Shown: one piece after another, positions 1 through 64,000 of the stretch
Numbering within the stretch: position 1 is the stretch's first letter
Layout: the number at the start of each line of letters is the position of its first letter
NCBI RefSeq assembly: GCF_019649055.1
Contig: NW_026570233.1
Location: 806,001-870,000, forward strand
Length of the DNA stretch: 64,000 nucleotides
From: Paramacrobiotus metropolitanus
Lineage: Eukaryota > Tardigrada > Eutardigrada > Parachela > Macrobiotidae
Direction: 5' to 3'
Made by a program: the position numbers and the translations under genes
The notes under the pieces: generated by a model
What the model was told of the DNA's origin: nothing
The model's database searches: none
The model's input: the letters and a program-made list of their open reading frames with translations, nothing else

Positions 1-112
1 AAAAAGTATTGATTGACTGCTTTCGCTCGTTTTACGCTTTTACATTATTCGAATCCGGTTAGAATATTTTTGGTCCGTTGTGTATTCTCGCATAAGAAGA
101 AAACAAATAACG

Positions 113-1840
113 ATGTCGAACGCGACAAACGCGACAGATTGGGCGGTCAGTATCCCCATCGGTGGCCTGGTCCTACTGGACACTACGGTCTCCATTTTCT
201 GGTCATTCGTCGCCAATCTCATCATCCTGGGCGCCGTCTTCATTGACCCGCATCTCCAGCGCCACAGCAATTTCTACGGGGTCTCCTTAGCCGTTTCCGA
301 CGTCCTCGGGACCGCCAATCTGGGTTTCGGCTGCTACGACATCCTGTACAACCGTTGGGTGATCCAAAGTCCCGGATTGTGTAAATTCTGGGTGCTGATA
401 GATTATACGATGAGTCTGACCGGGAGTCTGTCCATCTGTTTAATCAGTTATGACCGGTATAAGATGGTGTTCCATCCGCGATTATATGCGTTCGAGGAGT
501 CCAGTAATCGTGCCGTGCTACGGATCCTGTTTGTCTGGCTGGTGTCGTTCGCCTTTTATATCCCGGTATGTCTGTTCTGGGACTACTTTGTGGGCTATTC
601 GGTCATTGCTGCGGATGATTGTGATCCCGAGTTCCGGGATGTGTTGTGGATGACGATTGTGTTGTCGGTGGTGGAGTTCTTCCTCCCGTTCTTCTTAATT
701 GTGTACTTCAATGTCCGACTGATTTTTGCGGTCAACAGACGAGCGAAGAGGTTAGTGCGCAGTTGTAATATCTTCACGTTGTTCTAGCATAGGTTCTACA
801 CTCTAACCAAGCTAAGATTTACCTGCAAAACCGGCTTATAATAATTTGCTGGTAATTACACTTTATAGCTACTGTACTTAACGCACATTTAATTTGCAGC
901 TACGATAGTTGCGTAACTTTTGGTTTTTTACCGAAGATTTATAGATAATTTTTTGCATTTGGAAATTTTATTAGCTCTTTCATATAATTTTTCCGGAACT
1001 CGTTTATATAAAATAAAACTAGCCACTAAAATCTGAATTTCTGCAAAATTTTCTTTGTTTGTTACATATGTAGTTCAAAATAATATGGTAGACATTTTAA
1101 GGACGCATGGCATTGCGTAGTGCTATTTGTTCACGCCGTGTTCATTACTTATTCATGTTGTTGAGGTTTCTGACGCTGTTCTAGTCATCTTGTAGCCCGC
1201 GGTATTTAATTATTTATACAGCTGACGCGCTTCCTATAGGAATATCGGGAACGCTTTCATGTGCATCAGCTACATATATTGAACTAATCAAGAACCTACT
1301 TTAATTTATCGCAAAACTGATCGTCTTGATGTTCAGAAAACTAATACCAAAAAATTTATTTTCGGTTTTTTTATCTTTTCTTCTGTTGCTGTTTATAGAC
1401 TGGTGGAGGTCAAAAAGAAACTGGGTGAAGGCCCCCTCTCCAGCCTGAATTTCCCCGTGCACTCCACCGACCACGAAGCCCGCGAGGAAGAAGCGTTCGA
1501 GCGGAACCGGCTGAATACGGAGGCACGGGAGATTGCCAGCGCCAAGGGGACCACCAAGAGCGTCCTCATTCTGGTGGGTGTGTTCGCCGGCTTATGGCTG
1601 CCGTGGGAGTTTATCGGGAATTTTGTCATCCCTATCTGCGACGACTGTGTCCCGCTGCAGCTATACCAGTTCGCCTTCTGGCTGCAGTATCACACGTACG
1701 TGGTCAATGCCATCGTCTTCGGCTTAACCGTGGAACGGTTCCGGGATTACTTCCGGAAAGTCTACCGGATGATTGTGCCCAAGAAGGATAAACGGGTGCG
1801 CTTTCATCTATCGACCATTTCCGTCTCCCCCGAAGGCTAA
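113..1840 (+). CDS. Rhodopsin-class GPCR, histamine H3/muscarinic (aminergic) type
   Basis: Two exons, 113-750 and 1399-1840, joined in phase 2 at AG|GTTAGT and TATAG|A, give 359 residues. The start at 113 is followed by two N-glycosylation sites (NAT at 3 and 6) on a short outer N-terminus. Visible class A marks are LAVSD in TM2, Cys90 pairing with Cys170, an acidic residue at Asp97 (position 3.32, the amine counter-ion) seven residues after Cys90, and LISYDRY ending TM3 (DRY 114-116). TM6 carries FAGLWLPWE and TM7 carries WLQY, as in amine receptors. The single intron lies in the third intracellular loop. TM7 reads NAIVF where the family has NPxxY, and the cytoplasmic loop is short. A signalling receptor in the plasma membrane for a biogenic amine is inferred; the ligand cannot be told. 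An AATAAA at 2011 fits the 3' end. An orphan, tardigrade-specific paralogue is the main alternative. Confidence 0.85.
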
Positions 1841-3855
1841 TTTGTGTGTACTAATTTTACTAGTCAAAAATATATTTTTGTAATCTGAAATTACTGTTTC
1901 GTACCCGGAAATCTCATGACCTTGTGATATATGTTTTTACCTGGATTGTTTAGCGGCGCTGTACATGTTCAAGTACCCCACTTTATAAAGTGTTTAGTCG
2001 TTCTTCTCTGAATAAATTCGGAAAAATATTTCTCGGGAACGGCATTGTAACAGATGCGTTGCTGAATCTTCAATGCGTTGTACGTGCCGTTAACAATAGC
2101 GACAACACTCCTGTTGTCAGCAGTCACTGACGTCGGAAATCTCGTGCTCCATAGTTTGATCTCGTTAGTGTTGAAAAAGTAATCGTGATCTCTTGTTCGC
2201 TTACGTCCGTAATGACCTTAGTTATGCACTAAATTTACAGATAACCAGCTTGTTATGCACAGCAAGATGTTTTTGCACATTTTGAACCAGCTGCGCACAT
2301 GTGATACGAGTACGTTAACATACCGCACACACAATAATATGTCGACATAATATGCAGCTTCGTTGTTTATTAATGGATTTTGGCACTAGCGAGCACTTGA
2401 ATCAGATCGATAACATATATTTCTAAAATTAATTAAGTTTTCATAATTATATATACCGTTATTTTTGGGAAATACAAGCTAATTGTAGGTCTGCAAAGTT
2501 TTATATTTGTACAATAAACATTTTCAGTGCTATAAAGCGCATATGAATTTGCATCACCATAAAACAAAGCTAAACGCACGTATAATTTGTACGCAAAAGT
2601 TTTATTTCGTTTCGTAACTACTTTGTTTACAATTGAGCGGCAGATAAAATGAAGACACTTTCGTATTCACGGTTTTGCACTATATAAAACTTGTTGTAAG
2701 CTTCCGATAATAAAGCTGCCTCGTTATCGCTGGTTGGCGTAAATACCCACGATTATTTTTGCCGACCAAAGAAAATCATATTCCCCGCTTCTGTTTACAA
2801 TTGTCCATAAACACCCAAAATTATGCATTCTAGTTTAGCAGAAAGATAGCAAGGTGTAAATGGTTTTATTCCTAATTTACTTAATGGAACAATTGGGCAG
2901 TACCAGAGCTGTTTACATCATACGAGCAAACTGCAAAATTAACTGCAGTAACTGACGTATTTACCTGCGTAACCTACAGATTATAAGCCAGTTTTACGTA
3001 AATTTTTTTCATTGTTTTAATTTATCAGTTTATAAATAATGTTGTTAACCCACATTTTACTGCGGTCGCTGTATTTGCAGCATGTGCCAAGACGCAAGCT
3101 ATGAAATGTTAATTAACGATAAACATGACGCCCGGCAAAATGTAGTACACAGCGCGCCGTGCGCGTGCTCACATGCGTTGATAAATCCATAATTCCATTT
3201 TCTTACTCATAAACCGATTTCACGCGCATTTTATGAGAAAACCCCCTTTGGCAAAGCCGGCAGATTGATTCCGGGTACTATCGGTTTATTATCCTGCTTG
3301 GAATATCGACATTAGCGTACCGAGCCATACGGGAAACGGAGCGGGCAGTTAAAGGACACAAAACATAATATATTATGTGGAAGGAGTATAATCAATACCG
3401 GCAGTAACAATTTGTTCCGGCTGTTTGGAGACCGGGCGCGCGCAAACAAACAAATTAAAACACACACCGGTTTCCCTATTGAATGCCGGCACGAGAATTC
3501 CCAGCAAACCCCCGTTGGGCCACGTGACGGAAATACTGTTTCTCAAGATACACATACCGTTTAAAAAACTGTTTTCGTTCACCCGTCTTCGCCGCGCACT
3601 AGGCAAGACATGCATGACTGACCGGTCAAGCAGGTAAACAATGTTGTGAAGAGACGGTTAATTGGCGGGGTGCTGATGAAATCATCGGATTGTTGAAGTG
3701 TTGTCATATTTCGGCGGAAGTCCACTTATTGGTCGAATAGATGATGGGTATGACTATTCATATTTTAATTACCCACAAGAATGGGACGATTTTTTAGCAG
3801 TATGAAAAAAGACATAAGAGACCGCGTAAACAATGACAACAGCTTTAATCCGGCA
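1841..3855. other. Intergenic, no gene seen
   Basis: AT-rich sequence between the GPCR and the Kazal gene. It holds the likely GPCR poly(A) signal (AATAAA at 2011-2016). Small open frames such as the one near 3425-3637 have no recognisable protein character. I see no RNA gene or transposon here. Confidence 0.5.
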
Positions 3856-3863
3856 TATATAAG
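3856..3863 (+). promoter_or_regulatory. TATA box of the Kazal gene
   Basis: TATATAAG in a GC-richer setting, about 190 bases before the start codon at 4055. The leader would be about 160 bases. Confidence 0.45.
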
Positions 3864-4054
3864 TGGCTTGGCCGTGTCGACGGTAGCATGTAGGAATCTC
3901 GTTAGTATAAGTACTTTGTAACACTGACATATTGAAAGACTTCCGGCAAGCGTAATCTGCAAAAAGTATTATTCTCGTACAGTGCATTTGCTTTGCACGT
4001 TTTGTCGGTTTTTATATTTTTGACACGATACGTTTTCTTTTAATTTTTTGCACC

Positions 4055-5352
4055 ATGGATTGCTTCCTAATGTGCTTTTTTATCCTTGTATCCGTGCTTC
4101 TCATATTTACAGGTAAGAGAGAAATTAAAAATTATCCAGTAACAACGCTTCGTATTTCTTGGGGCTTATTGATAATCGATATATGTGTTAACAGTACAGC
4201 CAACAGCAGCACAGAATCCCTGTGCCTGTGGATTTGCCGGTTACAAATCCGTATGCACCGAGAGCGGAATAACCTTATCGGCCTGCAGCGCGAAATGTTA
4301 CGGTAAGTCTTAGTCTAAGTCTAACAACCACCGCGTAAACACTATTCTTGATCCATGGTAAACGTTCAATATCGTTCCGGTTTTATTTAGGTTTGAAAGT
4401 CGCTTACGATGGCAGATGTGACACTACGGTAAGTGGATGCAATGAGATTCGAAAAAGCAGCATATTAAACAACAAAATTATTAAGCAATTAATGTACGCC
4501 AAATGTTTGTTGATATAAAACCCGCAAAAATATTTTGTTGTAGCTGTTAATTGTGGTGTTCAGTAAATTTTGGCGATTAAAAACTTTATTATACTTCATT
4601 TTGCATCATTTTAATAGTTTTGCAAAATTGTTAATGGATTTTGATAAAAATATTTTTTTCTACAATTATTTGTTATGGTCGATTAATATATGGCTAGATT
4701 GCTAGAATGCGGTATTTATGAACTAGAGTAAGTACTGGAGATATATGACATCGGAATAATTTTGGCGGATTTCTAAATTTAGTATACCACAGTTTCAGTT
4801 TGTTTCATTGTATTGCAGTTCTTTTGGCAAGCCATGAAAGACAAAATGGATCCTAACGGCCCTCTGCTGACTCCTAAAGCAAACCGCGAACGCGCCAAGG
4901 ATAACATCTGGAACAACCTGTGGAGACTCTGGACCAAAACCCCGGGTCAAGCCAAACCCACACCTGCTACAACTACTATCCCAACCACCCCCACGACAAC
5001 CACAACTACTACGACAAGACGACCAACTACGAGAAGAAAGACCACTACCACCACGACAACGACAACCACCCCGGCACCGGTGTTTGTTCCGCTGGTCACT
5101 CTGAACCCGCTGTCGGGTCCGCGCATCCTCGTCGCTGCTCCCGAACGACCAGCACGGCAATCGGCGACCTTAGCGGCACCGGCTACACCGTCCGCGGGAG
5201 GCGGTAGTTCAGCGCAAAATCAGCCGGGGAATGCCCAAGACAACACCGCCACCACGCAGCCGTTAACGGATGCCGATAGGACACGGCTGATAAGTGGCTT
5301 ATCGGGGCAGAAGTTATTGGATACGTTGAATGTGCTACTGGCAAAAAACTGA
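4055..5352 (+). CDS. Secreted Kazal-domain protein with Thr-rich tail
   Basis: Four exons: 4055-4112, 4195-4302, 4391-4428 and 4819-5352; phases agree and give 245 residues. Residues 1-19 are a hydrophobic signal peptide. Residues 29-65 hold six cysteines (29, 31, 40, 50, 54, 65) in the Kazal order, with VC before a short loop, CSAKC, and VAYDGRC at the end. The Tyr-Asn usually seen between Cys40 and Cys50 is replaced by TLSAC. Kazal domains inhibit serine proteases or serve as matrix modules. Residues about 115-152 are almost all Thr with a few Pro and Arg, a likely O-glycosylated stalk, followed by a Pro/Ala-rich segment and a charged amphipathic end. There is no membrane segment, so the protein is probably secreted into matrix, cuticle or body fluid. 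AATAAA at 5549 lies 197 bases after the stop. Whether it inhibits a protease is unknown. Confidence 0.8.
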
Positions 5353-6106
5353 TGTTCTTTCATTTATTGTACCTTATTTGTTGTTATGTTATGAATAATC
5401 GTTTTCGCTCTTATATTAAGAGAGGTTGTATATAAGTGAATTATACACTTATTACAATACAAGGTTATAATTTACTTTAACTACGGTTACGCCGAATAGG
5501 CGTCGTAGTCCACCCTTATGTACAGATACAGCACAAAAGCCATTGTTGAATAAAATTTCTAAGACCAACCGTTGCTATTTATGGAATGTGTAATAACAAG
5601 TAAATGAAGTAACTATATTGTAGTGTATCATAAAGTCTGCAATCAAACAAACGCAGTCGTGTATAAATAACCTTTAACGATTGCACAACCTGGAACGTCA
5701 TCATACTTTCCAATCTAAATCCAGTAGTCGCATTATTTGGGAAAACATTCCCCAAACATCAACATCTTTGTCATACCTTGCCACGCAGGGGTCATTACCT
5801 AATACCATGTTTGTTTCCCTTGTTGATGCGCCATAGACGGAACTCGACATTCCCAGCCTTTGTTGTAAGTTTATCAGCCGGCTTTACCGGGCACTTTCCA
5901 CTTTGCCGAAGGAACAAGCTAAATTTGTCACCGTTTTACAAGTGTGTCATCGCTCCAGCCAGTCACGCCTGGATTCTGCGAACAATCAAAACAAGCCCAG
6001 AAAACTTTCGCAATGTGCAGCACTACCTGGGCATGGCGCACGCAAGGGCCCATTGTTCCCGTTGTATTGCGTCAGAACCGGATATGGCGGAATGGAGGGA
6101 TGGTGG

Positions 6107-6114
6107 TATAAAAG
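6107..6114 (+). promoter_or_regulatory. TATA box of the small secreted protein gene
   Basis: TATAAAAG, a consensus TATA box, 89 bases before the start codon at 6203. Confidence 0.55.
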
Positions 6115-6202
6115 TCACCACGTCTTCCGGTAATGATCATAGCACAATTGTTTCGGGATTCTGTGATTTCTTAGCGCCTCCTATCAAATCAAACCCTCCA
6201 TC

Positions 6203-6955
6203 ATGAATGCGATGTGCCTTATCTTGACCTTTGCCGTTGTCTGCGCGAGCCTCATTTATGCTGTTGAGCTGGACTCAGATAATGCTAGTAAGTCTTCCGT
6301 AAATTCTTTACGTATCCACATTTCAAGCATAATATTGCCGTAGTTACCTTATTGTGAGTATAAGTTTCGCGCATAAAAGCATTGTTTTTTTCAAATATCG
6401 CTATGAATTTATAGATATTTAATTTTTTTATATTTAATTATGGTCATAGTTTAATTTTTTGTACATAACTACGCTTCCTTCACATAAATCCTCGAGCGTT
6501 GCAGTAATAGTCAATTCATAACCATTAACTGGTTTCTTTTAATGATTTTTTACGTATACTTTACGCTTTCCTACGATGGTTTTTGAACAGTTTGTAGGTT
6601 TTTTCTTAGCAAAACAGTTTTTTCTTCTAATAATGTGCGAAAATTTGCATTTACCGGTGACCTTTAATTTACATAATATTTTCTAGGAATTACCACGTAC
6701 GAATCTGCCGACAGCCCGTTATGGCGTTGTTATTCGCAATATCCGTTTAACGCCAAATACACCTATTTCTACTGCAAGAGCATGGCCATGGCCATGGGCA
6801 AACGAATGCCCTATGCGGACCTACAGAAACTGAGCATCCCGTACACCCGCACCGCCTGGGCACCCCTCGGCTGGCTCCCGTTGGGTCAGTCGTACCAGCA
6901 CACAGCCGACGTCGACGGCGAAGCCGGCACAAGTAATCAAAGCGGACACCGGTAA
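6203..6955 (+). CDS. Small secreted protein, family not recognised
   Basis: Two exons, 6203-6287 and 6687-6955, joined in phase 1 (A|GTAAGT to TTCTAG|G), give 117 residues. The start codon lies 89 bases after a good TATA box. Residues 1 to about 21 form a signal peptide with a strongly hydrophobic core. The mature part is small, basic and aromatic-rich, with two cysteines 17 residues apart (WRCYSQ and FYCKSM) that could form one disulfide, then a Met-rich stretch (MAMAMGKRM). No transmembrane segment follows. A poly(A) signal AATAAA lies at 7171. I do not recognise the family and assign no function. The protein would be secreted. The gene converges on the guanylate cyclase gene, whose stop codon is about 430 bases away on the other strand. 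Confidence 0.6.
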
Positions 6956-7170
6956 CTGGTTCCTGGGATAAATACAACCTAACCACCCTTTCCGCTGTCG
7001 AGAGCGCGTTCAGGCGTAATCAGTATTTAGCATTTACTAAGCGATCCTGTACTTCGATTACCGGCATGAACGTCTGCAGAGGGGAAGAGTTCAAGAGCTG
7101 TACATTTTATTCGTTTAATTTATTGCTGATTGAAAAAATTCTAATTTGTATTGAGTAAACAGTTGTTCTA

Positions 7171-7176
7171 AATAAA
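7171..7176 (+). terminator. Poly(A) signal of the small secreted protein gene
   Basis: AATAAA in a T/A-rich tract 216 bases after the stop at 6955. On the opposite strand TTTATT at 7106-7111 could serve the converging guanylate cyclase gene, so the two 3' ends may overlap. Confidence 0.4.
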
Positions 7177-7388
7177 GCGTATGCGCGGGGTCCATATTTC
7201 GTTGCGCCGTAACCTGATGAAATAAAGTAGTATCCGAAATTAACAGTCAACTGGTGGTGAAGCACGCAACTGCGTAATGGAACATGATAATTTGAAATGT
7301 GCCGCTTGATCAGGAAAACCGGATCAGTTCATCGTCGAAGTGCTTTATGTGTAAACTTGGCATGCCCAATATCGGTCAGGAAGGTAAT

Positions 7389-10300
7389 TTATTCGTTACT
7401 GCCCAAAAGCCAGTACGTCGTCATGCTGCCTTTTCCCTGCAAAAACGAATATAGTAGAGGTGGAACTTAACGCCACAGGTCAGAAGCTACGGACCTTTAT
7501 ATCGATTTCACCGCGTAGCTGAATGATGAACTCCGTAAACGAGTCCAGAAGGATCTTTGTTGTTGAGCTAATGTGGATTTTCATGGCTACCGAGAAAAAT
7601 AATTTTTGCAGTATTATGTAGATACGGATTATACCTTTGCATATATCGTATCTCAAAGGTCAACCTTTTCCGCACATGTTTAAAACTATGTCGAGAATAA
7701 ATTTAGCAGTATAATAAAGTAAAAAGTAATAAATTTTCTCTGAAACCATGGTGTATTGTGTCTGTATACCTTCACTGTTCGACTCCATTCGGCTGGCTGT
7801 GTTAACCGTGTCACCAAATCTGCAACCGTTGAATAGTTTTTAAACTACGGATATCGCCGAAGGTTTGTCCGTAGTTTCTGATCCCGATACTCACATGCAA
7901 TAACGGGGCATCTTCAAACCAACAACGCCAGCTGCACACGGTCCTAAAGTCAGAGTAAACAACAATGATATTATTGTTGATATACCGGCAAAGTACGTAG
8001 TGCTCTGTACCGGTATGCAGGCCAATGCGCAACTGCAGATGATCAGTGGGACGATGACGGATGTGGAAACGCCGCATCGCTTTGATGGTCTTTAGGGACA
8101 TGCGTGCCAGTTCGTATGCATGACGACTACCGTTGCGCTGGGGTAGTCCACTGGCAACCTGTTATTACACCGCACATTTTCACCAGACTACTATTAGTAT
8201 GTATTTCTGCCCTGTTGACATACCGCAGCGGTAGGATGATATCGATAATCTTATAGAAATAGATTTGTTACACGTGCCGTATCACAGCGCCAAAAGCAGG
8301 CAAAACACGTCGATGATTGCGTCGAAACATTATGGACTTACTAAATATGAATCGCCAATCGTTTCCACTTTATACGCATCGAATCCTTCGATAATACTGT
8401 CCAGTAACGCTGAAGAAACTTCGTTTAACCTGCGCACGACCTAACCGAACCTGGTATTAAGAAAACAAAGCTTACTGTAAAGATCGTTTAAAAGGTCAAC
8501 GACTTGCAACGGGGTACTGGATGAAGACAGTTCCGTGAATCCAACAATATCGCTATAAAACATATATGCACATTAAACAGTTATTAAGCTGAAAACGGAT
8601 TCTCATAAAGGCGCCATAATACGTTTTCCTAACGCATTAAATGATACTTAGCATAAACGCTTAAACAATTTCAAAAAGTAATCAATTATAACATAAGGTG
8701 CGAACGTACATACCTGAAATAAATGGTTACATGTTCAAAAGTTTCCGGTTCGATGTAGTCTCCTCGTTTCAGTTTCTCTGCGATCGGCCTAAAACAGTTT
8801 TCAGCGACTTTACCTTCTGGTACACGGAATCGAAACCGCGGTTATACTGTACTTTGGTAGCATCTGGTTCAGCAGCTCTTCCGACTTGCGCTTCTCCTCC
8901 ATGAAGGCCTGCGTACGCTCGACCACCAGGGCTTCCGAGTCCGCGGCGTACTTCTCCATGCGTTTAATCAGGTTGTCCATCAGGTTGCCGGAACGGGATT
9001 TCATTAGCGGTCGCAAGCGCTGTTTAATCAGCTCAAACGACGGACGCTCATCGGGGTACTCGGTCCAGCTGTCGGTCATGGTGTGGTAGAATTCCGGATC
9101 ACAAATCGTCGGGTCGAAGCGCGGACGGAAGGGCGGGTTGCTGCCCTTGCGAACTTCACGAATAATCGCTAAAGCCCAAATAGTCGCTAAAGTGTCATTA
9201 ATGAAGTTTGCCGCTCATCTAGCACATGCTCAAATAAATTATTTTAACATGCTTCGAACGAGTTTACAGGAATTAATTTTTGCGCTTACAGCTTTGAGCC
9301 TTCGCATTTATTTTTCTTTCTTTAGCGGTTCTTGTATTTATTCATAAAATTCACCAAGTTTGGTTAGTAAAATTCTTTATGGAAAGATAAAGCGGGCTGT
9401 TGCGCCTTCCGTAAAAGGTCAAGCAGTTATATGAATGAATCGTTACCGCACGTCTGTCTAAAAAAAAGTTGCTGTCGAAATACAAATACATTATTTTTTG
9501 CTAGAATAGTTACACTATACTCTGTATTTTTTAATTCAAATAGTTCAGGTAAAACGCTGCACTGCTTTTCAAAAAAATAAAGTTTAAACCTTAGCGACCC
9601 AACTTAAAGGTGTTTTCTATTTTTTTATCCAACGCATATAATGATGAGTCTGTTTGATTTTGAATAGCTACCCTAGAGAATCCTTACTGCGTATATCAAC
9701 GTTCATATCTTCATACGGCTCCGTGCGCAGTGCAATCTCCTGCAGCATAATGGCGAAGCTGTACACATCGCCCTTCTGACTGCCGCCGATGGGCATCGGC
9801 TCCCGCAGATGCTCCGGCGCCACCCACAACATGGGCCGCAGCTGCCGCTCTTCGGCCTCCGGGTCCAGGAAGGCCAGATACTTGGGTCGTAGCTGCCACA
9901 ATCCGACATCGGAAATCTTCACCACCAACCGTCCGTCGATTAGACAGTTGTGGCTGGTCAATCTCCCATGGGATTTAAACGGTGATGAGTGTAGGTAACT
10001 CATGCCCTTTAAACATAACATCACTTCATTAGGTAAGTGGCTCCGTTCCCGTGTAATTGGTCTTAATAAAGGCCACCTCCAGAATGTCGTTAATCAAGGA
10101 ATACTTGAATGTCCAATCCAGATTAAATGATTCCCGATCCAGGAGGTCACGGAGACTGCCTTTGGGGCAATAATCTCTAATAGTCGACCATTAACATGTT
10201 TACCGTGAAAACTAATCGGTTTGTTAAGGAAACGTTTTACGTAATTATGCTCTCGTTGCCGGCGTCCACGCACAAGCCCACAAAGCGATTAATGTGATCG

Positions 10301-13300
10301 TGGATTAAATTGCGCAGCTGCAATATGAGATTTTGACAAAGAGTAACCGGAATATTTGTCCCACCTAGTCAATGATAATTAGCAAGTGCCTTACGTTGCG
10401 CAGTTCCAAATACAGACTGCGGTTGAAATAAATCACGGTGCCGATGCGCTTGATGGCCACCGGTGATTCCTTGTAGATTCCGGTTTCGATGAAAATGGGG
10501 ATGTGCGAAGAATTGTTGCTGGATAACGTTTTACCGGATATCAGACCGGTACGCGATTGTATTACAACGGAACGCTTGGAATCGTTTTCGCCCAGCTTTG
10601 AGCCTTTGCTCTGAAAAAATACACTTTCGTATACGACAGCATACGTACATCGCAATGGTCAATAAAACCTGCAGTTTTGGAGATTATGCATGAGTTGGGA
10701 CAAAACTTAACACGTGTATGGTAAATCTGTACATACGTAATGGTTTAGCAAATGTGGCATAGCTCAACAGTATTCTATGGAGATCAAGCAATTTTGTATG
10801 CGTATCTCGTAATATTCAGATCAGTCTTAACATTAAGTAGGGCAACAAGAGATTACTCACTTTATGTAGACTAGCGCTGAATGTGGAACTAGCCGCTCGT
10901 TTAACACCTGTAACGAGCATAAGACGGCGATTTCGTCAAATTTGTAAAGCGCTGGACGGCAGGTGCTTACTTGTAATATCGGCCCATGGTATTCTCCAGT
11001 ATTCCTCATTAAGGCTTCTCTCATCGCGCCACCGCCTGCAGTAAACAGATATTTGCAGACGTAACCGCTCCTAAAGTATAGCCGGATTTTAGCCAGCGTA
11101 TATATGTACTTATAAAGCCAGAAACCCAGTCCACCCAGCAGCAATCCGCCCCCGCAGACGGCAATGGCGATAGTGGCGCCAAGTGGGAAACCAGCACCTG
11201 CAAGATTCATCAGCCACATTAATATGTACAGTATGTGCAGCAAAATAGCGGCAAGGAGAATGCTTACTCTCGTCTGCACACAGCCCGCTCTTCCCGTCGT
11301 ATCCACACGGCGGCGTGTTGGGCGGCGGACCTTTACGATCGGCCCAGACGATGTCACGGAGACGAACAAGTTTCTTGGTCGCCGCGATGAATTCGATTGC
11401 CGGCTATAACAGAAAATCTGAGCGCAAGGACCGCTTGACATGATATTAGCGACGAGGAGTCTTACCACAAACTCCGAGGTAACTGGATCGAAGTTCAGCA
11501 AGTAGAAGTCAAAGATCCGGTCACCAATCTCGTTGAGGACAATCTCGGTTCCGACACCCTGGAAAGCGCGGCCCCACATCTTGCGGGTCAGGGCCAGGCC
11601 GTCAGACGGGTCTTTGCCTTCGTGTAGTGTTTCATTTAGAACCTAATCAAATTTTCCGTTTATCAAAAAGTCACAAACCAAAAAATTCCCTAATGGTATT
11701 CTCGAAAGAGCTGTCTGGTTATGGAGTACGTACAATTCCGTACAGCCGGCACGCATCGAAGAATCCCATAACGGCATGCGGAACCTAGACGGCACAAAAA
11801 CCACAACGTCAGCCTTTTTCACATGTTCGACACTGGCCGACGGGAAGGGTACTAAAGAAGCGGCACGATCGTCCACCTTGTCCGCAGCCGGATATGTAAA
11901 GTTGTACTTGCGAGCCGACAGCTCCTTCAACCGCTCCATATACTTCAGATATTCGGGATTATCCGGCATTTTTAGCATGACCACGAAGAGACTCTGAAAG
12001 GCCTTCTGCACGTCCTACAATACAGGGCCATAGCCATAATTTAAACCTGATCTCACCAACATTTAATGATTTTGTAACACTGTCTCCATTTTGGGTTCTT
12101 CTGGCAGTTGAAGTGAGGATGTCGTACCTTGTTGTTCTATAAATTAGAGTCAGTTGTATGGTGACATATTTCATGTTTTTAAAAAAATTAGAAAACGTAC
12201 AGCGAAGTGCAGTACTCGTACGTGGCAAACTGGGTTAAACATGGTATAGAACGACGCGTGGTAAAAAGGTCAACGTCATTGCGTAAAACAGTTCTTGTCT
12301 GCATTGTTTAATTTGCTCAGCCGTATTTTTACATATTTTTTAAAAAGAATATGTTCAGTGTTGGTTTTTCTTCTGGGATTACTTTTAATGTATTGGAATC
12401 GCCTCCGTCTTTATGGAAGTTCTCCAGCCGTGCCGCATCATACTCCCGCTGGCTGGCCGTACTGGTAGTGGCCTTAAAGGTCAATGAGCCGGTTTGGCCG
12501 CTGATGTAGAATAAATCCATCGTAATGTACAACTGTCCGCATAAACAGAGCACATCAATAATTAAAGCACAGTATTTTAAGGCAAATGAACTTACATAAT
12601 CTCCACTTGTCATTCCCATATCCGATGCGGTCAACTGTAACGGTTTTAAATTGAATCGACGACATCCGGAAATCAGCTGTGTGTGTTTCAATAGTGTTTT
12701 ACCATCATATCGCGGGTGATATTGCACATGGCGGCAATAATAATCACTGCAACCGAATTCGTTCCTACTTTGGATGCGATCAATGTACAAACAAAACACG
12801 CACACACGAACGGATGTCTTTGACGGTAATATAATTAACGTAATCGTTTGTTCTGTTGTAAATACAATCTTAATCAGAATAAACTAACCTCTGGCTACCG
12901 CTCGTGCTCGCCCCAATATGGCCCGGCAATCACTCTTGGAGTTAATGGAATTCATGGGGAACATACGCGATCCCAGATCAATATTCCCACCCGTATCCTG
13001 CAGGAGCTTTTCGAAACCTTTACCAAATGCGGATGATGCGCTATCGTTATCGTAAATCTATGGAAGAAAAACGTGTTTGTTACGATGTATTTATTTTTAA
13101 TTAATTTTATTAATGAATTGCTTACGGTAGACTGTATTGATATAAATATATTGTTCATGTGTTCAGATGCTCCAGATAAAGTACTGCGTCGTTTTTTAAT
13201 TTTAACACTTACTACAGCGATGTTGGTGTAGTGGAATAAATTCAGGATCTGCACGATAAATAATCCAACGGCATTTTGGGTAAAACCCAGCCGCACGAGC

Positions 13301-14284
13301 AGTTTGCTGGCCACCTTCTGGTCCGCTGAAATACCGCCGGCTTCCGTGCTGATGACCGGTATATTCCACCGACCGACCAGACCGCGAATCTGCTCCACCG
13401 ACGCGGTACACGCGGGTCCCATCAACACCGAGCAGCCGGCCAGACTGCGCTGCATGTGCAGCTCGACGGCCGCCGGTGACATCATTAAATATCTGCGGGT
13501 TATCCAGAGTCACACGCGATATTCAAATTAAGGCTTATAGTTCTTCGAAATGTCTGCACAAACATGTGTGTAACCTTTAGTGCAGCACGAATCCACAAGA
13601 ACTTATTAGCTACAATGATCAAAGTTCTGCAGCTTAAAAAATGTTGCATAAAAAGCGAGGTATACAAAATGCGAAGGTGTGTATCTGATATAAGTTATAT
13701 AACCCTTCAAATTTTGTAGCGAAACCTCAAAATTAATGACACCGAGTTTGTATTTTTTTGCTACCTGTAAGACTGTAAGAGTATGAATTTAGCCAGTAAT
13801 TGTTGTTAGACCCAGCGATGATCGGCTGAATCACTGAATCGTTATTGTTGCCTGCTCAGCAGAGTAAGCTTTGAGATTGATGTTCGTATGAAAATAATAA
13901 TCATTAACCGGCCATATGTAGGCAAAAACTAAAAATCTTTTCCTACCACTGTGACTCACTGACTCTGATAGTAATCTACGGATTAAACAGCGTGGCTTAC
14001 GTATCATCGTTGCATCCACCCGGCAACGCTGCCTTAATCCATTCGAAGCGGACATTCGTCGGAAAATCCGCTCGCAGCGTCTCCAGACCCAGCTCAATAG
14101 CCGGGTCAATGACAGCATCCTTATCTTCCCACAGCTGACAAAACGTTATCACCGTGTCATTGCCGTAGTTGACCAGGACATCTTGGCGCTGACAGTACTG
14201 CTGGCACTGTAGCGACGCGTTGGTACTGGCTACCAGCAGTAAACCGAGAAATCCGTTGACGATCATAAACCCCACCGAAGCCAT
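7389..14284 (-). CDS. Receptor (membrane) guanylate cyclase, natriuretic-peptide-receptor type
   Basis: Many exons on the minus strand, starting at 14284 (signal peptide [14 protein letters not shown]) and ending at 7389. Early exons are 14284-14001, 13492-13213, 13057-12889 and 12746-12703, all in phase. Order: an ANF-receptor ligand domain ([21 protein letters not shown], then PPCGYDG near 11300), a transmembrane segment near 11170 ([14 protein letters not shown]), a kinase-homology domain (VAIKRI near 10450, [14 protein letters not shown] near 9930, APEHL near 9810), the dimerisation helix ([27 protein letters not shown] near 8900), and the cyclase domain. The cyclase keeps both metal Asp (SDIVGFT near 8550, VETIGDSY near 8360), the guanine-selecting Glu and Cys (KVETIG; RYCLFGD near 7830) and NTASRME. 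It should make cGMP from GTP at the plasma membrane in response to an extracellular ligand. The kinase-like domain lacks the catalytic HRD Asp, as usual in this family. The ligand is unknown. Some internal joins are approximate. Confidence 0.92.
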
Positions 14285-15678
14285 GATCCAACTGAAATAA
14301 TGAAGCGTATACATTTACTTATATTTACCGGTTCCACACTGGCAGTGTGTTAACTATAAGGGGTTTTTGGAAAACGCTTGACCGGCTGCCATAGCCTAAT
14401 GGTAATCGCAGACTGTATAGTTGATTTGCGAAGGGATGCCGGCAATTTTCCATCATTGACGATCCTACAAAGCACGATAATGCGTGCATGCAACAGCGGA
14501 ATTTGATTCGATTAGGGGTTTGCGCAATCAACAAAATTAGTATTAATTTGTACCTTCGTTTTGGGTTTGCTTACTTGATTGGACCGAGCACCTAGCGCTT
14601 GGTAGTGACCGAAATGAGATTGAATCAATAGATTTGCATTCTGCCGCACACAAACGCGTTTAGGGCCGCTACTTTCCGGGTAGAACTGTCGGTTTATGAG
14701 GAAACAGGTACAAGTTCTCAGCTGCAAGAGGTCATGCTGCTTAAGATAGACCACTAACGTTGGCGGTTAGAAATTGAAATAATCCGTACATTTATTTTAT
14801 GGTTACAAATTTACATAGATACAAAGTATTAAACCAAGCGCAAGCAGCTCGTGTGACGTTTTAAGTTGTTTATTTTAAGTTGTTGTGACGCAAGCAGCTC
14901 GTTTAAAGTTTTTTAACTGTGTATGGACGGCATATTCATTTTTTCTTGTGAACTTTCTTGTGAACTTTCTTATATCTTAGTTTTGCGAAAAGCTGTAGTT
15001 GTACTTTTGATCAGTTCCTTGTTGAAATACATGTGCCGTATGTATTATCCGTCTCGCCGTTGACTACTTCAAATCAGACCACTTTTCTGTATATTGGCAA
15101 ATTTCCATAATTGCCCCCAAAAAACTGCCCCTTAAACAGCCCCCATTGGTCTCTTTTCTCCAGCACCGAAACGCCACTCCACCCCAGGCGAACTGCGACT
15201 ATCTCGTTATCTTTTGTCTTTCCAGTGGCTTTTCCCGAGAAACCCCCAGCCATTTAATATTGGACAAAAGTATCGTGAATGACCGAAGCTTCTTTAAAAC
15301 CATTATCAGTTTATCTGTCATGACAATCATATCTTTGCGAATTCCACTTTAAAACGGGGCTTTTGTCACATTCTGTTTTCACAAGAGAGCGAGTACTCGA
15401 GCAAAAACTTTCGTATTTCAACTTCCTTTATTGTTAGTTACGTAACGTTTACTTTCAAAATTATTGGAAATTCGCTTGCGCCGCTTATCTAACGATAACG
15501 TTCATTTATGGCTCATCATAGTCCATGGTCATGGTTCAAACCACATAAGCAAACGTGAGAGCAACCGTATCTGAACCGTCAGTGCTTTGTCGTGTTCGGT
15601 GAAAACGTAGCAAGCAAAGGTTATCATTCTTAACAATTAAAAAAGCTAAGATAACCTTCATTTTCACATTTCCGGTAT
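14285..15678. other. Intergenic, no gene seen
   Basis: This stretch should hold the promoter of the minus-strand guanylate cyclase and, at its right end, that of the plus-strand Cys-rich gene. A 13-base word (GCAAGCAGCTCGT) occurs twice near 14838 and 14891 next to repeats of TTAAGTTGTT and of TTTCTTGTGAAC. I see no gene. Confidence 0.4.
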
Positions 15679-15685
15679 TATAAAA
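15679..15685 (+). promoter_or_regulatory. TATA box of the Cys-rich gene
   Basis: TATAAAA, 113 bases before the start codon at 15798. Confidence 0.5.
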
Positions 15686-15797
15686 CTGGAATCTGGGAAA
15701 TTTCTCTAAGACCAAACGTACATGGACAGCGTTTAGTGTTTACCACCATCCACCACAGGCTTACTCGTACACTAGCTATTACGGTGGTGCTTCTAAA

Positions 15798-16923
15798 ATG
15801 ACATTGTCTTTCATCTTCGTTTTGGGTATTCCTGCGGCAATTCATTCAGCTCAAGGGAATTTTATAGGTGATTTAATTGGACATGCCGCTAGCGAACACT
15901 GTTCCAATGGTAAAGACGTATCAGCGGATCTTCAGACATGCAATTCTGCAATAACGGATGTCACCGCCGACTTGAAACTACTACAAACAACCGGGAATGT
16001 CGAGGAACAACCTGGGATTTCGAATGAGAATTTTGCCACAGTCACCGACAAAATCTGTTCGTAAGTGTGACCTTTCGGTATTCTTCAAGATTTACCGTTA
16101 CCGTTGATTTGACTATGTAACTGATGTCAGGAAAAATTTTGCCTCAGTAACAAAGGTTCAAAAAGCATGAAACTTATCAACTGAATAAATTATATTAACT
16201 TATTAACTACCTTAACCTAACTTACTTAATCAAGCATGCTAATTATTGCAGTGCGGTAAGTTCAGCGTTAATCTGCTTCGGGCATGCAGCTGAAAACTGT
16301 GGGATATGGCTGCAAACGTCTGTAAGCAGTGCCAGGCGGTTTATTCAGGCCTTCTGTAACGATCCGCAAAAGGGCACGCACATAAAAAATTTATTTCTCT
16401 GCCTTCCAAAGCTGCATCACAAGTTCATCGGTTTGGAATCGCATTTCCCAATTGCGAATCCGACAGCATTTACAAAGATACTCGTATTTTCCGGCATCTC
16501 TAAGCTAAAGTGCCAGTAAGTTTAATACTGCAATATTAAAAGGGTTTTGCGTTCAATATTGTTTGTTTAGATTAACCACAGAGCTGCAAGGTCATAGAAA
16601 ATGGAGTGATCACTGAACAGTGTGGAGAAGAAGCTGCAGTGACTCTCAATTATATGTTAGATAGAGCCAACGAAGAATTCTCTCACAGATCTGTACTAGA
16701 AGGACGTGCAAAGCCACCTAAGCCAGGCAAGAAGCCTAAGCCGACTAAAAGACCAACACCAAGACCCGAGCAACCGTACCGAGAGCCGTATTTAAGAACC
16801 ACCTTCAACGCATCCGAACCGACAACTACTCGTTCGCCGAATAACCGGAATTATTCGGCTACGATCACTGCACAATTCTGGATCCTACCGATAGCACTAA
16901 TTTGTTTGGCCTTGTGGTGGTAG
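15798..16923 (+). CDS. Cys-rich secreted protein, probably GPI-anchored; family unknown
   Basis: Three exons, 15798-16060, 16252-16515 and 16584-16923, give 288 residues. The last acceptor (CCACAGAG|C) was chosen because the two other nearby AGs run into stops. Residues 1-18 are a signal peptide. The body has about a dozen spaced cysteines in mostly helical-looking sequence, reminiscent of the Cys-rich helical secreted proteins common in nematodes and tardigrades; I cannot name the family. Near the C-terminus come a basic Lys/Pro repeat (PPKPGKKPKPTKRPTPRP), a Thr/Asn linker with N-glycosylation sites (NAS, NYS), and a hydrophobic end (FWILPIALICLALWW) with nothing after it. That layout fits a GPI-anchor signal, so the protein probably sits on the outer cell surface. 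A tail-anchored membrane protein is the alternative. AATAAA lies at 17080. Confidence 0.7.
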
Positions 16924-18027
16924 GAACTACAAACCACAATGCCTGCTGGATCGCCATCGTATATTGAGTCAGTGGCTGACATTTGCACAGTATCGGCATA
17001 CACCGACATTGTACAAGACTTTGGATTTTATATATATATATATATAATAACAATAATTTATTGTTCTTGGGTACAAGATAATAAAAGCGACGTCGGCTTT
17101 TATGAACTATACAGAGTAGTTCGCGTCTTTTTCTGTTATCATGCTCTCTTTGTAGCCTCTTGTCGGGTTACATAACGACAGCCTGATGTCATAAAGCTGC
17201 ATCTGAACTCTGAAGACAATTTGGTACGTCATGAGGGGCACGGTACCGTCGGTCGTATGTATAGAGTATGTGAATAGCACTCGTACAAATACGCATGTTA
17301 GCACTGAACGAAAACGTCATCGAGTGCAAGGTTTCTGTGCTGTATTGATGCTGCGCTGGGAGAACAACCTATGTCGTGTATTAAACGGCCTGGCTCTCTT
17401 GCTCGGATCTCGCAGCGCCGGCGCCGGCCCAACCCGGCACTATAGTTCTGGCTTCCTTTGAGAACCCTCGAGATATTCTGTCATCCTACTCTCTGCACAC
17501 CTTTAGCCCGGTTTGGCAGTCGGCTGTAAGTCTGTAAAATGCCTCGTGTGGCCGCTGCATGTGCTTGAATAAGTCCCATCCACCGAAATGTTGGACATGG
17601 TGGACATGTTGGACCGAAATGTTGGACATAAAACGTTTCGTTAACCACAAATTCCCGCGCTTTCGCCTTACCGTCGGTCGCCACATCCGTTTCCCCGACA
17701 GATATTCGTGGTAAAAGGCTAAAAGCATCAACTAACCTGCCTGATTGTAATGGCTGCGTTTTAGCACTGGTTCGCGAACTCGGTATCGTCTGCCCTAGAG
17801 GAGTTAGTAGTCTCCCTACAGACTTACTTGATACTTGATAGTGTACTCCCGAGTCAACATTTCATTACGTTACGTAACCGGTAGCCAGCGTCAGTTCATA
17901 ACTTCATATGGATAGTTGCAAATGCAAACGTGGCGTGCTCGATTGCAACTCGATATTTTACAATTAGCACTTATGTATCAAAGTCTCTTCCAACCGCAGT
18001 CAAAAGAATAGATTCTCATGAAGCATC
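16924..18027. other. Intergenic, (TA)n run and short direct repeats
   Basis: It holds a (TA)n microsatellite at about 17029-17046 and the poly(A) signal AATAAA at 17080-17085. Near 17590-17632 the word GTTGGACAT is repeated (GAAATGTTGGACAT occurs twice, with a shorter copy between). No convincing gene is visible. Confidence 0.4.
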
Positions 18028-19640
18028 ATGGCCCAAAAGCTAATTTTTATTAACAATCCTAATAAGCCGGTAGCTATGAGGTCAGCAAAGCCCTCAATTT
18101 GGAACGGGATTCCATTGCGTATTTTACTACTAATCATGCATTTTGCTGGTCTGAACCCGACCGTATTTCTGGCTCCGGAAAGCTACAAAAGTCGCAGCCG
18201 GTTGGACAGATTTCGGCTGCTCATCTGGTACTGCTGCAGTTTCACATTATTCTGTACACTCTGCATCCACGGATCGTACGATGTGTATACCATGTTCTCC
18301 GTCTACCGACAACAACTGATTGACACCGATTTCTTTATGCTGACGTTCGCTGCACACCGGTTGTGCTTCAGCATCAAGTGCGCTTCCATGGTCGCCATCT
18401 TATCCTTAACCAATGGGAAATTGCACAAACTACTCCGAGAGTTCGAGCATATATCTCAAGCATTTTTTTCCTTAAACATGATTAACAGGTTTAGCTTGAT
18501 AATTTGGACGGCGCTAGTATTTCTCGTAGCAATAACCGGCACGAAAGCCGTACTAATTCGGCAAGCATGGTTTCGGCTCTTAGCACAGTTTCAACGCACA
18601 TCGAATTCCGAATTTCAGTTGAACGTGTTTGATCTCGGAACGGTATCTTTCAGTTTTGTAGCCACATTCTACACTGTGATGAGTGTTTATACGATAATCA
18701 TTGAAATCATCCCGGTAATTATCTGCGTTGTCATGATACTCTGCCTGACCGAAGCTTTTCGGGTGGTGAATACGGAGTATAGAGCTATGGGTGACCTGAA
18801 GGTTTTTCGCCAAAAGTACTTGCGCCTGCAAAATACGGTACGCAAAGTCGACCGACATTTCTCTATTATATCACTGTCGATGTTTATCTGTGATGCTCTT
18901 GGGTGGATTGCATGTATCTCGTTATCGGTTCGCGTTAGAACGCTTTCGGATTCTGCGCAATTTGATCCGATCTCGGCGCTGGAGACGCCCTTTATTTACT
19001 TAATCGCAGTCACCAGTTTCGTGTTTGTTGTGAAAACGTTCTGCAGCATTCGCTTACATCGGGTGGTAAGAAAGAAGCCTGCATGACAAACTGGAATTGG
19101 TGTACTTTCGCTCGTCGTTGCAGGCCCAAGAAGCGGTTGACCTTTTACAAGTAATGCCGTCAACGATGCCGGACGAAATGAAGGTCTCGGTGCCTGAATA
19201 CCTCAACAGTCTGCAGCATGATCCCGTTGCCCTATCAATAGGAGGCATGGTTCTGCTGACAAAGGACTTTCTAATAACGGTATACCTTATACCTCTGTTC
19301 ATCTTTACCGCTGCTCGGTGTAACAGTTTCAGAGTTTCTTGTTTGTCGTTTATATAACAGGTGCTGGCACTGCTGATGACCTATAGCATCATCGTTTACC
19401 AGATCATGGTGGGTCGTGAAAATCAACTGCCATAGCCGTTTAGTTTTGCTGTTTTCGTTGAAGGCAAATCATTGTTGCATTGGGTTTCAGGATCAGAAGC
19501 GAGACTTTCAGAAGTTTCTGAAAAAGGATGACGAAAGCGTGATTGTTGGACGGATTGTCGAACGCATGCTTAATTACACTAACTGTGTGTCGAAGTCGAA
19601 CACTGAACTGACTGACGCCATGCTTCAAAATAGTTATTGA
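18028..19640 (+). CDS. Gustatory-receptor-like seven-helix chemoreceptor
   Basis: Four exons, 18028-19065, 19124-19279, 19361-19408 and 19491-19640, all joined in phase 0, give 463 residues. The long first exon codes for five to six hydrophobic helices separated by basic cytoplasmic loops, and has no signal peptide. The short exon 3 encodes TYSIIVYQIM, which matches the TYhhhhhQF signature in the last helix of arthropod and nematode gustatory receptors, with Phe replaced by Ile or Met. Phase-0 introns close to the 3' end are also typical of this family. Unusually, about 50 residues follow the signature in a hydrophilic C-terminal tail; most family members end within a few residues. These receptors form ligand-gated cation channels with an inside N-terminus. 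The ligand is not predictable. Confidence 0.75.
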
Positions 19641-20012
19641 ATTTTTTTAATCGTTTGGCGGCTCGCTCAGTTTTTTTTGCGGTTCATGTCTTCTACTGCA
19701 AATACCATGCAGCAAACAGCGTTTTTACGGTTTTCGCTGTACAAATTAATCAAATCCACGAACCGTGAACTCGTCGTACAAAAAGACCAGTTATTTATTC
19801 AGAAATTCTAACTAGCGCGCCAATACAATTCAAACATACGCAGCTTCTAAACATTCATCGTCTCGACATTCTAACCAACAAAAAAGGCACATCCTATCGG
19901 AATGATTACAGAAAAAATACCCGCGGTACATGCCGACCATTATGCTACAGGCACCTGCGAATACCGGAATACGAATTGTACAACACACGATGAACGCAAT
20001 ACATTTGGCGCA

Positions 20013-20373
20013 CTACTTCTTAGCCTGCTGCTGGCCGCCGCCGAAGTTGGCGTTGTTAGGATTCATCTGATTCGCATGGTTATCCATAGCCGCCTGCATC
20101 CCGGCACCCTGATATCCAGCGCTCTCACCTCCGCCACCGAAGTTCGCGTTGTTGGGATTCAGTTGATTGGCGCGGTTATCCAAACCCGCCTGCATCCCGG
20201 CGCCCCTGGAATCCGCCGCCGAAGATGGCGTTGTTCGGGTTCAACTGATTAGCGTGGTTGTTGAGATCGTCCTGCGTTCCGGCGCCCAGATATCCGGCGT
20301 CGTGGCCCGGTCCCGTGAGCGCATGGTTAGGGTTGCACTGATTGGTGCGGTTGGCTTCTCCGGCAGGATCCAT
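20013..20373 (-). CDS. Asn/Gly-rich disordered repeat protein, reading frame broken
   Basis: Minus strand, start codon at 20373 just after an acceptor-like TTTATAG. The protein has about three and a half repeats of roughly 30 residues built on NHANQLNPNNANFGGG followed by AGYxGAGMQ. It is hydrophilic, almost free of hydrophobic residues and has no signal peptide. The first repeats read from 20373 but the frame closes at 20176. The later repeats (to a stop at 20013, ending GGQQQAKK) lie in another frame. Aligned unit to unit, the join near 20210 lacks about 14 bases. Either the gene is decaying, the allele is damaged, or the short 65-residue product is real. The composition recalls small stress-linked disordered proteins, but I do not recognise a named family and give no function. 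Confidence 0.5.
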
Positions 20374-21002
20374 TTCTATAAACCCGCAATTGACATTAGC
20401 AATTAACAAGACTCATAATTATTAGTGAGCATATGATGATCTGGAACAGCGAGCAACAAAAACCGATACCGTTAAAGTTAGTTAATCGCTGTAATCCCAA
20501 AAGAACGTTCCCGGAAAAATTATCCGTAAAGCAGATGGCTAACGACAAATCAAAATGACAAGCAGAACAAAGATAGACAAAAAAAATTAAGCAGCACTGA
20601 ATTACCACATAAAAAATTCTGTCTGGTTCCCTTTACGAGTTACCTGTGGCTGTGGTCCTAATAATCCGACAGACACCCAACAAAGTACGAAGACAAACTG
20701 ATGAAAGTTGCAAAAGAAGTTAAAAAACGAAAGCAGAATTACAAGGTTGCACTAACTTCCGTTCTGGAAAAAAACAAATTTTACAGATGCAGAACTGCAG
20801 AAGCTGCCGTTTACCTATATGGCCAGGCCAGAGGCAAAACCCACAGTGGCGATGTGGGCGGCCACAAGCTGTGCAGCGCGCTGATTGGTGTACAGAGTAC
20901 GCGCGATACCTTGCGATGAGCGCCGCGGAATTATCCCAGGCACAACGCAAGAAAGAAGAATGCCGAATGGCACCGCTTTACAGTTTAAACTTTAAAGCGA
21001 TC
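20374..21002. other. Spacer with the presumed 5' part of the Asn/Gly-rich gene
   Basis: AT-rich sequence that probably holds the leader and promoter of the minus-strand gene. A plus-strand frame near 20787-21000 contains MSAAELSQAQRKKEEC, which looks protein-like but has no supporting context. Confidence 0.3.
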
Positions 21003-21158
21003 ACCGTGGGCAGTGGCGTAACGAGCCTAATATTTTGGGGGCCATGGCCCACCCCAAACGAAAAGTTATAGCATAGAGTCTATGGGAACGGCCTACCCCA
21101 AAGCCAGTACTTGTGGCCCACCCCAAACCTTTGAGCTCGTTACGCCGCTGACCGTGGG
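21003..21158. mobile_element. hAT-type MITE, 140 bp, with perfect 8-bp target duplication
   Basis: Element 21011-21150. The ends read CAGTGGCGTAACGAGC and, reverse-complemented at the right, CAGCGGCGTAACGAGC, one mismatch in 16. Both sides carry the same 8 bases, ACCGTGGG (21003-21010 and 21151-21158). An 8-bp duplication and CAG-starting ends are hallmarks of the hAT superfamily. It has no coding capacity. Inside, GGCCCACCCCAAAC is repeated three times with small changes. The intact duplication and near-perfect ends suggest a young insertion. Confidence 0.88.
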
Positions 21159-22067
21159 TCATCCATGACTTTATGCGGCGTGCCTTATCTTGATTTCCGC
21201 TTGTTAAGAAATCTGGACAGCATTCAATTTCACGCCATCTCGATGCTCTTGCCAGCACAGATAGGAAAATTAGGAATCATAGGACGTGTTCGCGCAGTAG
21301 AAGTACGGTCTGTTTACCAGTTTACGGATACCAGCACGCATAACAACTGACAAGTGACAGCCATTAATCAGAAACCAATGGAGTGATTGGTTTAAGCCCT
21401 CGCCCTCTATCCCACCGGACGCAAACTACGCACTACGGACTTAACTAGTGCTAACAAGAACCACTTTGGTACATTGCGCATTGTCAAGATATTGAGATTT
21501 TTCACTTCGCGAATGCATAAAAATGTACGGCAAATATATTTCTTTTATATTCAACTGATGGCGTACTAGGTGTTTAATATAAAGGTTTCGTAAAATGTTC
21601 GCCATAACTTTGCTCCTACTTGACTACAACGCCTCAGATTGTCTGCTACTGGGTTGGTTTGGCTCAAGCCATGTTTACCCAGTAAGCGCTATGGCCAAGT
21701 TCGCTGTTAATTGCCGCACTTTAGCCACGCCCGACCCTTTAGCCCCGCCCCAACGCGTTAAACCAATTACTCCATTCCTGGATAAGAACGGCTAGATTCC
21801 AATTTCCCAAAAGTGACGGAACTCTTTTTGACTGAACCGCTTGCGCAGCATCACCGCATTCAAGTTGCAGCAACTTGCAACTGTTCCAGCATGTAATAAA
21901 TTAAAGTCGACAGGAGTGAACAGAGAATGCAAAATTTAAATGATTAAATCATGTCGGAAGCTGTTTTGAACTTTTGGTCATACTTTCTTTCAGATGATTT
22001 TATCTGTTGGCTTCGTCGATGCAATAATTTCTCGTCAAGCCGAGATGCTTGACTTACGAAATTTTCA

Positions 22068-22562
22068 ATAGGCAGCGTTCAAATATTACGTAACGCAATT
22101 TTTTCGTTTTTTTCACCACCCCCTACCCCTTGTAACAACGCGTAACAAATTTTTGTACCCTACAGCCGTACGTAACGGGTTCTGTACCCCCACCCCATAA
22201 TTCGAAAAATTTTCCTAAAATTTTAAAAGAAAAATCACGAACAGTAGCTTTGCATGAGTTCATCGTCATTTGAGTAGTCATCGTCATTTCACTTTAAATA
22301 CAGTTCAGTGGGCAAGATACTCATAAGAAAATATTGCTAACATATCGGGGAACGTGGGAAGAATACACTTGGTAAATTTTTTTTGCGTGTTTTGTACGCT
22401 CCAGAAGTAATAAGATAAACATTTCAGCTTTATCTTTAGTGGTGCCCAAATGTAACGTAACATGCTCGTCACCCACCCCCTACCTATGTAACAAAGCCGT
22501 AACGCTTCGGCCAGACCACCCCCCCAACCATGGCCGTTACGTAATATTTGAACGCTGCCATA
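22068..22562. mobile_element. MITE with perfect 25-bp inverted ends and 3-bp duplication (ATA)
   Basis: Element 22071-22559 (489 bp). The two ends are perfect 25-base inverted repeats that start GGCAGCG and contain TTCAAATATTACGTAACG. ATA flanks both sides. The interior is non-coding; next to each end lie C-rich tracts (CACCCCCTACC type). A 3-bp duplication fits PIF/Harbinger-like elements, although ATA departs from the usual TWA target. Same family as the element at 22608. Confidence 0.85.
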
Positions 22563-22604
22563 CTGTAATTTAATCGAAAGATTTTCTTTGGACGACCTTC
22601 CGGT

Positions 22605-22765
22605 TTAGGCGCGATTCAAGTATTACGTAACGGCTGAGGGGTGGGGGGTGGGTCCGGCTGGCGTTACTCGCCCATAAGTAATACATGGATAAAGGTCACA
22701 AAAGGGTGGGGGGGTGGTCGAAAAAGTTCAAAATTTCCGTTACGTAATACTTGAATCGCGCCTTA
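22605..22765. mobile_element. MITE of the same family, 155 bp, with TTA duplication
   Basis: Element 22608-22762. Perfect 26-base inverted ends start GGCGCG and contain TTCAAGTATTACGTAACG, differing by one base from the 18-base core of the element 46 bases to the left. TTA flanks both sides, the classic PIF/Harbinger target. The interior is G-rich (GGGGTGGGGGGTGGG) and non-coding. Confidence 0.88.
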
Positions 22766-23216
22766 CGGTTTCCGGTGTCTCTCAGTTCTAACTTCTCACT
22801 CTGTTCGGTGCTCTGTGCATGGTGCACCCGCATTTACCGGCAGCCACGTTACTGGCGCCGTATCGCTCATTAATTTGCGCACCGCTTTGTCTCGCTGGCC
22901 AATCAGCATTGCTGCTGGCTGTAGTTGGGCGTGCTCAGCGCTTGCCAGCAGTTTCAATACTGCGCGACTCAGCTGCTGTGTTTTGACTGCGTTTTGACGA
23001 TGAGTTTTGACTTTTGACTCCAGTTTTGAGACTTCTTTCAGTCTTTCACTTTTTAAATCCTTTTGTAAAATTATACGTACGTAAATTTCATGGTTCGGTA
23101 TTGGTCACCCTGTTTTTCTGTTGACCTACGGTTTAGGCTTGATAAAGCTGTGAGCGGAATATGAGATCGTAAGTGATCATTCCTTTGGGCAATTCTGTCG
23201 CTGGAAGTTGCGGAGA

Positions 23217-26200
23217 ATGCCTCCACCGTTGCCGCGTCCGCGTTATCTGCGAGATTACAGCGTCCAGTCCCGTGACGTCCCTATCTACGGGCGCTACATC
23301 ATCCTTCCAGCGCGTCTCCACGCCGACGAAGACGCCCGCCGCCTGGCGCAGGCCTTCGTCGAGCGCCTCATTGATCGCGACGGCGTGCGCGATGATCCCC
23401 TGGAGCCACATTCCGCGTGTGCGCCCTTCTCCTGTTTGGAGCTGTACGATCTGCACGGGGGGATGCGCGACGTGATCTGGTGCATCATGCTCAGTTTCGC
23501 CAGTGCCAACTACGCTGCGACCGTCGTTCGCAGTGGCGGAGATGGGCAGTGCGCTTCGACGCACCAGGAGCAGGCCGCCAAGAACCCGCGACGCAAACGG
23601 CAGTTTATCCATGCCTCGTCGAGTCCGGACAGCGCGCGTGCCTTTCTCGAGGCGCTGCAGACCGTGCGACGGGAGCTGGAGGTGCCCGCATGGAAGAATG
23701 TGAAGGTGGCAGCGCTCCTCGAACCCGGGAATCTCTGCATCAACAACCAGGTGAGAAACAGTCAACCGTGAATATTAGGCAGAACACTAACAGTTAATAA
23801 AATGATGATTATAATATGTGTTATCGAGTAATTCATGATTAAACCTTTAGCTATTTAATAGCTTTTTATTTTTATCGCATTGTTTTGGATTTGTTGCTGT
23901 TTTGTTTCGGGGCTCGGGCACTGGAGCGTCGTCATAAAAATGGTTAAATCGTACTGTAGTAATTTATCAGTTTTGCATTTTTCGTTTTGATTGTGGGTTT
24001 TAATTCGAAACTTTCGTGTGAATTTTTTCGTCGTTGCTTTAAAAGATCTGCTTTGATCGTGATTTTTGGAGATTGGTTTTTCGCGCTTTGGAATTTTCCT
24101 GAATGTTTCTATCCAGTTTTCTCTCTGAAAATTTTCAGTGCACTTTATATTAGTTTTGCTCTGTCGACTGTCCTTATATTTGATTAATCCAGAATTTTCT
24201 TATTTATCATTCAGGAAAATTTGCAGTAGATAAACAGCAGTATAACAAAATCCTGATTAGAAAAAAGAAGTTGTTTGTTGATCCGGTCTATCCAACGCAT
24301 TTCTCTAGAAATTGACAACATTAATATTTAAAAGGCACTAGGCAATACTCATCAGAATAACAAAAAATGCAAACGCAGGTACTTCGGTGTTGAAATTCGA
24401 ACATTAAAAAAATAAACAAACATAGTAGTTATTTGCGCATTTTCTTTGATCGTATTTTCAGATTTTACGAACTTTTCCTGGCTCCATCCCCGAGCGCAGC
24501 TTATCCTGCCGCTCCCTGCTGACCACGGCCTCCTGCCGCTTCAAGGACGCTCTGGACAGCTCGCCTCTCACCACCCCACCCTCACCCCCCGACGACATCG
24601 AGGAGCTGATCAACCATTCCCGCTCGGCCTCCCGCTGCCCCTACTACGCCCTCAACGCCCACACCCCCGACGCCGACATCGTCTTCACCACGTACGCCGC
24701 CCTGACGGAGATCGTGGGGGAGATGCGGTTGCCCGGGGAGACTCTGCCGTTGGGACCGCACACGGTCCTGCTGTGCGATGATGCCTTCGCGATGGACAAG
24801 GCGCTGTCGACGGCGTACAAATGGACGCTGTTGCCGCGCGGTCTACGGCTGGTGGGGGATTATGTGCGGGAGCGGGAGGCGTTGCGCTATGCGGCGGAGG
24901 CGACGCCGGGGATCAAGCAGTACGAACGGGCGCCGGAGCAGATGCAGCACTTTGCCCGGTTCATTGAGGCGGTACGTAGCGCTGATTTACTGCCCCCGAT
25001 CAAGGTCGTTGTAAATGTTTAACTAGCTACCTGCGTTTGGATTATTGGAGTTTTGCGTAATACTTTTTTTGCGCTTTTGATGCATTTAGAAAGTTTCTGC
25101 GGATTTTTTGTTTTCTAGATTTATTGCCTGTCGCGTTAAAAATAAGGCTGTGAGCTTTTAATCGGGATTTAGGACTTATCACTTTTAGAAAGTTATGAAC
25201 TGCGGTTTTAAAGTAGAATTATGAGTGTTTTTGATCCTCATTCTAGTGATTACTCAGTAGTATTTTTGATCCTCCTCATTTTCTTAGTGTTTTTGATTCT
25301 CATTTTGTTGTTGATCCTCATGAAATTTTTAAATGCTTATAAATCAGTTGACTACCGTTTTAAAAAGTCAAGCCGTATTTTGGTGTCACTAGTCAGTAGT
25401 AGCTACTCGAATTTTTATAGCCGGTACAGTTCGTTTTTTCATTTTTAATTTACATTTTCGGTTTCCGTCGAGCCAGCTGCACTTCTGCATTTAATCGTAA
25501 ATACTCTACGAGTAGTTTTAGATTACCTAGCTATGAGTGTGGAATCGATTTTTATTGACGAAACTTTTTGCAAATGGTTATTTGTTTTAGTTGTTTGCGC
25601 TTTATCCGTGCTATTGCTCACGAAAAAATAATTAACATGTCTTCGTTGCAGTGCATTGAGTTGGCCTGCAACACGGAGCCCATCGTCGCGCAGTTCGCCT
25701 ACCTGTCCACCTTCATCCGTCGTTGTGGTCTGCGCCAGTTCACCCCCGGCACCCTGCACTCCCTGATCATGTCCACCGCCTACGACATGCTATTCGGTAA
25801 CCTCCTGCGTCCGTTCATTATCCGTGCCGCCCTTCCTTCCCTAGCCCAACTGCTGCGCTTCGTCACCCTCCTGGACAGCCACGACATCTGGCGCTTCTTC
25901 TTGAACCCCAACCAGAAGCTCAATCCCTTCCGCGTCCTCTTCCGCCCTGATACCCAACGGTATCCGCTGTGCCGCTTCCCGGGCATTCAGCAGGGGGCGG
26001 GCGGGCATCGTCTGCGCAGCGTGGTGGATCCCGCCTTCCAGAATGGGCGGAATCAGTGGAAGGCGAAGAAGGAGGTCGCCCGGACGAGTGATCGGGAGTT
26101 GAGCCGGAAGATGGATTTGGTGGGGTTTTCGTGGGTGCCGGCGGCGGAGACACTGCACCGGTGGAAGGTCGGGCGCATGGTGGTGTACGGGACGATGACG

Positions 26201-28531
26201 CCGGTGTCCCTGGGGGCGCCGCTGATGCCTGTCTTCCGGTTGGTGAGACTGAAACATTACATGCACGGATCAATACACTAATTTGGTCTATTGCTGTTGT
26301 TCAGCTTGAATTTTTTGCCGATTGGCCGAAAATCGATACATACATAATAAATATATACATTCATGTACTGTATATAATTTTATTTATCTGATTTTTTTGT
26401 GCGTATCCCACCTGCTCACAATATTTATTTCTGTTTATTTCAACTAATCAATTAATTTTATTATTTCTTTCATTTATCTGAAACTAGGGAATCATGTCGT
26501 CAAATTTTTTTATGAATGCATCCAATTTAAGGAACTGTTACTGTAAGTGCTTTTTTGAATTTTGTGTTTGTTTTCCTTCCCTGTAGTTTTAAATTCTGAA
26601 GTTATAGCGGCGGCTTGGATTTAGTATCGGAACCTCTTGAAAGTATGTTGAATCACCAGTTTCAGTCCTTTGGCTGGGTTTAAAAAGGAATATGCGGGTA
26701 CTACGCTAGCGAATTTTTACCATGAGTTAAACCGATCTGAATTAACTCTTCCATTCTGTTCGGTGCATTTTCCCTGTCATTTACAAATTTACGGTTGTTT
26801 TTATCTAATTTACGGTTGTTTTTTATTATTTGTATAAATTTCTTTTCTCATGGGGGCTGAAATTTTCAACTGCACTTCTTGCTGACAGACTGAAGCCGAT
26901 GAGTCCCGATGATCCCACATTATGCTGTCGCTTCCTGGACCACGGCCCACCCCCGACCAGTCTCCTGCTGAAATGCGCCCAAGAGCAGCGCGACAACGTG
27001 GAGTACCGCCGCGTCCTGGGCACGATGATCAGCAACATCCTGACCGTCATCCCACAGCCCTACTGCGTGGCGGTTATCTTCCCCACCAGCGGCTTCTTGG
27101 AGGAGTGCATGGTGACGTGGAGTACGTCGCCGTGTGGGGAGGGGCGGTTTCTGCTGGAGCGTGGGGTCACGACGGTGCAGGCGGACTTTCAGCACTTCAT
27201 CCGGGCGTGTGCTCGTCCGGATGGTCTGGAGCCAGGGAACGGTCGTGGTCATCGGCATGCGGCGGTGATGGAGGACTGCAAGCCGGTGGTGCTCGTGGCC
27301 CGCAGCAGCGCGGTAGATGGACTGCAGTTCCGCATTGGACAGAATCGACCGGTTTCAGTGGTGGTGGTTGTGGGGATGGCGTTTGCATATGCTGATGATC
27401 CCGCCGTCAAGGTATATACAGAAAGCCTGCCGAAAATTCGAAATAAAAATGTTCCGCAAATAATAAATCGGTTATGAATTATTTAAAGTTTAATTTTAAT
27501 TTAAGGAAGTTAGTTACAGTTTTGAGCAGTTAACGCTTTTTAAAAATGAGGGCAAATTTAGAAATAAACAACGAAAAAAAATAGCAAATTTTGAAATAGA
27601 CACCGAAAAAAAATTTGGATTTTTTACCGGCTAAGAAAAATTTCACAAAAATTATACTTTCCCGCTTCCAGTGACTTTTCCATGTTTTGTTGTTGTTTTC
27701 GCCAGCGTCGCGGTCATGATTAAGATGCATCTTCTGCCAGTTTGTTATATTCTGAATTTTGAAGCCATGCATGAAATTCAGTAATTTACTGATTTTAAAT
27801 ACAAGCTAAAAATCACTGGTGTCTTACAGAGTAAACAAGGTTTTTTCGACAACGTCTTCGGTAAAAAATGGGGCAAGGGGAAGAGCTACTACTTCCAGGA
27901 GGCCGTCTACCAGACCCTCCGTCCCTTCCTGGCCGCCAGCGGATGCACCGCCTCGCCCCTCGCCGGCGTGACACCCCACCGGCTCCTCCTCCTTCTAGAC
28001 ACGCGTCTCCGCCAGCAGAAATCATACCCATTGGCCGTGGACCGTAGTCTCAAACAGTCCACCGAGGACTACACCACCATCCTCCAGACGACCATCCCCG
28101 CCTTCCTCCGCGCGGCCCTGCATCGCGCCCCCCTCCCGACCATCCTCCAGACCACCCTCCCCGCCCGGCTGGCCGTGGATCCCCGTCTGAACCGGTATCT
28201 GCGCACCCGGTATCCCGTGAACTGGTGTGGGAAGAGGGCCTGGTGCGGCACGACGCTGGAGAAGGCGGCGTGGTGGCGCGGCGTCCTGGAGGGGATGGAG
28301 CGGGCGGTGGCGGTGTATGAGGGTGATGGGGATGTGGAAGCAGTGGCGCGGTCGATCCTGGAGGCCCTGGAGATGGAACCACGGGAATTGCATTTGCTGC
28401 GGGTGCGGAGTGAGTGTCTGCCGTGGTTGGCGGGGATCGTGCGGTTTATCTTGGATCCGGCCAAACAGGACGAGTGGGCGCGGGCGCTTAACGCGTGGAA
28501 GGCGGCCATGGAAGCGAAAGCTAGAGCGTAG
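23217..28531 (+). CDS. RTEL1/FANCJ-like Rad3-family helicase homologue, catalytic motifs lost
   Basis: Five exons, 23217-23750, 24462-24971, 25652-26242, about 26896-27411 and 27830-28531; all introns are phase 0; about 950 residues. The exon 4 acceptor is the least sure. The protein follows the XPD/FANCJ/RTEL1 order throughout. The iron-sulfur cysteines are all present: C174 (NLCINN), C194, C203 and C237 (DIEELI then RCPYY). ADIVFTTYAAL, YGTMTP (527-532), VAVIFPTSGFLEE, SAVDGLQF and LLLLLDTRL (near 768) match their family counterparts. The ATP-handling motifs do not: Walker A reads SGGDGQC (106-112) where PTGTGKT is expected, the DEAH box reads DDAF (284-287), and motif VI (QxxGRxxR) is gone (QTLRPFLAASG, near 745-755). 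The fold should stand but ATP-driven unwinding should not. A DNA-binding, scaffold or regulatory role is inference. AATAAA lies at 28664. Confidence 0.8.
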
Positions 28532-30365
28532 GTGCCTCGTAACGTGTACAAATGGAAAGTTTTTGAAGAAATTAGTTTATTGTTGTGTAAGTTGAATCCA
28601 GTCATTCCAGTGTAAGAAATAATTAATAAGCGTTTTATTCGATATATTGCACGATAAAAAAGGAATAAAGAATCCTGGTAAGTCACTTAAAATAGCTGGG
28701 AGGTGATTACAATGTGTAAGTCCAAGGTGGAACTTAACGCAAGGAACAGCGTAAAGCGGTAAAATAGAAAGAAATAGAATTATACTAGATTAAAACATAT
28801 GATCTTTTTATTAGTTAGCCCATAGAAAAATTTCCTGGCAATCTGGTTACGCGTGGCATAACATCGGTGCATGTTGTGTATTTTTAGATTGCCTGCGCCA
28901 GCGGCCACCTGTGGCGATATGCGCGTGTAGTAGTGGCAGACTGGCAGGTGTACCGACACGGGCTGCGATTCGTAGTGACTCGTTGGACGCTGATTCAGTA
29001 GCGCGCAGCTGATCCTCGCTTCCTCCACCGTCTGGATCTCGCGTTGATGCATACGGTTCTTGAGTGATATTGTAGCGGATGTTGTGTGATCGGTTGTTCT
29101 CGGTTGCTGTTTTCATTGTTTTGACCGGTTTGCCATGAGCGCAGCATGCTGTACTGCACTACGGATTCGGTAATTCACGTTCTAATCTCACTTCTGGCTG
29201 ACGGTTCTGTCTGTTTTACCTGTACGCCTCACAAAATAGTAAACTGAGTTGGTGATCCTGCATCTTCCTGACTGTGGCATCTGGTTTTGCATTTCGTTGC
29301 ATGCATGTATTTTCGATTAACTATCGCGTAATTGCAACCTTACTCTAACTAGATTGTCACAACCTTCGTCGACTTGCTGCAATTCCGATTGCGGCTTCGC
29401 TGCTGCGGACTTAGCTTTTTTTTCAACAAAATTTTCTATGTTTGATATAAGTTTTTTTCGAATCTCGCCACTTATCGGTACGAGCTTTAGAATGTTTTAA
29501 TTTATCCACGAAATTCTGCTAGAATGAATTTCTTAAATTAATACTAGTACTGCTGATTCGAATTTCTGCTGTTTTGTGTGCTGAACCGCGATTGCACTGC
29601 AAGTATATTCATTCGGACCATTAAACGGCGAAATTTTTGTTAAAACTTACTTTTTACTAAGTTGTTTGACAAAATAGAAGATGAAGTAGAGAGCTAACAA
29701 AATGCTGCTAACTAAATATGTTTTTGGCCGTACGCATAGGGTATAGACCAATGGTAAAACGGCCAATGTCAAAACGCCGGCGGAAATTTTGTGTGGTCAA
29801 AATGCCAGCGGAATTTCTTGCACGTGCATTTTTTTACGGAAAACATAAATCGATAAAAAACCGATTTATTATTAAAGCGATTACAAGTACAAACACGAAA
29901 TACAAAAAGCACTTACGAGCTTAACACACTATGAACTCGGTATTCGTCTCTAAACAAAACTATACTACTGTTAGTTCTCAACCACGCTTCAGCGTTCGGC
30001 AGACAAACAGTCAACAATAACAAACAAGAACGAAAGTTAAAACAAGCTGCAGAATTGTACGAGCATCGACTGCGCAGTGGAATACCAGTCAGCTAAACAT
30101 AATAATTATTCCCGTACAATCAAATGTACATCAATGTACGCATAGTCCTTTACTGTAGTGGTTGAAACGTTGGGTATTTTCGGCACAGCTTTAAAGCGAA
30201 CCGAACTGGTAAATTTCATGGGCCTATTTTATTATTAGACTTTTGATATTATAAGTGGTTGTTACTTACAGTATTGTTGTTACTTACTTGTTGTTACTTA
30301 TTGTTGATTTTATTTGCAGCAGTAGCACAACACCAGATAAAGCGGACCAGAGTACACGATACACA
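28532..30365. other. Intergenic between two converging genes
   Basis: It holds AATAAA at 28664 for the helicase homologue. On the minus strand, AATAAAA read from about 30226-30232 lies some 135 bases past the lipocalin stop. A GC-richer patch at 28847-29116 is open on the minus strand in two frames (for example RDPDGGGSEDQLRATESAS), but it has no splice, signal or family support, so I do not call it a gene. Confidence 0.35.
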
Positions 30366-32718
30366 CTAGTCCCAGCCTATCGTAAATATATCGTTCAGCA
30401 CTGTTCGATAAGCCGCCATGTAATGTTTGAAAGTGTCTGGATATGTACCAAGAGAACAGCTATAGAGTCTGTTATCCCAATTGTACTTGGCGAACTTCCC
30501 GACATCCAGACAATACGGCTTGAGAACGCTGTTGACAGCCTTATCTATGGAATCTTTTTCAGACTTGTTGAGTTGGTAGGGTCTAATTCTCGTATAGACG
30601 TAAATATGGGTGCTGGCACAATTACCCGATGTGCGGTTGTGTCGGGCGCACCAGAAAAATATGATGTACGTCTTGTAATCAACTGACCAGACAACGGAGC
30701 GATCATATCCTAGAAAGAGAAATAGGGCGATTTACACGATGAAACTTTGTTTAATAAGCAGATAGGTAGATTCAATTATAATGTTACTTACGAACTGTTA
30801 TTATGCGTAAGCTCAAATACAGACTGCTAAAAGTAAGCTATTCGTACCGTCGCGAACGAACTCCTTTTTGTCGGTATATTCCACGTATGGTCCAAACTGC
30901 TGAAGGTCGTTGGTAAAGTGCGCTACTTCCAGCACGAAAGAACAGGAGCTGTTGCGGTTATTTGTAGCGTATTTGACCTTTTCGATATAAATTACTGTCG
31001 CCGGCTTGGGTTGTTTTGGATCAATTGGATCAACAGTGTAGCCTCCTTGCATATAGTAATAATGTTCTGCATTCCATTCGGAAGCGTTGTGATGGGTGCG
31101 ATTGTCGGTATTATACGCCAGGTATCCGAACCATTGAGTGTCTACAAGCTATACATGCAAAAGAAATTATGGAACATGGTCCGAACTCCGAAGTGAAAGC
31201 CGCATATACAAAAGCTGAAACAGTTAAACTACAGAGTACAAACTCGAGTCAGAATCAAAACCAAATTAGCGGGATACCTTTCAAAATGAAAAAATTAATA
31301 GGATTTGACGATTTTAAAATCCGTTGTACAATTTCGGAAATATGATGTGAACATAATTATTATGTATTTCAGAATGTTCTACAAGTACTGGAGCTGATCG
31401 GTGAGTGCCCGAAAAGGCTCTTAAGAGAAAGCCCGCGCTTTCCTGTTATCTGTTTCATGGCTTGCAAAATTTGCAGGAGTTATAACATTTAATTTAGTAG
31501 GTAAATGTATAAAACTATGTATTTCCATGTAAAGCAACACGGAGAAATGTATATGGTGAGTGTTCGGTTAATTCGCTGGTTCGTGCAGTGAAAATGTTCG
31601 TTTCACTGTCAAAATTTGGCAATGTCGAAGTTAGAGCCCCCAAACAGTAACAAATTTTTGTACGGCTACGTACGGTTACGGCAGAAATAACTGGATTGAC
31701 CGTACGGTATACCGTATACGGCAGTACCGTATACGGCAAGCCCATTGTAAAACCGTGTTTTTGGCTTACGGTTACGTACGGCACTTTCGTTACAGTACCA
31801 ATTTTCACTACGGTTACGTACTGTTGTGCCGTACAGTATGCCGTATACGGCAGTACAGTATACTGTTTGGGGGCTCTAGTCGAAGTACAATATCACTCTA
31901 ATAATAGTAAATCACCGCACATTGACTTGAAGATAGGGCAGCTAGTAGAAATCCTTGGAAAAATATTTTTATGGGTAATTTTCCAGTGGGCGTTGCTAAA
32001 TGATAATATTTTTAAAATTTTCGTACCTTTAATAAGTAGCATGTCATAAGTACAATGTCATACAAACGTAGTACTAGAAACATTTATGACAGAAACACTT
32101 CCTCAATGCTATCCTGATCGGGAATTGTACCAGTTAAACAGATCGCATTCCCCCGTTGTATCTGTATAGAGAGTCGCTGTCTAAAAAACTCCGTCTAAAA
32201 AATGATAATATGGATGCTAAGATGACATTATCCCAGCTTAGCTATCGAAATAGATAAATTAGCAACTACATTAGCTTAATAATTAAGGTTATGTACTGCA
32301 CACGCATGTAAAGATTGTTACTCACTTATCTCTATTTTAATTACTTATCTAAATTTACTTAAAAAAGTTAATTATACAGGCATTTATTTAACGATTTACG
32401 TATGGATTGTACATTACATTCACGATACATACGTGTTTAAGATTGTACGTAGCGTTAGTGCGCGGAATGACATTGGGGATCGGCAAGCACTGGCCACTTC
32501 CGGTGCTGTTTCCAGGACTTGTAATATTAGTCGTACTTCCAGCTGCATTAGTCGTATGATAAATACTTGCGAGTAGAATGCCTGAAAGCCAACGACCATA
32601 GCACAGATAAAGTCCATGAATAATCCTTGCATAATCCTTGCACGGGTTTGTATTAGAGCTATGCACAATCTAAACGACACTTACCAACACAAACAAATCT
32701 GGTATGCCAGCGCCGCAT
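30366..32718 (-). CDS. Secreted lipocalin (apolipoprotein D-like)
   Basis: Four minus-strand exons, 32718-32685, 32581-32433, 31148-30848 and 30709-30366, with phases 1, 0 and 1 agreeing, give 275 residues. Residues 1 to about 24 are a signal peptide (ILLASIYHTTNA). Before the barrel come GQCLPIPNV (Cys43), then TQWFGYLAYN where lipocalins have the GxW motif of strand A; here Gly is replaced by Thr or Asp. YDRSVVWSVDYKTYIIFFWC matches the strand G-H region, VYTRIRP the strand after it, and the helix plus end (IDKAVNSVLKPYCLDVGKF, then LYSC) match the family's C-terminal helix and its cysteines. Lipocalins carry small hydrophobic ligands in extracellular fluid. N-glycosylation sites are frequent near the N-terminus. 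A tail of about 30 residues follows the last expected cysteine. Intron 2 (1,284 bases) carries a MITE. Confidence 0.82.
31624..31886. mobile_element. MITE, 247 bp, perfect 18-bp ends and perfect 8-bp target duplication
   Basis: Element 31632-31878, inside intron 2 of the lipocalin gene. The ends are perfect inverted repeats, TAGAGCCCCCAAACAGTA. GTCGAAGT flanks both sides (31624-31631 and 31879-31886). The 8-bp duplication points to the hAT superfamily. The interior is packed with palindromic words such as CGTACGGTTACG, ACCGTACGGT and GTATACGGCAGTAC. It has no coding capacity. The undamaged ends suggest a recent insertion. Confidence 0.9.
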
Positions 32719-33769
32719 TTTGTTTCCTTGCGGTTGCACTAAAGGTCAAACCACAAAAAGCAGATTTTGCAAGGTAAGATTAAACATACTAATACTAATG
32801 CACGTTTTAGGGAATTAGCTTGGCGCTATGCTGCTGCGATCGAAAAATAGAGGTGGTTGTTGATTATTCTATGTAGACGTAGTCGCTTTATATACGTAGC
32901 CTTACGTGCCGATATTTTACAAATGACATTGGATATTTATTCAAAAATTATTCGATTCACTCCCGCACAATCAGAGTACCTGTATTTTAAGTGGAGGTAA
33001 ATCGCCGTTGGGATGTTTAGATCTAATTGTCCGTGCCTCAAGGTGAATTCAAGGAGCTTTTGCAAACAAAGGAACGACTGGAATAATTACGGTTAAACAG
33101 TCGCATTTGCTGGAATACCTATAATCGCGGGTTGAACGTAACTAGTACCTATGCCGGAATACAACGTATTGTTTCCTGTGACAGTTAGAGATTAATAGTT
33201 CATTGGTACATTGATCCCAGTTGGTGTCCACTTCGGCTAACTTCTTGCTCAAAATCCTTAGTCGCATATTTAACACTGAAGGATAAAATCTGCGAAACAG
33301 GTTTGCACTAGTTCGTTGCAGCGCTTTATATTTCAGTTGTTTGACAGATAAATATGTGCATAAATAAATGCATTAATACAACATATTCGCGTGTCATTCT
33401 CATGCTTGAAAACTGAAGTACGTCATCGTTTCCTTGATGGTTTTGCATCGAAATTAATTTTATTCAGTAAATACTGCACACTAGTACTCTAAAAAGCGCG
33501 CGCGTAGTAGTTCTTACAGTTGCTAGCTCGTTACAGCAAGATGAAAATGAATTAACCGGTTAGCACCGTCTCTACCCTACGAGTAGGAGTTTATAGAGCA
33601 AATTTATTTCTTGCCGCACAAGGAATGTGAGTGTGAGTGTGACGACGAATGACGCCACTGCTCCCATCAGCTTTCTTCCATCCTGATCCTGTGTTACATA
33701 GTACTGCCGGTATTCTCAGCTAATCTCCCTTGCTCTGCAATGACTGATGCATGCTTTTTCCTTATTAGA
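32719..33769. other. Intergenic, no gene seen
   Basis: AT-rich upstream region of the lipocalin gene. I see no gene, transposon or RNA gene. Confidence 0.35.
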
Positions 33770-35160
33770 CAACCTCCTCCGCTCCGTGGCCGAGATCCTC
33801 CAGATGTACGTACACCGAAGAGAGCACAAGCCAGGTCAGACCGGACGACGTCCAAGTGACCTTGGTCAGTATGGACACCGGGCGGGTCCAAGCTCTATCG
33901 CCGCAGAGCGGGATGACGCGGGTCACCGAGCTGCACGTGTCGACCATGGTCGTTGTGTGTCGATCCGGACCGGAAGCCCACTCTGAGCATGATGCCCATC
34001 CACCAGCTGCTAACGGCGTCAGCGCCAGATGCTAACAGCAGAATGTCCTGGATGCACGGCTGACGGCCTTTACCAAAGTGTGTCATTAGTTTCGGGAGCT
34101 GCCCTCGCTGAATCTGTTTCCAGTAGACCCTACTATGGCTCCACTGGCCGATGCACAGGCAACTGCGGATTAAACTGTTCTTTGCGTGGATCGCGGTCAA
34201 TCCCAAGGCACACTCATCGTCCATGAATTCAATGCTGGCTGAGCGGGACGATTCGCTGGCAAATAAGAACGGGTAAATAATACAAAAGATTAAGTTCACC
34301 AAAGTTCCAGGCACTACTGTTATTTCTATGATCTGTCTTGGGCCACATATTATATCTGAGGCAGAGAAAACTTTAAACTGTCGACGATTGTCTCACGATA
34401 CCACCTTGTAGTTCCGAATGTACTGTAGAAGGGGAAAAAAACAGTCATTCGAACCGCTTCCGAGCCTCCGGCTGGACTGGTGTCGGCAACCTGGCTGTGT
34501 GTGACGTTTTGGCTGAACATGGCGTTCATGTACCGCACCAGATGTACCTATTCTATATGAACTTTTTGTCTCCTTTTATTACGACTCATCATTACACGGC
34601 TTAGCGGCTATAACCGGACACTGCTGCTTTAAAACTGAATTAGGGAATAAAACCAAAACATCTAATACGATAAGTACTGTCTTTAACATTATCAAGCGGT
34701 TTAGGCGTGGCAAAGTGCTCAAAATGGCCGCCCCATTATCACGAACAATGGCAATGCTGAAGCGCTAGTTTCACAAATGAACCTTAATAACGCGCTTCTC
34801 CCCCTTTCTTGAAAACTGTACAATCTAAAAACGTGAAACGTTCCTTCGTCGACTCTCCAAATTAAACACCCCAAGACTTTCGCACACAACAGAACAGGAG
34901 GAGTACGGCGGCTGCAGGTCGAAATGGAAGTGATCCCGTTTTTGAGATTTGAACCATGCAAGGTGGTCACAGTTATAATTATGACCTCTCGGATTTAGAA
35001 CATCGGTATCGCAACTACTGAACTCTATAGAGTGAGCTATAGGCTCGATAGGCTATCCGCTTCCCTGTTTCAGTTGGTTCTTTTTCCGCGACTCCTCTAA
35101 CGACAGACTGGAGCGTTAAATTCGGCCCTGGTCAAAGACGTACGCCGTTCTTCAGTAAAA
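33770..35160 (+). pseudogene. Decayed copy of exons 12-13 of the DSL-domain gene
   Basis: 33770-34275 matches 54505-54990 of the large ligand-like gene. The first part shares 27 identical bases in a row (starting CTCCTCCGCTCCGTGGCC), and similarity continues to GGGACGATTCG near the end of that exon. 35005-35160 matches 55103-55225, the next exon (shared CTAACGACA then CTGGAGCGT). The frame is broken many times by indels, and no long open frame remains. The intron equivalent is expanded from about 100 to about 730 bases, so the copy arose at DNA level rather than from spliced mRNA. Same orientation as the parent. Confidence 0.8.
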
Positions 35161-35399
35161 GTGCACTCATTCTGTCGCAAGTATAGATACTGTCTGTATA
35201 TAGGGAAACTGCTGAATTGACACATCGGATAACACACTGCGAAGTGCAAAACCGACTTAAAACAATTTTAAAAATACAATAAATAAGTAAAAGTTTCAAA
35301 CTCGATAAAAATTTTCTAAAAAATTGGATGAAAGTGGAGATTGGAAATATCTGTGGTCACGTTGTTAACAGTGAACAAATAAACCATGCAGTGGCGTGA

Positions 35400-35840
35400 T
35401 GCGGAGACTTCAAACGTTTTTGGAAAGCAACTTGGTCTGGCAAAGCGCTATACAGCTTTCAGGAGGCCTCGACCACACCCGGCGTCTTTTTCTGTTGTAC
35501 TACTTTCTCCTTTCCTCCCCTGGCTCTGCATCGCATCACCTCTCGGCCCTCCTGCAGGCCATATACACCCTACCTATCCGGCTGACCGCGGACTCCGGCT
35601 ATTCTTACCGGTCAGGCCTTATTGCTAAATTTTCTTTGGTTTTTTGTTAGGTTTTCTACTTTCTATTTCATCTGGATTGGTATCTGCGCAGCTGCCCGAT
35701 GCACCGATGCGGTCTCCGCGAATCCTATTGCATGACGTTGAAGATATGTAACTATTAGACGTCGTGGCGCGGCATTCTGGAGATGACGAACGGGTTGTGA
35801 TGGTATATAAGAGCGATGTGGAAGTGAAGACCATATCGTT
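35400..35840 (+). pseudogene. Decayed copy of the last exon of the helicase homologue
   Basis: This stretch matches 27845-28345. Shared landmarks in order: GTTTTTGG with GTCTTCGG, TTTCAGGAGGCC with TTCCAGGAGGCC, GCATCGC before a CTCCTGCAG/ATCCTCCAG word, GGTATCTGCGCA, GTGGCGCGGC followed by TCTGGAG or CCTGGAG, and GCGATGTGGAAG near the end. About 100 bases of the parent exon are missing in the middle and many indels break the frame. Same orientation as the parent, and only 240 bases from the decayed ligand-gene copy. Confidence 0.75.
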
Positions 35841-36390
35841 TTTTTTTATGTAATTTGAGCAACCAACGAAATTTCTCAGTGCAGCCGATCTCTTAACAAA
35901 TCTTTTTGAATATTCATAGTAAACAGATGACCATTGCTATTTTGGCTCGTTACACTTAATGAACCTTTTTACTATGTTTCGTACGAGACTAACTATGCAA
36001 TACAACTATAGGCTTCCGAATTTAAGCGGTCTATGCACTTTATCTTTTCTCTTTCCGCTGGAACCCCGGAAAATCACCGCGGTTTAAATCAAATGGACTT
36101 TAATGCCGCGATTATTATCTTGCACGATACTTACGATACATCTGCGCCGTCGCCGATGCTTTGAAGTTGCACAGATTGGGAATATCCCATAGCATTGCAT
36201 GCAGGGTGTACTGAGTATCTGTAGTTAGTAGTACACTACTACTACGTACCCAACGGAGGCTGTAAGATCGACCAGCCAGACCGCGGAGGCTACTGCCGAA
36301 CCTGCTCGGTTATGTTCCCACAGTTTCCACTTAATATTAACGATGCAATTTTGGGAAATTCGGTTTACTACCTTCGACACACATACAATC

Positions 36391-36398
36391 TATATAAA
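36391..36398 (+). promoter_or_regulatory. TATA box, possibly for the SAHS gene with a spliced leader exon
   Basis: TATATAAA lies about 950 bases before the SAHS start. About 145 bases downstream there is a donor-like CTCG|GTGAGT at 36536, and TTGCAATAG just before the SAHS start codon looks like an acceptor (exon from about 37344). A non-coding first exon of about 36421-36535 would join these. If so, the ATG at 36511 would be a short upstream frame. The alternative is an unrelated small gene. Confidence 0.3.
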
Positions 36399-37349
36399 GT
36401 CTTCGCGATGGATGGTCTACGGCAGTTGTAGATAGTGATACAGTGATTGACTGTCGAAATATAATGTGTCGGTGTGCTTAAGGAATTGCCAAATTAATTA
36501 CGCGTTCACGATGCTGTTATCCGTTTGCATACTCGGTGAGTTCCCGAGGCATGTCGGTATCCTGCTTCGATGTTTCTTGTACACTGGACTTCAGAATGAT
36601 GTTTGCGCATATCCATCCATACGTATAGCGCAATCAGTAGTAGGTGGTTACATTTTAATAATTTTAAGAAGTCCACTGCACGCACTGGGCTTACACGTTC
36701 TGTAATTTATGGAATATACCGTTCTAAGTAGTTATGTATTTGCTTTTGAAAACTTTCCAATAATTTATTAATCTTATTTGCCAGGTTATCAGTTATTAAC
36801 GGTTATCAGTTAGATTCGGTGAAGACGTCGCAATAAATAAGAAAACCGGTATTACATTACTTTTTGGTATACATATCGGTAACAACATAAAAACACATTT
36901 TTTACCCCTTCGCTCCGGACTGCAAAGGCACTCCGACGTGCATTTCGCTAGTTATTACTATGCATTACAAATTTAACTGTAAAGGGTACACTGTGCTATT
37001 CGAAAGTCAACATTCTGCAGCGATCTTTTGAAAGTTTTGAACTGCTTGCAGTATCGCCAGGAGTGCAATCGTGTTCGCTATCGCGGCACACTAGCGTAGC
37101 TGACGCGTTTATTAAACGCCTGTTAAACATCTTTGTATACTTTACATATGTACTGTATCGTACTTGCATGGGATGTAGAATTTCGTCTATGTTGTAGCCC
37201 ATACCTACCTACTGCCCCTGCTTTAATTACTACTCGTATTGGCAAACTCTGGAATTGCTTCTCTTTAGATGTGCCAAAAATTAATTTTTACTATCACAAC
37301 GCATTAAAGAAACCTCACAGGATGATGTTTTCTATTGCAATAGAAGTAT

Positions 37350-38467
37350 ATGAAGTTGATGTTAGTCAGTCTGTGCATGGCTTTCTGTGCAGGAATGGTG
37401 GCCGCTTCAGTTACCAGTGTGCCAGCCGAAACCAATCAAACCGCTCAGTCAGGGCACACCGACCACTCCCACGCCTGGTTAGGGAAATGGGAATCCACAA
37501 AAGAAGGAGAAGAGAATCTCGCTCAGCTGCTGGATCAAATTCGTAAGTACGGCGCGCGTATGGAAACTGCCGGTACTGCATGTCACCAACCGTCTGAGTT
37601 GACCTTTTCTCTATAAACAATAATAGGTGACGCTATTCCGCATTACACTGACAAAAAGGTCACACATGAATATATCGAGGAAGGCGAACAGTTCCTGCAT
37701 AAAGTGAAGATTGTCGACGGTGGTCAGGAATATGAAGTGCGCTTCAAGCTCAACGAAGAGGCCACGTTCCATCTGGGAAACGAACCGGATATCAAGGTAA
37801 TTTAGGAGATATTCTGAACGATGGCATAACAGTTTACAAATCCCAATATATAAAAAAGACCAACCAAACGAACGACTCAAAGAAAAAGTTCGTTTTAGTT
37901 TATCCCATTATAACGCAGCTATCTGTATTGGTGTTTCTGGTATCTATGTAAAGAGAGGATTCATAACACAATTACTTTCATTTAATCATAAACAGTGTGT
38001 ATAGTGGTGCTTTTACAGTACGTGTACAAAGAAGAAGGACCAAATAAGCTCACTGTCCACATGAAGATTCCTTCGAAAAACAAAGAACTGAAGGAATGCT
38101 ATAACGTTGAAGGAGATAAAATCGTTAAGGTATATTCACAGTTTGCCTACTCCATAATTAATAATAATAAATTTATGAGTATTGTACAAGTGAAACTGTA
38201 TACCTGGGCGCGCAACAATCATATATTTATATACCAGGTTTTTTACCAAGTTATTGTTAGTATACGCTGTTTAACTAATTATACCGCGGTCATAAATGTA
38301 AAACGAATTATTTTGCCATCACGGCAGCCTGTATCGTTTGCCGTATATACTTATCGTATTTTAATGGTGCTACCCCGAATATAACATTCGTTTTTCATAT
38401 TTGCTTTTAGAACTACGAATCTGGAAACGTCAAAGCTAAGCGGATCTACAAACGAGTGCAGAACTAA
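37350..38467 (+). CDS. SAHS: Secretory abundant heat-soluble (SAHS) protein
   Basis: Four exons, 37350-37542, 37627-37796, 38019-38129 and 38411-38467, give 176 residues with all phases agreeing. Residues 1-19 are a signal peptide. The mature protein starts with a flexible Thr/Gln/His-rich segment, then the family signature HAWLGKWEST (41-50). EYEVRFKLNEEATFH, VYKEEGPNKLTVHMKIPS, CYNVEGDKIVK and a C-terminal KAKRIYKR match SAHS strands in order. SAHS proteins have a fatty-acid-binding-protein-like beta barrel, stay soluble after heating, are secreted and are linked to desiccation tolerance in eutardigrades. The length is normal. The basic RIYKR end replaces the WYKK type seen in well-known members. 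AATAAA lies 24 bases after the stop (38491). This gene fixes the taxon. Confidence 0.93.
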
Positions 38468-38490
38468 TCTGTTTAAAAAACCAACGGGAT

Positions 38491-38496
38491 AATAAA
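38491..38496 (+). terminator. Poly(A) signal of the SAHS gene
   Basis: AATAAA 24 bases after the stop, giving a very short 3' UTR. Confidence 0.55.
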
Positions 38497-41400
38497 TGTT
38501 TCGGTTTTCTGACGATCTTTGCCTCTGGATGTATACAATGTTGCATCTAAATGTAGTAATAATTGTTATCGAATATGCAGTGCTGCATGGCGTTATAGAT
38601 GCTTGAATTGCTGCCGTACTTGTACCGTAAAGGATTTTCCGCATTAAATTTTAACTGCTGAAATTAAAGACGAAACGAACTACTAATAAACTTGTTAAGT
38701 AAGCTCAAATATAATTCTGTATAGATAGCATAATATATTGCTCAAGTCATTACTTTTGAGCTCTCCAGCTATAATTTTGCCGATCTGATGCCGAGCATTT
38801 CTACATTAACACTTCTTTCGTTTCTATGCCTACATATTTTGTATACAAGTACTAGGCATTTCTTACAAGCAGCATAATTTATTTATTTGTATATTCACTC
38901 AATATTCACTGAATGTTAGTTTCAAATTTGAGCGGGTCCTTTCCAAAACAATTAAAGCGTATACTTTCGTTTATTGAGTGCATATTATTTGTCAGTGGTT
39001 ACTTTTGAACATATTGTGCATGAAAGTGCAAGTGCGAAGTTTCGTTACGTTCAGCAACAATTTTTTGGTTTTAAGGACGTTTTTTATGATACGGTTGAAT
39101 GGTCACATGTGCGATTTTTAAGGCGAAATTAACCAGCAATAAAGCTAGTAAAATCGCGCCATTTAGGTGTACATAGTTAACAACGTAAAATTTATGTCTT
39201 TCCTGCAAAGGATTGTCGAATGCATATTTTTATACATTGAGAATCGGCTAATTACACACCGCCGCCATGCGTACAGACAGGTGATTCCGCTTTTTCTGCG
39301 CTTTTTCATTCTGAACAGATTGGCGCGGGCCGGCTATTGTGGCCATTGCGTAAGGACGTGTAGTGGCGGGTAAGCGAGCTGTTTGCTGTAATATCACACT
39401 GAATTGCCGGTGCAACACAGTAGCGCAACACAAAAAAACACCGCGCTTCGATTTTTCCTTAATGCCCACAACCACGACCACGCAACACCTTATTGATTCC
39501 GCTACGGCATCACAAACGCTCACACTCGGCAATTCCCGTGTGGCCGGCCAATGTTGAGAATCGCGCTCGCCGTGCATTGATCATTTTAATCGTTACAGGA
39601 AGTAAAGTGCCGCACTCAGCAGTCTGTATAATATTGTTCTCTTCATACGCCGATGATTGCATTCAACGGATTAGGATTTTGATACCTTTCAGGTACGGGA
39701 AAACGCTCTATGCAAAACTTTCAGAAACGGGCAGTTTTTCTACTGTTTATAACAAACTAAAAATTCCCGTTACAGGCAAAATAAACAGCTGCTTTTATGA
39801 AAACAATTATTAATACAAATCAAACTGACAAAATCTTTTTTTTCGAATTAAAATTTCGGATTCGGTAATCGCGTAAAATACACATACTTAAGCGCGAAAA
39901 TTATGTATTGGTAGTTATTAAAATATTTCGAAGAACACAGGTAATTAAACGAACATAAATTAATACTGATGATAATTCTTACTTAATACAGGCAGACTAA
40001 TTTTATTGAAATAAATTGTGAATTAATATTAGGAAGTAATTCTTACCTTAATTAATTCCTATGATAAACGGTTGTCGCTTCAAATGTACCCGGAGCGTAC
40101 TGTCCGTCGCTGCCCGTTTAAGCACCCAGTAATTACAGCGAGGTATAAAGGTGGGAAAATTATGCAACCGCTAAATCGAAAAGATCGATGAAAACCCGAT
40201 GGACACACACCGCTAATTGACTGTGTATCTATGCAGCGTCATAATCATCCCCTAACAATTGTGCAATCAAAAGTCAACACCGTTCATAACCGGTTTTAAT
40301 TTAAATACATCATTGACATTTCTGGATTGGGCCGCTTTTCCTTAATAGCCCGTATGCAGGCACACAAGAAGTGGATTTCTACTAAATACCGGCAACTTTT
40401 TTCCTTCCTCTACTGATTAATTCGCATTATGCCAAATGAGGCGCACTCACACGTACTGCGCTCCAGTAGCTGAACGGATTTATTCGAGCGCGACATCTTG
40501 ATGTAATGTATTTATTCAGCCATTTTTCCGCGAGTTGATTACGGTTTCTGAATGTCTGTATTACTGTATATTACTCGTATTATTGTGGAGTTGGAAAACG
40601 TGGGTGGATTTATGTGTAATGGTGCCAGCAGCGTTCTTTCGCCAACCTGTACAATTACTGTTTGCACACACAAAGACACTTTTACTCGTCTGCAGAGAAA
40701 ATTTTTACGATTTGATTTCTGCCGGTGGCGATGAATCTTCGACCGGAGCATCGTTTTTGCTTAACTGAAAACTCCGACCGTTAAGCAAGGAGAAATTGAA
40801 ATATATAATATAGGTGAAATATGTCGTGAATCATTGGTTGAGACTTTCAATCAACGTAAAAAATACAACTGCCCACCCAGAGCTGTAACTTTATTTACAG
40901 TACTATACAGAGTACGCATTGCGAACACAAAAATATTTATATAAAAAAATCAGAAATTGCAGTATTTTTAATTAACCAGATTTTCAAATTTGTGCGCTTT
41001 TGCTAGAGAATCTGAGAGCGTTCAGATAATTAAGTATAGGCAAAGCTTCCTAACCGCGATAGTTACAGTTCCTTAATTCAAACCGTGTTTGTATATATAT
41101 TTATTCCATTTTTCCTTAATTAATTTTAATATATATTTAGAGAAGCTTTTCTGCATGAAATTAAAAATAGGTAAAATTATCTAAACAACAATAATTATTA
41201 AAGAAATTTAATATTTGCCTTTGGTGGTGCTGTTTTTGCACTGAACAATAATGGAAGTCGCGGCTTACCGTGCGTAACCTTTCTGCTCTTTGCATTGATG
41301 CAACATACAATACAACTGCGTTCTGTTGTTACTTGCCGTTTTCCCGCCAAAGCTCGTTTCGTACGCTTGAGCGAAGTTATTCGAACGGGCCACAAAAAGG

Positions 41401-42034
41401 CCCCCTTATATATTATACTAACCACGCAATTGCTCACCGTTAGAAAATTTCTTTTGACCAGAATATGATTTTGCAGGTTTTGCACGTGCTGACGACACCG
41501 AAGAAAGGTGTATTAGCCATCACACGCAGTACAATTCGGTGTGCCGGAAAAACAATACACCGGACCGGAACTGTACGGAGCGGGGCGGGGCTAGCCGGGC
41601 GCATGCGCAACGGATTATTATATGCTCATATCGATGACGCGTTCATATGTGCATGTACTCGAGTACAGCGCATGTACGAAGACGCAGACCGGAACTCTCT
41701 TATGTTTCATCTTTTCTTTCGAAGGAAAAACAACACAGTACAGTAATACGGCTGCTTGGCCTTCGTGTGACAGAACCGCCATCATAACAGCGCGGGGCGC
41801 ATTTTTCCTCCGCTAACGTGGCAATCGCATAACGCGCAGTATACACAGTGTTTTGCTATTATTTGTGGGTGGTACAGCGTGAATTGGTCAATTGTTTTTG
41901 CATTATATCCGACTGGAACCGACGAGTGGGATGTGAAGTCCCGAATTAAGGAGATCCACCCGGGTACTATTTACGGGTGCGCGTTTGTTGGTTTATATAT
42001 TATTGTTAGTTAAAGCGGGATCACGCGGACGGTG
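38497..42034. other. Intergenic, no gene seen
   Basis: About 3.5 kb of AT-rich sequence between SAHS and the DSL gene. Scattered small frames (for example near 39250-39580 and 40535-40768) lack protein character, splice context and consistent composition. I see no transposon ends. Confidence 0.4.
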
Positions 42035-42040
42035 TATATA
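42035..42040 (+). promoter_or_regulatory. TATA box of the DSL-domain gene
   Basis: TATATAA within GGTGTATATAATCGCC, 116 bases before the start codon at 42151. Confidence 0.5.
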
Positions 42041-42150
42041 ATCGCCGGTCAGCATCGATGCGGTGCGTCTGAATGGTCGCGATTACCGGTGTCTGAGATC
42101 GGGAATTTCCAATCTTAACCGGCATATTTCATCCCTACACTGCTGGGAAA

Positions 42151-45100
42151 ATGATCACGCTACGAATCCTTCCGTTTTTATTACTGGGAATATTTAAGGT
42201 AAGAATTCCTTTACAGAATCGTCGCGGAAAAAAATGTTTCGATATATGTCGCTTTTTTATATATGTATTATGAAGCTTTATATATTTTAGTACCTAAACC
42301 AGCTTTGTGCAAGCATTTAATATTTCCAATTTTCGATTTTTATTAACTGTACGTATGCGATGACTTTATCTTTTTGCTAATTACTGAAGGGACTGATTTT
42401 ACTTTTTGAATGAACTGATTGAGTATATTGTGTCTTCCGTGAAATTATGTATTTCCGCGATGCCGGTATAGGAAGATGTTCTCTACATATGTGTCTGTCA
42501 GAAATTGGCTGGCCTATCGTTAATCTTCACCACGGTGCCAGTTTAGAAGCGAATATGCGGAAAGATTTTTTATTTCTCTTCTCTCTTCTTCTCGCGCCAT
42601 GTGTATTACCTGTTCGATGTCTAGCGTATACACGCTGTCGTGCCGGAGATGCAGTGGGGTTAAAAAGAAGAGAAATTGCCGATGATCAGCGGCGATTCAG
42701 TGCGAGCGCGCAAGTTCATATGACGCCCCAGGGGCCCAGCATATTTTCCGTCCATGCGCATCGCAGAAAACCTAGGCTGCTGTTTTGTGTGCTGTATGTT
42801 TGCTGGACGATTCTGCGCGAAGAGAGATAGGTAGCTAGTTGGGCAGGTCGTCAGAGTTTAGCCAGCTCCGCGATCGGCCATCAACGTTGGCCGTATTATA
42901 TGGTGCGTTGATATGGCGCTAAATGATCCTGCTACCATGATTGATCATGGTCAGTATGCACGACACGGAAGTCCACGGTTTATTACTTACCTAACTACAG
43001 TCTGTAGCTTCGATAATTGCCAGCGTTCGAACCACTAAAAAATTTTAGAAAATTAGGGAAAATTTTTTAAAACATTCGCTTAATTGATGAGGATGTGTAT
43101 TGCTATATTTTCTGAAAGCCCTTGTTCTAAACTTCGGAAGTCAAACGGTGGCGGCACGAATAGCCGATCGCCCGAAAATTCTTTTTTTAAAAAATCCGAA
43201 GAAATTTATAGAAATTGGTTTAGTAGTAAAAATGTTTATTTTAATTTTTTCTAGCACTCTTGTTCTAAACTCTAAAATTCAAAAAGTGGCGTTGGGAGGG
43301 TTTCAGTTTTGCGGCCACACGGAAGTCGACGGTTTATTACCAAAACACTTTCGATCAACAACATCCTACTCCCGAAAAGAATTTTCAAAAAATCAGTAGG
43401 AAAATCGCACGATAAATATTTTCATTTTTTTTCCGGCAGCTCGTGTTCTATACTCTAGAAGTCAAAAGATGCCGGCGCTGCGAATAAACCCATTTTTTGT
43501 TGGGTAGTGCAGAAATTCTACATCTCAACTGTTTTGCCGGAGTAATAAATTTAAATCAGTTTTGTCAAACATCTGGCTGGACTTGATTAGGGCTTTATAA
43601 TAAAAATAGATGTTTTTCTGTGTCATGGTGAGCAAAACGCCCAGCACTCCTAAGTGGCCAGCGCCCAGTGTGGGAGCTCATCCGACAAACTGCTGCGCCA
43701 ATACCGCACGACAGGATTGACTGGGTCTAACAGGCCTCAGCCATTTTTCATTGACTGTGCCTGCTGATTTAAAAGGTAATTACGGTCCCAAGCCAATGGA
43801 GTGTCAGGGCCGGTTTCGCGTATATATATCCGCTCACTGGAGAAAATGATATTTAATGTGGCCATTCTGTCACAGACCAGTTCTTAAAATGTTGTCAGAT
43901 GATATTTGACGAGATACGGGCGCCTCCAATGGTCGCGGCCAGCGTGGTTGTAATCAGTATTCTTCTGCTTTTGGGAAAATCAAGAGTGAGTTTTGCAAGA
44001 CGTGGTTTTGAAGAGAAGAAGGTTGACTACTTAACCGAACTGGTTTACTGTGCAGTTTTACATCGGGCCGGCTGCTTTGTCAGATGTGCTGCAGCGTGCA
44101 CATTTTCAATTGGAGGCCAGGTATTGGGCGCCAAAACAAACTGCGACGGGGGGATATTGAATATTTTTGTGCGCACCGTAAACTGGAATAACAGAAATGT
44201 CGTAATATAATTAGTGGTGTTTACACTTGCTGATTTGAACCAAACCGATCATTATCGATTGTGTGACCGGCGCGGTAATCAGCCAGACGGTCAACACTTT
44301 GTATTTGCATATAAGGAAAACTACGAGGAAGTAGCGAAATTTATTTTTGGGGACGAGCAAACTTTAATCGGAATTATGCAGTTAGTGAATTTCTCTATAA
44401 AAAATAGGTAATCAGCGCTGTGCTTTAGATAATAATTTTCTAGCTCGGAAGCGAAATGTGTGTTGCTTAAAATACATATAATACCAACAAGGAAGTTAAT
44501 TATACATTATGTATTATTGGCATTTACCAAAGATTCTGCAGCCGCCGTCGTCACGCACTGAATGTGGGGCAATAGACGCCCATATCATTTTGCAGACAAT
44601 TAATCTCCTTTAACCAGTTAAAGCTTCATTCACATAATAATCTCACGCCACAGCCGATATTAATAGCCCGCGCTTATCCATTGTCCGTATGTATGTACTA
44701 ACATCAACACACATGTACCGGCTACTTGAAACCGTACGCGATTTTAACAAGCCTTATCAGGCCCCCTCGGAATATTTATGCATAAGCCACTTGGTCGTGG
44801 GGAATTGGCTATAAGCGGTCCGCCACTCGGCGCACCGGGCCATTGTCAGAGGGGTAATGGAATGCGCCGGCGTCAGCGGAAATGCTAATTTCCCTTACCA
44901 TGTTATCGTTTATCGATACTCGCGCATGCCGCGTTCTTCCTGTGTACCGCGCCGTGTGTTTACATATTGCGTCGCGGCGCTGATCAGCTGTAGTCTGTAG
45001 TGCCAGGAAGCGCGTCAACCTGTTCTACACGAATCGATTCGTTGTAATCCCGATAAGCTTATTAGACAATAAAACGAATCAATACAGTATTATGAGTTGT

Positions 45101-48100
45101 TTGTTTTTCAAAAATTATAAGACAAATTATTACAACAAATTAGCAGTCTTTACGATACTAATCGCCTGCAAATAAAGTCTTTTTAGCCGTTTGTAAAGTA
45201 AAAAATTACAGATTTACAAAATTAAAAATTTACCAAGCCAATAAAACTGAAGGAATTTTTTTGTTAAAAAAAATTTGGAAAAATCGGTTTGTAGTTTTTT
45301 ATTAACAGGGAAATTTGATTCGTGTTTATTTTTGCGCAAAAAGCACACACACGCTCACTGATGTTTGACCACTTCGTTCCGGCACATGTGACATATCAAA
45401 AAGTCCGCGGCCGTATATGAATATCAGTGTCAAGTGGTTATGGTGCAGTGAGCTAACAAAACGGGCGAATTTGTTGGTTTAGATGCATATATTTACGCCG
45501 CGGCCACTTGATCGCGTTAATCTGAGCGTGCGCCGTCATCATCGTCATCGTACCGCTACGTTCGATCTGAAGGCCTAGGTCAACGCCGGTTCGCCAACAG
45601 CCACACCGAGAGAATAATGTCCGTAAAAGTTTTTCTATCGCTCACCAATTTTGACGTTTATTATAACCTCATTGCGGCTGAAGGTGCGACGTGAAGAGGC
45701 TATAACAAGCCGGCACTTCGCAGTATTATTCAAAATGGCTTTACACTTCGCAGGTCACTAAAATGATTTTATTATGACATAATTATTCCCTTTAATTAAC
45801 CGAAAAAAAACGAATTTTTTGCCTTATAAATATTATTTAAAGATAATTTAGATAAATTTAAATTACATATTAAAATAACGCTGATATTTTTTAGTCCGAT
45901 TAAATTTGGGCGTTTTTAATTATTGCCTGGTAACACGTGATATTTATCCGCAGTTCTTTTGCGAGGCATAATTTATTTGCTCATTATTAATTTGAAATGT
46001 GTCCAAGTCGATTATTGGGTAATTGCTGGTCATAAAACCAAAAACCTACCTGATTTGCGAGTTTCATCATACATCGCAAATGTGCGTGTTTGATGCGGAA
46101 TGCGCAGCAACAGGTAGCCCGCACTTTACCGGTAACATCTGCCAGCTATAAAGCGCTGAATATCCTTGAGCAGCAACTATCTAATTCTTTGACGATCGCT
46201 GGTCCCGAAGCCATTCTGGGCAGTGAAGCGCCTGTTGTCGGCAATTGAGATATTACGATTACCGCGTATATATGTTTGTTAACAAGATTCCTCGCAATTT
46301 TATGCATGACACTCGCGGGCTGGCGTCTTTTGTGTGCATATCGTAAACACTAAACACTGGCCGGATTACGAGCAATAGCGCCGGTAATCACACCGGCAAT
46401 TGTTAAAGAAATTCATAATTCCGCTACTCAAATAAATGTGCGTATAAACACATCAAAATCACTTCCGCTATAAACGCTTCAATGTGATTCTTAAAGACCG
46501 AGTTATAAACTTTGCATCGAAACATTATTAATAAAATTATATTTACTACGTATTGTTTTTTTTTTGGAATAATATTATATTTGTGATCAAAAATAATTTT
46601 AAAAAATTTAACTTGCTTTTTTAACTGGCTTTAATAATTAAAATTAGATTATTTTGTTTACTGAATTTTATCAGTCTTGCATATTTTTACCGCCGTCTAC
46701 AGACGAGATTTATAAGGTAAAATCTCATGATTGGGTTAACGAAACGTGCACCGGCTGGCGGAGGCGGGTGCACATGAGTATCTATCGCCATTCAGCGGCG
46801 CTGTGCATGTGTTTTGTATCCGTAACACAGTGTGGTCAGATCGGTAAGCAAAGCGTGAAATGCAGCCACTACAACAACAACCACAGCACATTGTTGTGCC
46901 ATTCGACCCCGGCCTGACCTTACGTAACCAATCTGTAATACCGTGCATAATCAGCAGCGCCGCTCAGCTGAATCATCGCGGTCAAGATGCAACACATATG
47001 GCGTAGGCAACGATTCACCCAGTTTTTTTCGCCGTCGCTTTAGTATATATTCTCTGTCGTTCTATAAGTGTTTTGTGCTCCTTATGAATCGGCGTTTTAC
47101 GGTCTAAAATTATAATGTAAAACCGTAAAATTTTCAATCGCTATTAACCGAAAAATCATGGCGTAATGCGAACTCTGTTAAAAACAATAAGAAATAATTT
47201 ATCTCTTCTGGAGAAAATATTTAGATTAATGGGATTTATTTTGTACCACGAGTTTGCTGTGTATTTGCAAAACAAAACTTGTTTTTCTACCCGCAGTAAA
47301 GTGATTTTCTTTTCTTCTGATGCGCGGCAGCTAAATTGACAAATAAATTGCTTATCCGTTAATCGCTACACAATACGCTTCCAATCCGGTCGCTTTCCGT
47401 CAAAACTGACCACCGCAAACGCTGCAGCCATTCCGGTCGACAGCGATGAGATTAGGTTCTCAGCAGTGAAAATTTATGAAAAACGTCTAATTCATGAGAT
47501 TTCTGTCAAACTACCGGCTTTGGTATGCCCGTCAGCGTTCGAAGCGGGCCGTTCACTATTTTTCCGTTTTCAAGTTAAACGACCCAACTACCAATCACTC
47601 TACAACACAATGATGTTGTGCTTAATATAGTACCACTATGATATTATTTTTGTGGCGTTCAAGTTCGTAATCTGCATGTGAAAAGCGCGGAACGAGAGCG
47701 AACAATAACATTTGCCGGGCAGTGTATTAACTGCCGGACATTAGTCGCTGGCTGCACGCGTTGGTCACCAATGTCACGCCCCGTTACGACAGACGGTTGT
47801 TTATGTGGGTCAAGTTCGTGCTTTTAATGAGACCGTCGCTCCTCAATAGTCTAGGTCGTTTTGTCAATAGAAACACTTCGGTAAATAGTGTGTTTTGCCA
47901 AAGATATTTTATTTGTTTTAATTATGAAGTTTTTCGAATATGTAAGCAAAACTGCAGCGTTCCGAACAAAAAAATAAAACTATTGCCATGTGGTTTGTGG
48001 CGGTGTCTATAAAATAAGTCACATATATTTAGCCAACAACAGGAAGAGCGTTAAAACGTTTTTTTCTCAAAACGGTGAAACATCTTTTGACTTCATTAAT

Positions 48101-51100
48101 TTTATATTTTATTTTTCTTTGTTACAGCAACGATCTTCTTGACCTTTGACCGAATTAGGCGGGCTGAAAAAAAATGATAAAAAATTCGACTAATTTAAGG
48201 TTGTAAAAAATCAATAATAGCGCGGTATACAGGCATAAACGATGACAGCGACAATTTTGCGTGAAATGCAACATTATGACCATATTGGTATTAGTTGGGC
48301 AAACAATGGCATCAGCATAATTCGGGCAATATTGAATATTGATTCAGGCGCACCACTGCATAACACCGGTGTGTTGAACAAAGCGTTTTCGCACGTACTT
48401 TGTGACTTGGCGCTGGACACCGGCGCAGCCTCTTGAGCCGCTGCATTAGACAATTTTGTGACAATTGTCGGCACTTGACAGTAACGAAGAGTGCCGTGTG
48501 CACAGTGTCGCGGAATGTTGATATCTTAGAGAAAAAAACTAACAGCCTGCGTTTCTTAAACTTTCTTTCGTTACAGGTACCCGGCATATCGGCATCCGGA
48601 GTGCTACATGTGGAAGTGCTCAGCTATACCAGTCCAGGTATGTTGTCAAGCGATTGCTCGGCAAATAGTCCGCAGCGCCAAAAGCAACACACTGTCCAAT
48701 GGGTGTACAGCGCGGAAACCGGCGCACTGTAATTATCCATGCATGCATAGTATGACGCATAATGTAGAGTTTAAGAGTATAATTGTTGGCGTGGGGAGAA
48801 ATGGTTCGCAGAATCGACTGTGGACTGTGGTTGGGCTGAGTTGGTGAAGAACGCGGGTTCGACATGTTGACTAAGTAGTCATGAGTGGTTCGCCGTCAGA
48901 ATGCTGGTCAAAAGTCAGCAAAAACCAGAACCTGACATCCTGTTTTATTCAATAGTTCGATGATGAAATTCCTTGTCAATAGCATTTTGGCAGCCTTAGG
49001 GAATTAAAGTGTAGTAAGGACTGCTTTGAATAAGCAGTCATAACTTATGACTTATATTTAGTTATAGATATGAGTGCTACATATTTCGTGCATATTCTGG
49101 AAAATCGCGATGACTCTTAAAACACTTGATTCATAAAACGTTAATAAATTTTTGACTAGGTAGAATGATTAAGTACCTAAAAAAGCTCTTTAATAATTTT
49201 GCAACTGACCGAGACTAGCGTTTACCCCTGCAAAGGAAACAGCAAAAAAATTTTAAGCTTTCCCTAGTTCGAGATACGATAATATTATTACCATGCCACT
49301 TTATTATTCAGATTTTAATTTGACTGGCTTTATAATTAATTAATTTCGCATTCGCCTGCTTTACAATTTTGGCCAGTGACAATGCCGACACACTGGGAAG
49401 CAAGAATAGTTAGTTATTCGATGCCGGTTAATTAACTACTGTTGTCATAGAAATCAAATGAAGCGATTTTATTAGGCTGCTATGGCAACCGCATTGTTAT
49501 TGTAGCCGGGTGTCATTTAACACAGTGACAACCATCATAAAACCTGCCATTTAATTGACACATCTAAACGACGCTAATGACCTTGGCACTACTGTGTGTG
49601 TTGATACAGGTGCATCGAGGATACGACCGTCGTCCCTCTGCTGTGATGCCGGCGACAGCGCCGAGCCGGCCTGCTCGGCACCTTGTGATATTTTTGTATC
49701 GATATGTATTAGCAAAGAGAACCTCAAATCCCGTTTTCCCAAAGGCCTGACGGATGCGGACAGCATTGACTGCGGCGATGGGAAGCTGATCGATGCGCGG
49801 CTGCCCTCGCCCTTCGGGTATCCCGACGGTGCCCGGGTGCCGGCTAATCTGCACTTTAAGAGCGCCTTCGACGGCCGGTGGGCGGGATATCAGAATATTC
49901 GTCTGCAGTTGCGACGCGGCGATAAGAACGGGAATACAGAGAGTGTCGACCGGTTTAGTGTCAACTATTTCAAGACCGATGCGTTCGATGAAGGCAGCTA
50001 TACCGGGAAGGTCTTCACGGCGTCGGGGATCAGACCGAATTCTACATCCAAGTAAGAATTGTTCTGCATAAAAAAATTTGGGAAAAACAGATAAAAATTA
50101 ATTCGAAAGGTTCAACTTTAATCAAGGTCGCGTAGTTACGAAAAACTACTGAATATGAGACATTAGTACTGCCAAAAACCATGCGTGACTGGCGTTGTAG
50201 TCGATAAAGATCGCACTTATGTTTATTATTTCGCATGCCATAAATTATGTTAATGCGGAAGATATCATCGGTACTGGTAAATTGTCGCTTGCCGTAACCA
50301 GTGTAAATTCCTTCTCGTCCGCCAAAGTATTACGCTCAAGTAATCAGTTGTTTTTGAACTTTCATGTTTTCCAAACTATCGCATGACTTTTTAATTATCT
50401 TATGCGTTGATCTTGTATGCAATTTAAATACACAGTAAGCTGCAACTGAGTGCAGATAGCAAGTAAACACAGCACTTTGGATGTGGTGTATCTATGTCTT
50501 ATGCTAATCAGTTTGGCTCGTATTTCGGGTTTTGTAGATCACATACATTAACATATTACACTTAGTTGCACTTCAACTTCAGATTTCTTCGTATTTAAAT
50601 TGTATGCAAACTTCTTTGCACTTTGGATGTACGGCTGTCATAAAACTAATGCCCTTTTGTGAACACCATGATTCCAATTAGCCTAATTGTAAATGACCAA
50701 TCAGCGACGCTGTAAGCATTGTGTTCCTGCATCTCAACAGGCTGGAAGTGCGCGTGGCCGCTGTATGCGACTACACGTCGTCGCGTAGTGTGGCACCCTA
50801 CTGCGAGAACGCACCATGCAGCCCGACAGATGACTGCACTGGCCATTACACCTGTCATCCGGCCACCGGCAAAAAAGGTACGTCGCGATGTCGATGCCTC
50901 GTGAAATATGTGCCAAAGGGTCAAATCCACGTTATAGACAGCATTATAGACAGTCATCTTTTGAAGCATACTTACTTGATATTACGTGAGAATTCCGGCA
51001 TGCTTAATCACTCGGCATGTGCCGATGTATCTTTTGCAGTGTGCTTAAACGGATGGACCGGAACCAAGTGTAATGAGCGCTTAGCACTGCTGCCCGCCTG

Positions 51101-54100
51101 CGCCAAAGGTATGGTAATAAATCTGAACGATAAGGATGTTTGGATAATTAACGTCACGGGTCTATTAAAGATTACGTTACATTTGCTAACCTTTATGACG
51201 GAGTGTTAAGATTTCGCTACGTTTCCAACTTTTATGATGAGGAGTTGATTAGTGAGAATTATGGCGTTAAGTGCGTGAAAGAAATGGTTCGTTGGGTGTG
51301 ATACAGTGATTGGTTTTTGCAGATCATCAGTGTGCCAATGGTGCACCGTGTATCGTCAACGGAACCTCACCCAGTGATTACTGTACGTGTCATACGACGC
51401 ATTACGAATCCGTCATTGTCATGTCGCTGTTGTTGACTTGTTATTTGTTGACCTTTGTTAGCCTAACAAAAGATCGCTGTTATTAATTAATTGCTAATAA
51501 CTGCACAACTGCTCTGTTCTAATAATTTGTCATTGCGGATCTCGACTGTGATTGGTCGATTTCGTTCCTGTTTCTCTATTCATTTTATACATGCTTTTGT
51601 GCGTAAAAGTAATTTTATATTGACGCAATATTGTCTCTCTTAGTCGCGAAGGTATAATTTATTCCGTTTTGCAGACTGCTGCTGCTCCGTCGGCTGGCAC
51701 GGTCCCCACTGCGATAAACCAGCCGGCATCGATTTCGCCCGTCTGCGCGTCAAAACCACCAGCCTCGATGACGAATTCAACAGCCTATCGGATGCCGTTG
51801 ACGATGAATTCCTCCCGGCCGATTTGGTCATCAGGCCGCAGATCCGCAAGGTCCGCCAAGCTCCGCCCAACCCCACCATTCGGGTGGGCGTGCAGGTTCC
51901 CGAGACCGCCGGCCGCGTCCTCCTGGTTCCGACCGTCAACGCCACCGCCCCGGGTTTCGTCGGGCACCGACCGCTGTTCAACATCAACGCCCAGACGGAT
52001 CCGCAAATCTTCAGCTCCATGCAGCTGATCAACATGGTGTCGCCGGTGGACGGAGCGTTGGGCGTGCATAAAGTGGCCATTATGAACGCGCCCAAGAGCA
52101 TTCAGGACTTGGAGGCTGTCCTGCAGACGGCATGGTGGAATGCCAATTTTGGTAACAGTACGTTGACTAACTCCCGCACTAACACATTTATTATGATGTG
52201 AAAGGCCATGGATTGTGAGTTAAACATTTTTGGTTGCAGAAGCCCAAGGTCTGTCGCAGAGCGCGGTGACCGTGAAAATCCTGCAGTTCCGCGATTATGG
52301 CCTGTTTTCGGATCAGGGGTGAGTGAACGTCAGCTAAAATGGAACCGCAAAATGAGTAAAATTTTATGGTATTTGTATGGCGCCTCCAGTTTGCGAATCA
52401 GCTTGAAATTGATTGGCAGGAATTTTTACGCAAATTTGCCTAGTCTGCGTTGGCAAGCGAATGCTTAATGTACTCGTACTACAGGGTGAATGTCGTGTAA
52501 TGAAGCTGATTTTATTCGGCTTCGGCCAGCATACATAACAAATCGCCTGCGCAGGTTTACACTAATTAAAACCATCAAATTTTTAAACATTAAAAAACAT
52601 CCAAAATCGTTAGTGACTCGCATGATCTTAGGATGTGCGTTAAGTGTACCCAAAACAGCCGCTGCATTTCCACGGACTACCGCTAAACTTAAACGTTGTC
52701 TTAAAAAGGCGGTAGATCGTGGTTCCCCGGTAACTTCACGGATCTTTCTGCCGACGAAACGGATAAGCTCGGCGATGTCGTGTAATTGTAGTGCAGTGTA
52801 GTACATCGGCTATCCGTGCTACGCACCTGGAATTCGATGAAATATGAATAGTTTGCATGTTTGACATTGCACGTAATCTAACGATTTTCTTTTTTTAACC
52901 GTCCAGTTGATGATAAATTTCTTGAATAAAATTTTTCCAGCGTGAAGAAATAGTTACTCTACTAATTTTTTCGTGTTGCAGAATCCCTGTGATCGAAGCA
53001 ACCTACGCCGTCGGTCTCAACCGCTCCATCGTGCCGGCCACCTTCGACACCTCCACGGTCCGCCTGCCCGACATCCAGGGATTGACCCGCGCCCTGCAGA
53101 CTCGTGATTTGCAGTTGTGCGATTGTGATGTGTACGAAGGACGCTATCTCCATTTAGTCGGGATTGTCAGCGTCGGCTCCAACGCCACCCAGTACCAGCA
53201 GGCCATGCAGGCGGTCTGGTTGAGTGTCGGGCCGGAACTGCGCTGTGGCAACTGCCAGGTCAGCGTCCGCTTCGCCCGGACCGTCATCACAGTGGGAACA
53301 GCCGGGTATGCTAACGAAATACAGTTCATATACGTATAAAAATAAACAAAATATAAGCAAAATATATTAATGATATAAAATGTATACATAATGTAAAAAT
53401 ACACACAAACATAACAGTATTATAATTATGTAAAGTAGTTATATGATATAAAAATATACCCAGTTTTGCTTTGATTTTTTTTATTCAGTGATTTTTTTAA
53501 AAGTTTTTTTCACTTTGAATTTTATAGTACGTATGATTATAAAGGTATCTGTTCGTACAGTTTTACAAGTTATTTTCTGTTTGCATTTGTATAGAAATAT
53601 TTGTATTAAAATCACTTTTTACCCGAAAAGTATTTGCATATTTGTATTAAAATCAATTTTTACCCGAAAAGTGTTGACCATAATATTATTTCTTTAGGGT
53701 GCGATTGACGACCATCCCATACGTTGTGCTGCTGAACAATAAAGTCTGGGCGACGCAGACCTTCGTGAATATGCAGCTGGATCCCAGTGCCGTCGAAACG
53801 GCGCTGGCGGCGGTCGGGCAACCGGTGCAAGTGTACCATGGAACGCAGTTGCCGGTTTACGCCGCACTGGCCTTCGTCAATTACCTCAACGCTAACATCC
53901 ACTTTCAAGATATCCCGGCGGTGCAGCGAAGTTTACAATCGTATCTGGACGCTCGCATGCGTAAGGCTATATGAACCGCTAAATGAACGACTCCACTGAG
54001 TGTAGAGAAATCAAATTTAAGCGTTGTCGTAGTGTAGCGGCTGTATGCCATATGTGATTCGGACCGTTAAAAATAACTTACAGCTCGCTTTACAAATTCA

Positions 54101-57100
54101 GATGTCTTATTAATTTTTTTATGATCTGAATTACTAGTACTCGTATTATAGCTATCTTACAAATCTTTAATTTTTCCATAGCCCGACCCCCGGTACTTGC
54201 AACGGTATGGAATCTGGAGCCGTTCTTGGATCCCACTGCGTAAGTAACGGCCAGTATAATATTAAGCGAAAACGCCGGTTTAGTAAAAACGAACGTACGG
54301 AGTATTTGAATTACGATAGGAACGTCATTACGCAATCGTCCTACTTCCTGTCCCTGCCCAACGGCGAGGTCATGGACCCGCGTCTCTTCTACGCTCCCCC
54401 CATCATCGACATCCTCTCCCGACAAAGCGAGGGCAACGTATCGACCTTCACCGGTGAGACATTGGGCATCCACCCAGTGTACCTGTACGGCGACATCAAC
54501 GCCAATCTCCTCCGCTCCGTGGCCGAGATCCTCAAGATGACGTACGCCGAGCAGAACACCGGCCAGGTCAACCCCGACGACGTCCAGGTGGCCGTGGTCA
54601 GTATGGACAATGGCTTGGTCCAGGCTTTGCCGCCGCAAAGCGGGATGACCCGGGTCACCGAGCTCCACGTGTCGGCCATGGTCGGCGGTGTCGACCCGGA
54701 CCGGAAGCCCAATCTGACGCCCTTCCACCAGATGTTGACGGCGCCGGATTCGCAGAATGTCCTGGATACACGGTTGACGGCATTCGATACCAAAGTGTGC
54801 CGGAACTGCCAGTTTAGGAAGCTGCGTACGTTGAATTTGTTGCAAGTGGACCCTACCACGGCGTCGGTGGCTGATGCGCAGGCTATTATGGACAAGCTCT
54901 TCTCGGCGTGGATTGCGGCCAATCCCGAGTCACCGTGGCTGCCGATGAATTTGATGCTGGCGGGGCGGGACGATTCGTTAGCCAATGAAAATGGGTAATT
55001 TATAAAACAATTAATTTTTAACAGTTTGGTTAACATACAGTATGTAAAATTAGTTACTTCTTACTTGTAAAGCTACGGTGACCTTTTTTTATTACAGAAC
55101 ACTGGTATCCCAACTTTTATACTCGGTGGGCTACCCGCTGCCAAACTTCAACTGGTACATTCCCCGCGATCCATCTAACGACAATCTGGAGCGTCAACTT
55201 GCCCTCGTCAAAGCCGTGCCGTTTTTCGGTACACCTATTCTGCCGCAACGGATCTCCCTGAACAAACATATGGGAGCGGCTGATCAGACGCTTTTCGCTA
55301 CCGCCGCCATGCGGGCGTGGGCGGAAGACAAAGATGGTATGCAGCATTTTGCCTAAAGGTCATCTAAACGAAAAGCATGATTTCTTTTTTTTTGCAGATT
55401 TGAGACTGTGCCTGCAACCGGATGCCAACTGCTTCATCGCTGTGGCTGATGCCGAGAATCCAGCCGTTAACAATGTCAAGTACGTATATACGGCATGATC
55501 TGCAATAATAATTGATTTGTAAAGGCCAAATAAAGTATATATTAAGTCAGCAATTTCGTTGCCAACCTGTAACCCGAAATTTTCTTGTAGTGGCAATCCG
55601 CAGTATCTTTACAAATATTTCATCCTGGTAAACGATAAAGTCTACACGCCTACCAGCCCGCTCTCCCAATCCCAACTGATCAAACTCCGCAACACCATGG
55701 ACGCCACCAGCGGTACCGGAGCGGGCGGCGCCGTCGTGGTCATCGCTCCTCCGGCCGGCTCCAACATCACCATCGCCGTGACCCAGGCGCCCACGACGAC
55801 GACCACCACACCGGCCGTTCCTGCCACCCTCCCCGGCGGGGCAGCGGCACCTCCTCCCCTCAACTTCACCCACTCGCTCAACATGGTGGTGGGCACGGAG
55901 CGCCAGAAAGCCAAAGTCCTGGACGCCGTCAAGAACGTCTGGTCGATGGCACTCGGCCCCAACGTCACCAACGTCCGCCTAATCCCGGTGTCCGACCAAC
56001 CCGGTTTCCCGGATCCATACACCGCGGACGGCCTCCCCATCCGCACGGTCGTCTACTTGGTCCAATGGACGCCGGTCGGCACCTACAACATCCAGAATGC
56101 GGTGTCGCTCTTCAACCAGCTCCTCCCAGCGGCTAACATCCGGGAGATCCAGTTGGCCAACCCGGGCGGCAGCACTCCAGCACCCCCTTCGGCGTTTGTG
56201 GTGGACTTTGGTAAATCTCCGGTCAACCAGTCTGTGGCAGTGGTTCCTATTATCGTTCCACCGGCACCTGCGGCCCAGAATCAGTCGGTTGGACCCCAGG
56301 CTGTGGTCCCGATTCTTGGTCGTAGTCCCGGACCCAATTTGAACGCCACGACTACCACGGCGGCATCCGTCGGTCCCGCCGCCCCGATTCTAATCATCCC
56401 GGCGGCCTCCACCGCGACAACGGCGGCCCCGAACGTCATCAAGGGTCCCTTTGTCATCCATGATACCCTCGCCATCACCGCCGACACCAAACGCCAGCGG
56501 GACCGCATCCTGGAAGATCAGGTCAAACCCCAGTGGGTCCAGGCGCTCGGTCCGGGTGTCCCGCGGTTCAACCTGATCGTCAAAGGTGACCAGACCTACT
56601 CGACACCCTCCGCGCCAGAAGGCAAGACGCCCGCTGGCAACAGTATCCGGCAGATTAACTACGATATCGCTGGTGTGTCTGGTGCGCCGATAGATACCAC
56701 CGCCGCCTTGAACAAGTTCCATGAATTGGCGGGACAGGCCGGTCTCCATGACGTGTGGGCCATTCCGGATCAGTACGGCACCATGGTCTTGGCGTCGACC
56801 ATTCCCAAAGCCACAACGACCACGGTGGCGTCCGCTGTCGGCCCTGCGGTGGCAGTCATCATTCCCGCAGGACCGGTGGCAACAACTGCTAAGGTACCCA
56901 CAACGCGCCGCCCGGTGGTGGCCCACGGCGACTTCAGCTTGCCGGACGTGATTGCCATTACGGCGGACACACGGCGACAACGGGATCGCATCCTGGAAGA
57001 TGAAATCAAACCAGTCTGGCGTGAAACATTCGGTATGTTATCTGTGTATGTTACTTTTAGGGTGAATGTCCTAAAGTGAAAATAGCCGGTGAATGTTGTG

Positions 57101-60100
57101 TGAAAAAAGCCCTTTCGTTATTTTATTGCAACAGCTCCACGGGGCGGTTGATTTAACGACAAATTATATAATATTTTTTCTTGTAGGAAAAAACGTTTCC
57201 GATGGCTTTAAATTCACCGTGAAAGGCGATAGCACGTTCAATCCACCGAGCACTCCCGAAGGCAAGAGCATCCGCCAGATTGCCTATACCGTCGACGGAA
57301 TGTCCACCGTGGACCTCAACTTCAACGAAGCCGCAGACCAGTTCCACGTGCTGGCCCTCAACGCCGGCCTCCCGAGTCTGTGGGCGGTGCCGGATCCCTA
57401 CGGCAACTGGATCCTGGCCTCGTCCGTCCCCAAAAAGACCACCACGACGGCCGCCCCTACCACCACCACCGCCAACGCCACCGGACTGGCGGTCATTCCG
57501 ATCGTCATCCCCGGTTCCGGCGAATCACAGCCGACCCCGGCGCCAACCGAGGCACCGGTTCTGGTTCCGGAAGGCACCACCCGTCCCCCGCTGATCGTCC
57601 CGCCCGGACCCTTCACCATCCAGGACGTGGTGGGTGTGGTGGCCGAGACGAAGCACCAACGCGACCAGGCCTTTGCCACCGCCATCCAACCGGCGTGGCA
57701 AGCGGCGCTGGCACCCGTCACGCAGTTCAACCTTCAGCCCATCACGGACACCGCGTATACCACCGCGACCCAGGACAACGTCAACGGTGTCCGGTTGGTC
57801 GGTTACGTCGTCAACGGAGTGGCTGACGCTCCGTTTGACACCAACGCCGCGCTGGAACGCTTCCATGATTTGATCGGCGGGGCCAAACCCCCGGGAGTGT
57901 ACGCCATCCAGAATAAGTATGGGAACCTGGTGGAGGTGGCCAGCCTCCCCGCTCCCGCGGCGACCACGACTCCGGCTGGAATATTACCGGTGTTTATCGT
58001 CCCAGGACAGAACAATCAGACCGCGGTGGTAACCCCAAACGGCACCGTCATTCTCCCGGCCCAACCGGCCACCGCCATCCTTCCGTTTGAGCCCCGCGCG
58101 TCCGGAAGTGTGCTGCTAAAGAGTTACGCCGATACCGACGCGCCGGCGATCCAGGACACGCTGGACCAATTGTGGGCGGGTGCGCTCGGTGCTCCGGCCG
58201 AGAGTATCAAGATCGCTCAGTTGAACAGCAGCGGACCGACCGGCAACACCACCGCGGACGGCGCCCCGATTTACAGTTATAACTATCTCTTGTTGGCACT
58301 GCCCAATGTCACCGCCAACGTTTCGGACGCTTTCCCCGCATTCATCCAGATGCTGACCAACGGTGACCTTCAAGTGAACCCAGAGGCGCCGGCTAATATC
58401 ACGGAGCAGGTCAATAAAAACGACACGGCGATTCTCGGTGTGCTTCAGAGTCTACAGCCGGTAACTACCGTTGCGCCAAGAACCAGTACCGTCGCGCCGG
58501 GACCGGCCGTTGTCTCTGTATTAAGTTTCAAGGAAAGCCAAGACGTGATTATTCCGGATGCGAGCGCAGCACAGCCGTTTATGGATGGATTGAGACATTT
58601 GTGGGCACAGGCTGCCAGTAAGTGCTGTTTTGTTAATTCGGTGAAAAGACGGAGCTGCGACTATTTCACCGAATTATCTCATACCAAATAAATTGTCGAA
58701 TATGGTATACAATAGAAGTACTCGTATTTCTTTTAACTTATAATTTCTTACAAAATTTTGCATTTCTTTAGTTATTTTTTTTATACAGAATTACTATCTT
58801 TATAATTTTATGCCAAAATTCTGGCATGTACACATATTTCTGTAAATATTTTTATACGTTTATCTATACTCTAAGTATGTTTAAAAAATTCTTTAGGGAT
58901 TTAGAAATTCATTTTAATTTCAAATAATTCTCGTATTTCCGGCATTTTCGAGGTAAGCGTCAAGACATCGTGGCGAATACGATAACTTGACTTACATACA
59001 CCTTAATAACACCGTTTTCTGCAGACGTCGAAGATCCGGCAGTGCAAATTGGCTCACCTAAACTCACCAAATCCGATCCGCCCCGCGTCGCTCCCAACGG
59101 CGTGCCAATCCAGAACCTAGTATACGACGTCACCATCCAGAACAATAGCGACCCGGTGAATGTGATCCGCGCCCGCGAGAGGGCCTTGGCACCTAAGTCC
59201 TCCATCGCCGGCATGCTGTTCTTCGGTTCCACCCTGGCCGCCAACACCACCAACACCAGCACGGCGACCATCGTGCCCATCCCGGTACCGCTTCCAGCGG
59301 GAGCGACCACCGCCGCCCCGGTGGTGGCCACCACTTTAGCGCAACAAGCTTTGCCACCAGCGCCACCTGTGTACTACCACGACCTGGACGCCCACATCGC
59401 CAACATGGACGTGGTCAATCAATTGCAGAACGACCTCGGGGTTCTTTGGTCCCAGGCGTACGGTGTCCCACAAGGAAACGCCCAAGTGGTCGTCCAGGGA
59501 ATGCAGCCAGTGGGTGTCGACGAGAACCAGCGACCCATCAGCCGGGTCCAGTACACTGTGCAGGCACCAAAGAACGAGACGCCGGAGATCATCGATACCT
59601 TTACGAAACTGTTACTGAACTCGCCCATCAAGGACATCCTGGTGGTACCGAGTAACCCAGCGCCGCCGGCCGGAAAAACCTCCCATTCGGTGGAGATCGC
59701 CGTGTCCAACCCACAGGAACTCGACGCCGTGTACAGCGGGCTGCGCAACTCGTGGGCCTCGACGCTCGGCTTGGACCAACAGCCCGGGGCGGTCACCGTG
59801 GCCCTGACGGCGCTGTTGCCCGAGAACGTGGCCACCCAGAACGGCGTGCGCGTCCAGAATGTCACGTATGATCTCACCGTCCCGCCCAATGTCGCGGTGG
59901 GCCCCGAGCAGGAGCAGGCATTCATGCAGGCGCTCTTGGCGTCACCCGCCCGACCGTATCTCTTTGTCCGTGGTGAACCTGTTCCAGCAACCACGACCGC
60001 GCCCAATGGATCCGTGTTTGTAGTCCCGGTCCCGGTTCCTGTCCCAAGTGGACCGGCGCCGATTGCCCTCACTGACTCCATCATTCTCACGCCCACCTCC

Positions 60101-63100
60101 CGAGGCGCCACCGCCAACATTATGGTACCGGTGAAACAAGCCTGGGTGACCGCTTTGGGACCCAGTGCTTCCGACGTCCAGTTGACGATCAAATCGGACA
60201 GACCCTACAGCCAACCAACCACCGAAGAAGGCAAACCCATTCGTAATATCACCTACGACGTAACGGGAGTATCCAGTACCGGCCCGGTCGATGAGTACGC
60301 CGTGAAGGAGAAAGTTCGGCAGCTGTTGGCCACGAAACCGGTTGACAACGTCTTCCTGGTGCCGCCTCTGGGAGAGCGTCCGGCGACGGTTGCCACAGTG
60401 GCGCCGGAGACCACGACCAACGCCTCGGTGCCGATCGTGCCGGTGGTGCTGACCACCGCCCCCGCGGAGACCACACTTGCCCCGGGTGAGACCGCTACGA
60501 CCGCCAATGCCACCGGCCTTGCGGTGATCCCGGTCGTTGTCCCCGGTACCGGCGCGGAAGCCACCACCGCGGCACCGGTGACCGCCATGAAATTCCTCCA
60601 ACTGCGCCGCCCGGTGAAGGCCGGCGATGAAGCGGAGATCGCCGCTCTGATCGCCGCGGCGTGGGCGGAAGCCAACAACCGGTCGCCCAACGATATCCAG
60701 GTCAACGTCACTAATATCGCCCCCACCGTCGACGAGAAAGGTCAGCCGTCTTCCAACATTACATACTTACTGACATCGCCGACCGCGCTCGTGGTCCCGG
60801 AAGGCCCGGCGATGACGCGAGTGCTGGCGCAGAAGAACTGGCCGGTGTGTGATCAATGTTTCATGGTGCCGGAGCAGAAGGTCTTCATGACCATGCCTGA
60901 TCCGCATCACATCGACCCGACGGAGATCCGCAAGGGCCTGAACCAAGGGGTCACCCTGGCCAATCCGGACATCGATAGCACCAGGCTCCAAGTGGGCTTC
61001 CCGCAGTCCTCCCCACCCAAGGCCACGGAGCTGGTCAGTGAGGATCAAAAACGGCTGCTTCAGGTCAACTATTTCGTGGCGGCAATCAATAACCAGAACC
61101 AACTGATGGGAGCACTTCCGCCCAAGGTGGACCAGGTCCAGGCGCAGTTCCCGGACCGCACCGTGTACGCCGAAGGGGATGCGCGCCTGCGTGAACCGGT
61201 AATTCTCCACATCCAACGCCGCGATGACGCCTGGCAGCCGGAATACAACAATCCGGATCAGGTCCGCAAGAATATCCGCGAGGAACTGGAGCGCATCGGG
61301 GATAAGGCGGTGAAGAACGTGGCCGCCCAGCGGAATCTTCCCTGCAACGACTGCACCGGAAAGGTCCTGGATGTCATGGATCTGTACGGCCGCTTCGGGC
61401 GACACTTCCTGAAGGTCATCATCTACCCGGAGAACATCGGCAACGGCTACCCGGATGCCAGCGTGATTGCGGATATTAAGAAGGAAGCGGAGGGTCTGAT
61501 TAATAACTCCAAACAGCCCATCACGGTATCACCAGAATCGGACCGAGCTACGATGGCTACGGATCCGGAGAAGGTGTACTTCAGGGATTACCGCGGACGC
61601 CCGACGATCTATGACATACGCAATAAGGAGTCAGAATTCCTGCAACCTTGGCTCAACATCAACCCTGATTGTAAACCCGTCGGCAAGGTGGACTGCGGTC
61701 TGCATGCACTGATGCTGTCGGCGGAAACCCGGCAAGCCATTTCTGACGGGTACGTATGTATAATACACAGAATGTAGGCACGATGTAAGTGCTTTGTTTA
61801 ATGCATACTCGGCAAACCAGCGCCTCTCTGTTCGAACCCACTGCTGGCTAATTATGCTCATTGGATGTGTTCCTGTTGTACTCTGTTTGTTGTGTTTTTT
61901 TGCTAAAGTTGTGAATCGCGGACCGGGTGAGTCGGGGTGACCGATTTCAGTTTTTTAGTTCTACATTTTACATATATGTCAAATATGTGTCCATGAAAAA
62001 ATTTAATCAATTTTTTAATAGGTCCAAGGTGACACGCGTGTACTACATCGTGGAAGCCAAATCACCATACGTCCATTATCCCATACCCAGGGACATTAAC
62101 ACCCCGATCCCCAGCCAACGCCTCCGCTCCATTGTCATGCCGAATAGCAGCCATGCCGCCCACAACCTCGCCGAACGCCACGCCAAGCACGCTCGCTCCG
62201 TGATGACACGAGAAGCCCATCGCTTCCGTCGCCAAACTGGCGACGAGGCGCCTCCCACCGGCGGTGAGGCTGCCACGCCTGTACAAGGTGCCGCTGCCGC
62301 TGTTCCAGCCACCCCGGCGCCAGAAACCGTCGCGCAGCCGGTACAAGCCGCCCCACAGCCAATACAACCCGTTCCGCCGCAAGTGGACACACCCGCACAA
62401 CCGGTCGCAGCCGTCGTTCAACCAGTAGACGCCGTTGTGCAGCAACCAGCCGCCAACGTCGCGCCGGCGGACAACGCCAACGTCCAGCTGACCAATTCCA
62501 CCGCGGCCCAGACACCGATACAGTTGTACTGCTACATGAAAAACAACGGCACGTTCATCCCTTATTTCAGCGAGACCGTACTGGCCCTGAAGGATGATTC
62601 TCAGGGAGCCGGTAGCGCTACCAATGCCCCCGCCGTCCCGGCGGCAGCCGCAGCCCCGACCACAGCGGCACCGAATGCCGGCAGCGAGGACGACGCCTCG
62701 CTCCGAATCGGCGCACCCCAATGTACGGACTGCGTTTGCGGCATTCCGGCTTATAAGATTCTTCTCAAAGGTCACGTTCCTAAGGACCAAGTGGCCAATG
62801 TTACCAGGGACATCGGCCGAGCGTGGAGGGATACCCATGGTGCTATTCTGAAAGATGAAGCCGGCATTGATCTGGATAAATGGGTGCCGTATGTTGTCGA
62901 ACAGGAACCGAACTACGATTACCGCGATGCCAAATAGTAAGCAAGACGGAGTCAATTAACTCATCTCATATGTTAATTACATCAGCTGACAGTTTCTTTT
63001 GACAGTTGACACTTTCTCTTTGCAGCGGTAACTTAACATACTTAACGTACACGATCCTCGTGGCGAACGGAACAACGGATGATTTACTGATCCCCGATTT

Positions 63101-63833
63101 GACGCAAGAGCAACTGGCAGCTTACGGCGCCAACGCCACGTACCCGCCCTGCAACGACTGCCATCCGCTGATGGACTACGTAGCGTTTGTCGGTGGTCTG
63201 CCGACCGACAATGGCACCAACAGCGTTGTGGCTAAAGCGCTGGCCGACACCTGGAGCGATGGAAATCGGGAAGCGGTCAAGGTTGCTGGTAGCCCATTCA
63301 CTGTTGATCCAAACTACTCATTAACAGGAGGCTACAGCGCTAAGATTGGGTAAGAGCTGCGTTTGCATACAACAAGCGTACGGTGGAGAATTGCATTGTA
63401 AAAAAGGATTACATTAACGGTTTTAAGGCTTTTAAATTAACGGCTCGTGGTTGACAGAAACGCCAGCATTCCCGTACAGCGTCTGGATTACACGGTGGCC
63501 GTTCCGCCCAACACAACATGGAATATGCTGGACTGGACTGTCATCGGTCTGCCCGACTTGGAAACTTTCAACAGCCACTTCCGCTCGGACGTCAGTCCCA
63601 ATGCCACGGTGTATCCTTATGAAACGGTGACTGCTACCAGAGCGGCATCGACTGAACCTGAATACAGGCTGACAACAACGGTAAGGCAGAAGAGTATTTC
63701 GAAAGTCGAACGCAGGTCTAACCATGGAACGTATGTGTTTGCAGCCCAACTGGCTACCGGCAGCCATTATTGTTCCTCTCTTCGGTGCCATCCTTATGGT
63801 CTTGATAATTGTCTGCCTCATAACAAGGGCAAG
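42151..63833 (+). CDS. Giant DSL-domain (Delta/Jagged-like) membrane protein with many SEA-like modules, 3' end outside window
   Basis: The frame stays open through 21 exons: 42151-42198, 48577-48637, 49610-50051, 50741-50877, 51040-51108, 51323-51382, 51675-52151, 52240-52318, 52982-53305, 53698-53960, 54182-54239, 54320-54994, 55098-55336, 55398-55479, 55591-57032, 57187-58617, 59025-61749, 62022-62936, 63026-63349, 63458-63680 and 63745-63833 (about 3,390 residues). Signal peptide MITLRILPFLLLGIFK; Notch-ligand N-terminal domain (SGVLHVEVLSY, LCCDAG, CDIFVSICI; 22-183); DSL domain (about 190-250; PTDDCTGHYTC and CLNGWTGTKC); one EGF (about 250-285; GWHGPHCD). Then come more than a dozen modules of about 100-120 residues (helix ending in W, then PxxEGxPIRxIxYxV), Thr/Pro/Ala linkers and many Asn glycosylation sites, and a TM helix (AAIIVPLFGAILMVLIIVCL). 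Probably a cell-surface Notch ligand or antagonist. The DSL domain has an extra Cys, and the EGF array is missing. The exon 1 link across 6.4 kb is inferred. Confidence 0.82.
42964..43476. repeat. Degenerate dispersed direct repeats
   Basis: Three blocks recur in the same orientation. Block 1 (TTGTTCTAAACTCT then AAGTCAAA) starts near 43121, 43257 and 43440. Block 2 (CACGGAAGTCSACGGTTTATTAC with one difference) lies near 42964 and 43318. Block 3 (CCCGAAAA then T/A-rich AAAAAATC) lies near 43170 and 43371. Spacing is 140-200 bases. It looks like an old, diverged tandem array or nested element remains. Confidence 0.55.
43821..43828 (+). promoter_or_regulatory. TATA-like box before the small Cys-rich frame
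   Basis: TATATATA after a GC-rich GTTTCGCG, about 100 bases before the candidate start codon at 43929. Confidence 0.3.
43929..44210 (+). CDS. Possible small secreted Cys-rich peptide
   Basis: An open frame of 93 residues starts with a typical signal peptide (MVAASVVVISILLLLGKSRVSFA). A basic stretch (RRGFEEKK) that could be a processing site follows, then five cysteines (LVYC, GCFVRC, AAAC, TNC). A TATA-like box lies about 100 bases upstream. A GTAAAC donor-like site at 44178 and a further open frame at 44214-44411 raise the chance of a second exon, but the phases do not join cleanly. It would lie inside the presumed first intron of the DSL gene. No family is recognised, and transcription is unproven. 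Confidence 0.3.
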   Translation: MVAASVVVISILLLLGKSRVSFARRGFEEKKVDYLTELVYCAVLHRAGCFVRCAAACTFSIGGQVLGAKTNCDGGILNIFVRTVNWNNRNVVI

Positions 63834-64000
63834 GTAAGAACGCGCCTTTCAACTAAGACTTCCGCTGGTATTGTTTTTGTCACCAAATGTCGTTGGTTTT
63901 ATTTTTTTTTAAAAAGTGGAAGTGTCGGTGTACTTGTCACCGTTGTTACCAAAGGTCGTCGGCTTTGATATTTTTAATTAAAAAAATGGATGTGTAGTTG

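Follow-up and report, generated by a model that had tools for sequence, protein, structure and literature searches.

We found that 21 exons in the window, the whole 64,000-nucleotide stretch of Paramacrobiotus metropolitanus DNA analysed, encode a head of MNNL-like, DSL, and EGF domains, a core of ferredoxin-like modules mostly parted by Thr/Pro/Ala-rich linkers, and a transmembrane (TM) helix. As a single gene, these exons would specify a giant type I membrane protein, in which this divergent head is held apart from the TM helix by a stalk of approximately 3,080 residues. We read this protein, in what we regard as an evenly balanced call, as a membrane-tethered display molecule of MUC16-like build with a repurposed DSL head, suited to adhesion or to a decoy role over canonical Notch activation.

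The gene model (42151-63833, + strand) was rebuilt independently, giving 3,387 residues without a stop and GT-AG boundaries at 20/20 introns, which bears out the claim of an earlier sequence-only reading that one frame stays open over the 21 exons (Table 1). GC content was 61, 47, and 71% at codon positions 1, 2, and 3 of the exons, and 38% in the introns. Exon 1 is the least certain exon and is followed by a 6,378-base intron, exon 17 is the longest at 908 codons, and the reading frame extends beyond the window past the splice donor of exon 21, which places the cytoplasmic tail outside it. The proposed fusion of a Notch-ligand-type head with a long non-EGF stalk, followed by a TM helix, is supported, the frame of exon 7 uniting the last four EGF cysteines with the start of the stalk. 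Taken alone, exon 7 is a weak EGF match (E 0.13), and completion of the EGF by C274, C275, C276, and C285 rests on the exon 6/7 splice.

Table 1. Exons and other features of the gene model, in window coordinates.
Feature	Position	Strand	Content
Exon 1	42151..42198	+	Start codon; MITLRILPFLLLGIFK, a hydrophobic stretch resembling a signal peptide by eye; ORF, donor AAG|gtaaga
Exon 2	48577..48637	+	MNNL-like domain, first part; sub-threshold MNNL match (aa 23-71) crosses the exon 2/3 join at aa 37
Exon 3	49610..50051	+	MNNL (C2)-like domain; cysteines 47, 48, 58, 62, 69, 91
Exon 4	50741..50877	+	DSL first part; C193, C205, C210, C216, C222
Exon 5	51040..51108	+	Last part of DSL (C231, GWTGTKC240) plus C250, the first cysteine of EGF; Pfam DSL match
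Exon 6	51323..51382	+	First half of EGF (C256, C262); EGF models under cut-off
Exon 7	51675..52151	+	Fusion exon: second EGF half (C274, C275, C276, C285) and stalk start in one open frame
Exon 8	52240..52318	+	Stalk; candidate module 1
Exon 9	52982..53305	+	Stalk; candidate modules 1, 2; CxxC at aa 546
Exon 10	53698..53960	+	Divergent stalk; candidate modules 2, 3, no better than shuffles
Exon 11	54182..54239	+	Stalk
Exon 12	54320..54994	+	Stalk; candidate modules 4, 5; CxxC at aa 833
Exon 13	55098..55336	+	Stalk; candidate modules 5, 6
Exon 14	55398..55479	+	Stalk; candidate module 6, no better than shuffles
Exon 15	55591..57032	+	Core modules 7, 8, part of 9; T/P/A-rich linkers; jackknife scores
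Core repeat array, modules 7-16	55859..60883	+	aa 1095-2582, ~100 aa per module
Exon 16	57187..58617	+	Rest of core module 9, then 10, 11, part of 12; jackknife scores
Exon 17	59025..61749	+	Rest of core module 12, 13-16, candidates 17, 18, part of 19
Exon 18	62022..62936	+	Last part of candidate module 19; furin-type site; linker rich in A/P/Q; first part of candidate module 20
RFRR	62221..62232	+	aa 2938-2941; sole R-X-[KR]-R match in 3,387 residues
Exon 19	63026..63349	+	Candidate modules 20, 21; CxxC at aa 3218
Exon 20	63458..63680	+	End of candidate module 21
Exon 21	63745..63833	+	Transmembrane helix; splice donor follows

Profile search of the head against Pfam gave a significant match to DSL (PF01414), with 37.6 bits when the whole head was searched and 40.1 bits for aa 184-290, against a gathering score of 24.2. 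As a control, ten shuffles with the cysteines fixed were made and nine were scanned at E<=10; none of the nine matched DSL or EGF, and one matched an unrelated DUF (0.28). The match covers profile positions 10-45 of 46, indicating that the first part of the domain is divergent and the second part close. All six conserved DSL cysteines are present (C193, C205, C210, C222, C231, and C240), with Cys216 an extra cysteine relative to Jagged2 and three of the five spacings differing from the Jagged2 row (C1-C2 of 11 not 8, C2-C3 of 4 not 3, and C4-C5 of 8 not 7). The likeness to Delta and Jagged that had been claimed for this domain holds for the structural residues DD..GHY.C and GW.G..C, but not for these three cysteine spacings or for Cys216. 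The YYG motif named for DSL domains (PMC2770060) is absent from CDYTSSRSVAPYC, and the Jagged2 row is also inexact at this point (ENYYSAT). When PDB sequences were searched with the DSL-EGF piece, the best match was Jagged-1 (E 3e-9), followed by Jagged-2, Delta-like 1, and Serrate.

By cysteine pattern, one EGF follows the DSL domain; Pfam EGF models fall below cut-off there, a Teneurin EGF model passes narrowly on aa 184-290 (24.9 vs a cut-off of 24.3), and no EGF array after DSL was seen in the 21-exon model. The sequence-only reading had given canonical ligands two to sixteen EGF repeats, a range that is too narrow, since published counts run from 0 to 75 in Delta and from 12 to 18 in Jagged (PMC2770060). 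At the start of the head, MNNL is the only Pfam family that matches the isolated upstream region, and the match is sub-threshold at 15.8-17.7 bits (Pfam cut-off 22.5). The cysteine pattern of exon 3 resembles that of Jagged2, although the stretch concerned scores no more than 2.2 bits, single-sequence structure prediction of exon 3 alone gave no fold (pLDDT 39.5), and a PDB sequence search with the MNNL region alone returned six sequences at E<=10, with no ligand among them.

The residues through which Jagged1 contacts Notch, as listed in a review, are F199, R201, R203, D205, and F207 (PMC3415683). By the spacing of the Jagged1 row, these align with P209, S211, T213, D215, and T217, so that one of the five (D215) is kept and the counterparts of F199, R201, R203, and F207 are replaced. 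According to the same review, the Serrate mutants F249A and R253A retained Notch binding in aggregation assays (PMC3415683). Since Notch contact sites are likewise reported as unconserved in sponge Deltas (PMC3482393), the contact residues are not strictly defining for DSL ligands. Most probably, the head retains a DSL-ligand fold without the usual receptor-binding chemistry, and with DD..GHY and GW.G..C retained, some Notch binding may remain.

Within the stalk, all ten core modules (10/10) were recovered by models built without them, each with a jackknife score reached by 0 of 200 shuffles. The scores were 58.3, 84.5, and 74.1 bits for modules 7, 8, and 9; 34.8, 30.0, and 31.5 bits for modules 10, 11, and 12; and 25.3, 29.2, 66.8, and 17.7 bits for modules 13, 14, 15, and 16. 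In the core linkers, Thr, Pro, Ala, and Val are abundant (16.4% Thr and 17% Pro) and Ser makes up only 4.8%; they carry 2.79 N-glycosylation sequons per 100 residues, compared to 1.35 in the core modules. Nine of the ten linker stretches are at least 27 aa long with 32-48% T+P+S, and the remaining one is just 4 aa.

On either side of the core, 11 flanking candidates were cut by eye, and each was scored against its own 200 shuffles. Five exceeded the best of these shuffles (module 1, 6.1 vs 5.7; module 5, 12.5 vs 4.7; module 17, 12.0 vs 4.6; module 20, 6.6 vs 4.3; module 21, 14.4 vs 5.4), and the scores of modules 2, 3, 4, 6, 18, and 19 were equalled or exceeded by 5, 54, 6, 9, 72, and 2 of 200 shuffles, respectively. 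We also scanned the whole protein in three rounds, for which the best of 30 shuffles scored 4.7, 4.1, and 4.5. Modules 1 and 20 were below zero in all rounds, module 5 stayed at about shuffle level (1.9, 4.5, and 1.5), module 17 scored 2.7, 5.0, and 1.4, and module 21 reached 5.1 and 6.5 prior to its inclusion in the model; only module 21 among the five was clearly above the best of 30. Since six of the 11 flanking candidates were matched by shuffles and the whole-protein scan was weak, we rejected the view that the entire stalk consists of proven modules. We infer that the flanks belong to the same array and have diverged from its core.

The AlphaFold model of module 15 is a ferredoxin-like beta-alpha-beta-beta-alpha-beta fold (pLDDT 84; E2-9, H14-32, E36-53, E59-71, H78-91, and a two-residue last strand). 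Ribosomal S6 and a portion of phenylalanyl-tRNA synthetase are among the top Foldseek matches (best E 1.6e-3, query TM 0.54), and there is no SEA structure among the best 50 of 1,212 matches at E<=10. Pfam SEA was matched in none of the 8 of 14 stalk exons scanned (7, 9, 12, and 15-19) at E up to 10 and in 0/9 modules at E up to 10, a search in which HMMER filters drop most weak matches; the nine modules scanned matched no Pfam family at all at this threshold. SEA autoproteolysis occurs at a GSVVV-type motif, and some SEA domains do not cleave. The sole GS[VIL][VIL] match here, GSVL, lies at aa 1792, close to where module 11 starts. A module profile run against PDB sequences gave four weak matches, the best (E 0.003) being a designed protein, and a scan of prokaryote genomes with exon 17 gave 24 pattern matches, of which 0 were confirmed. 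Of the "SEA-like" character claimed for the stalk modules, the topology is borne out by the ferredoxin-like model, but the profile is not, given the absence of SEA matches in the exons and modules scanned. We therefore rejected the label "SEA domain" on the Pfam result and the best 50 of 1,212 Foldseek matches. With no matching Pfam family and no close match in the best 50 Foldseek rows, the modules are a candidate new extracellular domain family.

By hydropathy, no other 19-residue segment of the protein is as hydrophobic as the TM helix, IIVPLFGAILMVLIIVCLI (aa 3366-3384). Between the repeat array and the membrane lies RFRR, which by motif match is a putative furin site. In such a protein, a glycosylated stalk would hold the head at a great distance from the cell, like the tip of a membrane-tethered mucin. 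There it could bind a partner in trans, leading to adhesion, or sequester a receptor as a decoy, and a furin-type cut could detach the head and array from the membrane anchor.

These proposals presuppose one gene. A false join, in which two or more neighbouring genes were merged in the model or the assembly is chimeric, seems very unlikely. One paper, "Widespread gene fusion artifacts in helminth genome annotations" (PMC12964723), warns of such errors, exon 1 is weakly supported ahead of its 6.4-kb intron, the flanking modules are tied to the core only weakly, and the model was built from DNA alone. Against this, exon 7 holds both the end of the EGF and the beginning of the stalk, core modules 9 and 12 bridge the 15/16 and 16/17 joins at 74.1 and 31.5 bits, and candidates 5, 20, and 21, which exceed all 200 of their own shuffles, lie across joins 12/13, 18/19, and 19/20. 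Weaker candidates also cross joins 7/8/9, though narrowly.

Given a single protein, the question becomes what the head does. Among the ligand, decoy, and adhesive options offered by the sequence-only reading, the adhesive or decoy ones are most favoured, and the canonical ligand is least favoured because the listed Notch-contact residues are mostly gone. A canonical lineage-specific ligand, in which another spacer replaces the EGF array and co-evolved contacts bind and pull Notch, would account for the order of MNNL-like, DSL, and EGF domains with a TM helix, and Deltas with few or no EGF repeats are already published (PMC3482393, PMC2770060). We nevertheless consider it quite improbable: four of the five listed contact residues are replaced, YYG is missing, the first part of the DSL domain is irregular, there is a single EGF, and a furin-type site stands between array and membrane. 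Since most of the listed contact face is lost and a furin-type cut is possible, the pulling force for canonical Notch activation is unlikely. A rebuilt Notch ligand that is mucin-like, furin-cut, and very long, acting as a releasable or long-reach Notch modulator in one animal lineage, is unlikely. Rather doubtful is a Notch modulator, a diverged DSL protein that would bind Notch, whether in cis or after shedding as a decoy, and so compete with the true ligands while activating nothing. DLL3 has a cis-inhibitory role. Human DLL3, of the same family, showed no Notch binding in plate assays at the concentrations used (PMC5538765). Here the DSL signature is retained despite the loss of most listed contact-face residues, and the furin-type site could allow ectodomain release. 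However, the same loss weakens any Notch binding too, and a 3,000-residue stalk has no explained purpose in a cis-inhibitor.

DSL ligands are regarded as a conserved toolkit. If the reading as a rebuilt, furin-cut Notch modulator is true, a DSL head can exist independently of an EGF array and of activation by force. A head that is kept while the EGF array is swapped and the contacts are mostly lost would be a natural experiment on which ligand parts serve signalling, adhesion, or neither.

DLL3 carries EGF repeats, and we claim no homology for the stalk. It is comparable as a DSL-family protein that showed no Notch binding in plate assays (PMC5538765). Among the literature titles listed, none concerned a SEA or mucin array on a DSL protein, or a tardigrade Notch ligand; in two listed papers that combine such terms, the passages deal with OSM-11, a Notch ligand, and with a phylogeny figure (PMC7649794, PMC5446262), and "Notch" is not mentioned in two tardigrade papers (PMC5531438, PMC6065069). 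DSL domains outside the standard ligand plan are described in sponge AmqDelta4, a Delta without an EGF series (PMC3482393), in Nematostella genes consisting solely of DSL domains (PMC2770060), and in a receptor kinase of Capsaspora that bears two DSL domains as well as EGF repeats (PMC4810162). These resemble the present protein in that respect and differ from it in that the passages concerned describe no such repeat array (PMC3482393, PMC2770060, PMC4810162). With AmqDelta4 lacking an EGF series and the Delta range starting from 0, we rejected the idea that few EGF repeats are unprecedented (PMC3482393, PMC2770060). Delta and Serrate/Jagged share with the present protein the order of MNNL-like, DSL, EGF, long ectodomain, and TM, together with the six DSL cysteines, DD..GHY.C, and GW.G..C. 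It differs from them in its single EGF, non-EGF stalk modules, extra cysteines 216 and 275, replaced counterparts of F199, R201, R203, and F207, and lack of YYG. MUC16 (CA125), which is not known to have a DSL head, differs also in its modules, as those here have no SEA match, and in its linkers, as those here combine abundant Thr, Pro, Ala, and Val with only 4.8% Ser. It is described as having 19 repeats, each a SEA domain with a P/S/T-rich linker (PMC10829539), and it shares with the present protein tandem small alpha/beta modules, Pro/Thr-rich linkers, and a terminal TM segment.

The coding signal of the 21-exon model is clear. As the sequence-only reading had claimed, one open frame ending in a TM helix could be rebuilt: the predicted model is stop-free over 3,387 residues, all 20 introns are GT-AG, and GC contents at codon positions 1, 2 and 3 are 61, 47 and 71%, compared with 38% in introns; exon 17 by itself is stop-free over approximately 908 codons. 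The final exon within the window encodes a hydrophobic helix at aa 3366-3384, where hydrophobicity over 19 residues is higher than anywhere else in the protein, and since a splice donor follows this exon, the gene extends past the window and the cytoplasmic tail lies outside it. The architecture comprises an N-terminal Notch-ligand-like head, a stalk of approximately 3,080 residues between the EGF and the TM helix that carries a module array, and the helix itself.

The DSL domain proposed for the head was recovered by Pfam at 37.6 bits on the whole head and 40.1 bits on aa 184-290 (gathering score 24.2). Nine cysteine-fixed shuffles were scanned as a control, and none had a DSL or EGF match at E<=10. 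A Teneurin EGF model narrowly passed on aa 184-290 (24.9 vs a cut-off of 24.3), 15 bits under DSL. Among PDB sequences, the best match of the DSL-EGF piece was Jagged-1 (E 3e-9), followed by Jagged-2, Delta-like 1, and Serrate, with weaker matches to other EGF-type proteins and activin receptors. The other two head domains fell short by profile: MNNL scored 15.8 and 17.7 bits, under its cut-off of 22.5, and EGF models stayed under cut-off on the EGF alone, which carries one cysteine beyond the usual six. MNNL was the sole Pfam family matched by the pre-DSL region in isolation, and the CCD..C..CD.(F/Y)V..C pattern of this region aligns with Jagged2, where HMMER gave only a non-significant 2.2 bits. 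The MNNL-like region alone found no ligand among PDB sequences, and exon 3, which encodes part of it, gave no confident fold when predicted alone (pLDDT 39.5).

In the accessible text of a review (PMC3415683), Jagged1 F199, R201, R203, D205, and F207 are residues of the functional DSL face. Placed by spacing on the Jagged1 row, these correspond here to P209, S211, T213, D215, and T217, so that one of the five is kept. The DSL region of this predicted protein lacks YYG, a motif that the portion consulted of PMC2770060 assigns to the DSL domain. Where Jagged1 has F206, this protein has an additional cysteine, C216, and a further one, C275, lies in the EGF; the two might form an inter-domain disulphide. 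Canonical ligands are not known to have such a bond.

The stalk had been described as a long SEA-like module array, which holds for the core repeats and their predicted topology and not for the family. All 10 core modules (modules 7-16, aa 1095-2582) were recovered by models built without them, at 17.7-84.5 bits, and in every case none of 200 shuffles of the module reached its score; an earlier seven-module seed had found modules 11, 12, and 16 at 19.5, 17.3, and 5.9, with 1.9 for the best of 40 shuffled proteins. Five of the 11 further candidates, cut by eye, exceeded all 200 shuffles (modules 1, 5, 17, 20, and 21), while modules 19, 2, 4, 6, 3, and 18 were equalled or exceeded by 2, 5, 6, 9, 54, and 72. 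In a stricter whole-protein scan with the best of 30 shuffles as the bar, only module 21 of these five was clearly above it; modules 5 and 17 were about level, and modules 1 and 20 scored below zero. We aligned nine modules (7, 8, 10, 11, and 13-17), with module 15 as the first row, and the predicted fold of module 15 with the other eight as alignment was beta-alpha-beta-beta-alpha plus a two-residue last strand (pLDDT 84, pTM 0.78). Foldseek matched this model to proteins with a ferredoxin-like fold, among them ribosomal S6 and a portion of phenylalanyl-tRNA synthetase, with query TM of 0.31-0.55 and no E < 0.001 among the best 50 of 1,212 rows. The Pfam SEA profile matched none of the eight stalk exons scanned (of 14) and none of the nine modules; thus, "SEA-like" is a statement of topology, and we rejected SEA as a family label.

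Of the 10 stretches before or between core modules, nine are at least 27 residues long and have a high content of Thr and Pro (16.4% Thr and 17% Pro when all ten are pooled). N-glycosylation sequons are twice as dense in these linkers as in the core modules. Three hydrophobic-Pro-hydrophobic patterns, picked after viewing the sequence, had 7, 10, and 8 matches in the core linkers vs approximately 1.2 expected (0 of 1000 shuffles each). A unit that recurs in these linkers (within 55591-61749) is a Thr run, often an N-glycosylation sequon, and then a hydrophobic-Pro-hydrophobic strand, e.g., ATGLAVIPIVIPG and ATGLAVIPVVVPG. Stalk cysteines are mainly close pairs, including six CxxC at aa 546, 833, 2571, 2736, 3105, and 3218, and aa 990-2570 are cysteine-free. 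RFRR at aa 2938-2941 is the sole R-X-[KR]-R match in the protein.

Gene fusion artefacts are widespread in helminth genome annotation, according to the available part of PMC12964723, and exon 1 is the least supported piece of the model (16 codons, then a 6,378-base intron), but we consider a false join highly unlikely. Exon 7 holds both EGF cysteines C274, C275, C276, and C285 and the stalk start in a single open frame; therefore, the EGF/stalk junction itself needs no splice. Completion of the EGF by these cysteines depends on the exon 6/7 splice, and exon 7 on its own gives a weak Pfam EGF match (E 0.13). Further along, modules bridge exon joins at scores that none of 200 shuffles reached: module 9 (exons 15/16, 74.1 bits) and module 12 (16/17, 31.5 bits) with models from other core modules, and candidates 5 (12/13, 12.5), 20 (18/19, 6.6), and 21 (19/20, 14.4), all left out of model building. 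Module homology supports these five joins at the sequence level; module 1, across exons 7/8/9, passed narrowly (6.1 vs 5.7 for the best shuffle).

For Notch to be activated, endocytosis of the ligand has to exert a pulling force on the receptor. Here, a glycosylated, partly flexible array would hold the head far from the cell in the style of a membrane mucin; furin might cut the long bead-and-linker stalk ahead of the membrane, and the predicted DSL face lacks the usual contacts. Together, the long stalk, possible cut, and lost contacts fit adhesion or a decoy better than canonical activation, and we see about an even chance that the protein is an adhesion or display molecule with a repurposed head. 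Since the part seen of PMC4810162 already counts DSL ligands among adhesion molecules, this reading would be a modest functional step. A Notch modulator without activating activity is unlikely, and a canonical ligand with co-evolved contacts is very unlikely given the possible furin cut and the replacement of four of five contact residues, although contact loss calls for caution: in the sections available, sponge Deltas likewise lack conserved binding sites (PMC3482393), and Notch binding persisted in the Serrate mutants F249A and R253A (PMC3415683).

Coordinates of the gene under study and of other features in the window
Feature	Position	Strand	Evidence
21-exon gene model	42151-63833	+	
DSL domain	50741-51108	+	
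Extra cysteines C216 (DSL), C275 (EGF)	50741-50877 and 51675-51712		
Rhodopsin-family GPCR, at least 2 pieces	17-1837	+	7tm_1 104.9 bits (first piece), 18.0 (second; cut-off 30.5)
Mucin-like open frame, long Thr/Pro runs	4783-5349	+	Pfam match absent at E<=0.1
Candidate receptor guanylate-cyclase-type gene	~8813-14314	-	Kinase domain + sub-threshold ANF_receptor
Its kinase domain	9671-10093		61.4 bits
Its ANF_receptor match	10860-11642		14.0 bits (cut-off 25.4)
Single 354-aa open frame, several hydrophobic stretches by eye	18022-19083	+	Pfam match absent at E<=0.1
DEAD_2 helicase piece	24450-25019	+	33.2 bits (cut-off 21)

The DEAD_2 piece is perhaps part of a multi-exon gene, and the 354-aa frame may be a diverged receptor; three more open frames at 23.1-28.5 kb had no Pfam match at E<=0.1.

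The sequence-only reading knew of no described ligand with such an architecture. Among the literature matches listed, no title described a DSL head with an array of this module type or a tardigrade Notch ligand, and a word find for "Notch" in tardigrade papers PMC5531438 and PMC6065069 returned nothing. A scan of prokaryote genomes with exon 17 gave 24 pattern matches, none of which was confirmed. However, as far as the accessible passages go, Delta proteins have 0 to 75 EGF repeats and Nematostella has genes consisting solely of DSL domains (PMC2770060), a sponge Delta lacks the EGF series (PMC3482393), and a Capsaspora kinase combines two DSL domains with EGF repeats (PMC4810162); therefore, departures from the standard DSL architecture have precedents. 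The nearest working analogue is MUC16, which has 19 repeats, each a SEA domain plus a P/S/T-rich linker, in the portion available of PMC10829539.
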